A stretch of DNA of 42,393 nucleotides from contig QHVE01000043.1 of NCBI GenBank assembly GCA_003223455.1, forward strand, positions 1 to 42,393, read 5' to 3'. Position numbers and translations under genes: made by a program. This document shows positions 1-42,393 of the stretch, piece by piece. Every line of letters begins with the position of its first letter. Position 1 is the stretch's first letter. The notes below the pieces were generated by a model that did no database searches, was not told where the DNA came from, and saw nothing but the letters and a program-made list of their open reading frames with translations. This DNA is from Gemmatimonadota bacterium (GTDB taxonomy: Bacteria > Gemmatimonadota > Gemmatimonadetes > Gemmatimonadales > Gemmatimonadaceae).

Positions 1-2
1 AG

Positions 3-784
<782 letters not shown>

Positions 785-785
<1 letters not shown>

Positions 786-2959
786 TGATGCGTACGCTGT
801 TCGTCGCGGCCGCGATGCTCGCGCTCCTCGGCGGTTCGGCGCGCGCCGACGACGGCTACGACCTGTGGCTGCGGTATCCGCGGGTGAGCGATCCTGCGCT
901 GCTGGCCGAGTATCGCGCCGCGGCGACCCAACTCGTCGTCGGTGGCGACGGCCCCACGCTTCGTGCGGCGCGCGATGAGCTGACGACGGCCCTCACCGGG
1001 CTGCTCGGCTCCGCGCCAGCAGTTCGCACGAGTGTGACGACGGACGGCGCCATCGTGATCGGTACGCCAAGGTCGTCGGCGCTGATCCGCTCGCTGCCGA
1101 TCGCCGCCGAGCTCCGCGGCCTCGGACGCGAAGGATATCTCATCCGGTCCGTGCGGATCGCGGGCCGGCGCGCGATTGTCGTCGCTGCAAATGAAGAGAT
1201 CGGAGTGCTGTATGGCACCTTCGCGCTGCTGCGACGATTCCAGACGCAGGGCTCCCTGCGCGACCTCGCGCTACACGACGCGCCGAAGATCGCCCTGCGC
1301 GTCCTGGATCACTGGGACAATCTCGACGGCAGCGTCGAGCGCGGCTATGCGGGCCGCTCGATCTGGCGCTGGGACAGTCTGCCGGCCGGGATCTCTCCCC
1401 GATATCGCGACTATGCGCGCGCCAACGCGTCGATCGGCATCAACGGCGCGGTACTGACGAACGTCAACGCGAACGCGCGCGTGCTCACGCCGGAGTATCT
1501 GGACAAGGTCGCCGTGGTGGCCAACGTGCTGCGGCCCTACGGCATTCGGGTGTACCTGACGGCGCGATTCAGCGCACCGATCGAGCTGGGCGGGCTCAAG
1601 ACCGCCGACCCGCTCGATCCGGCCGTACGGCAGTGGTGGAAGTCGAAGGTCGACGAGATCTACGCGCGCGTACCCGACTTCGGCGGCTTCGTCGTGAAGG
1701 CGAACTCCGAGGGCCAGCCCGGACCGCAGGACTACAAGCGCACCCACGCCGACGGCGCGAACATGTTCGCCGATGCGCTCACGTCCCACGGCGGCGTGGT
1801 GATGTGGCGTGCCTTCGTCTACAGCAACGAGGTGCCCACCGACCGGGTGAAGCAGGCGTACGACGAGTTCAAGCCGCTCGACGGCTCGTTTCGCGAGAAC
1901 GTGCTGGTGCAGGTGAAGAGCGGCCCGCTGGACTTCCAGCCGCGCGAGCCATTCCATCCCCTCTTCGGCGCGATGCCGAAGACACCGCTGATGATGGAGT
2001 TCCAGATCACCAAGGAGTACCTCGGACAGGACACGCACCTCGTCTACATGGGCAGCTACTGGGAGGAGGTCCTGCGCGCGGATACCTACGCGGCGGGGAA
2101 GGGCTCGACCGTGGCCAAGGTCATCGATGGGACCGTGCATCACTACGCACGGACGGGCATTGCCGGCGTGTCGAACATCGGCAGCGATCGCAACTGGACC
2201 GGCTCGCAATTCAACGAGGCGAACTGGTACGCGTTCGGGCGACTGGCGTGGAATCCGGAGGGCTCGGCGCGCGCCATTGCCGACGAGTGGATCAGGATGA
2301 CGTTCACCAACTCGCCGGCCGAAGTGGCGTCGATCCGTTTGATGCTCCTGCAGTCGCGCGAGGCCGTGGTGAACTACATGACGCCGCTGGGGCTGGCGCA
2401 CATCATGGCGACCGGGCACCACTACGGCCCCGCTCCGTGGGCACGCCTCGCGCGCGCCGACCAATCGCCGACGTACTACCACCGCGCCGACACGCTTGGC
2501 GTGGGGTTCGACCGGACGGCGACCGGAAGCAACGCCGTCGCCCAGTACGCCGTACCCGTCCGCGATCGGTATGCGAACCTGGCCACGGTCCCCGACTCGG
2601 TCCTGCTGTGGTTTCATCACGTTCCATGGACCTACAAGACGCCCTCCGGCCGCACGGTATGGGACGAGCTCGTCTTCCGCTACAACGCGGGGATCGATAC
2701 GGTGCGTGCGATGCGGAAGACGTGGGCAACCGTCAAACCGGCGGTGGACGCCGAGCGATTCGCCGAGGTGGCGGGATTCCTGGACATCCAGGAGCGCGAG
2801 GCACGCTGGTGGCGGGATGCGGCGTTGACGTACTTCCAGCAATTCTCGCGGATGCCGATCCCGGCGACGTACGAACAACCGGCGCATCCACTGGCGTATT
2901 ATCAGCGCATCACTTGTCCCGCCAACCGGAACAAGCCTCGCTGCGACGTCGTTCCCTGA
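785..2959 (+). CDS. aguA: GH67 alpha-glucuronidase, secreted
   Basis: Removes (4-O-methyl-)D-glucuronosyl side groups from the non-reducing end of glucurono-xylooligosaccharides. The 724-residue protein has a short Sec signal ending near SARADD, an N-terminal hexosaminidase-like domain, and then the GH67 barrel. By comparison with the Cellvibrio enzyme, the likely catalytic acid is Glu309 (KANSEG) and the base pair is Asp383 (GPLDFQPREP) and Glu411 (ITKEYLG). The ATG at 785 was chosen because it overlaps the upstream TGA and opens directly onto the signal peptide; a second ATG follows at 788. An open frame continues upstream to about 575, but it reads as arginine-rich antiframe of the dehydratase. 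The length is normal for the family. The product supports the glucuronoxylan theme of this region. Confidence 0.95.
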
Positions 2960-2966
2960 TCAACCG

Positions 2967-2993
2967 CGCATCACCTCTGCGGAGCGTGATGCG
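2967..2993 (+). other. RNA hairpin between aguA and xylA
   Basis: Perfect 8-base arms CGCATCAC/GTGATGCG enclose an inner CTC/GAG pairing with a one-base bulge and a TGCG loop, giving an 11-bp stem just 8 bases after the alpha-glucuronidase stop. No T-tract follows. It may be an mRNA-processing or attenuating stem rather than a classical terminator. The function is inferred. Confidence 0.5.
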
Positions 2994-3028
2994 GACATGC
3001 TCACCTTCTGCGCGCGGATAGCCCCACG

Positions 3029-4210
3029 ATGCCTCGTTCAGCGACACAGGACGCCTACACGCCCCGACCGGAGCACCACTTCACCTTCGGCCTGTGGACC
3101 GTGGGCAATCCCGGACGCGATCCCTTCGGCGAAGCCACGCGGCCTCAGATCGGCGCCGTGGAGATCGTCCACAAGCTCGCCGAGCTCGGCGCCTATGGCG
3201 TGAACCTGCACGACAACGATCTCATTCCGCGCGACGCGTCCCCGGCCGAGCGCGACAAGATCGTGAAGGACTTCAAGGCGGCGCTCCAGCAAACGGGGCT
3301 GAAGGTTCCGATGGCGACGACGAACCTGTTCGGCGATCCGGTGTTCCGCGACGGAGCGTTCACGAGCGTCGACGCGAAGGTTCGCCGCCACGCGCTGCAA
3401 AAGACGATGCGGTCGATGGACCTCGGCAAGGAGCTCGGGGCGTTCACGTACGTGTTCTGGGGGGGTCGCGAAGGGACCGAGACGAATGCGTCGAAGGATC
3501 CGCAGGAGGCGATGAAGTGGTTCCGCGATGCGCTCAACTTCCTCTGCGAGTACTCGATCGCGCAGGGATACGACTACAAGTTCGCGCTCGAGCCGAAGCC
3601 CAACGAGCCGCGCGGCGACATCTTCCTGCCGACGATCGGCCACGCGCTCGCGCTGATCTACACGCTCGACCATCCCGAGATGGTCGGGCTGAACCCCGAA
3701 GTCGCGCACGACACGATGGCCGGCCTCGACTTCTCGCACGGCGTGGCGCAGGCCCTCGAGGCGGGGAAGCTGTTCCACATCGACCTCAACTCCCAGAAGC
3801 CGGGGCGCTACGATCAGGACCACCGCTTCGGCAGCGAGGACCCGAAGGCCGCGTTCTTCCTCGTGAAGCTGCTCGAGGACTCGAAGTGGTCCGGCATGCG
3901 GCACTTCGACAGCCACGCCTACCGCACCGAGGACCAGCAGGGCGTGTGGGACTTCGCCGCCGGAAGCATGCGCACCTACCTGATCCTCAAGGAAAAGGTC
4001 GCGCAGTTCAACGCGGACACGCAGATCCAGGGACTGCTCGCCGATCTGGGCGCGCGCGGTTCCAAGGCGGGCGCGCGGTTCAAGTTCTCGAACGAGCTCG
4101 CGAAGACGATCCAGAACGAGCAGTTCGATCTGCCGGCGATGCGTGACCACGGCTACGCGTACGAGCGGCTCGATCAGCTGACGATGGAGATCCTGTTCGG
4201 AGTGCGCTGA
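3029..4210 (+). CDS. xylA: Xylose isomerase (class I, short type)
   Basis: Interconverts D-xylose and D-xylulose in the cytoplasm, the entry step for xylose. The 393-residue length and the opening [19 protein letters not shown] match the short Streptomyces/Arthrobacter type rather than the ~440-residue E. coli type. Visible active-site elements are the ring-opening His in NLHDND, metal ligands in [13 protein letters not shown] and [12 protein letters not shown], the [14 protein letters not shown] segment, and HFDSHAYR. The ATG at 3029 lies directly before the conserved start; the upstream ribosome site is weak. The next gene starts two bases after this stop, so xylA and xylB form one transcription unit. 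Confidence 0.97.
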
Positions 4211-4211
4211 C

Positions 4212-5714
4212 GTGGCCGAGTCGGTCTTCCTCGGACTCGACGTCGGCACGAGCGGGGTGAAGGCGATCCTCGTCGCGCCGTCGGGCGACGTCGTGGCCTC
4301 GGCGACGTCGCCGCTGACGATGGCCACGCCGCATCCGGGATGGGCCGAGCAGGACCCCGAGGCGTGGTGGCAGGCGGCGCTCACGTCGATCGCGACGGTC
4401 AGGAAGCGCCCCGGTGCACGAATCGCGGCGATCGGGATCTCCGGACAGATGCACTCGTCGGTGTTTCTCGACCGCGCGGGAGAGGTGATCCGTCCGGCGC
4501 TGTTGTGGTGCGACGGACGCACGACGGCGGAGTGCGCCGAGATCACGAGTCGCGTCGGCGGCGAAGAGCGGTTGCGCGACCTCGCCTCGAATCCCGCCCT
4601 CGAGGGGTTCACGCTGCCGAAGGTGCTGTGGCTGCGCCGGCACGAGCCGGAGGCGTTCGCACGCCTCGCGACCGTGCTGCTGCCGAAGGACTACATCCGC
4701 TATCGGCTCACGGGGACACTCGCCACCGAGCCGTCGGACGCGTCGGCCACCCTGATGTACGACACGGCGCGCCTGCGCTGGAGCGAGGAGATCATGCGTG
4801 CCGTCGAGTTGCCGACGACGCTCCTGCCCGACGTCGGACCATCAGCGGGAGTGCTCGGACGCGTCAGCGCCGACGCCGCAGCGCTGACCGAGATCGATGT
4901 CGGCACGCCCGTGGTCGGTGGGGGAGCCGACAATGCCTGCGGCGCCGCGGGCGTCGGCGCGGTCGCGCCTGGCGAAGTCGTGACGAGCTGGGGGACGTCG
5001 GGCACCGTGCTCGCGCCAACGGCGAAGCCGCTGGTCGATCCCCGGCTGCGCGCGCACACCTTCTGTCACGTCGTGCCCGACATGTGGTACGTGATGGGCG
5101 TCGTGCTCACCGCCGGCGGCGCCTTCGCATGGTATCAGGACCAACTCGCGCGCGAGCTGGCAGGGATGAGCGACGCGGCGGCGCGCCTCGACGCGGAGGC
5201 AGCGTCGGTGCCGCGCGGCGCGGAGGGCGTGACCTTTCTCCCCTACCTTCAGGGCGAGCGAACTCCGCATCGCGACGCCGCTGCCCGAGGTGCCGTGCTC
5301 GGGCTCAGCCTGGCGCACACGCGTGCGCATCTCACGCGCGCCGTGCTCGAGGGCATCTGCTTCGCGCTGCGCGACTCGGTGACCATCCTCCAGTCACTCG
5401 GATTGTCGCCGAATCATCTGCTGCTCACAGGCGGCGGCGCGAAGAGCGCGCTACTGCGGCAGCTCCAGAGCGAGATCTTCGGGCTGCCGGTGACGACGGT
5501 GAATCGCGAGGAAGGGCCGGCGTACGGCGCGGCGCTGCTCGCCGCGGTCGGCGCGGGGGCATTCCCCGATCTCGCGACAGCCGTGCGCGCGACGCTTTCG
5601 CGCGCGCCCCTTCAGGTCCCCGACCCCAACGCGCACCTCGACTACGCGCAACCATATGTGCGCTTCCGGCAGTCGTACCTTGCCGCGCGCCCGGATCTCC
5701 TCGCTCATGACTGA
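4212..5714 (+). CDS. xylB: Xylulokinase (FGGY family)
   Basis: Phosphorylates D-xylulose to D-xylulose 5-phosphate with ATP, feeding the pentose phosphate pathway. The 500-residue length is normal. The FGGY N-terminal domain is recognised by LGLDVGTSGVKA, the GISGQMHSSV substrate loop and LLWCDGRT. The C-terminal domain carries TSWGTSGTV, a phosphate loop, and LLTGGGAKS, the adenosine motif. The start is GTG at 4212, two bases after the xylA stop, with the first conserved residues right behind it. The 3' end overlaps the permease gene by 8 bases (ATGACTGA), which implies translational coupling of catabolism and transport. Confidence 0.95.
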   Translation: MAESVFLGLDVGTSGVKAILVAPSGDVVASATSPLTMATPHPGWAEQDPEAWWQAALTSIATVRKRPGARIAAIGISGQMHSSVFLDRAGEVIRPALLWCDGRTTAECAEITSRVGGEERLRDLASNPALEGFTLPKVLWLRRHEPEAFARLATVLLPKDYIRYRLTGTLATEPSDASATLMYDTARLRWSEEIMRAVELPTTLLPDVGPSAGVLGRVSADAAALTEIDVGTPVVGGGADNACGAAGVGAVAPGEVVTSWGTSGTVLAPTAKPLVDPRLRAHTFCHVVPDMWYVMGVVLTAGGAFAWYQDQLARELAGMSDAAARLDAEAASVPRGAEGVTFLPYLQGERTPHRDAAARGAVLGLSLAHTRAHLTRAVLEGICFALRDSVTILQSLGLSPNHLLLTGGGAKSALLRQLQSEIFGLPVTTVNREEGPAYGAALLAAVGAGAFPDLATAVRATLSRAPLQVPDPNAHLDYAQPYVRFRQSYLAARPDLLAHD

Positions 5715-6795
5715 GCTCACCGCCGAACGGCCCTCGTCGCGGACGGCGGACATCGTGCGGCGATTGCTCGCGTCGCAGGAGACCGGGCTCGTGATCGTCG
5801 TGACGCTGTTGACGATCGCGCTGATCGCCCTCGCCGGCTCGCATCTCGACCGACGCACGGGCCTGGAGGTCAACAACTTCTGGAATCCGAACACGCTGGT
5901 GCAGACGCTCACCGACGCCAGCTTCTTCGCGATCATGGCGATCGGCGCGACGATGGTGATCATCAGCGGCGGGATCGATCTCTCGGTCGGCTCGATCTAC
6001 GCGCTGGCCGGCGTGAGCATGGCGCTCGTGCTCCGCGCGATGGGGCCGATGGGAAGTGGAGCGACCGCGTTCGTCGGGATCGTCGTCTGCGTCGGCATCG
6101 GCCTGATGTGCGGACTGATCAACGGCATCCTCGTCGTCGGGCTGCGCGTGCACCCATTCATCATCACCCTCGGCTCGATGTGGGTGCTGCGCGGCTTCGC
6201 CTTCGTGATCTCGAAGGCGGAGAGCATTCTCGTGCCCCCTTCGCTCACCGACGTCGCCAAGGCGCCGCTCGGTCTCGGCGGCGGACTGTACCCGGTGCCG
6301 ATGCTGGTGATGCTCGTGCTTACCGTGCTCGGCGCGATCTATCTCACGCGCACGGTGATGGGGCGGCACATCTTCGCCTTCGGCGGCAACCTCGAGGCGA
6401 GCCGCTTCGCGGGACTGTCGCTCGGACGGATCCAGATCGGCGTGTTCGCCGTCTCGGGGCTCACCGCGGGGATCTCTGCGTTCCTCGGCGCGAGCTTCTA
6501 CGGTTCGGCGTCGTCCGGCGACGCACAGGGATACGAGCTGTACGTGATCGCCTCCGCGGTCGTGGGTGGCGCGAGTCTGATCGGCGGGAAGGGAAGCGCC
6601 GTCGGTGCAACGCTCGGCGCGCTGCTGATCGTGCTCATCCGGCAGTCGATCCGCACGCTGCACTTCGACCAGAATTACGAGTGGATCGTGATCGGCTGCG
6701 CGATCATCATCGCGGTCGTCATCGATCAGTGGAGCACGCGCATGACGGCGCGCCGCTTGACGCAGGCGGCCGAGTCCGCGCGAGCCGCGAAATAA
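5707..6795 (+). CDS. Ribose/xylose-type ABC transporter permease
   Basis: Inner-membrane permease of a carbohydrate uptake transporter of the RbsC/XylH family. The 362-residue protein has about ten hydrophobic segments. It includes the family signature MVIISGGIDLSVGSIYALAG around residues 80-100 and the late GGASLIGGKGS loop. ATG 5707 was chosen over an open extension to 5656 because the preceding codons are the xylB end read in another frame and MTELTAERPSSR gives a normal hydrophilic N-terminus. The neighbouring xylose isomerase and xylulokinase make D-xylose the most likely substrate, but specificity is not visible in the sequence. The gene order permease, binding protein, ATPase is less common than ATPase-permease-binding protein. 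Confidence 0.93.
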   Translation: MTELTAERPSSRTADIVRRLLASQETGLVIVVTLLTIALIALAGSHLDRRTGLEVNNFWNPNTLVQTLTDASFFAIMAIGATMVIISGGIDLSVGSIYALAGVSMALVLRAMGPMGSGATAFVGIVVCVGIGLMCGLINGILVVGLRVHPFIITLGSMWVLRGFAFVISKAESILVPPSLTDVAKAPLGLGGGLYPVPMLVMLVLTVLGAIYLTRTVMGRHIFAFGGNLEASRFAGLSLGRIQIGVFAVSGLTAGISAFLGASFYGSASSGDAQGYELYVIASAVVGGASLIGGKGSAVGATLGALLIVLIRQSIRTLHFDQNYEWIVIGCAIIIAVVIDQWSTRMTARRLTQAAESARAAK

Positions 6796-6816
6796 CCACA
6801 CCAACGGGAGAAGGAC

Positions 6817-7944
6817 ATGAGTGCAAGGCGTGCAAGCTGGAGCGGTGTCGTGCTGTCGGCGCTGTGCGTCGCGGCGCTTGCCTGTAGCGGCGGCGAGAGC
6901 AAGTCGGCCGCGACGGGGGACTCGGCAAGGGCGGGTGGTGCCGCCGGTGCCGGCGGCAAGTCGATCCGGATTGCCATGATCGCGAAGAGCTCCGACAACC
7001 CGGTGTTCCTCGCATCACGCACCGGTGCCGAGGCCGCGGCCAAGGAGCTCTCGGAGAAGAGCGGCACGAAAGTCGAGGTCGAGTGGCTCACGCCGCCGAA
7101 GGAGGATGGCGAGGTGCAGGCGCAGCGCATTCGGCAGGCGGTGAACGAGGGCGTCGACGCCATCCTCATCTCGTGCTCCGACGCGGGCAAGGTAACCGGC
7201 GCGATCAACGATGCCATCGATCGCGGCGTGCAAGTGATGACGTTCGACAGCGACGCGCCGCAGTCGAAGCGCTTCGCGTTCTACGGCGTCGACGACGCAC
7301 GCGCCGGCCAGCAGACGATGGAAGAGCTCGCGAAGCTCCTCAACGGCAAGGGGAACGTCGCGATCCTCGCGGGGAACCAGAATGCGCCGAACCTGCAGAA
7401 GCGCGTTCAGGGCGCGAAGACCGAAGCCGCGAAGTATCCCGGGATCAAGATCGTGGGCGTCTTCAACCACATCGAGACGCCGCAGGATGCCTCGGCCGAG
7501 GTGATCAGGGTGAACAACGCGTATCCCGAGATCACCGGGTGGGCATTCATCGGCGGCTGGCCGCTCTTCGCGACGTCGCTGCTGTCCGAGCTCAACCCGG
7601 CGAAGCAGAAAGTCGCGTCGGTCGATGCCATCCCCGTGGAGCTGCCCTACATCGAGAAGGGGGTCGTCCCCGTGCTCCTCGCGCAGTCGGTCTATCTGTG
7701 GGGTGACGTCGGCGTGCGCACGATCTTCGACAAGATCCACGACAACAAGACACCGGCGAACCCTGTGATGCCGATGGAGCTGGTGCGGGTGTCGAAGGAG
7801 AACCTTGGCGACTGGGCGCGGCAGCTGAAGGCGTGGGGCTTCACCGATGTGGATCCCAAGTACCTCGCGCTCCCCGCGGCGTCCGGTGCCGCTGCCGCCG
7901 CGCCGTCGCGTACACCAGCGAGCGCACCAGCCGGCAAGCAGTGA
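6817..7944 (+). CDS. Sugar ABC transporter substrate-binding lipoprotein (xylose-type)
   Basis: Periplasmic sugar-binding protein of 375 residues, fold type I (RbsB/LacI-like), that delivers sugar to the adjacent permease. A signal peptide ends at a lipobox-like AALAC, with the predicted lipidated Cys at residue 23. A Gly/Ala/Ser-rich tether follows, and the mature domain starts at IRIAMIAKSSDNPVF. The DSDAP and VDDARAG segments are typical of this family's ligand cleft. The C-terminus is an Ala/Pro-rich tail. A strong ribosome site (GGGAGAAGG) precedes ATG 6817. The stop overlaps the GTG of the ATPase gene, so the two are coupled. Xylose is inferred from context; the closest known relatives also include ribose and other pentose binders. 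Confidence 0.9.
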   Translation: MSARRASWSGVVLSALCVAALACSGGESKSAATGDSARAGGAAGAGGKSIRIAMIAKSSDNPVFLASRTGAEAAAKELSEKSGTKVEVEWLTPPKEDGEVQAQRIRQAVNEGVDAILISCSDAGKVTGAINDAIDRGVQVMTFDSDAPQSKRFAFYGVDDARAGQQTMEELAKLLNGKGNVAILAGNQNAPNLQKRVQGAKTEAAKYPGIKIVGVFNHIETPQDASAEVIRVNNAYPEITGWAFIGGWPLFATSLLSELNPAKQKVASVDAIPVELPYIEKGVVPVLLAQSVYLWGDVGVRTIFDKIHDNKTPANPVMPMELVRVSKENLGDWARQLKAWGFTDVDPKYLALPAASGAAAAAPSRTPASAPAGKQ

Positions 7945-9446
7945 ACGTCGCCGCCGTCCGGTTCGAGGGAGTCAGCAAGCGGTTCCCCGGCGCGCAGGCG
8001 CTCAGCGACGTCTCGTTCGAGATCAGTGCGGGCGCCTGTCACGCGCTGTGCGGCGAGAACGGCGCGGGGAAGAGCACGCTCGGCAAGATCATCGCCGGCA
8101 TCCATCAACCGGACGGCGGACGGCTGCTGATCAACGGCAGCGAGGTGCACTTCACGACTCCGCGCGATGCGCTCGCGGCGGGCGTCGGCATGGTGCACCA
8201 GGAGCTCGCGTTCTGCGACAACCTGAGCGTCGCCGAGAACCTGACGCTGTCGGATCTGCCGGCTCGGAGTGGCATCGTCGATCGCGAGGCAATGCGGCAG
8301 CGCGCCGAGTCGATGCTCGCCGAAACTGGCACCGAGCTGGACGTGACGCGCGAGTTCGGCAAGCTCGCCATCGGACAGCGCCAGATGGTGCAGATCGCCG
8401 CCGCCGTCGGCGGGGGCGCGAAGATCATCGTGTTCGACGAGCCGACGAGCAGCCTGAGTCAGGCCGAGGCAGAGCGCCTGTTCGCGCTGATCGAGCGTCT
8501 GAAAGCGCGCGGCGTGACGTGCATCTACGTGTCGCACCGCATGCCGGAGATCTTCCAGCTCTGCGACGCCGTCACGATCCTGCGCGACGGACGCCACGTC
8601 GCCACCCGAGCGACCACCTCGCTCACCGAGTCCGATCTGGTGCAGATGATGATCGGCCGCCCGCTCGCCGAGTACTTCGGCCGCCACAGCGACGCGAGCG
8701 CGGGCGACGAGATGCTCCGCGTCGAGGGACTCACCGTGCCGGGCAAGTTCGAGGACGTTTCGTTCTCGCTTCGTGCGGGTGAGATCGTCGGTCTCGCTGG
8801 CCTGATGGGGGCAGGCCGGTCGGAGGTCGCCTCGGCGCTGTTCGGGCTCGAGCATCCGTCGCGTGGGCGCATCGTGCTGCGCGGCAAGCCAGTCGAAGTG
8901 CGCAGTCCTGCGCACGCGATCGAGCTCGGCATCGGCTACGTGCCCGAGGATCGCAAGCGGCAGGGACTCGTGCTGTCGGCGAGCGGGTTGCACAACACCT
9001 CGCTCCCCATCCTCGGCCGACTCTCGCGATTCCGATGGATCATGCGTGCGCGCGAGCGGAGCGTGGCGCGCGAGTACTTCGACCGGCTGCGGGTGCGCAC
9101 GCCGAGCCTCGACGCGACCGTCGCCGGTCTCTCGGGAGGCAATCAGCAGAAGATTGTCCTCGCGAAGTGGCTGGCGGCGAGCTCGCAGATTCTGATCCTC
9201 GACGAGCCGACACGCGGCGTCGACGTCGGGGCGAAGGCGGAGATTCACGCGCTCGTCGGCGAGCTCGCGGCACGTGGAGCGGCGATCCTCGTGATCTCGA
9301 GCGAGCTGCCGGAGGTGATCAGTCTCTCGGATCGCATCGTCGTGCTCCGCAGCGGGCGCGTGGCGGGCGAGCTGTCGCGGCGCGAGGCAACCGAGGACTC
9401 CGTGCTCCGGCTGATGGCCGGGATCGGGGAGCCGGTGGCCTCATGA
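7941..9446 (+). CDS. Sugar ABC transporter ATP-binding protein, tandem NBD (RbsA/XylG type)
   Basis: Energises the pentose importer encoded just upstream. The 501-residue protein has two fused nucleotide-binding domains. NBD1 has an intact Walker A (GENGAGKST, residues 38-46) and Walker B (IIVFDEPTSSL). NBD2 has the family's usual degenerate P-loop (GLMGAGRSE, no Lys), an intact signature (LSGGNQQK) and Walker B (ILILDEPTRG). The start is GTG 7941, which forms a GTGA overlap with the binding-protein stop; the open frame upstream to 7833 is out-of-frame binding-protein sequence. It serves as the complete reference against which the damaged second ATPase in this window (23495-24946) can be compared. 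Confidence 0.94.
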   Translation: MNVAAVRFEGVSKRFPGAQALSDVSFEISAGACHALCGENGAGKSTLGKIIAGIHQPDGGRLLINGSEVHFTTPRDALAAGVGMVHQELAFCDNLSVAENLTLSDLPARSGIVDREAMRQRAESMLAETGTELDVTREFGKLAIGQRQMVQIAAAVGGGAKIIVFDEPTSSLSQAEAERLFALIERLKARGVTCIYVSHRMPEIFQLCDAVTILRDGRHVATRATTSLTESDLVQMMIGRPLAEYFGRHSDASAGDEMLRVEGLTVPGKFEDVSFSLRAGEIVGLAGLMGAGRSEVASALFGLEHPSRGRIVLRGKPVEVRSPAHAIELGIGYVPEDRKRQGLVLSASGLHNTSLPILGRLSRFRWIMRARERSVAREYFDRLRVRTPSLDATVAGLSGGNQQKIVLAKWLAASSQILILDEPTRGVDVGAKAEIHALVGELAARGAAILVISSELPEVISLSDRIVVLRSGRVAGELSRREATEDSVLRLMAGIGEPVAS

Positions 9447-9453
9447 ACGCGAC

Positions 9454-9481
9454 TTGACAGTTGAATGCCGATCCGTAATTT
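9454..9481 (+). promoter_or_regulatory. Candidate sigma-70 promoter for the esterase-xylanase operon
   Basis: TTGACA at 9454-9459 is a perfect -35 hexamer. TAATTT at 9476-9481 is a weak -10 at 16-base spacing. The pair lies just downstream of the ABC ATPase stop and directly upstream of the palindrome, so transcription would start near or within the palindrome. Only the -35 is strong. Confidence 0.45.
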
Positions 9482-9490
9482 GACCGCCAC

Positions 9491-9509
9491 CAAGTCATCC
9501 GATGACTTG
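9491..9509. promoter_or_regulatory. Perfect 19-bp palindromic operator candidate
   Basis: CAAGTCATCCGATGACTTG has two 9-base arms around a central C and sits about ten bases after the candidate -10. This is the place expected for a repressor site. The odd-length, short-spaced dyad suits a dimeric helix-turn-helix regulator. The FadR-type GntR protein at 15399-16118 is the only nearby candidate, so that pairing is inferred. I found no second copy elsewhere in the window by eye. Confidence 0.55.
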
Positions 9510-9606
9510 ATGTGCAGGGCACGCGCTCCGTACGCCCGGGGTGTCCGTGTACTCGGGACGCCGAGGGTGGGACCACGATGGCGAGAGTGGGCGCTCCGGC
9601 ATCGTG

Positions 9607-9645
9607 CGCCGGTCTCCGTTCGTGTCGAGTGAACGGAGGCCGGCG
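9607..9645 (+). other. Strong leader hairpin
   Basis: CGCCGGTCTCCGTTC (9607-9621) pairs with GAACGGAGGCCGGCG (9631-9645) over 15 bp with a single G-U pair and a 9-base loop. It lies between the candidate promoter and the esterase start and lacks a T-tract. It could stabilise or attenuate the transcript, or protect the 3' end of the upstream ABC operon. Confidence 0.5.
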
Positions 9646-9775
9646 GGAGTCGCCCCAACGCGCCGCCCAGCCACTCGTCTTGACGCCCCCTGTCGGTGTT
9701 GCCTGTGACATCACCAATCCGATCCGGCTCACTCGACGCCTGGGCGAAGACGAGCGAATCCCCGAGGGCAGGGGG

Positions 9776-11026
9776 GTGACAGCGGCCAACCGCTTCCGCA
9801 GCGCGCGTCGGCGCGGAGTGTCCGCGGGCCTCGTGATGCTCGCCGCATGTCGTCCGCCGAGTCACGCTGCCCCGAGCGCCGCGGAGCCGGTCTGGGTCGG
9901 GACGTGGGCGACGTCGCAGCAGCTCGTGGAGCCCGCGAACATGCCACCGGTGCCCGGGCTCTCGGGCAGCACGCTGCGCCAGATCGTGCACCTCTCGCTC
10001 GGCGGACGGCGCGTGCGGATTCGCTTCTCGAATGTCTTCGGCGACGGACCGCTGACGATCGCCGGGGCGATCATCGCACCGTCGCTCGGCGAGAGCCGCA
10101 TCGACTCGACGGCGCAGCGCAGAGTCACCTTCGGCGGCAACGCGTTGGTCGTCCTCGCCGCGGGCCGCGACACGCTCTCCGATGTCGTGGCGTTCGACGT
10201 GGCGCCGCTCGCCAACGTCGCGATCACGACGCGTTTCGGCGCCGTGCCTCCGGCCCTCACCGGACACCCGGGGTCGCGCACCACCTCGTACATCCAGTCC
10301 GGCGACGCACTCGCCGCTCCGCTCATGCCGGCGGTGGTATCCACGGCACACTGGTACGTCGTCGCGGGGATCGACGTCCTCGCCGAGCCGCAGAGCGCGG
10401 CCGTCGTCGCACTGGGAAACTCGATCACCGATGGCCGCGGCTCGGGAGCGGACCGGCAGAATCGCTGGCCCGACGAGCTGTCACGCCGGCTGCAGGCCGA
10501 TCCCGAGACGCGTCACGTCGCGGTACTGAATGCCGGCATCGGTGGGAACTGCGTGCTGCGCAACTGCCTCGGACCATCCGCGCTCGCCCGGCTCGAGCGT
10601 GACGTGCTGCGGCCGCCGGGTGTGCGATGGGTCATCGTGCTGGAGGGGGTCAACGACATCGGTCAGGCCAAGAGCGCCGCGCAGGCCGATTCGGTCGCGC
10701 GCGGCCTCATCGACGCCTATCGACAGATCGTGCAGCGATCGCACGCCGGCGGTATCCTCGCCTACGGGGCGACGATTCTCCCCTTCGGCGGCTCGTTCTA
10801 CGACGCGCCGTACCGCGAGGAAGCGCGGGCCGCGGTCAACCGATGGATTCGAGCGAGTGGCACATTCGACGCCGTCCTGGACCTCGACGCGGCCCTTCGC
10901 GACCCGGCACAGCCGACGCATCTGGCCACGATGGCCGACGGCGGCGATCATCTGCACCCGAACGAGGCGGGCTATCGGATGATGGCCGCCGCAATCGATC
11001 TGAGGTTGTTCCGACGCACCCGCTAG
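9776..11026 (+). CDS. SGNH/GDSL-family esterase lipoprotein, probable acetylxylan esterase
   Basis: Probably removes acetyl groups from xylan or its oligosaccharides outside the cytoplasm. GTG 9776 opens a 416-residue protein with an Arg-rich N-terminus, a hydrophobic stretch and a clean lipobox LAAC (Cys25). Residues ~35-210 form a beta-rich N-terminal domain starting VWVGTWATSQQ, seen in this GDSL subgroup. The hydrolase blocks follow: block I GNSITDG with the nucleophile Ser, block II NAGIGGN, block III EGVNDIG, and block V GDHLHPNEAG with Asp and His. An earlier in-frame start exists at 9512 but would place non-protein-like sequence before the signal peptide. It is followed by the sugar symporter and xylanase genes. 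Acetylxylan as substrate is inferred from context. Confidence 0.82.
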   Translation: MTAANRFRSARRRGVSAGLVMLAACRPPSHAAPSAAEPVWVGTWATSQQLVEPANMPPVPGLSGSTLRQIVHLSLGGRRVRIRFSNVFGDGPLTIAGAIIAPSLGESRIDSTAQRRVTFGGNALVVLAAGRDTLSDVVAFDVAPLANVAITTRFGAVPPALTGHPGSRTTSYIQSGDALAAPLMPAVVSTAHWYVVAGIDVLAEPQSAAVVALGNSITDGRGSGADRQNRWPDELSRRLQADPETRHVAVLNAGIGGNCVLRNCLGPSALARLERDVLRPPGVRWVIVLEGVNDIGQAKSAAQADSVARGLIDAYRQIVQRSHAGGILAYGATILPFGGSFYDAPYREEARAAVNRWIRASGTFDAVLDLDAALRDPAQPTHLATMADGGDHLHPNEAGYRMMAAAIDLRLFRRTR

Positions 11027-11083
11027 CCGTCGAGCGACGCCCCCGTCCTCGACCATCCGCAACGGCTGACCAGGAATCCACGC

Positions 11084-12463
11084 ATGGCCCTCGCACACGA
11101 ACGATTGTCCGTCGGAGAGAAGGTGGGATACGGCATCGGCGATGCCGCCGCCAACTTCATCTTCCAGACGATGATCATCTTCCAGCTCGCCTTCTACACC
11201 GACACGTTCGGGATCACGGCGGCGGCGGCTGGCACCCTGTTCCTCGTCGTCCGCGTGTTCGACGCGGCGTTCGACCCGTTCATGGGGGTGATCGCGGACC
11301 GCACGAACACCCGCTGGGGAAAGTTCCGGCCGTGGATCCTCTGGACGGCGCTGCCGTTCGGGATCATGGGGCTGCTCGCCTTCACCACCCCCGATCTCAC
11401 GCCGGCCGGTAAGCTGGCCTACGCCTACGTGACGTACATCCTCCTGATGATGGTGTACTCGGCGAACAACCTGCCGTACTCCGCGCTGAGCGGCGTGATG
11501 ACGGGCGACGTCGTCGAGCGGACGAGCCTCTCGTCGTATCGGATGGTCGCCGCGATGGCGTCGCAACTCGTGATCCAGGGGCTGGCGCTGCCGATGGTGC
11601 ACCGGTTCGGCGCCGGCAACGACGCGCAGGGTTACCGGATCACGATGGGCATCTTCTCCGCGCTAGCCGTCGTCTTCTTCCTCATCACGTTCGCCACGAC
11701 GCGCGAGCGTGTGCGCCCCGATCCGGCACAGAAGAGCTCCATCCGCCAGGACTTTGCCGACCTGCTGAGCAACGGCCCCTGGAAAGTGATGTTCGCGCTG
11801 ACGATCATCCTCTTCGTCACGCTCGCGCTGCGCGGCGGCGTGATGGTCTACTTCTTCAAGTACTACGTGGGCCGAGAGGACATGTTCAGCCTGTTCAACG
11901 TGATCGGAACCGGCGCGACGATCATCGGCGTCCTCCTCTCGAAACCCGTTGCCGAGCGAGTCGGCAAGCGGCAGCTGTTCATCGTCGGCCTGCTCGGCAC
12001 CGTCGTGTTCACCGGGGCCTTCATCCTGCTGCCCCCGACCAACCTGCCGCTCATCATCACGACCGAGGCGCTCCGTCAGTTCGCGTACGGCTTCACGATT
12101 CCGCTGTTGTGGGCGATGATGGCCGACGTCGCCGACTTCTCGGAGTGGAAGAATCGCCGGCGCGCGACCGCCGTCGTCTTCTCCGCCATCATCTTCGGGC
12201 TCAAGGCGGGGCTGGGGATCGGTGGCGCGATCGGTGGCTACCTGCTCGACGCCTACGGCTACGTGCCGAACGCCGTGCAGTCGGAACACGCGCTGCTCGG
12301 CATTCGTCTGACGGCGAGCGTCTATCCCGCGATCGCGTTCCTGCTGTGCGCCGTGTGCCTGTGGTTCTACCGCATCGACAAGTCGACCGAGCTGGAGATG
12401 TCGACCGAGCTCACGGAGCGGCGCAACGCCTTCCAACCGTCTCCCGTTCCATCCGTGCCATGA
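11084..12463 (+). CDS. GPH-family (MFS) sugar:cation symporter, probable xyloside transporter
   Basis: Inner-membrane symporter of 459 residues from the glycoside-pentoside-hexuronide family (MelB/XylP/YicJ group), with about twelve hydrophobic segments. Conserved features are the start LSVGEKVGYGIGDAAANF, the VRVFDAAFDPFMGVIADRTNTRWGKFRPW loop, which includes the Asp and Arg residues of the first MFS motif, and the repeat-half motif MADVADFSEWKNRRRAT. Xylobiose, other xylo-oligosaccharides or glucuronides are likely substrates, given the GH10 and GH43 genes behind it. An upstream CAGGAA sits in front of ATG 11084. The stop overlaps the ATG of the xylanase gene, so the two are coupled. Confidence 0.92.
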   Translation: MALAHERLSVGEKVGYGIGDAAANFIFQTMIIFQLAFYTDTFGITAAAAGTLFLVVRVFDAAFDPFMGVIADRTNTRWGKFRPWILWTALPFGIMGLLAFTTPDLTPAGKLAYAYVTYILLMMVYSANNLPYSALSGVMTGDVVERTSLSSYRMVAAMASQLVIQGLALPMVHRFGAGNDAQGYRITMGIFSALAVVFFLITFATTRERVRPDPAQKSSIRQDFADLLSNGPWKVMFALTIILFVTLALRGGVMVYFFKYYVGREDMFSLFNVIGTGATIIGVLLSKPVAERVGKRQLFIVGLLGTVVFTGAFILLPPTNLPLIITTEALRQFAYGFTIPLLWAMMADVADFSEWKNRRRATAVVFSAIIFGLKAGLGIGGAIGGYLLDAYGYVPNAVQSEHALLGIRLTASVYPAIAFLLCAVCLWFYRIDKSTELEMSTELTERRNAFQPSPVPSVP

Positions 12464-13620
12464 TGACTCGCCGTCGACCGGTCGCGTTCGCGGCCCTTCT
12501 GCTGGTCGGCTGCCACGCCGGATCGGGTACAGGCGCCGGACCAACGTCGGCATCGTCGAGCGGAGGACTCAAGGACGCCTTCCGCGAAGCGTTCATGATC
12601 GGCACCGCGCTCGCCCCACAACAGTTCGGCGAGCGCGACACGGCGAGTGTCTCGCTCATCACGCGGCAATTCAATGCGACCACGCCGGAGAACGTGCTGA
12701 AGTGGGAGCAGGTGCACCCGCAGCCGGACCGGTACGAGTTCGGTCCGTCGGATGCGTACGTGTCGTTCGGCGAGCGCCACGGGATGTTCGTCGTCGGGCA
12801 CACGCTCGTGTGGCACAGCCAGACGCCGCGCTGGTTGTTCGAGAATGCGCAGGGCCAGCCGCTCTCGCGCGACGAGCTCCTCGCGCGGATGAAGGAGCAC
12901 ATCGCCACCGTCGTCGGACGGTACAAGGGCCGCATCAGGGGCTGGGACGTGGTGAACGAAGCGCTGAACGAGGATGGCACGCTGCGCCAGTCGCCGTGGC
13001 TGCGCATCATCGGCCCGGACTACATCGCCAAGGCGTTCCAGTTCGCGCACGAGGCGGATCCCGCCGCGGAGCTCTACTACAACGACTACAATCTCGACTA
13101 TCCTGCCAAGCGCGACGGTGTGGTGCGCCTCGTGCGCTCGCTGCAGGCAGCCGGGGTGCCGATCCACGCGGTGGGCAGCCAGGAGCACCTAAAGCTGACG
13201 ACGCCGTCGATCGCGCTCGTCGACTCCAGCATTCGCATCATCGCCGCGACCGGCGTGAAGGTGAACGTCACGGAGCTCGACATCGATCTGCTGCCGCCGG
13301 TGACGCGCACCGCCACCGCGGACGTCTCGGTGCGCGCGGGCCCGGCACCGCAGCTCGATCCGTACAGGTCGGGATTGCCCGATTCGGTGCAGCAGGCGCT
13401 CGCCCGCCGGTACGAGGATCTCTTCCGCGTGTACCTCGCGCACAAGGACGTGATCGATCGTGTCACCTTCTGGGGAGTCGCCGATCGCGACTCGTGGCTC
13501 AACGGCTGGCCAGTGCGTGGACGCACCAGCTATCCGCTGCTGTTCGACCGCGAGAACAAGCCCAAGCTCGCGTACCAGCGCGTGATGGCGCTGGCTCGCG
13601 CACACCCACTCGTACCGTAG
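12460..13620 (+). CDS. GH10 endo-1,4-beta-xylanase lipoprotein
   Basis: Cuts internal beta-1,4 bonds in xylan. The 386-residue protein carries a lipoprotein signal (lipobox LVGC, Cys18), a short Gly/Ser linker, then a single GH10 barrel with no carbohydrate-binding module. The acid/base is Glu167 in WDVVNEALNE and the nucleophile is Glu272 in VNVTELDIDLL; the HTLVWHSQTP and YYNDYNL segments are also diagnostic. ATG 12460 overlaps the symporter stop (ATGATGA), with a second ATG at 12463. Lipid anchoring suggests a cell-surface or periplasmic enzyme rather than a freely secreted one. It lies 8 bases before the GH43 gene. Confidence 0.96.
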   Translation: MMTRRRPVAFAALLLVGCHAGSGTGAGPTSASSSGGLKDAFREAFMIGTALAPQQFGERDTASVSLITRQFNATTPENVLKWEQVHPQPDRYEFGPSDAYVSFGERHGMFVVGHTLVWHSQTPRWLFENAQGQPLSRDELLARMKEHIATVVGRYKGRIRGWDVVNEALNEDGTLRQSPWLRIIGPDYIAKAFQFAHEADPAAELYYNDYNLDYPAKRDGVVRLVRSLQAAGVPIHAVGSQEHLKLTTPSIALVDSSIRIIAATGVKVNVTELDIDLLPPVTRTATADVSVRAGPAPQLDPYRSGLPDSVQQALARRYEDLFRVYLAHKDVIDRVTFWGVADRDSWLNGWPVRGRTSYPLLFDRENKPKLAYQRVMALARAHPLVP

Positions 13621-13628
13621 GAAAAGCG

Positions 13629-15365
13629 ATGAGAGCGTTTCGACTTCATGCCGCGCTCGCCGCGCTGGCGGTGACGGTCGCCTGTGCCGGCGCCTCCGCG
13701 CCGCGCGCGGCGACCACCGTCGCCGCGGCCGGCCCACACGCGGGCGATCCCCGGTTCGACTGGTTCGAGTACGTGGGCGAGGACACCATCTATCGGAAGA
13801 TGCCGGCGGGGCCGGGCGAGTATCACAATCCGATCCTCGCCGGCTTCTACCCGGATCCGAGCATGGTCCGCGTCGGTGACGACTTCTACATCGTCGTCTC
13901 GAGCTTCGCGTACTTCCCCGGCGTGCCGATCTTCCACAGCCGCGATCTCGTGTCGTGGACGCAGATCGGAAATGTGCTCGATCGTCCGTCGCAGCTGAAC
14001 CTCGACAGCGCGGGGATCTCACGCGGCGTGTTCGCGCCGGTGATCCGGTACAACAAGGGCACGTTCTACATGATCACGACGGTGGTGGATCGCGGCGGCA
14101 ATTTCTTCGTCACGGCGACGAATCCCGCCGGACCGTGGTCGGAGCCGACGTGGCTCCCCGAGCTCGTCGACGGCATCGACCCGTCGTTCTTCTTCGACGA
14201 CAATGGCAAGGCGTACGTCGTGAACAACGGCCCTCCCGAGGGCAAGCCGCTCTATCAGGGCCACCGGGCGATCTGGATGCAGGAGTTCGACATCGCCGGC
14301 AAGCGCATGGTCGGTCCGCGCAAGCTGATCGTGAATGGTGGAGTGGACCTCTCGAAGAAGCCGATCTGGATCGAGGCCCCGCACATCTTCCGCAAGGACG
14401 GCAAGTACTATCTGATCTGCGCCGAGGGCGGCACGGCGGACCAGCACAGTGAAGTCCTATTCCGCAGCGACAGCGTGTGGGGGCCGTATGTGCCCTTCTC
14501 GGGAAATCCGATCCTCACACAGCGCCATCTCGACAAGAACCGACCGAACGCGATCGGCACTGCGGGCCATGCCGACTTCGTGGAGACGTCCGCGGGTGAA
14601 TGGTGGGCCGTTTTTCTCGCGACGCGCGACTACGTCGACAACGTCTACAACACCGGCCGCGAGACCTTTCTCATGCCGGTCAGGTGGGAGAACGGCTGGC
14701 CCATCATCACCACGGGCGACCAGACGGTGCCCTACGTGGCGAAGCGCCCGACGCTGCCACCGCAGCCTGCGCCGCCGGTGCCCACGAGTGGCAACTTCAC
14801 GATCCGCGACGAGTTCGACGGACCCAGGCTCCCGCCGTACTGGCACGTGATCCGGACGCCACGCGTCCAGACGTACGATCTGACCTCCACTCCTGGCGCA
14901 CTGACGCTGTTCGCGCGCCCCGTCGGCCTCGAACCGACGGGAATTCCATCGTTCGTCGGACGCCGCCAGCAGCACCAACGGTTCTCGGCCACGACCTCCG
15001 TTCGCTACGCTCCGAGCCAGGATGGCGCGAAGGCGGGGATCATCGCGTTTCAAAATGACGAGTTCTACTATTTTCTTTCGGTGGCGCGTGTGGCGGGCAG
15101 GACGATGGTGCAGTTGGAGAAGCGTGCGGACGCCCAGACGGGTTCCGCTGGAACGATCGTCGCCTCGGCGCCGGTGGACGCGGCCCAGCCGATCCGGCTG
15201 AGGATCCAGGGTCGAGCAGACCGTTACGATTTCCTCTACGCCGCAGGCAACGACCCCTGGCGAACGCTCGCGGCGGATCAGGACGGCAGAATTCTCAGCA
15301 CCGCCGTCGCGAAAGGGTTCGTGGGGACGATGCTGGGATTGTACGCGACGACCGCTGCACGGTGA
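13629..15365 (+). CDS. GH43 beta-xylosidase / arabinofuranosidase-type lipoprotein
   Basis: Releases xylose (or arabinose) from xylo-oligosaccharides. The 578-residue protein has a signal with a lipobox-like TVAC (Cys19; Thr at -3 is atypical). It then has a five-bladed GH43 propeller with Asp76 (FYPDPSMVR, base), Asp184 (DGIDPSFFF, pKa modulator) and Glu249 (WIEAPHIF, acid). A C-terminal concanavalin-like domain covers residues ~395-575, the usual partner of beta-xylosidase-type GH43. A small linker rich in Pro (QPAPPVPTSG) joins the two. ATG 13629 follows a GAAAAG ribosome site. Substrate choice between xylosidase and arabinofuranosidase cannot be settled from sequence; the domain pairing and context favour beta-xylosidase. 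Confidence 0.93.
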   Translation: MRAFRLHAALAALAVTVACAGASAPRAATTVAAAGPHAGDPRFDWFEYVGEDTIYRKMPAGPGEYHNPILAGFYPDPSMVRVGDDFYIVVSSFAYFPGVPIFHSRDLVSWTQIGNVLDRPSQLNLDSAGISRGVFAPVIRYNKGTFYMITTVVDRGGNFFVTATNPAGPWSEPTWLPELVDGIDPSFFFDDNGKAYVVNNGPPEGKPLYQGHRAIWMQEFDIAGKRMVGPRKLIVNGGVDLSKKPIWIEAPHIFRKDGKYYLICAEGGTADQHSEVLFRSDSVWGPYVPFSGNPILTQRHLDKNRPNAIGTAGHADFVETSAGEWWAVFLATRDYVDNVYNTGRETFLMPVRWENGWPIITTGDQTVPYVAKRPTLPPQPAPPVPTSGNFTIRDEFDGPRLPPYWHVIRTPRVQTYDLTSTPGALTLFARPVGLEPTGIPSFVGRRQQHQRFSATTSVRYAPSQDGAKAGIIAFQNDEFYYFLSVARVAGRTMVQLEKRADAQTGSAGTIVASAPVDAAQPIRLRIQGRADRYDFLYAAGNDPWRTLAADQDGRILSTAVAKGFVGTMLGLYATTAAR

Positions 15366-15398
15366 CCGACACACAAGCACTCACATCGAGCCGAGAGC

Positions 15399-16118
15399 AT
15401 GAAGCACTCGTTTGAACCGGTCGTGAAGCAGAGCCTGCCCGACAAGCTGGCGCGGCAGATTCGTGGCACGATCCAGAGCGGCAATTACCGCCGCGGCGAT
15501 CGTCTCCCGCCGATTGTCGAGATGGCCAAGCGCTTCGAGGTCGGTCAACCGAGCATTCGCGAGGCGCTCAAGAAGCTCGAGGCGATGGGCGTGGTCCAGA
15601 TCCGTCACGGCTCGGGAGTGTTCGTCACACGCAGCGAGGAAGTGCTGGTGCTGGCGAGTCCGGACTATGCCGGCACCGTGACGAAGAAGCTCCTGCTCGA
15701 TCTGATTCGCGCTCGCATCCCGATCGAGATCCAGTCGGTCGCCGACTGCGTCAAGAACGCGACGCCGGACCAGGTGCAGGAGCTGAAGCGCATTCTCGCC
15801 AGCGCCGGGAAGCATCTCGACGACGACGAGACATTGAACACCGTGAACATGGACTTTCACGGCAAGATCGCCGAAGGGTCCGGCAACTCGGTCACGGCGC
15901 AGCTGCTGGCCGTGTTGCACGAGCTCTTCACGGAAGAGCAGCGACTCATTCTCGACATCTTCGGTTCGCGCGAGGACGATCACAAGGACCACGTGCAGAT
16001 CCTCAAGGCGATCGAGCGGCGCGACGAATCGCTCGCGGTCGAGCGCATGCGGTCGCATCTCGAGAGCGTCCATGCCGCGATCCAGCGCTGGGAGCCGGAG
16101 GACCACCCGGTCCAGTGA
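15399..16118 (+). CDS. GntR-family transcriptional regulator, FadR/FCD type
   Basis: DNA-binding repressor or activator of 239 residues. The winged helix (residues ~10-75) includes RRGDRLPPIVEMAKRFEVG and the classic QPSIREALKKLEAMGVVQIRHGSG recognition region. An all-helical FCD ligand domain follows from about residue 90, with candidate metal-binding His residues in NMDFHGKIAEG, DDHKDHVQIL and HLESVHAAI. FCD regulators usually sense sugar acids or related metabolites, which fits a position between a glucuronoxylan locus and a deoxyhexonate locus. It may bind the palindrome at 9491-9509; this is inference. The gap to the previous gene (33 bases) shows no clear promoter, so it may be cotranscribed with the xylanase operon. 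Confidence 0.92.
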   Translation: MKHSFEPVVKQSLPDKLARQIRGTIQSGNYRRGDRLPPIVEMAKRFEVGQPSIREALKKLEAMGVVQIRHGSGVFVTRSEEVLVLASPDYAGTVTKKLLLDLIRARIPIEIQSVADCVKNATPDQVQELKRILASAGKHLDDDETLNTVNMDFHGKIAEGSGNSVTAQLLAVLHELFTEEQRLILDIFGSREDDHKDHVQILKAIERRDESLAVERMRSHLESVHAAIQRWEPEDHPVQ

Positions 16119-16156
16119 GCGCCGCTCGCGCCAACGACGGGAGCGCGCGCCGTCCG

Positions 16157-16179
16157 GACTGAGCCCACCTGGGCCAGTC
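16157..16179 (+). other. Hairpin downstream of the GntR gene
   Basis: GACTG plus GCCC pairs with GGGC plus CAGTC across a one-base bulge and ACCT loop, in the 139-base gap before the second permease. No T-tract follows. It is a possible weak terminator or processing stem; nothing else recognisable lies in this gap. Confidence 0.3.
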
Positions 16180-16257
16180 GCGTGGCGCGGCGCCTGGCAG
16201 TATTATCTCCCCGCCGGCGCGGCGCCCGTCCGCCACCGGCGTGCGGCGCCACGCGAG

Positions 16258-17358
16258 GTGAGTGCCGTCCAGCGTCCCTCACACCGCTCCCCCTCAGTGC
16301 CGTCGTCCAGCCCTGAACAGGTCGGCGCTCCGACGCTGCTCACCACGGAGCGCCCGCTCGTGGCGCCCGCCATGCTGCGCCGCTGGATCGTGCGGATCGG
16401 GCCGGCGCTCGGGCTCATCGCGATCATCGTCGTGTTCTCGTTGATCACGGACGCGCCTGGCCGGTATCTCTCGGCGTTCAACCTGCGGATCGTCCTGTCC
16501 CAGACCGTGATCACCGCGATCGGGGCGATCGGCATGACGATGATCATCGTCAGCGGCGGGATCGATTTGTCCGTCGGCGCGACGATCGCGCTCACCGGTG
16601 TCATCACCGCGCTCGGGATCGGTGCCGGATGGCCGCCGTCGCTGGCGGTGCTCGCGGCGATCGTGACGGGCGGTTTCATCGGCGTATTCAACGGCGCGAT
16701 GATCACGACCCTCCGCGTCGTGCCGTTCATCGTCACGCTGGGCATGCTCGGCATCGCGCGCGGTGTCGCCAAGTGGCTCGCGCATGAGCAGACGGTGAAC
16801 GCCCCGGCCTCCTGGGTGAACGATCTCCTCGTCACGTTCCCCAAGCCTGCCTGGCTCGTGCTCCCGATCGGCGTGTGGACGGCGCTCCTCCTCGCCGGGC
16901 TCGCCGCGCTGGTGCTCTCGCGCACCGTGTTCGGGCGGCGCGTCTTCGCACTCGGCTCCAATGAAGCCGCGGCCCGTGCCTGCGGTGTGAACACGGGTCG
17001 GCTGCGCATCGCCATCTACGGCATCGCCGGCTGCCTGTTCGGTCTGACGGGTGTGATGCAGATGTCCCGCCTGCGCCAGGGCGACCCGACCGTCGCAAAC
17101 GGCGCGGAGCTCGACATCATCGCCGCGGTCGTCATCGGCGGCGGGAGCCTCAGCGGCGGGGAAGGGAGCATCGCCGGCTCGATCATCGGCGCGCTCATCA
17201 TGGCCTTCCTGCGCAACGGCTGCCAGCAGATGGGTTGGCCGAACTACATCCAGGAGATCATCATCGGCGTCATCATCGTGCTCGCCGTCGCACTCGATCG
17301 TGCGCGCGCGACCTGGGCGGAGCGCTCGGCAGCCGCGGTGCTCGCGTCGGAGGCGTGA
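16258..17358 (+). CDS. Sugar ABC transporter permease 2 (RbsC type)
   Basis: Inner-membrane permease of the second carbohydrate importer. About 366 residues follow GTG 16258. Hydrophobic segments start near RRWIVRIGPALGLIAIIVV, with the family signature MTMIIVSGGIDLSVGATIAL and the VVIGGGSLSGGEGS loop. The start is uncertain: the frame is open back to 16072, but that part overlaps the regulator and is Arg/Ser-rich. GTG 16258, GTG 16297 and ATG 16371 are all possible. Its binding protein and ATPase lie 5 kb downstream, behind five catabolic enzymes, so the transporter is split within one co-directional cluster. The substrate is inferred to be a 6-deoxyhexose such as L-fucose, from the enclosed pathway. 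Confidence 0.9.
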   Translation: MSAVQRPSHRSPSVPSSSPEQVGAPTLLTTERPLVAPAMLRRWIVRIGPALGLIAIIVVFSLITDAPGRYLSAFNLRIVLSQTVITAIGAIGMTMIIVSGGIDLSVGATIALTGVITALGIGAGWPPSLAVLAAIVTGGFIGVFNGAMITTLRVVPFIVTLGMLGIARGVAKWLAHEQTVNAPASWVNDLLVTFPKPAWLVLPIGVWTALLLAGLAALVLSRTVFGRRVFALGSNEAAARACGVNTGRLRIAIYGIAGCLFGLTGVMQMSRLRQGDPTVANGAELDIIAAVVIGGGSLSGGEGSIAGSIIGALIMAFLRNGCQQMGWPNYIQEIIIGVIIVLAVALDRARATWAERSAAAVLASEA

Positions 17359-17360
17359 CG

Positions 17361-18224
17361 ATGACGGCGATTCGCGCCATCGACGCACACGTGCACTTCT
17401 GGGATCCCATGGTGCTGCGGTATCCGTGGCTCGCGGGAGAGCCCGCACTCGCCAAACCATTTCGTCCGACCGACTTCGCGCCGCTCACCGCCGGCGAGGT
17501 CGACGCCGTCGTCTTCGTCGAGGCCAATCCCGCGCCCGAGCAGGCCGAGGACGAGGTGGCGTGGGTGGAGGAGCTCGCCGACTCGGAGCCGCGCATCGCG
17601 GGGATCGTCGCGTTCGTCGACCTGCTCGATGAGCCGCGTCGCACCGCGGCGCTCGGGCACCTGGGTCGGACGCCGCGCGTCGTCGGCGTGCGTCACAACA
17701 TCCAGCACCAGCCGACTGGCTTCGCGCTGCAACCCGCATTCGTGCGCGGCGTGCAGGCGGTCGGCGAGTCGGGACGGCCGTTCGACCTGTGCATCACCGC
17801 GGACCAGCTCGACGAAGCGATCGAGCTGGTGCGTCGCTGTCCCGATGTGACGTTCGTGCTCGACCACTGCGGCAAGCCCGCGATCCGTGACGACGCGTTC
17901 GACGGTTGGGCACGCGACCTGGAGCGTCTTGCGTCACACGATTTCGTCTCGTGCAAGATCTCGGGCCTTCTGACGGAGGCGCGCGAGGATCAGCGCACCG
18001 CCGAATCGCTCGCACCGTGGATCGCGCAGGCGCGCGCATGCTTCGGCGCGTCCCGTCTCATCTACGGCTCCGATTGGCCGGTGAGCGTGCTGGGTGGCGG
18101 GGCAGGGCGCTGGCGGTCCATCGTCGATTCCGTGACGGCCTCGTGGTCAGAGGCGGAGCGGCGGGCGCTCTTCGCCGACAACGCCGCTCGCGTCTACGGT
18201 CTTTCGGTTCCCGTTCATGACTGA
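17361..18224 (+). CDS. Amidohydrolase-family sugar lactonase, probable L-fuconolactonase
   Basis: Probably hydrolyses L-fucono-1,5-lactone (or a similar sugar lactone) to the aldonate. The 287-residue protein is an amidohydrolase-2 TIM barrel with IDAHVHFWDP (His-x-His), VGVRHNIQHQP, the metal/catalytic His in VLDHCGKP, and the Asp in IYGSDWPV. Length and motifs agree with fuconolactonases of the COG3618 group. ATG 17361 is two bases after the permease stop. The 3' end overlaps the following SDR gene by 8 bases, using the same ATGACTGA junction seen between xylB and its permease. Its position directly before SDR, FAH hydrolase and fuconate dehydratase genes supports the L-fucose-type assignment. 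Confidence 0.87.
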   Translation: MTAIRAIDAHVHFWDPMVLRYPWLAGEPALAKPFRPTDFAPLTAGEVDAVVFVEANPAPEQAEDEVAWVEELADSEPRIAGIVAFVDLLDEPRRTAALGHLGRTPRVVGVRHNIQHQPTGFALQPAFVRGVQAVGESGRPFDLCITADQLDEAIELVRRCPDVTFVLDHCGKPAIRDDAFDGWARDLERLASHDFVSCKISGLLTEAREDQRTAESLAPWIAQARACFGASRLIYGSDWPVSVLGGGAGRWRSIVDSVTASWSEAERRALFADNAARVYGLSVPVHD

Positions 18225-19002
18225 GCCGAGCGAGCCGGCCACGTTCGGTGGCCGCACCGTCATCGTCACCGGCGGCGGGTCCGGGATCGGTCAGGCGATC
18301 GCCACGCTGTTCGGTGCGCGTGGCGCCCATGTCGCGATCCTCGATCTCGCATCGGCCGACGCGACCGTTCAGGCGATCACTGACGCCGGCGGCTCGGCTG
18401 TGCACGTTCGGTGCGACGTTTCGAAGCAGGATGACGTGTCAGCCGCCTTCGCCGACGTGCAGCAGCGCTTCGGGCCGCTCGACGTCCTCGTCAACAGCGC
18501 CGGCGTCGCGCACGTCGGCACGGTCGAGCAGACGACTGAGGCGGACCTCGATCGCGTCTACGCGGTCAACGTGAAGGGCGTCTACAACTGCCTCAGGCTC
18601 GGCGTGACGGCGATGAAGCCACGTGGTGGTGCGATCCTGAATCTCGCGTCGGTCGCGGCGACCGTCGGCATCGCCGACCGCTTCGCCTATTCGATGAGCA
18701 AGGGCGCCGTGCTCACGATGACGCTCTCCGTCGCTCGCGACTACATCCACGAGAAGATCCGCTGCAATTGCATCTCGCCCGCGAGGGTGCACACGCCCTT
18801 CGTCGATGGCTTCCTCGCACGGAGCTATCCGGGCCGCGAGGCCGAGGTGTTCGATCAGCTCGCGAAGACCCAGCCCATCGGCCGCATGGGCAACCCCAGC
18901 GAGATCGCCGAGCTCGCGTTGTTCCTGTGCTCCGATGCCGCGTCGTTCATCACGGGCAGCAACTACCCGATCGACGGCGGCTTCCTCACTCTCAAGATGT
19001 GA
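18217..19002 (+). CDS. SDR oxidoreductase, probable 2-keto-3-deoxy-L-fuconate dehydrogenase
   Basis: Classical short-chain dehydrogenase of 261 residues. It has the NAD(P) motif TGGGSGIG (residues ~20-27), CDVSKQDDV, NSAG, the catalytic Ser in LNLASVAA, the Tyr-x-x-x-Lys pair in YSMSK, and a C-terminal GSNYPIDGG. In the known non-phosphorylating L-fucose route, SDR proteins act at two steps: oxidation of L-fucose, and oxidation of 2-keto-3-deoxy-L-fuconate to the 2,4-diketo acid. The gene directly precedes the FAH-family hydrolase that would use the diketo acid, so the second role is preferred. The Zn-dependent dehydrogenase at 21200 could then supply the first step, or the roles could be swapped. 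Confidence 0.85.
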   Translation: MTEPSEPATFGGRTVIVTGGGSGIGQAIATLFGARGAHVAILDLASADATVQAITDAGGSAVHVRCDVSKQDDVSAAFADVQQRFGPLDVLVNSAGVAHVGTVEQTTEADLDRVYAVNVKGVYNCLRLGVTAMKPRGGAILNLASVAATVGIADRFAYSMSKGAVLTMTLSVARDYIHEKIRCNCISPARVHTPFVDGFLARSYPGREAEVFDQLAKTQPIGRMGNPSEIAELALFLCSDAASFITGSNYPIDGGFLTLKM

Positions 19003-19005
19003 TCG

Positions 19006-19860
19006 ATGAAACTGATTCGCTTCGGTCCCGCGGGCGCTGAGCGTCCCGGCGTACAGCTGCCCGATGGCCGCCGCATCGACGTCTCCGCGTTCGGGGAGGA
19101 CTACGGCGAGAGCTTCTTCGGGGGCGATGGACTCGAGCGCCTCGCTCGCTGGGTGGAGCGCGAGGGCGCGCGTGCACCCGCCGTTGGCGACGACGTCCGC
19201 CTCGGACCGCCGATCCAGCGGCCGAGCAAGATCATCTGCGTCGGCCTCAACTATCGCGATCACGCCAAGGAGTCGGGAATGCCCGTCCCCGCCGAGCCGG
19301 TCATCTTCTTCAAGGCGACGACGGCGCTCGTCGGGCCCAACGACGACGTGATCATCCCCAAGGGCAGCACGAAGACCGATTGGGAGGTCGAGCTCGCGGT
19401 GGTGATCGGTGCGCGCGCCAGCTACGTGTCGGAGGCGGATGCGACGAAGCACATCGCCGGCTACGTCCTGCACAACGACTACTCCGAGCGCGTCTTCCAG
19501 CTCGAGCGCGGCGGCCAGTGGGTGAAGGGGAAGAGCTGCGACACCTTCGCGCCGCTCGGTCCCTTCCTCGCCACGCCAGACGAGATCGCCGACGTGCATG
19601 ACCTGAAGCTGTGGCTCACGGTGAACGGAGAGCCCAAGCAGGACGGGACCACCCGAGACCTCGTGTTCGGCGTGCCGATGCTCGTCGGCTACATCAGTCA
19701 GTTCATGACGCTGCTGCCCGGCGACGTCATCTCGACCGGCACGCCGGCAGGAGTCGCGATGGGTCACAGGCCCGTGCGCTTCCTTCACCCGGGCGACGTC
19801 GTGGAGCTGGGGATCGACGGACTCGGCTCCTCGCGCCAGCGGTTGCGGGCATACGCGTGA
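19006..19860 (+). CDS. FAH-family hydrolase, probable 2,4-diketo-3-deoxy-L-fuconate hydrolase
   Basis: Fumarylacetoacetase-fold hydrolase of 284 residues that would split 2,4-diketo-3-deoxy-L-fuconate to pyruvate and L-lactate. The family core is visible: [16 protein letters not shown], metal-binding acids in [30 protein letters not shown] and [19 protein letters not shown] short N-terminal beta domain (residues 1-65) precedes it. ATG 19006 is three bases after the SDR stop. The gene ends in a GTGA overlap with the fuconate dehydratase. FAH proteins also serve aromatic degradation, but here the neighbours point clearly to deoxyhexonate breakdown. Confidence 0.88.
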
Positions 19861-21203
19861 GCGAGCGGCGCTCACCGACGATCACCCAGGTCGAGGTGCG
19901 CGACGTGCGGTTTCCCACGTCGCGCGGCTTGGACGGGTCCGACGCGATGAACGCCGATCCGGATTACTCCGCGACGTACGTCATCCTGCACACCGATGCG
20001 GCCGATGGTCTCCAGGGACACGGGCTCACCTTCACGATCGGTCGCGGCAACGAGCTGTGCGTCGCCGCAGTGCGGGCGTTGGCGCCGTTCGTCCTCGGGC
20101 TCTCGCTCGACGAGATCGCCGCCGACATGGGCGGGTTCTGGCGTCGCGTCGTCGGCGACAGCCAGTTGCGCTGGGTCGGGCCGGAGAAGGGTGTCATCCA
20201 TCTCGCGACCGCCGCCGTCGTCAACGCGGTGTGGGATCTCTGGGCGAAGGCCGCGGGAAAGCCGCTCTGGAAGCTCCTCGCCGACATGTCGCCCGAGGAG
20301 ATCGTGCGGTGCGTCGACTTCCGCTACATCACGGACGCGCTGACGCCGGAAGAGGCGCTCGCGATCCTGCACCGTCACGCGCCCACGCGCGCGCAGCGCG
20401 AGCGCGAGCTGCGCGAGAGCGGCTATCCGGCGTACACCACTTCCGCCGGCTGGCTCGGATATTCCGACGAAAAGATCCGCCGACTCTGTCGCGACGGGAT
20501 GGCCGACGGGTGGTCGCACTTCAAGATCAAGGTCGGGCGTGACCTCGCGGACGATGTGCGCCGCGCGGCGCTCATCCGCGAGGAGATCGGTCCCGACCGG
20601 AAGCTGATGGTCGACGCGAATCAGGTGTGGGAGGTGAACGAGGCGATCGACCACATGCGTGAGTTGGCCCGGTTCGATCCGTGGTGGATCGAGGAACCGA
20701 CGAGCCCCGACGACGTGCTCGGGCACGCCGCGATCGCGCGCGCCATCGCGCCGATCGGCGTCGCCACGGGTGAGCATTGCCAGAACCGCATCGTGTTCAA
20801 GCAGCTCATGCAGGCCAACGCGATCTCCTTCTGTCAGATCGATGCATGCCGGCTCGGTGGCGTGAACGAGGTGATTGCCGTCCTACTCCTGGCCGCGAAG
20901 TTCGGCATCCCCGTCTGTCCGCATGCCGGTGGCGTCGGCCTGTGCGAATACGTCCAGCATCTCTCGATGTTCGACTTCGTGTGCGTGAGCGCCTCGATGG
21001 AGGATCGCATCATCGAGTACGTCGACCACCTGCACGAGCACTTCCTCGACCCTGTCGTGATTCGCGCCGGACGCTACATGCCGCCGACGGCGCCGGGCTA
21101 CAGCATCACGATGCGCGCCGAGAGTCTGGAGGAGTACGCCTATCCGGATGGCGCCGCGTGGTCGGGCGTGGCCCGCTCCTCTATTCCGGCGATCGCACGG
21201 TGA
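19857..21203 (+). CDS. L-fuconate dehydratase (enolase superfamily)
   Basis: Dehydrates L-fuconate to 2-keto-3-deoxy-L-fuconate; members also accept related acids such as D-arabinonate. The 448-residue protein closely follows this family, including human ENOSF1. It has the start [21 protein letters not shown], the distinctive [18 protein letters not shown] loop, the Lys-x-Lys pair Lys223/Lys225 (HFKIKVG), metal ligands in [18 protein letters not shown] and TGEHCQNR, and the catalytic His in CPHAGGVGL. The start is GTG 19857, coupled to the upstream stop; the frame is open further upstream, but that is overlap with the FAH gene. This is the most specific pathway marker in the cluster. Confidence 0.95.
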
Positions 21204-22369
21204 CGGCGACCGCGACGCCCACCACGATGCGCGCCGCCGTGCTCGTCGACGTGGCGCGAATCGAGGTGCGCGACGTGCCCGTGCACCAGCCAGCCCCACA
21301 CGAGGTGCTCGTCCGCGTCGAGGCGGTGGGACTCTGCGGCACCGATCTGCACATCGTGGCCGGTCACGCGAACTACAACACGGACGATCACGGTCGCGTC
21401 CTTCCCCTCGCGGTCGCGCCGCAGATCCTCGGCCATGAGATCGCTGGTGTGATCGAGGCGATTGGGAGCGCCGTTGCCGATGCAGCGCCGGGCGATCGCG
21501 TGATCGTCGATCAGGGTCGCACGTGCGTGAGCGAGCGCCGCGCCACACGCTGCGAATACTGCCGGACGGGCGACTCGCATCAGTGCGAGCAGTACGCCGA
21601 GCACGGCATCACGGGCCTGCCCGGCGGGTTCGCCGAGCTCGTCACCGTGCCCGCCGCGAACACCGTGCGGGTGACGACGAATCTGCCGGCCGAGCAGGCG
21701 GCGTTGGCCGAGCCGCTCGGTTGCATCGTGCACTCGAGCGAGATGATCTCTCGTGCTGCCGCGCGCTATCCACTCGGTCGGCGCGGCGGGTCCCACGGGG
21801 TGCGCTCGATCCTCGTCTGCGGAGGCGGACCGGCGGGTCTGCTGTTCGTACAGTACCTCCGCAACGTGCTCGGCTACGACGGCGTGCTCCTGCTGAGCGA
21901 GCCGAACGCCGCCAAGCGCGCGCTCGCCGAGCGGTTCGGCGCCACCACGATCGACCCGTCGAGCGGCGACGTCGTCGAGGCCGTCGCCGAGCTGACCCAG
22001 GGGCGCCGCGCCGAGCTCCTCGTCGAGGCCACCGGGTCGGGCGCGCTGTTCGGCACCATCCCGTCGCTCGTGCGCAAGCAGGCCACGATCCTGCTGTACG
22101 GCCACGGCCACAGCGGCGTCGACCTTGGCGTGTTGAATCGTGTGCAGTTTCTCGAGCCGACGTTCGTGTCGCCGGCAGGCGCGTCCGGCGGGCACGCGGC
22201 CGACGGCCGACCGCTCACGTATGCGCAGGCACTCGATCTCATCGAGCGGGGAACGATCGACGTGGCCTCGCTCATCACTCACCGCTATCGCTCGCTCGAT
22301 GCCGTGCCCGCGGCATTCGGGGGTGATCACCGGCGCCCGGATTACGTGAAAGGTGTGGTCGTCCTCTAG
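21200..22369 (+). CDS. Zn-dependent alcohol dehydrogenase (MDR family), probable sugar dehydrogenase
   Basis: Medium-chain dehydrogenase/reductase of about 389 residues. Catalytic-zinc ligands are seen in [10 protein letters not shown] and LGHEIAG. The structural-zinc lobe has four Cys, but the first is separated from the CEYC pair by an unusually long spacer ([15 protein letters not shown], then HQC). The nucleotide-binding fold starts [12 protein letters not shown]. The start may be GTG 21200, which gives a GTGA overlap, or ATG 21227 directly before RAAVLVD. Threonine- or sorbitol-dehydrogenase-like proteins share this fold. In this cluster, oxidation of the free sugar (L-fucose, L-galactose or D-arabinose) or of the keto-deoxy acid is the likely role; which of the two is not visible. 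Confidence 0.82.
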
Positions 22370-22457
22370 CTCTGCTGCTTCCTCGGGCCGCCCTGTACAT
22401 TCCCGGCCGTTGCTGGCCGATCCACGACGTTCGACCTCGCCACTCTGGAGACTCTCG

Positions 22458-23498
22458 TTGACAACGACTCGACGCTCGGGGACAGCCGCAGTGCTGATCG
22501 CGCTCGCGGCCGCGTGCAGTGGCGGTGCAGACGCCGGCTCGAAGCAGCCCGCGGCCGGCGCGAGCGGTAGTGCCGGCAAGACGTTCACCATCGCCGTCGT
22601 GCCGAAAGGCACGACGCACGAGTTCTGGAAGACCATCCACGCCGGCGCGATTCAGGCGGCGCAGGAGCTCACCGCGAGCGGCGACACCGTCAGGATCATC
22701 TGGAAGGGTCCGCTGCGGGAGGACGATCGCGAGCAACAGGTGCAGGTGGTCGAGGGCTTCACGTCCCAGGGCGTCTCGGGGATCGTGCTCGCCCCGCTCG
22801 ACAATCGCGCCCTCGTGCGTCCCGTCGAGGAAGCGAAGGCGGCCGGCGTGCCGACGGTGATCTTCGATTCGGGCCTCGAGTCCGATCAGATCGTGAGCTT
22901 CGTCGCCACTGACAACTACAAGGGCGGCGAGCTCTGCGCCGAGCGACTCGGCTCGCTGCTCAGCGGCAAGGGAAAGGTGCTCCTGCTCCGATACCAGGAA
23001 GGCTCGGCGAGCACGACGGAGCGCGAGAAGGGCTTCGCCGACAAGATGAAATCGGCCTACCCGGGGATCACCCTCGTCTCGTCGGACCAGTATGCCGGCG
23101 CCACGCGCGAGACGGCGAAGCGAACATCGGAGAACCTGCTCAATCGCTACGGAAACGAGCTCGCGGGGATCTTCACGCCCAACGAGTCGTCGACCGACGG
23201 GATGCTGCTCGCGCTCCAGGACATCGCCAAGGCGGGGAAGATCCGTCTCGTGGGATTCGACGCGAGCAAGTCCTTGCTCGATGCCATGCGCGCGAAGCAG
23301 CTCGATGGCGTCGCCGTGCAGAATCCGATGAAGATGGGCTATCTCGCGGTGAAGACCATGGTCGCGCATCTGAAGAACCAGCCCGTGGAGAAGCGCATCG
23401 ACACCGGCGTCTCCCTCGTCACACCGGAGAACATGGACCAGCCGGCGTCGAAGGAGCTCACCAATCCACCCGTCGACCGGTATCTGAGCGGACAGTGA
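22458..23498 (+). CDS. Sugar ABC transporter substrate-binding lipoprotein 2 (TTG start)
   Basis: Periplasmic binding protein of 346 residues from the RbsB-like family, pairing with the permease at 16258 and the ATPase at 23495. A GGAG ribosome site seven bases before TTG 22458, followed at once by TTTRRSG and a hydrophobic signal ending LAAAC, decides the start. No ATG fits, and the in-frame GTG at 22490 would cut into the signal. The mature part begins FTIAVVPKGTTHEFW and shows NYKGG, TPNESSTDG and LVGFDASK. The predicted lipidated Cys is residue 20. A TACATT at 22396-22401 in the 88-base gap could be a promoter -10, but no good -35 is seen. The stop overlaps the ATPase GTG. Confidence 0.88.
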   Translation: MTTTRRSGTAAVLIALAAACSGGADAGSKQPAAGASGSAGKTFTIAVVPKGTTHEFWKTIHAGAIQAAQELTASGDTVRIIWKGPLREDDREQQVQVVEGFTSQGVSGIVLAPLDNRALVRPVEEAKAAGVPTVIFDSGLESDQIVSFVATDNYKGGELCAERLGSLLSGKGKVLLLRYQEGSASTTEREKGFADKMKSAYPGITLVSSDQYAGATRETAKRTSENLLNRYGNELAGIFTPNESSTDGMLLALQDIAKAGKIRLVGFDASKSLLDAMRAKQLDGVAVQNPMKMGYLAVKTMVAHLKNQPVEKRIDTGVSLVTPENMDQPASKELTNPPVDRYLSGQ

Positions 23499-24946
23499 CG
23501 GCGGGTTTGCAGGTCACCGGCATCGCGAAGCGCTACGGCGCCACCATCGCGCTCGACGGCGTCGATCTCGCCGTACGTCCGGGAGAGGTACTGGCACTGC
23601 TCGGTGAGAACGGAGCGGGGAAGAGCACGCTGATGAACGTCCTGTCCGGCGAGGTGCAGGCCGATCGCGGCGAGATGCATCTCGACGGCCAGCCCTTCGC
23701 CCCATCGGCCCCGAGCGACGCGCGCCGCCGAGGCGTGGCGCTGATTCACCAGGAGCTCTCGCTCTGCCCGCATCTCTCCGTCACCGATAACGTCCTGCTC
23801 GGAAACGAGGTGTCGCATCGCGGGTGGATCGATCGTTCTGCGGCGAGAGCTCGCGCCCGCGCGCTGCTCGACGAGCTGCCGCACCCGGAAATCCATCCCG
23901 ACAAGCGGCTGAGCGACCTCTCCCTTCCGGCGCGTCAGATCGTCGAGATCTGTCGCGCGCTCGCCGGCGATGCGCGCGTGCTGCTCATGGACGAGCCCAC
24001 GAGCAGCCTTCAGGGCTCGGATGTGGACCGGCTGTTCGCGCTGATTCGCCGGCTCGCCGCGCGTGGCATCGCGATCGTGTACATCAGCCACTTCCTCGAG
24101 GAGGTGCGCCAGATCGCCGATCACTACACGGTGCTTCGCGATGGCCGCAGCGTCGGCAGCGGAACGATCGCCAGCAGCACGAACGAGCAGCTCATCACCA
24201 TGATGGTCGGGCGCCCCGCGGAGGGGTTGTTCCCCACGCGGCATCCGCCCCGAGATCCCGAGGTCTTGATGTCGGTGCGCGGACTGTCCGCGCCCCCTCG
24301 CCTGCACGAGGCGAGCTTCGACCTGCGCGCCGGGGAGATCTTCGGCATCGCGGGTCTGCTCGGCTCGGGCCGCACCGAGCTCGTTCGCGCGTTGTACGGT
24401 CTGGACACCGCCGCTGCCGGGACCGTGACGCTCCACGGTTCCCAGCGTCCCGCGCGCCAGGCCAGTGCGGGAGAGCGCGTGCATCAGGGCGTCGGCTACG
24501 TGAGCGAGGATCGCAAGGGCGAAGGGCTCGCGCTGCCGCTTTCCATCGCCGACAACCTCTGCGCCACGCGACCGCAGCGCTCTCGCGCGGGCATCCTCGA
24601 CCTCGCGCGTCAGACGGAGCGTACTCGCCACTGGATCCGCGAGCTGCGCGTGCGCGCGCGCTCCGAGTCGCAGGCGGTACGCTCGCTCTCGGGCGGCAAC
24701 CAACAGAAGGTGGAACCGACGCGCGGCATCGACATCGGCAGCAAGGCCGACGTGTACGAGATCATCGCGCGACAGGCCGCCGCGGGCCGCGCCATCCTCA
24801 TCGTCAGCTCCTATCTCCCCGAGCTGTTCGGGCTGTGCGACCGGCTCGCCGTGATGTGCCGAGGTCGGCTCTCACCCGCTCGGCCGATCGCCGAGTGGAC
24901 GCCCGAGCGTGTGCTCGCCACGGCGATCGGCGAACCGGCAGCGTGA
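23495..24946 (+). CDS. Sugar ABC transporter ATP-binding protein 2, tandem NBD with internal deletion
   Basis: RbsA-type double ATPase of 483 residues; GTG 23495 overlaps the binding-protein stop. NBD1 is intact: Walker A GENGAGKST (residues 37-45), Walker B VLLMDEPTSSL. NBD2 has the normal degenerate P-loop (GLLGSGRTE) and the signature LSGGNQQK. Then Lys-Val (to base 24712) runs straight into EPTRGIDIGSK, whereas the sister ATPase has 17 residues between the same motifs. About 16 residues (48 bases), including the Walker B strand and its Asp, are therefore missing without breaking the frame. The lost segment belongs to the already non-hydrolytic site, so some function is possible, but loss of a core strand could unfold the domain. 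Natural deletion and assembly error are both possible. Confidence 0.85.
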   Translation: MTAGLQVTGIAKRYGATIALDGVDLAVRPGEVLALLGENGAGKSTLMNVLSGEVQADRGEMHLDGQPFAPSAPSDARRRGVALIHQELSLCPHLSVTDNVLLGNEVSHRGWIDRSAARARARALLDELPHPEIHPDKRLSDLSLPARQIVEICRALAGDARVLLMDEPTSSLQGSDVDRLFALIRRLAARGIAIVYISHFLEEVRQIADHYTVLRDGRSVGSGTIASSTNEQLITMMVGRPAEGLFPTRHPPRDPEVLMSVRGLSAPPRLHEASFDLRAGEIFGIAGLLGSGRTELVRALYGLDTAAAGTVTLHGSQRPARQASAGERVHQGVGYVSEDRKGEGLALPLSIADNLCATRPQRSRAGILDLARQTERTRHWIRELRVRARSESQAVRSLSGGNQQKVEPTRGIDIGSKADVYEIIARQAAAGRAILIVSSYLPELFGLCDRLAVMCRGRLSPARPIAEWTPERVLATAIGEPAA

Positions 24947-24970
24947 CGAACGCCTCTCGACCACATCCCA

Positions 24971-26077
24971 ATGTCCAGTCGATCGCCTGACCCGAATCGC
25001 ACTGCCTCGACGAGCGGCATCCGTCGCGAGCCATTCGGAACCACTGCCGACGGACGTGCCGTCGAGCGCTTCACGCTGGCGTCTGCGAGTGGAGTCACGA
25101 TCTCCGTGCTCTCGTTCGGAGGGGTGATCCAGTCGATCCTGGTGCCGGACCGTTCGGGCAAGCCCGTGGACGTCACCCTTGGCTACGACACGCTTGCCGA
25201 GTACGAGAAGGACAAGAGCTACCTCGGCGCGCTCGTCGGACGCTACGCCAATCGGATCCGCGCCGGTCGCTTTTCTCTCGACGGACGGGACTTCACGCTC
25301 GCGCAGAACGCCGGCGGCAACCATTTGCACGGCGGCACGCGCGGGTTCAACAAGGCGGTATGGACCGTCGAGCCGTTCGAGGACGGCGACGACCTCGGCC
25401 TCGCGCTCCAGCACGTGAGTCCCGACGGTGACGAGGGATACCCCGGCACGCTGCGCGTGCGCGTGACGTATCGCCTCACTACGAATGGCGAGCTTGCGAT
25501 CGATTTTTCGGCCACGACCGACGCCGCTACGCCGGTCAATCTCACCCAGCACGCCTACTTCAATCTCGCTGGGTCCGGGTCGGGGGACATCCTCGGCCAC
25601 GTGCTCGAGCTGAACGCCTCGCGATTCACGCCCGTCGACGCGACGCTCATCCCCACCGGCGAGCTGCGCAGCGTGCGGGGGACCCCGTTCGATTTCTCCA
25701 CGCCGGAGACCGTTGGCGCGCGCATCGGCGAGGACGACGAGCAGCTTCGCCTCGCGGGTGGCTACGATCACACCTTCGTCCTCGATCGTAGCGCGGCCAA
25801 CGAGCTGGCACTCGCGGCACGGCTCACCGATCCGACGAGCCGCCGCGGGATCGACATCTACACCACCGAACCGGGAATCCAGTTCTACACCGGCAATTTT
25901 CTCGACGGCACCGTCATGGGAAAGGGAGGCGTGCCGCACCGGTATCGCTCGGGTCTCGCGCTCGAGACCCAGCATTTCCCCAACTCGCCGAACGAGCCCG
26001 CTTTTCCGTCTACGATTCTGCACCCCGGTACGGAGCATCGCTCGCGCACCGTCTATCACTTCGTCGTGCGCGACTGA
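24971..26077 (+). CDS. galM: Aldose 1-epimerase (mutarotase)
   Basis: Interconverts alpha and beta anomers of sugars so that anomer-specific dehydrogenases or kinases can act. The 368-residue length is usual for galactose mutarotase. Motifs include LVGRYANRI, the catalytic His in GGNHLHGG and in TQHAYFNLAG, the GYDHTFVL segment and the catalytic Glu in LETQHFPNSPN. No signal peptide is evident, so it should be cytoplasmic. It begins 24 bases after the ATPase stop. In a sugar-oxidising cluster it would supply the anomer used by the sugar dehydrogenase, in the place taken by FucU mutarotase in other fucose clusters; this role is inferred. Confidence 0.93.
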   Translation: MSSRSPDPNRTASTSGIRREPFGTTADGRAVERFTLASASGVTISVLSFGGVIQSILVPDRSGKPVDVTLGYDTLAEYEKDKSYLGALVGRYANRIRAGRFSLDGRDFTLAQNAGGNHLHGGTRGFNKAVWTVEPFEDGDDLGLALQHVSPDGDEGYPGTLRVRVTYRLTTNGELAIDFSATTDAATPVNLTQHAYFNLAGSGSGDILGHVLELNASRFTPVDATLIPTGELRSVRGTPFDFSTPETVGARIGEDDEQLRLAGGYDHTFVLDRSAANELALAARLTDPTSRRGIDIYTTEPGIQFYTGNFLDGTVMGKGGVPHRYRSGLALETQHFPNSPNEPAFPSTILHPGTEHRSRTVYHFVVRD

Positions 26078-26127
26078 GTCTCGCCGAAGCGTTCGCTCGA
26101 CTTGCCACCTTTTCGCCCGCTCGCTCG

Positions 26128-27168
26128 ATGCACATGACCTTCCGCTGGTTCGGGCCCGACGACCCGATCCCGCTCGCGAACATCCGGCAGATCCCAGGCG
26201 TGACGGGAATCGTCTCGGCGCTCTACGACGTCGCCATCGGCGACGAGTGGCCCAAGTCCAAGCTCGAGCGCCTTGGCGAGATGATCGATCGGCACGGAAT
26301 GCGGTTCTCCGTCGTCGAGAGCATCGCCGTGCACGAGGACATCAAGCTCGGGCGTCCCACGCGCGACCGGCTGCTCGATCAGTATTGCGCGAGCGTGCAC
26401 GCGATGGGCGAGCTGGGCATCCCCGTGCTCTGCTACAACTTCATGCCCATCTTCGACTGGACGCGCACCGATCTCGCCGAGGTGCAGCCGGATGGATCGA
26501 CGGCCCTGTCGTACGACGACCGCGCGCTGTCTCGCATCGATCTCTCTCACGGCACCGGCGATCTGCCCGGATGGTCCGCGGCCTACGACGCGACGACGCT
26601 CCAGGCGCTGCTCGCCGCGTACAAGGAAATCGATGCCGAGCGCCTGTGGGAGAATCTCGCGTACTTCCTCGAGCGGGTCGTGCCTGAGGCCGAGCGCGCT
26701 GGTGTGCGCATGGCCATCCACCCGGACGATCCACCCTGGTCGATCTTCGGCCTGCCGCGCATCATCACCAGCGGCGCGGCGTTCGAGCGGCTGATCGATC
26801 TCGTCGACAGCCCCTCCAACGGCGTCACCTTCTGTACCGGCTCGCTCGGCGCCGATCCGAACAACGATCTGCCGACGATTGCGCGAACCATCGGTGGCCG
26901 AGGGCGCCTCCACTTCGCGCACTGCCGCAACGTCGCCATCACCGGCGAGCGTCGGTTCCACGAGGCGCCGCACCCCTCGCGCTTCGGCGACGTGCCGATG
27001 CGCGACGTGCTCGCCGCGCTGGTCGACGTCGGCTTCACGGGCCCGATGCGCCCCGATCACGGTCGCATGATCTGGGGCGAGCACGGGCGAGCGGGCTATG
27101 GCCTGCACGACCGGGCACTGGGTGCGATGTACCTCCAGGGACTCTGGGAAGGACTCGAGCGCGCGTGA
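26128..27168 (+). CDS. uxuA: Mannonate dehydratase
   Basis: Dehydrates D-mannonate to 2-keto-3-deoxy-D-gluconate in hexuronate catabolism. The 346-residue protein is a TIM barrel of the UxuA family, of the shorter Gram-positive-like length (E. coli about 394). Diagnostic segments are the start MTFRWFGPDDPIPL, VLCYNFMPIFDWTRTDL, metal ligands in MAIHPDDPP and FCTGSLGADP, the HFAHCRNV stretch, and MRPDHGRM. Starts at 26128 or 26134 are both ATG. It does not belong to the fucose route. It fits glucuronate released by the GH67 enzyme 25 kb upstream, through fructuronate and mannonate; the isomerase and reductase for those steps are not in this window. Confidence 0.94.
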   Translation: MHMTFRWFGPDDPIPLANIRQIPGVTGIVSALYDVAIGDEWPKSKLERLGEMIDRHGMRFSVVESIAVHEDIKLGRPTRDRLLDQYCASVHAMGELGIPVLCYNFMPIFDWTRTDLAEVQPDGSTALSYDDRALSRIDLSHGTGDLPGWSAAYDATTLQALLAAYKEIDAERLWENLAYFLERVVPEAERAGVRMAIHPDDPPWSIFGLPRIITSGAAFERLIDLVDSPSNGVTFCTGSLGADPNNDLPTIARTIGGRGRLHFAHCRNVAITGERRFHEAPHPSRFGDVPMRDVLAALVDVGFTGPMRPDHGRMIWGEHGRAGYGLHDRALGAMYLQGLWEGLERA

Positions 27169-27176
27169 CGACACGC

Positions 27177-27218
27177 GACCGGCGCGTCGGTCATCTTGTC
27201 CGACCCTTCGCGCCGGTC
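27177..27218 (+). terminator. Hairpin closing the sugar operon
   Basis: A perfect 10-bp stem, GACCGGCGCG with CGCGCCGGTC, starts 9 bases after the uxuA stop. An inner TCGG/CCGA pairing extends it. The T-tract is poor (TCTAGATT), so termination may be incomplete or factor-assisted. The right arm abuts the candidate promoter -10. Confidence 0.5.
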
Positions 27219-27224
27219 TAGATT
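27196..27224 (+). promoter_or_regulatory. Candidate promoter for the two-component genes
   Basis: TTGTCC (27196-27201) and TAGATT (27219-27224) are separated by 17 bases, a typical sigma-70 layout with 4 of 6 matches in each hexamer. It lies inside the 164-base gap before the histidine kinase and overlaps the terminator-like stem. Confidence 0.45.
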
Positions 27225-27332
27225 CGCCGCTCCTTCCACGCGAGCGGCAACCTGGCTCCCCCTGGCTCCATCGAAGATCCAACGGCTTTCACTCCGGCCA
27301 ACGCCGGTTCGAAGGAGGACGACGAGCGCGGC

Positions 27333-28838
27333 ATGCTGCTGAGCGCGCTCGCGCACATCGCCGCGTCGCTCGCCACTGGCGACGAGCCGACGGACGTGCT
27401 CGCGGACGTGCTGTCGCGCGTTGCCAGCGCGGTCGCCGCGGCGGGGGTCTCGCTGTGGTTGACCGATGCGGCCGGCCTGGGCTGTCACGCTCGTACCGGT
27501 ATCGCGCCGCCCGCCGTGCCCGACGTGCGCGCGCGACTCACGCGAGCCGGCCGCGGCGACGCGACCATGCTCCTCGTCCGATTGGACGCCGCGCACCATC
27601 CGCTCGGTGCGCTGGTGCTCGCGCCGCCACCTCCGCTCTCGCCCGAGCAGCACGCCTTCCTGTCCACGGTCGCCGACATCCTCGCCCCCGTGCTGCGTCA
27701 GGCGGCGTACGCGCAGCGTCTCGAAGCCGAGGTGATCGAGCGTACGCAGCAGATCGATCGCGAACGTCGCATCACCGAGCGCATCATCGATTCGCTCCCC
27801 GTCGGCCTCTACGTCATCGATCGGGACTACCGGATCTCGGTCTGGAATCGGAAGCGCGAGACCGGAATGCAGGGCGTCTCGCGCGACGACGCGCTCGGCC
27901 GCACGATCTTCGAGATCCTGCATCGACAGCCGGCGTCGGTTCTGCGCCGCGAGTTCGACGAAGTGTTCGCCACGGGACGGCTGCAGACCTTTCAGATGGA
28001 GTCGAACGCATCGGGCGAGATGCGCACGTTCAGAATCTCCAAGATTCCGATGCGTCTCGACGATGGTCCCGTCTCGCACGTGATCACCGTCGGGGAGGAT
28101 ATCACCGAGTGGCGTGAGGCCCAGGACCGCTTCAGTCAGGCGGAAAAGCTCGCCGCCATCGGCACGCTCGCCGCCGGCATCATGCACGAGATCAATAATC
28201 CGCTCGCCACGATCGCGGCCTGTGCCGAGAGCCTCGAGCTCTCCGAGCCCGACGCACCGGTGCCCCTGCGCGATGGGCTGCGTCTCATTCAGAGCGAGGT
28301 GCGCCGGTGCAAGGGCATCACCGACTCGCTGCTCGACTTCAGCCGGCCGAAGTCGGGCGACAAGACCCTCGTCGACGTGAACGCAGCGATCGAGCGGACG
28401 CTGTTCATTCTCAAGCACCACTCCCGGTTCAAGAAGCTCACCGTCGCGGTGGAGCTCGACCGATCGCTCGGCGCCGTCGTGCTCGCGAACGAGGAACAGC
28501 TCGTCCAGGTGTTCATGTCGCTGCTGCTCAATGCCATGGATGCGATGCGGGAGGAGGGGACAGTCGAGCTGCGCACCCGGTGGGGCGAGGACGCCCGCAG
28601 TGTGCTCGCCGAGGTCGTCGATCACGGCGAGGGGATCCGTCGCGCCGACCTGCCGAAGATCTTCGACCCGTTCTTCACGACGAAGGCGCCCGGACGGGGC
28701 ACGGGCCTGGGACTGTCGATCTGCTACGCGATCATCGCCGAGCACGGAGGACGGATCGAGGTGGACAGCACGCACGGCGAGGGGAGCGTGTTCCGCATCG
28801 TGCTCCCGCGCGCCGCCGAACGAGGTGAGGGTACGTGA
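27333..28838 (+). CDS. Sensor histidine kinase with GAF-like and PAS domains (NtrB type)
   Basis: Cytoplasmic sensor kinase of 501 residues, no membrane segment seen. Residues ~1-130 resemble a GAF-type sensor. A helical linker ([18 protein letters not shown]) leads to a PAS domain at ~145-265. Then come HisKA with phospho-acceptor His285 in [10 protein letters not shown], the N-box LLLNAMDAM, and the G-boxes [10 protein letters not shown] and [12 protein letters not shown]. The start is uncertain: an AAGGAGG lies 14 bases before ATG 27333, rather far, and the frame is open back to 27222 with plausible codons but no standard start. The GTGA overlap with the next gene marks the NtrC-like regulator as its partner. 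Confidence 0.9.
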
Positions 28839-30193
28839 GCGAATCGAAGATCAAGGTCCTCGTCGCCGAAGACGAGGTGCAGCTCGGCCAGATCCTGTCG
28901 AATTTTCTCGGCGGGCGCGGATATGCCGTGCGCACCGTCGTCGACGGACGTGCCGCGCTCGATGCACTGCGCTCCGAGGCGTACGACGTCGCCCTGCTCG
29001 ACATCGTGATGCCGGAACTGGACGGCCTCGAGGTGCTCAAGCAGGTGCGCGCCGAAGCGGACCCGCCCGAGGTCATCATCATCACGGGGAACGGCACGAT
29101 CGAGACGGCCATCAGCGCGATGAAGCTCGGCGCGTACGACTACATGGCCAAGCCGTATCGCATGGCGGAGATCGACGTCCTCGTTCGCCGGGCCTGGGAG
29201 AAGCGGCGCCTCGCGCGTGAGAACGTGTTGCTGCAGTCGCAGCTCGAGCGCGCGGGCGGCCCCGTGGAGATCGACACGCAGTACGCGCCGCTGCAGGCGG
29301 TGCTCGAGATGATCGCGCGTGTTGCGCCGAGCGACTCGCCGGTGCTCATCACCGGCGAGTCGGGCACCGGGAAGGAGATCGTCGCGCACATGCTGCACCG
29401 CCTGTCGGGGCGCGCCGGCCCGTTCGTCGACGTCGGCTGCGCTGCGCTCTCCGAGGGGATGCTCGAGAGCGAGCTGTTCGGCCACGAGCGTGGCGCGTTC
29501 CCTGGTGCCGACGAACAGAAGCTCGGGCTGATGGAGCTCGCCGCGGGAGGCACCCTTTTCCTCGACGGCATCGCCGAGCTCTCGCCCAAGCTCCAGGGCA
29601 AGCTGCTCCGCGCGCTCGACCAGCTCAGCTTCTATCGTGTCGGCGGGACGCAGAAGGTCGAGGTCGACGTGCGTATCCTCGCGGCGACCAATCGCGACCT
29701 CGCCGCGTGCGTCAACGAAGGCACCTTTCGCGACGACCTGTTCTATCGGGTGAACACGATCGCCATCGAGCTGCCCGCGCTGCGCGAGCGCGCCGTGGAC
29801 ATTCCGTTGCTCGCACGACGCTTCCTGCAGCAGTTCGGGAAGACGAACCCGCCCACGCTCGCGCCCGACGCGATCGATCTGCTCGGTCGATATCCGTGGC
29901 CGGGCAACGTGCGCGAGCTCAAGAACGTGATCGAGCGCGCCGTGCTGCTCGCGCGAGGGCCGCAGATCCGCGCCACGGATCTGCCGCTCCAGCTCGCGTC
30001 GCCGGAGGCGGTCGCGCGCGCCGCCGCACCCGCGCTCTCGCTCGCGGAGCTCGAGCGCCGGCACATCGAGTCGGTGTTGCACGAGACGAGCTGGCATCAG
30101 GGGCGCGCCGCGACGGCGCTCGGCATCAGCTCGAAGACCCTCTATCGCAAGATTCGCGAGTACGGGTTCCGTCGGCCCGGCGGCGGCGAGTAG
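28835..30193 (+). CDS. NtrC-like response regulator with altered GAFTGA and Walker B motifs
   Basis: Receiver, AAA+ and Fis-type DNA-binding protein of 452 residues; GTG 28835 overlaps the kinase stop. The receiver has phospho-Asp56 (LLDIVMPELDG). The AAA+ domain has an intact Walker A GESGTGKE (174-181), but the sigma-54-contacting loop reads GAFPGA (Pro223 in place of Thr) and Walker B reads LFLDGIAEL (Asp244-Gly245 in place of Asp-Glu). The downstream AATNRD, FYRVN and WPGNVRELKN elements are conserved. The C-terminal Fis helix-turn-helix (~410-448) is intact. The reading frame is undamaged. In this family the GAFTGA Thr and Walker B Glu are needed for normal sigma-54 activation and ATP hydrolysis, so a non-canonical regulator is inferred. 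Confidence 0.92.
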   Translation: MSESKIKVLVAEDEVQLGQILSNFLGGRGYAVRTVVDGRAALDALRSEAYDVALLDIVMPELDGLEVLKQVRAEADPPEVIIITGNGTIETAISAMKLGAYDYMAKPYRMAEIDVLVRRAWEKRRLARENVLLQSQLERAGGPVEIDTQYAPLQAVLEMIARVAPSDSPVLITGESGTGKEIVAHMLHRLSGRAGPFVDVGCAALSEGMLESELFGHERGAFPGADEQKLGLMELAAGGTLFLDGIAELSPKLQGKLLRALDQLSFYRVGGTQKVEVDVRILAATNRDLAACVNEGTFRDDLFYRVNTIAIELPALRERAVDIPLLARRFLQQFGKTNPPTLAPDAIDLLGRYPWPGNVRELKNVIERAVLLARGPQIRATDLPLQLASPEAVARAAAPALSLAELERRHIESVLHETSWHQGRAATALGISSKTLYRKIREYGFRRPGGGE

Positions 30194-30196
30194 CGC

Positions 30197-30865
30197 ATGC
30201 GAATCCTCGTCATCGAAGACGACCCGACCGTCGGTCAGTACGTGAAGCGCGGGCTCGAGGAGCACCGCTGGGCCGTCGACCTCATGACCGACGGCGAGGA
30301 GGGCGAGCGGCGCGCGAGCTCGGAGGCGTACGATCTCATCATCCTCGACATGCGGTTGCCTGGAAAGAGCGGGACGGAGATTCTGCATTCGCTGCGGGCC
30401 AAGGGGTTCGAGCGTCCCGTGCTGGTGCTCACCGCGCAGGACGCCGTCGACGCCAAGGTCGCGACCCTTCGGGCGGGTGCCGATGACTACGTCACGAAGC
30501 CGTTCGCCTTCGAGGAGCTGCTCGCCCGCGTCGAGGCACTCTCGCGCCGCCCGCGAGCCCTCGCCTCGCCCGTGCTCCGCGTCGGCGATCTCGAGATCGA
30601 TCAGGCCACGCGCGAGGTGCGCCGCGCTGGCGTGTCCATCGAGGTGACGCCGAAGGAGTACACCGTGCTGGAGTACCTGGCGCGCCATGCGGGCCGCGTG
30701 ATGAGCCGCACGTTGATCACCGAGTACGCATGGGGGTATCACTTCGATCCCGGCACCAACATCGTGGACGTGGTGATCAACCACCTGCGCAAGAAGGTGG
30801 ACGCGGGCCACGGCCGAAAGCTGATCACCACCGTCCGTGGAGTGGGCTACGTCCTGAAGGAGTGA
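30197..30865 (+). CDS. OmpR/PhoB-family response regulator
   Basis: Two-domain transcription regulator of 222 residues. The receiver (1-120) has acidic pocket Glu7-Asp8-Asp9, phospho-acceptor Asp51 in IILDMRLPG, and the conserved Lys in YVTKPF. A winged-helix domain (~125-222) shows VTPKEYTVLEYLARHAGRVMSR and ends in VRGVGYVLKE, typical of the CusR/QseB-like group. ATG 30197 is three bases after the upstream stop. The next gene, a membrane kinase, starts one base after its stop and is surely its partner. The stimulus is unknown. Close packing means both two-component pairs could share one transcript. Confidence 0.94.
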   Translation: MRILVIEDDPTVGQYVKRGLEEHRWAVDLMTDGEEGERRASSEAYDLIILDMRLPGKSGTEILHSLRAKGFERPVLVLTAQDAVDAKVATLRAGADDYVTKPFAFEELLARVEALSRRPRALASPVLRVGDLEIDQATREVRRAGVSIEVTPKEYTVLEYLARHAGRVMSRTLITEYAWGYHFDPGTNIVDVVINHLRKKVDAGHGRKLITTVRGVGYVLKE

Positions 30866-30866
30866 G

Positions 30867-32486
30867 ATGGCGACGCTCCGCACCAGACTGACCGTCACCT
30901 ACGGCGCCGCGCTCATCGGCGGCCTGATCGTGTTCGCCGTCGCGCTGTACGTCGTGCGCGTCGCCAGCGGCGTGGACGCGCTTGGCCCCACCGCGATCGG
31001 ACAGGCGGACCGCGTGCTGCAACCGCTGCGCGCATGGGTGCTGAACGCGCACGCGCTGGTCGAGGAGCAGGTCGACCCGACCGGATCGGCCGTGCGCACG
31101 TTGACCGGGAGCGCGCAGTCCATCGTCGGACGCATTCCCGGCTACTTCATCATCTACGACCAGAACGGCGACCGGATCTACACGTCGATCGGCATGCGGC
31201 AGCTCACCCTCGAGGATCGCTCCGCCATCCTCGCGACGGCACAGCGGCTCGAGCCGAATGGTCGTGGGGCGCTCGTCACGGTGGCCGACCCGCTCTTCGA
31301 GGGCGACATGCTCCTCGTAGCCCGGCGCGATTCGACGCTGCTGCCCGCCATCACGCGCGTCGTCGCCGGCGTCCCCACGACCGTCGCCGAGCTTGGCGGC
31401 GACGTCCTCGTCGGCACGATGCTCGTCGTCCTGCCCCTCGTGCTGCTCGGATTCATCGGCGTCTCGTACGTCATCACGGGCAACGCGCTCGAGCCGGTGG
31501 AGCGACTCATCAACGACGTGGAGGCGATCACCGACGGACGGTCGCTCCATCGGCGACTGGCGGCGAATCTCGGCAGCGACGAGCTGTCCCGGTTGGGCAA
31601 CACGCTCAACGCCATGATCGCGCGACTGGAAACCTCGTTCGGTGCGCTTCGTCGCTTCACCGCCGACGCTTCGCACGAGCTCAAGACGCCGCTGACCGTG
31701 TTGCGCGCCGACGTCGAACGGGCGATGCACCCGAACGCGCAGGGAAGCGAAGCAATGCAGGCGCTGGAGGAGGCGCTGCAGGAGACGGCGCGCATGTCCG
31801 ACCTCGTCGACAGCCTGCTCACACTCGCCCGAGCCGATGAAGGGCGCTTCGACCTGCATCGCGAGCCGGTGGACCTCGGCGCCCTCGTCCGCGACGTGTA
31901 CGAGACCGCCGTGATTCTCGGCGAGGACTGCGGACTCACCGTGTCGATGACCGTGCTCGAGAAAGGCGTGGTGGACGGCGATGCGCGGCGCCTCCGCCAG
32001 CTCTTTCTCAACCTGATCACGAACGCGATCAAGTACACCCCGCGCGGCGGCCGCGTTGATCTGTCGCTCAGCCATCGCCTCGCGAACGACATTGCCTTCA
32101 CCGTACGGGACTCGGGCATCGGCATGTCCGCCGGCGAGCTCGCGCACGTCTTCGAGCGCTTCTGGCGCGCCGACCGCGCGCGCTCGCGCACGAGCGAGCG
32201 TGGTGGATTCGGGCTCGGCCTGGCGATCTGCCAGTGGATCGCGCAGGCGCACAGTGGACGGATCACAGTCCAGTCGCGTCTGGGCCGCGGCTCCGTGTTC
32301 ACGGTGACGCTGCCGCTCCTCGTCGCCGCGGCCGATGCGTCACCGCAGGGGGCCGCTCCTGAGGGTTTCGAAGTGCGCGAGGCCCGCGATGTGCGTGAAA
32401 GTCGCATTGTCTCGCCGCCAACGGAGCCCGCGGCGAGGTCCAGCGGCGAGCGCCGCGGCGCAGAGCTCCGTGACATCGGAGACTAA
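30867..32486 (+). CDS. Membrane sensor histidine kinase (partner of the OmpR-type regulator)
   Basis: Inner-membrane kinase of 539 residues. A first membrane helix (residues ~10-32) and a second (~185-210) frame a periplasmic sensor of about 150 residues. HAMP (LEPVERLINDVEAIT) follows. HisKA has His270 in DASHELKTPLTVL, and HATPase_c has NLITNAIKYTP, VRDSGIGM and GGFGLGLAICQWI. A ~50-residue charged tail (residues ~485-539), rich in Arg/Glu, extends beyond the catalytic domain and is unusual. The architecture resembles CusS-like kinases, but no metal-binding motif was seen in the sensor, so no stimulus is proposed. Confidence 0.93.
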   Translation: MATLRTRLTVTYGAALIGGLIVFAVALYVVRVASGVDALGPTAIGQADRVLQPLRAWVLNAHALVEEQVDPTGSAVRTLTGSAQSIVGRIPGYFIIYDQNGDRIYTSIGMRQLTLEDRSAILATAQRLEPNGRGALVTVADPLFEGDMLLVARRDSTLLPAITRVVAGVPTTVAELGGDVLVGTMLVVLPLVLLGFIGVSYVITGNALEPVERLINDVEAITDGRSLHRRLAANLGSDELSRLGNTLNAMIARLETSFGALRRFTADASHELKTPLTVLRADVERAMHPNAQGSEAMQALEEALQETARMSDLVDSLLTLARADEGRFDLHREPVDLGALVRDVYETAVILGEDCGLTVSMTVLEKGVVDGDARRLRQLFLNLITNAIKYTPRGGRVDLSLSHRLANDIAFTVRDSGIGMSAGELAHVFERFWRADRARSRTSERGGFGLGLAICQWIAQAHSGRITVQSRLGRGSVFTVTLPLLVAAADASPQGAAPEGFEVREARDVRESRIVSPPTEPAARSSGERRGAELRDIGD

Positions 32487-32599
32487 TCCCGACTTCACGA
32501 AATCTTAATGAGTAAACAGTTCCACGGCGCGTAACCCGGAATAGGTTGGATCACGCAACGAAAGTGTCCCGTCCTCTCACCTCGTAGGTTTGCGCGGAC

Positions 32600-33313
32600 A
32601 TGTTCAACACCCTGATCGAGTCGAAGCCGAAAAAGCAGCGAACGACGGGCGGTCTCATCTTTAGTGGAATTCTCCACGCCGTGATCGGCACGGCCGCCGT
32701 CTACGGGACGCTGCAGGCCAAGGAGCAGCTCGAGAAGCCCAAGGCCGAGAAGGTCGAGTTCGTCGACATCAAGAAGAAGGAGGAGCCCCCGCCGCCGAAG
32801 GAGGTTCCCCCGCCCCCCAAGGATGTCGTGATGGCCCCGCCGCCGCCGAAGGGCTTCCAGGTGCTGACGGCACCGGTGAAGGTCCCTGACGTCCTCCCCG
32901 ATATCGACCTGTCCAAGAAGGTGACGGACGAAGCCGACTTTTCGGGCAAGGGTGTGGCGGGCGGTACCAGTAAAGGCGTCGTCGGTGGGACCGCGCCGGC
33001 CAACGACCAGCCGTACTTCGAGTTCCAGGTCGAGAAGCAGGTCCAGCAGATCCCCGGATCGGGAAATCTGCGGTATCCCGACATGCTGCGGTCGGCCAAC
33101 GTCGAGGGCGAAGTGCTCGCCCAGTTCGTCGTCGACACGACCGGGCACTACGAGAACGGCACGTTCAAGGTCCTGAAGTCCAGCCATGATCTGTTCACGG
33201 CGGCAGTCAAGAACGCGCTGCCGACCATGCGCTTCTACCCGGCCGAGGTCGGCGGGCGCAAGGTGAAGCAGCTTGTTCAGCAGCCGTTCACGTTCTCGCT
33301 CCAAAAGAGCTAA
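32600..33313 (+). CDS. tonB: TonB-family energy transducer
   Basis: Links the proton-motive force to outer-membrane receptors. The 237-residue protein has a cytoplasmic head, one membrane segment (GGLIFSGILHAVIGTAAVYG, residues ~21-42), a Lys/Pro-rich spacer (EEPPPPKEVPPPPKD), and a C-terminal TonB fold from ~140 with LRYPDMLRSANVEGEVLAQFVVDTTG and MRFYPAEVGG. ATG 32600 is preceded by a 113-base gap that is relatively AT-rich; a TAGGTT at 32542-32547 could be a -10 but lacks a good -35. ExbB and two ExbD genes follow in order, so this is a complete energising complex. No receptor gene is present here. Confidence 0.9.
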   Translation: MFNTLIESKPKKQRTTGGLIFSGILHAVIGTAAVYGTLQAKEQLEKPKAEKVEFVDIKKKEEPPPPKEVPPPPKDVVMAPPPPKGFQVLTAPVKVPDVLPDIDLSKKVTDEADFSGKGVAGGTSKGVVGGTAPANDQPYFEFQVEKQVQQIPGSGNLRYPDMLRSANVEGEVLAQFVVDTTGHYENGTFKVLKSSHDLFTAAVKNALPTMRFYPAEVGGRKVKQLVQQPFTFSLQKS

Positions 33314-33338
33314 TCACCTTTCCGGAGACTCGAAGACT

Positions 33339-34076
33339 ATGGATCTGTCGCTAGCTGGCCTCTGGGCCGCGATGGGCAATTTCGCCAAGGGCATCGTGAT
33401 CGTCATGGCGCTCATGTCGATCTACTCGCTCACCATCATGGTGTCGAAGTGGTGGAGCCTGCGCGCCGCGCAGACCGAGACACGCAAGTTCGCTCCCGAG
33501 TTCTCGCAGTTCCTCGAGGAGGACAACCTCACCGAGGCGATCAAGCTCGCCGAGAGCTACAAGAAGTCACACGTCGCGCTGGTCCTCGGCGGCGCGCTGG
33601 GCGAGGTGAAGCCGCTCATCCAGGACGGCTCCGTGACGGTCTCTGACATCAACTCGGCGGAGCGCGCAGTCGAGCGCAACATGCTCCTCGAGATCACGCA
33701 GCTGAAGCGCGGTCTCGCGGTGCTCGCGACGGTCGGCGCCACGGCCCCGTTCGTCGGTCTGCTCGGTACCACCATCGGCATCATCAACTCGTTCACGGCC
33801 ATGGCGGCGTCCGGCGGCGGCGGTCTCGCGTCGATCGGTGGCGGTATCTCCGAGGCCCTGGCCACGACGGCGCTCGGCCTACTCGTCGCCATCCCGGCGG
33901 TGTGGGCGTACAACTACTTCCAGACGAAGATCGACAACCTCACGGCCGAGATGACGTATGTCTCCAAGGAGATGATCGACTACCTCATCAAGGGCGTGTC
34001 GGGCGAGTTCGGCCGGTCGCGGTTCACTCGGGAGTTCAATGCCTCCTCGGGCAGTAATGCGCCGATCTCCACCTGA
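33339..34076 (+). CDS. exbB: ExbB/TolQ/MotA-family proton channel protein
   Basis: Inner-membrane proton-channel subunit of 245 residues that works with ExbD to energise TonB. It shows an N-terminal membrane helix (KGIVIVMALMSIYSLTIMV), a cytoplasmic domain, and the paired C-terminal helices with VGATAPFVGLLGTTIGIINSF and ISEALATTALGLLVAIPAVWAYNYF, the core of the family. A GGAG site lies upstream of ATG 33339. It lies 25 bases after tonB and 30 before the first exbD. The alternative TolQ is less likely because no TolA, TolB or Pal genes follow. Confidence 0.93.
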   Translation: MDLSLAGLWAAMGNFAKGIVIVMALMSIYSLTIMVSKWWSLRAAQTETRKFAPEFSQFLEEDNLTEAIKLAESYKKSHVALVLGGALGEVKPLIQDGSVTVSDINSAERAVERNMLLEITQLKRGLAVLATVGATAPFVGLLGTTIGIINSFTAMAASGGGGLASIGGGISEALATTALGLLVAIPAVWAYNYFQTKIDNLTAEMTYVSKEMIDYLIKGVSGEFGRSRFTREFNASSGSNAPIST

Positions 34077-34106
34077 GTCGTTCCTTCCCAGTCAGGAGGT
34101 AGTCCG

Positions 34107-34592
34107 ATGGCAATGAGTTCCAGCGCGGGCGGAGGCGTACAGTCGTCGCCGAACGTGACGCCGATGATCGACGTCATGCTCGTGCTCCTCATCATCTTCA
34201 TGGTGGTGACCCCGGCACTCCTCGCGGGCTTCAACGCCACCCCGCCGGTGGGCCAGAATCTCAAGGACCATCCCGAAGATGAGGAGAACGATCAGGTTCT
34301 CGGCATCGACAAGGATGGGAACTACTACCTGAACAAGAAGCCCATCTCCAAGACGGCGATTGAGGCGGAGATCAAGCGGATCTACACGAGCCGCGATGAT
34401 CACGTGATGTACCTCAAGGCAGACAAGGATCTAGCATACGAAAAGGTCGTCGACGCCACCGACTTGGCTGCCAAGAACGGGGTCACCGTGGTCGCGATGA
34501 TCAGCGATCAGAAGCCGGGTACGACGTCGACCGTGGCGGGGGATACCCATAGCGGCCCCGCACCGGCCACACCAGCCGGAGGCGCGCACTAA
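34107..34592 (+). CDS. exbD: ExbD/TolR-family protein 1
   Basis: Partner of ExbB, 161 residues, with one membrane helix starting VTPMIDVMLVLLIIFMVVTPALL. The membrane Asp in PMIDVMLV is the expected proton-carrying residue. The periplasmic domain includes YYLNKKPIS and LKADKDLAYEKVVDATDLAAKNGV, ending in a Thr/Ala/Pro-rich tail. A strong CAGGAGG ribosome site precedes ATG 34107. The stop codon overlaps the second exbD start (TAATG), so the two are coupled. Tandem ExbD paralogues probably form a mixed dimer in the complex; this is inferred. Confidence 0.93.
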   Translation: MAMSSSAGGGVQSSPNVTPMIDVMLVLLIIFMVVTPALLAGFNATPPVGQNLKDHPEDEENDQVLGIDKDGNYYLNKKPISKTAIEAEIKRIYTSRDDHVMYLKADKDLAYEKVVDATDLAAKNGVTVVAMISDQKPGTTSTVAGDTHSGPAPATPAGGAH

Positions 34593-35017
34593 TGGCGATG
34601 GCCACTGGTGGTTCCGGCGGGCTGACGAACGAGATCAACGTCACGCCCATGATCGACGTGCTGCTCGTGCTGCTGATCATCTTCATGGCGGCGATCCCGA
34701 CCATGCGGAAGTCGATCGACGTACAGCTCCCCGATCCGAACCCGTCGACCGCTCCAGCGAACGCGACCTCGAACCAGATCGTGCTCGAGGTGCTGAACGA
34801 CGGGATGTACAGCATCAATACGGAGAAGGTCGACGAGGATCGCCTCGGACCCCGGCTCAAGGAGATCTACGACGGGCGCCCCGAGAAGATCATCTTCGTG
34901 AAGGGTGACCCGAAGGTGAAGTACGGGCAGGTGGTGCACGCGATGGACGTCTCCCGCGGGGCCGGGGTGAAGGTCATCGGCGTTCCACCCAAGGACACAC
35001 CCGACGGGAAGAAGTAG
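34592..35017 (+). CDS. exbD: ExbD/TolR-family protein 2
   Basis: Second ExbD paralogue of 141 residues, with the membrane helix INVTPMIDVLLVLLIIFMAAIP carrying the conserved Asp. The periplasmic part contains MRKSIDVQLPDPNP, YSINTEKVDEDRLGPRLKEIY and FVKGDPKVKYGQVVHAMDVSRGAGV, and ends in a basic tail. Sequence divergence from the first copy in the periplasmic domain suggests division of roles rather than recent duplication. The gene closes the operon: a strong hairpin follows 28 bases later. Confidence 0.93.
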   Translation: MAMATGGSGGLTNEINVTPMIDVLLVLLIIFMAAIPTMRKSIDVQLPDPNPSTAPANATSNQIVLEVLNDGMYSINTEKVDEDRLGPRLKEIYDGRPEKIIFVKGDPKVKYGQVVHAMDVSRGAGVKVIGVPPKDTPDGKK

Positions 35018-35045
35018 CCGAGCGTCGGCAGAGGTTGTGTAGTAC

Positions 35046-35082
35046 ATACGGCGGACGAACCTTCTGGGGTCGTCCGCCGTAT
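35046..35082. terminator. Intrinsic terminator-like hairpin after exbD2
   Basis: A perfect 13-bp stem, ATACGGCGGACGA (35046-35058) with TCGTCCGCCGTAT (35070-35082), has an 11-base loop and is followed by AACTTTCC. It is the best stem in the window and probably ends the TonB-Exb transcript. TATAAC at 35080-35085 in its right arm might also be a promoter -10 for the next gene. Confidence 0.65.
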
Positions 35083-35139
35083 AACTTTCCATGTGTCGGG
35101 GACCGATTCCCCGGGGCGCGCCAACCTTTGCACGCTCAC

Positions 35140-35997
35140 ATGGACGATCGCACGGACTTCACTCAGCAAGCAGAGCAGGGCCGTCCGCAGTATCGGATGC
35201 CGATCGGCATGCCGATGCGCGACGAGGGCCGGCGCACGGGCGCGATCGTATCGATCGTCGTTCACGCCGTCGTCATCTTCCTGCTGATCGTACCGTTCAT
35301 CATGCCCCACTCCGTGATCCAGCGGCTGCAGCAGGGGGCCGGAGGCGCGGGACCAGCGGGCGGAGGGGGTGGCGGCACGCGCGGCAGCGGTGGCCAGACG
35401 GTGGAGAAGATTCAGTTCGTACGCGTCGCGCCGAGTCAGCCGGCAAAGCCGGCCGCCGTTCCGCCGATCGTTCCACCGCCGCCGAAGCCGACGCCCAAGG
35501 TCGAACCGCCGAAGCCGAAGCCGACCCCCGCGCCAGTGCCGACGCCTCCCGTTCCCAAACCGCAAACCGCGGCGCCCGCGGCGGGGCTCACGGTCGCCTC
35601 GGCAGAACCCGGCGACGGCGGAGGAAGCGGGAACGACGGAACGTCGGGAGCCGGACCCGGGAGCGGCGGCGGAGTCGGCGCCGGCGTGGGCACGGGGAAG
35701 GGCAGTGCAACCGGTGCTGGCACCGGCGGCGGAACTCAGGCCAACTATCCTCCTTCTCCCATCGAGTTCTTCCTTCCTCCGCTGCCGCCGCCGTCCAGCG
35801 TGCGCGGCCAACATTTCATCGCCCAGTTCGACGTCGACTCCACCGGGCGAGTGCTCTCGTTCGACTTCACACCAACGCGTGACGGCGATTACAACAAGCG
35901 TATCGCTCAGGTGCTGCGCTCGATGAAGTTCCGGCCCGGCACGCGCCCCGACGGCTCGCCCCTGCGCATGAAGGCGCAGGTCGGCTACGAGTTCTAG
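35140..35997 (+). CDS. TonB-like energy transducer 2 with Pro-rich and Gly-rich linkers
   Basis: A 285-residue protein with a 40-residue cytoplasmic head, one membrane helix (AIVSIVVHAVVIFLLIVPFIM), a Gly-rich patch, a Pro/Lys-rich spacer (~110-150), a second low-complexity stretch that is almost all Gly/Ser/Thr/Ala (~165-205), and a short C-terminal TonB-type domain from ~225 (FIAQFDVDSTGRVLSFDF, MKFRPGTRPDGSPLR). ATG 35140 gives a normal head; the frame is open back to 35035, but that part covers the terminator stem. The Gly-rich linker is uncommon in TonB proteins and may lengthen or loosen the periplasmic reach. It is separated from the ExbBD operon by the terminator. Confidence 0.82.
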   Translation: MDDRTDFTQQAEQGRPQYRMPIGMPMRDEGRRTGAIVSIVVHAVVIFLLIVPFIMPHSVIQRLQQGAGGAGPAGGGGGGTRGSGGQTVEKIQFVRVAPSQPAKPAAVPPIVPPPPKPTPKVEPPKPKPTPAPVPTPPVPKPQTAAPAAGLTVASAEPGDGGGSGNDGTSGAGPGSGGGVGAGVGTGKGSATGAGTGGGTQANYPPSPIEFFLPPLPPPSSVRGQHFIAQFDVDSTGRVLSFDFTPTRDGDYNKRIAQVLRSMKFRPGTRPDGSPLRMKAQVGYEF

Positions 35998-36002
35998 CTC
36001 CG

Positions 36003-36041
36003 CCGCGCTCGCTCGCGGAACTCCGCGCGTCGGGCGCGCGG
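36003..36041 (+). other. Two short tandem GC stems after the TonB-like gene
   Basis: CCGCG/CGCGG (36003-36018) and CCGCGCG/CGCGCGG (36023-36041) form consecutive stems in the 143-base gap before the permease, without a T-tract. They may end transcription of the TonB-like gene. Further on, a TACATT (36067-36072) could be a -10, with no clear -35. Confidence 0.3.
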
Positions 36042-36140
36042 CCTAGCGTCCAAGTCGAACCACTTCTACATTTTGCGGGATTGCCACGAAAACGCCGACG
36101 GCATCCGCCGCCGACGCCTTCTCGCTTTTTCCGCCCCTGC

Positions 36141-37647
36141 ATGAGCAGCTCGGCCGTCTCGACCGAAGCCACGCCGCAGTCCGATTCCGGATTCGTCAAA
36201 GCGATGACCCTGACCGACGCGACGATGCTCGTCGCGGGGTCGATGATCGGGTCGGGCATCTTCATCGTATCGGCGAGCATGGCGCGGGATCTCCCGTCGC
36301 CGCTCTGGATGATCCTCGCCTGGGTGCTCTCGGGCGTGATGACGCTGCTCGGTGCCCTCGCGTACGGTGAGCTCGCCGCCATGTACCCGCGCGCGGGGGG
36401 GCAGTACCTGTTCCTGCGCGAAGCGATGGGACCCCTCATGGGGTTCCTCTACGGCTGGACATTTTTCGTCGTGATCGGCACGGGGACCATCGCTGCCGTC
36501 GCCGTCGCCTTCGGCCGATTCCTCGGCGTGTTCTTCCCCGTGGTCGGCCCGGAGCGCTTCTCCTGGTTTCCCCAGGCCGACGTGTGCGTCGCCGCGCTCG
36601 GCTGCACCAATCCGGCGAGCGCCATCCTGATCGGGCTTTCGCCGCAGCGGCTGGTCGGTCTGCTCAGCATCGCGTTCCTCACCTGGATCAACCTCCGGGG
36701 GATTCGCCAGGGGAAGCGCGTGCAGACGACGCTGACCGTCGTGAAGACGGGCGCCCTCGCGCTGCTGATCGTGCTCGGGCTCACCCTCGGCCGGAACGCT
36801 GACGCGACCACCGCCAACTTCTCGGGTGGCGGATTCTCCGGCCAGTGGTCGCTCACCTCCACGCTCATCATCGCCTTCGGCGCGGCGATGGTCGGATCGC
36901 TTTTCTCGAGCGACGCGTGGAACAGCGTCACCTTCGCCGCCGCCGAAGTGAAGAACCCGGCGCGCAACCTCCCGATCGCGCTCACTGGTCTCGCTCCTCT
37001 ACATCCTCGCCAACTTTTCGTATCTCAGCGTGCTGCCGTACGCCGGAAACCCCGACGGTGCCACGGCGGTCGCTCGCGGCATCGCTCACGCCACGCAGGA
37101 CCGCGTGGGCACCGCCGTCGCCGAAACGATCTTCGGGCCGAGCGGCGCGTTGCTGATGGCGGGCGCGATCCTCGTCTCGACCTTCGGCTGCAACAACGGA
37201 TTGATCCTGTCCGGAGCGCGAGTCTATTACGCGATGGCCCGTGATGGGCTCTTCTTTCGCCGGGCGGGGACGTTGAATTCGCACAACGTCCCCGCCTTCG
37301 CGTTGGTGGTCCAGTGGCTCTGGACGGCCATCCTCTGCCTCACCGGCACATATGGGCAGCTCCTCAACTACGTGATCTTCGCGGCGCTGCTCTTCTATGC
37401 CTTCACGACGGCGGGGCTGTTCATCCTGCGCGGAAAGCGTCCGGACGCCGATCGGCCGTATCGCGCCCTGGGATACCCCGTGCTGCCGGCGCTGTACATC
37501 GTACTCTGCTGCGCGGTGATGCTGCTCCTGCTCCTGTCGCCAACGACACGAACCGAGTCCATCTCCGGACTCGTGCTCGTGCTCATCGGGATCCCGGTGT
37601 TCTTCCTCTGGCGCCGCGTCGAAGCCCCGACCGCTGCCGGCGCCTGA
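36141..37647 (+). pseudogene. APC-superfamily amino-acid permease, frameshifted
   Basis: Two adjacent frames together encode one APC transporter of ~500 residues. From ATG 36141 the first part reads GSMIGSGIFIVSASMARDL through AAEVKNPARNLPIALT. Near 36987 the frame must change by one base to continue VSLLYILANFSYLSVLPYAG and run to the stop at 37647 (GIPVFFLWRRVEAP). Without the shift, the first frame continues with Arg-rich nonsense to 37244. Homologues usually have several more residues between these two blocks, so a small deletion rather than one added base may be the cause. It could be a true pseudogene or an assembly error. The substrate is unknown; the sequence resembles LAT-like exchangers. 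Confidence 0.85.
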
Positions 37648-37658
37648 CGGGCGTCGGC
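37636..37658 (+). other. Hairpin at the end of the frameshifted permease
   Basis: GCCGGCGCC pairs with GGCGTCGGC over 9 bp with one G-U pair and a TGACG loop that contains the stop codon. No T-tract follows. It may be a weak terminator or may only reflect GC-rich coding sequence. Confidence 0.25.
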
Positions 37659-37689
37659 GCTCTCCGCACGTAACCCGTTACCAAGCAAC

Positions 37690-39876
37690 ATGACGCAGAC
37701 GCAGTCTTCCCTGTTGACACTCGTCATTGGCGCCAGCGCCATCGCACTCGTCTTCGCCGTCTTCCTCGCGCGCTGGGTACTCGCGCGCCCACGCGGCACG
37801 CCGGAGATGCAGAAGATCTCCAACGCGATCCAGCAGGGAGCGGAGGCGTATCTCGCGCGGCAGTACAAGACGATTGCCGGACTGTCGGTCGTCGTCGCCG
37901 TACTGCTCGGCGTCGGCTACGGTTTCTTCCGCCCGACGACGGCGCATGATCCGGTTCAGGATCCGAAGACCTTCGCGCTCTACGTCACTGCATCCTTCCT
38001 CCTCGGTGCGCTGAGCTCGGGGATCGCGGGCTACGTCGGCATGTGGGTGTCGATCCGCTCGAACATCCGCGTCGCGGCCGCGGCGATGACGTCGCTCAAC
38101 GACGCGCTGCAGACGGCGCTCCGTGGCGGCGCAGTCTCGGGGCTGTTCACGGTCGCGATGAGCCTTCTCGGCGTCGGAGGTCTGTTCGCCGCACTCTCGA
38201 CGTTCGCTCCGGCCGGAATGGAAGCGGGCGAATGGGCGCAGCACATCCCATTCCTCATCGTCGGCTACGGGTTCGGTGCGTCGTTCGTCGCACTGTTCGC
38301 GCAGCTCGGCGGCGGCATCTACACCAAGGCCGCGGACGTCGGCGCCGACCTCGTCGGCAAGGTCGAGGCGGGGATCCCAGAGGATGATCCCCGCAACCCG
38401 GCGGTCATCGCCGATCTGGTCGGCGACAACGTGGGCGACTGCGCCGGCCGTGGCGCCGACCTGTTCGAGTCCACCGCCGCCGAGAACATCGGCGCAATGA
38501 TCCTGGGCGTGCTGCTGTACCGGTCGTTTGGCATCAACGGCATTCTCTTCCCGCTCGTGATCATGGCGCTCGGCCTGATTTGCTCCATCGTCGGCGTCAT
38601 GGTGGTGAGGACGAAGGAGGACGCGGACCCCATGAAGGCGCTGAACCGCGGCTACTACGTGACCGCGGCACTCGTCACGGTGGCGTTCTTCTTCGCCACG
38701 CGGACGCTGCTCAATCCCGCGGGAGCGCCCGACGTGTGGTGGCACTTCTTTTTCTGCGGCTTGATCGGCATCGCCACGTCGATCGCCTTCGTCTTCATCA
38801 CGCAGTACTACACCGAGTATCGCTATCGCCCGGTGCTGGGCATCGCCGAGGCGAGCCAGACGGGACCAGCCACGAACATCATCGCCGGTATCGCCGTCGG
38901 AATGGAGTCCACCGTGATGCCGGTCATCGCGATCGGCATCGCGATCATCGCCAGCTACACGCTCGGCCAGACGAGTGGGCTGGTGAATGCGACTGGCCAG
39001 CCGATCGGCGGATTGTTCGGCACCGCCGTCGCGACGATGGGCATGCTGGGTACGGCGGGCTACATCCTCGCGATGGACGTGTTCGGACCCATCACGGACA
39101 ACGCCGGTGGCATCGTCGAGATGTCGCGGCAGCCGGAGTCGGTGCGCGACAAGACCGACCGACTCGACTCCGTTGGGAACACCACGAAGGCACTCACCAA
39201 GGGATACGCCATCGGCTCGGCCGCACTCGCCGCGTTCCTTCTCTTCTCGGCGTATCTCGACGAGGTTCGCAACTACACCGGGCAGACGCTCAACGTCGAT
39301 CTGTCGAAGCCGGTGGTGTTCGTTGCCGGCCTGCTCGGCGCGATGCTCGTCTTCTGGTTCTCGTCGCTCGCCATGACGGCCGTTCGCAAGGCGGCGTCGT
39401 CGGTGATCACGGAGGTCCGCCGTCAGTTCCACGAGCGTCCGGGAATCATGAAGGGAACGGAGGACCCCGATTACGCCGCGTGCGTCGACATCGTGACCGT
39501 CGGCGCGCTCAAGGCCATGGTGTTGCCTGGCGCGCTGGTGGTGCTCTTCCCGATCGTCGTCGGCCTCGTCTTCAAGTACTTCGGCCAGCCCGGTGAGTAC
39601 ATGGGCGCCGAGTCGGTCGCCGCGCTGCTCATGGTCGGCACGATCGCCGGCATCCTCATGGCGGGGTTCCTGAACAACGGCGGCGGCGCGTGGGACAACG
39701 CGAAGAAGTACATCGAGACCGGCGCCTACGGTGGAAAGCGCTCGGAGGCCCACAAGGCGGCCGTCGTCGGCGACACGGTCGGCGATCCGTTCAAGGATAC
39801 GGCGGGACCGTCGCTGCACGTGCTGGTGAAGCTGCTCAGCACGATCACGCTCGTGCTGGCTCCGATGTTCCTCTGA
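37690..39876 (+). CDS. hppA: Membrane-bound H+-translocating pyrophosphatase, K+-independent type
   Basis: Couples hydrolysis of pyrophosphate to proton export across the inner membrane. The 728-residue protein has about sixteen hydrophobic segments. Substrate motifs are GGGIYTKAADVGADLVGKVE, EDDPRNPAVIADLVGDNVGDCAGRGADLFES and VVGDTVGDPFKDTAGPS. The GNTTKALTKG segment has Lys500 where K+-dependent enzymes have Ala; this marks the K+-independent, proton-only group. The start ATG 37690 lacks a clear ribosome site. It could supply proton motive force to the surrounding TonB complex and symporters, or remove pyrophosphate; this link is inferred. Confidence 0.97.
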   Translation: MTQTQSSLLTLVIGASAIALVFAVFLARWVLARPRGTPEMQKISNAIQQGAEAYLARQYKTIAGLSVVVAVLLGVGYGFFRPTTAHDPVQDPKTFALYVTASFLLGALSSGIAGYVGMWVSIRSNIRVAAAAMTSLNDALQTALRGGAVSGLFTVAMSLLGVGGLFAALSTFAPAGMEAGEWAQHIPFLIVGYGFGASFVALFAQLGGGIYTKAADVGADLVGKVEAGIPEDDPRNPAVIADLVGDNVGDCAGRGADLFESTAAENIGAMILGVLLYRSFGINGILFPLVIMALGLICSIVGVMVVRTKEDADPMKALNRGYYVTAALVTVAFFFATRTLLNPAGAPDVWWHFFFCGLIGIATSIAFVFITQYYTEYRYRPVLGIAEASQTGPATNIIAGIAVGMESTVMPVIAIGIAIIASYTLGQTSGLVNATGQPIGGLFGTAVATMGMLGTAGYILAMDVFGPITDNAGGIVEMSRQPESVRDKTDRLDSVGNTTKALTKGYAIGSAALAAFLLFSAYLDEVRNYTGQTLNVDLSKPVVFVAGLLGAMLVFWFSSLAMTAVRKAASSVITEVRRQFHERPGIMKGTEDPDYAACVDIVTVGALKAMVLPGALVVLFPIVVGLVFKYFGQPGEYMGAESVAALLMVGTIAGILMAGFLNNGGGAWDNAKKYIETGAYGGKRSEAHKAAVVGDTVGDPFKDTAGPSLHVLVKLLSTITLVLAPMFL

Positions 39877-39901
39877 CCGCCCTCTCGCGCGAGGCTCGAC
39901 G

Positions 39902-41416
39902 ATGACGTCGCTGTTTGCCCGAAAGCCCATCGCCGAGCTCGTTGCGGAGGGGGACCATCCCAACGCGCTGAAGCGCGAGCTGGGCGCGGGCGACCTGATC
40001 ATGCTCGCGATCGGCGCGGTGATCGGCGCCGGCATCTTCGGGGCGATCGGCACCGCCGCCGCGGGTCAGACCGATGCGGCGGGACACGTCATCCGGAGCG
40101 GCGCGGGCCCGGCGCTCGTCTTCTCCTTCCTGCTGCTCGGCGGAGCGTGCGCGCTCGCCGCGCTCTGCTACGCGGAGCTCGCGTCGATGATCCCGCAGGC
40201 GGGCAGCGCGTACGCCTACGCGTACGCCACGCTCGGTGAGATCGTGGCCTGGATCATCGGCTGGGACCTCATCCTCGAGTATGCCGTCGGCAACGTCGCG
40301 GTCGCGATCTCGTGGGGCGACTACTTCAAGACGCTGACCGGCGGGCTGCTGCACCTGCCCGTCTGGCTCACGACGGGCTACCGCACCGCGCTGCTCAGCT
40401 CCGACGCGAACGTGCACGGTCTGCTCACGACGGCGCCCCACGTCGCCGGGATTCCGATCCTCGTCAATCTCCCGGCGTTCGCGATCGTCGCCTTCATCAC
40501 GTGGCTGCTGCTGCGTGGCGTGCGCGAGAGCGCACGCGCCAACAACATCATGGTGGTGGTGAAGCTGCTGGCGCTGGCGCTGTTCATCGCGGCCGGCCTC
40601 ACCAAGATCAATCCGGTCAACTACACGCCCTTCGCGCCGAATGGATTCGCCGGCATTCACCATGGCGCGGCGATCGTGTTCTTCGCCTACATCGGCTTCG
40701 ACGCGATCTCCACCGCGGCGGAGGAGACGAAGAATCCGCAGCGCAACCTGCCGATCGGCATCCTGGGCGGTCTCGCGATCTGCACGGTGATCTACGTCAT
40801 CGTCGGTGCCGTGCTCACGGGCATGGTGAATTACAAGGAGCTCGACCCGAGCCTCCACGCCGATCCGCTCGCCTACGCGCTCCAGCGCACGGGCATGCAG
40901 AGCGCGAGCTGGCTCGTCGCGTTGGGGGCCGTCTTCTCGATGACCGCGGTCCTCCTCGTCTTTCAGTACGGCCAGCCGCGAATCTTCTACGCGATGGGGC
41001 GGGACGGACTCCTCCCGCGCTGGGCGTCGCGCCTCCATCGACGGACGCGCGTGCCGTACACCACGACGCTGTTGACCGGCGTGTTCGTGGCGTTGTGGTC
41101 GCTGATCGGCGACGCGGGCGAGACGTACGACCTGACGAACATCGGGACGCTCTTCGCGTTCGCCATCGTCTGTGTCGGCGTGCTCGTGCTGCGTTACACG
41201 CAGCCGGAGCGTCCGCGCCCCTTCCGCGTCCCATTCGTCTGGCCCGTCTGCGTCGGCGGTGCGGCAGCGTGCGTGTTCGTCATGCGCGGGCTACCTCAGC
41301 AGGCGTGGGAGCGGTTCGCCATCTGGCTGGCGATCGGCCTCGTGCTGTACTTCGCCTACGGCTATCGCAACTCGACGTTGCGCGGCGGCCCGTCGCGTGA
41401 GGGCCCGAGCGTCTGA
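39902..41416 (+). CDS. APC-superfamily amino-acid permease (cationic amino acid transporter-like)
   Basis: Inner-membrane amino-acid transporter of 504 residues with about twelve hydrophobic segments. It begins with a typical cytoplasmic lead (GDHPNALKRELGAGDLIMLAIGAVIGAGIFGAIG), where the unwound GAGIF motif of helix 1 binds the substrate amino group. FFAYIGFDAISTAAEETKNPQRNLPIGI, helix 6, and RIFYAMGRDGLLP follow. This pattern matches the CAT/YfnA group. It starts 25 bases after hppA and overlaps the next symporter gene (TGATG). Unlike the permease at 36141 it is intact, so it may take over if that one is inactive. The precise substrate is not visible. Confidence 0.93.
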   Translation: MTSLFARKPIAELVAEGDHPNALKRELGAGDLIMLAIGAVIGAGIFGAIGTAAAGQTDAAGHVIRSGAGPALVFSFLLLGGACALAALCYAELASMIPQAGSAYAYAYATLGEIVAWIIGWDLILEYAVGNVAVAISWGDYFKTLTGGLLHLPVWLTTGYRTALLSSDANVHGLLTTAPHVAGIPILVNLPAFAIVAFITWLLLRGVRESARANNIMVVVKLLALALFIAAGLTKINPVNYTPFAPNGFAGIHHGAAIVFFAYIGFDAISTAAEETKNPQRNLPIGILGGLAICTVIYVIVGAVLTGMVNYKELDPSLHADPLAYALQRTGMQSASWLVALGAVFSMTAVLLVFQYGQPRIFYAMGRDGLLPRWASRLHRRTRVPYTTTLLTGVFVALWSLIGDAGETYDLTNIGTLFAFAIVCVGVLVLRYTQPERPRPFRVPFVWPVCVGGAAACVFVMRGLPQQAWERFAIWLAIGLVLYFAYGYRNSTLRGGPSREGPSV

Positions 41417-42393
41417 TGAGCGCGCAGCAGAGCAGCACAGTGACGCCTGACGCCCCGCCGCCGCGCGGTCTGCGTCGCGTCACCCAGACCCAGTGGATCG
41501 TCATCGCGATGGTCGCCGGGATCGCGCTCGGCTATTTCTTCCCTGATCTGCCCGCGGACCAGAAGGGCTTCCAGGCGTCCGACCTGCGCGTCCTGTCGAC
41601 GATCTTCCTGCGGATGATCAAGTCGCTGATCGTGCCGCTGCTGTTCTCGACCCTCGTCGTCGGCATCGCGGGACACGGCGACGACATGAAGCGCGTCGGA
41701 CGGCTCGCGTTCCGCTCGATCGTCTACTTCGAGATCGTGACGACGCTCGCCCTCGTCGTCGGACTCCTCGCGGTGAACCTCGTCAAGCCCGGCGCCGGAG
41801 TGAACCTCTCGACCGCGACCGCCGAGGCCGGGGCCGAGTTCGCGAAGCGCCAGACCACGCTGAGCGGTGTGATCGAGCACACCGTGCCTCAGAGCTTCTT
41901 CGAGGCGGCCGCGGCGAACGAGGTGCTCCAGGTCGTCTTCTTCGCGATCATCTTCGCCGTCGCGCTCTCCCAGGTGCAGGGCGCCGCGAAGACGTTCATG
42001 CTCTCGGCGTGCGAGAGCCTGAGCGAGGTGATGTTCAAGTTCGTCGGCATCGTGATGAAGTTCGCGCCGTTCGGTATCGGGGCGGCGATCGCGGTCACCG
42101 TCGGGAAGAGCGGGCTGGGCGTGCTCCGGAATCTGGGCGTGCTCGTGCTGACGCTGTACGGCGCGCTGCTCGTGTTCGTGGCATTCGTGCTCATTCCCAT
42201 CGCCATCGCCTTCAAGGTGCCACTGCGGCGGTTCTGGCAGGCGACCAGAGAGCCGTGGCTCATCGCCTTCACCACGGCCTCATCGGAAGCGGCGCTGCCG
42301 CTGGCGCTGCAGCGTATGGAGCGGCTCGGCGTCCCACGCCGCATCGTCTCGTTCGTGCTGCCGACGGGCTATTCGTTCAACCTGGACGGGAGC
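41416..42393 (+). CDS. Dicarboxylate/amino acid:cation symporter (GltP/DctA family), 3' end missing
   Basis: Inner-membrane symporter for glutamate/aspartate or C4-dicarboxylates. The visible 326 residues start at ATG 41416, which overlaps the previous stop, and run off the right edge; the family is usually 400-450 residues. Visible features are TQWIVIAMVAGIALGYFFP, LRMIKSLIVPLLFSTLVVGIAG, KFAPFGIGAAIAVTVG, the serine-containing hairpin loop TTASSEAALPLALQRMERLGVP, and LPTGYSFNLDGS, the start of the binding core. The cation and substrate cannot be decided because the C-terminal half of the binding site is outside the window. Confidence 0.93.
   Translation, partial: MSAQQSSTVTPDAPPPRGLRRVTQTQWIVIAMVAGIALGYFFPDLPADQKGFQASDLRVLSTIFLRMIKSLIVPLLFSTLVVGIAGHGDDMKRVGRLAFRSIVYFEIVTTLALVVGLLAVNLVKPGAGVNLSTATAEAGAEFAKRQTTLSGVIEHTVPQSFFEAAAANEVLQVVFFAIIFAVALSQVQGAAKTFMLSACESLSEVMFKFVGIVMKFAPFGIGAAIAVTVGKSGLGVLRNLGVLVLTLYGALLVFVAFVLIPIAIAFKVPLRRFWQATREPWLIAFTTASSEAALPLALQRMERLGVPRRIVSFVLPTGYSFNLDGS

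Follow-up and report, generated by a model that had tools for sequence, protein, structure and literature searches.

A predicted 19-bp operator and regulon of an FCD/FadR-type GntR regulator for glucuronoxylan use in a Gemmatimonadota lineage

In E. coli, the hexuronate regulators UxuR and ExuR are described as jointly controlling the oxidoreductase UxuB, the dehydratase UxuA and uronide transporters, and both as repressing their own synthesis (PMC9369180). For operators of the FadR subfamily of GntR proteins, Suvorova et al. (2015, PMC4494728) give the consensus TKGT-N2-3-ACMA. According to the same source, this consensus is usual but not universal, and the exceptions include BioR and NanR, the latter binding direct repeats of TGGTATAW. 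Here, we analysed a stretch of 42,393 nucleotides (the window) from the assembly GCA_003223455.1, which comprises 4.96 Mb in 127 contigs and is 96% complete. The window contains a palindromic 19-bp dyad in front of a run of genes that closes with a GntR regulator gene. We consider it very likely, judging from sequence, that this dyad is the operator of the repressor encoded at 15399-16118, which would hold three operators, regulate its own gene and be released by an acid inducer.

The promoter boxes and the perfect dyad described in the initial annotation were borne out. On the forward strand, a -35 box (TTGACA, 9454-9459) is followed after a 16-nt spacer by a -10 box (TAATTT, 9476-9481), both read from the sequence. 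The predicted operator CAAGTCATCCGATGACTTG, a perfect 9+1+9 dyad at 9491-9509 assigned to neither strand, is proposed from its sequence and its recurrence in genomes; it consists of CAAGTCATC (9491-9499), a central C (9500) and GATGACTTG (9501-9509). The dyad had been said to follow TAATTT at once, near the expected start of transcription. The first part does not hold, as 9 nt separate the two; if transcription starts 7 nt past the -10 box, the dyad would lie at roughly +3 to +21. Because the ORF of an ABC ATPase ends at 9446 and the esterase frame opens at or after 9512, the dyad is intergenic. No second match with up to three mismatches was found elsewhere in the 42,393-nt window.

The run behind the dyad lies on the forward strand and starts with an ORF for an SGNH/GDSL esterase (9512-11026; Pfam PF13472, E 1.6e-28), whose true start is probably further in, at about 9776 or 9838. 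It continues with a GPH-type sugar/uronide symporter (11084-12463; Pfam MFS_2; NCBIfam TIGR00792 at 416 bits, cut-off 231), a GH10 xylanase ORF (12109-13620; Pfam PF00331 over residues 154-493, E 5e-100) with its real start probably at about 12450, and a GH43 xylosidase ORF (12702-15365; Pfam PF04616, E 2e-90, plus GH43_C2). The GH43 domain begins at residue 374, and the real start of this ORF appears from the sequence to lie further in. The last gene of the run encodes the FCD/FadR-type GntR regulator proposed as the repressor (15399-16118; Pfam GntR and FCD). Past the regulator, at 16072-19860, Pfam identifies a sugar ABC permease and an amidohydrolase, which are followed by genes whose translations read as an SDR and a FAH-type protein. 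These genes look like a separate sugar-acid pathway, and the window scan with up to three mismatches found no operator copy before them.

The initial annotation had considered a perfect 19-bp dyad unlikely by chance, and this was not borne out. In first-order Markov sequences with the composition of the window (67% G+C), the expected number of perfect dyads (9-bp arms, 1-nt centre) per window is 0.58, and 31 of the 60 simulations contained at least one. Allowing centres of 0-3 nt raises the expectation to 2.57, and the window holds three such dyads. At this chance level, the dyad alone is weak evidence. The signal far above chance is recurrence and placement: the site occurs three times between genes of the own genome, is associated with the regulator and keeps a near-fixed distance to the -35 box. 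A chance dyad without function, as the expectation of 0.58 might suggest, is extremely improbable, since this particular sequence is found repeatedly alongside an orthologous regulator, in a near-fixed promoter geometry.

The initial annotation had also proposed a search of the complete genome for the palindrome, and this search revealed further copies before oxidoreductase and SusC/SusD genes. With up to three mismatches, the 19-mer occurred at three places in the assembly (reversed control: 0); the two outside the window are C46:836-854 and C98:14394-14412. The 17-mer AAGTNATCNGATNACTT with up to two mismatches matched four places in the 127 contigs (reversed control: 0), of which three are intergenic and precede carbohydrate genes. 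The fourth and weakest match (C16:18893, two mismatches) is within an apparent gene for translation factor IF-2 and was dropped as an operator.

On contig C46, 10 nt separate the site from the presumed start codon of an SDR gene. The counterpart of this gene in the same-genus genome G007 matches NCBIfam PRK08277 (D-mannonate oxidoreductase) with 338.6 bits, above the cut-off of 281. The C46 copy scores 122 bits over residues 6-145 and misses the 281-bit cut-off because a frame change near position 388 breaks the gene into two frames; this change in the oxidoreductase gene (75-858 of L005, on C46) may be an assembly error or real decay. In G007, a single contig carries a ROK gene, the site, the oxidoreductase, an MR/enolase-type dehydratase, GH67, xylA and xylB. 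C46 stops just past the oxidoreductase, and the window opens inside a dehydratase gene, followed by GH67 and xylose genes. From the gene order in G007 and the contig ends, C46 and the window therefore very probably adjoin; no sequence overlap was found between the end of C46 and the start of the window.

By synteny, the first 9.4 kb of the window very probably belongs to the operon behind the C46 site. All its genes are on the forward strand. The second gene of this operon is the dehydratase, of which the window holds the C-terminal part (3-782; residues 176-435 of the G007 protein, tblastn 90% identity). It is followed by a GH67 alpha-glucuronidase ORF (575-2959; Pfam GH67 domains), a xylose isomerase-like protein (3029-4210; Pfam PF01261, 83% identity to the G007 copy), and a kinase, an ABC permease, a binding protein and the ABC ATPase (4212-9446; the ATPase by Pfam, the rest from translation). 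Both genomes carry another dyad, GACGCCAGATTTGGCGTC, immediately upstream of the site that precedes the oxidoreductase operon (the sites at L005:837 and L101:6791); this dyad may terminate transcription of the ROK gene or serve the ROK protein as an operator.

About 100 nt separate the C98 site, which has two mismatches, from a downstream SusC gene and its SusD partner, identified by Pfam (SusD) and by 41% identity to a G007 protein (SusC). In G007, whose regulator is 86% identical to that of the window, a second site precedes genes for SusC, SusD and a GPH symporter; the C98 SusC/SusD pair shares only 37-41% identity with the G007 pair. In both the own genome and G007, copies were thus present upstream of related genes, which are uronate/xylan or SusC/SusD genes. 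On sequence, the regulon appears to extend beyond what the initial annotation saw, to the GH67/xylose operon (by synteny) and the unlinked SusC/SusD pair.

Across 179 genomes of the family, the exact site AAGTCATNNNATGACTT was present in 11 (reversed control: 0 of 179) and an orthologue of the regulator (E ≤ 1e-40) in 22. All 11 site-bearing genomes were among the 22 with an orthologue (hypergeometric 6.4e-12, a value that overstates independence because the family genomes share ancestry). A copy starts 32-66 nt before the regulator match in nine of these 11 (G005, G023, G024, G058, G129, G140, G147, G176 and G208); the own genome and G007 are the two that have no site directly before the regulator gene. 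Half of the orthologue-bearing genomes (11 of 22) do not contain the exact site. In nine of them, the regulator has His at the position of window Gln50 in the recognition helix, and the other two (G215 and G177) have a copy with one or two mismatches before the regulator gene.

A set of 99 relatives was searched with the pattern at up to one mismatch, which occurred in 11 genomes (reversed control: two), and with the regulator (E ≤ 1e-20), which occurred in 17, including a partial match in G043 and a distant one in G067. Nine of the 11 site genomes had a regulator match (Fisher 6.5e-7, all site matches counted). Gene calls in the relatives come from a simple GC3-based script, and their starts are approximate. 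Several matches were not taken as operators: those in G084 (L021) and G036 (L029) lie inside ORFs, that in G001 (L023/L109) lies inside the start of an ORF, that in G011 (L027) is at the start of a contig, with no long ORF called there, and a 1-mismatch match in G043 lies in an IF-2-like gene.

These data bear on the question of which protein would bind the dyad. The gene immediately upstream of the site, in C46 as in G007, is a ROK gene (the family being shown for the G007 copy), and the own genome encodes two other FCD proteins, at C54:20531 and C37:13670. An operator of the ROK-family repressor or of either of these FCD proteins is nonetheless quite improbable: the orthologue of the 15399 regulator occurs in every one of the 11 site-bearing family genomes and has the site right before it in nine, and no site with up to two mismatches was found in the 19.9-kb regions around the two other FCD genes. 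The proposal that the dyad serves the regulator at 15399 is supported on sequence by its recurrence before related genes and this co-occurrence. The feedback loop suggested in the initial annotation likewise gains support from the copies directly before the regulator gene; in the window, the operator precedes the transcription unit of which the regulator is the last gene, with the operon read from gene order.

The geometry of site and promoter was compared over 17 sites, comprising the 14 exact family sites, C46, C98 and the second G007 site. In 14 of the 17, TTGAC[A/G] begins 34-43 nt before the 17-bp core, compared with 0.067 expected from shuffled upstream sequence; one of the 17 (L103) falls inside a called ORF. 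The exceptions are the oxidoreductase site on C46, its G007 counterpart and G129 (L111). In G007, TTGACA-N16-TAGAAT precedes its site with the same spacing as in the window. At most sites, the operator thus lies just past the -10 box, a classical position for a repressor.

Some GntR proteins activate transcription, and the direction of control is unreadable from sequence. Activation or dual control by the regulator bound at the dyad is nevertheless quite improbable, as 14 of the 17 sites lie downstream of the -10 box, where a bound protein normally blocks RNA polymerase, and as the site directly precedes regulator genes, as in autorepression. The preference for repression over activation is suggested solely by the position of the site.

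Folding points to a probable untranslated leader at 9510-9775 on the forward strand, with a 16-bp RNA hairpin at about 9607-9646. G007 has SusC/SusD genes after the operator where the window has this leader, which may be a remnant left by the loss of SusC/SusD. As RNA, the dyad would pair into a short stem where the leader begins, and none of 100 shuffles folds as well as the 305-nt leader (z -2.64), so a 5' RNA hairpin acting in stability or attenuation has to be weighed. We regard this function as very improbable. In the copies before the C98 genes and before the oxidoreductase of G007, the stem loses pairs (14 of the 18 non-central positions are symmetric) while a DNA half-site is kept; moreover, an Rfam scan of the whole window at gathering scores gave no matches, and in relatives the sequence accompanies one regulator gene.

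The regulator comprises 239 residues and is by its domains an FCD/FadR-type GntR protein, with an N-terminal GntR winged helix (PF00392, 62.9 bits over 27) and a C-terminal FCD domain (PF07729, 81.3 bits over 24.3). The predicted structure (mean pLDDT 81.9, pTM 0.60) has helices from 96 to 230, as in an all-helical FCD domain, and its domain orientation is uncertain. The best 50 Foldseek matches are GntR/FadR/NanR/VanR-type regulators (TMq 0.40-0.62). Asn150, His154, His198 and His220, which would be the metal ligands of the FCD domain, are invariant among 16 aligned orthologues. The best NCBIfam models, all under their cut-offs, are NanR (PRK03837, 125.7 of 260 bits), LldR and UxuR; the hexuronate equivalog models reach 68.9 bits compared with a cut-off of 442 (UxuR) and 56.4 compared with 396 (ExuR). 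The best solved relative by sequence is NanR (6on4, E 1e-16).

From the positions, conservation and co-occurrence of the sites, which are read directly from the sequences, we infer binding, repression and an inducer as follows. A regulator dimer would sit downstream of the -10 box, at about +3 to +21, and block initiation or promoter escape. At the window site it would repress the genes for the esterase, the GPH symporter, GH10, GH43 and gntR itself; at the second operator, on C46, the D-mannonate oxidoreductase operon that would continue as window 1-9446; and at the third, the C98 SusC/SusD pair. Without substrate, all three operators would be occupied, and outer-membrane import, xylan hydrolysis and uronate/xylose catabolism would remain low. 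Traces of substrate would provide an acid whose binding to the FCD domain clears the operators. Candidate inducers from glucuronoxylan breakdown are glucuronate, fructuronate, mannonate or an aldouronate; a uronate-type inducer, suggested by the controlled genes and by analogy with UxuR/ExuR, is plausible but held with somewhat less than even confidence. With gntR at the end of the run that follows the window site, the regulator would limit its own synthesis; its level would climb with the operon and restore repression once the substrate is gone.

The regulators with His at the Gln50 position were studied in nine regions (G049, G092, G084, G091, G028, G022, G068, G001 and G037). A GH10 gene lies directly before the regulator in six of these regions and one gene further off in two (G028 and G022); none was found in the G037 region (L108). 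Six SusC promoters from His-type regions (L091, L092, L093, L095, L096 and L097) have TTGACA, 16 nt and TAGAAT or TAGTAT. The next element is GGTGATCTTATGACTT (twice), GGTGACCTTATGACTT, TGTCATCTTATCAATT, TATCATCTTATCAATT or GGTGATCTTATCACC, centred on CTT. We infer that these elements may be diverged operators, from six hand-chosen promoters without a chance control.

We compared the recognition helices with the best upstream sites, excluding the G043 and G067 rows. The 13 His rows had best sites with 4-7 mismatches, whereas the 13 rows with Ser, Ala, Gly or Pro, the group with the site before the regulator's own gene, had 0-2 mismatches; two of the latter (L066 and G208) look like one or nearly one genome. 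This comparison is confounded by ancestry and gene order because the His rows are mostly genes within xylanase operons, for which an operator immediately upstream is not to be expected. Moreover, a link between residue and base is not strict, because the own sites have G in one half-site. Within the family, residue 50 (Gln in the window, mostly Ser/Ala where the site precedes the regulator's own gene, and His in the mostly xylanase-linked group) may shift with the operator, and CAAGTCATCNGATGACTTG may represent a non-consensus class of FCD/FadR operators shared by distantly related regulators of Gemmatimonadota, Rhizobiales and other groups; we hold this reading tentatively, as somewhat more probably wrong than right. 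If true, it would offer a natural series for reading the DNA-recognition code of the FCD/FadR family.

In the regions with the site before the regulator's own gene (L102-L107 and L110), only the regulator was found among eight window proteins tried; the esterase, symporter, GH10, GH43, GH67 and xylose proteins were absent at E ≤ 1e-20. Since no other window proteins were found there, the regulator would govern other genes in this group. The operator therefore appears tied to the lineage of the regulator; the evidence for a role in xylan use comes from the own genome, from G007 and from the His-type regions. Proteins of about 940-1010 residues follow the regulator in this autoregulated group (L105 7960-10794, L106 2472-5312 and L107 5975-9007). 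The large L105 protein had no Pfam or NCBIfam match, and L107 carries an apparent SusC/SusD pair and a DUF4838 protein further on. On gene content, the group appears to serve a different substrate.

Beyond the family, exact matches to CAAGTCATCNGATGACTTG, with 18 fixed bases, occurred in 40 stretches of GTDB genomes, compared with about four expected by chance if 257 Gb of sequence has an even composition. Homologues of the regulator were present in 29 of the 40, and in 28 the match starts within 100 bp of the site. These 28 comprise 25 Mesorhizobium, Rhizobium and other Rhizobiales-type stretches, one Streptomyces, one Ramlibacter MAG and one Gemmatimonadaceae MAG (L066), in which regulator and operator are paired as in the window. 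Eleven aligned rhizobial regulators share 22-27% identity with the window protein and have SRGT instead of GQPS in the recognition helix. With proteins this dissimilar, an operator common to the window and the rhizobia would be either an old trait or convergence. In many rhizobia (L059, L085, L086, L088 and others), a longer dyad, CTATTCAT-19-mer-ATGAATAG, encloses the 19-mer and precedes a FadR-type gene and then a gene that reads as a transporter. The remaining 11 stretches, eight of them from Bacteroidota, contain no homologue of the regulator within the stretch. Seven Bacteroidota stretches (L055, L057, L058, L062, L078, L082 and L083) have a second AGTCATCSGATGA within about 90 nt and no homologue in the stretch. 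The 19-mer in L072 falls within a long ORF, perhaps by chance.

No paper on a GntR regulator of xylan genes in Gemmatimonadota was found in CC-licensed PMC text (titles and abstract starts), and the spelled forms of the 13-bp core occurred in no papers of that text. For operator forms containing N, there were none among the matches listed, which were short strings from works unrelated by title. The prediction provides a regulator, an operator and a regulon for glucuronoxylan use in a Gemmatimonadota lineage, with a 19-bp site that is directly testable. FadR-type proteins form a very large family of bacterial regulators, and this operator could help to extend the recognition rules of the family because it falls outside the usual consensus and is letter-identical in rhizobia.

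The regulator shares with E. coli UxuR and ExuR that it is a FadR-type GntR protein. It differs from them in its predicted operator and in a regulon that would be joined to GH10, GH43 and GH67 enzymes and to SusC/SusD. The sialic acid regulator NanR of E. coli is the closest both among named family models and among solved sequences; in contrast to its direct repeats, the operator predicted here is a single palindrome, and the model score remains below 260. As in other operators of the FadR subfamily, a palindrome would accommodate a dimeric GntR protein, but TCAT-CNG-ATGA departs from the FadR consensus and has no GT/AC pair at a spacing of 2-3 nt. Rhizobial FadR-type genes have the identical 19-mer just upstream, there often within the longer dyad. 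The regulator as proposed works like UxuR, yet by curated cut-offs it is neither UxuR nor NanR, and its predicted regulon and operator would be new ones of a known kind.
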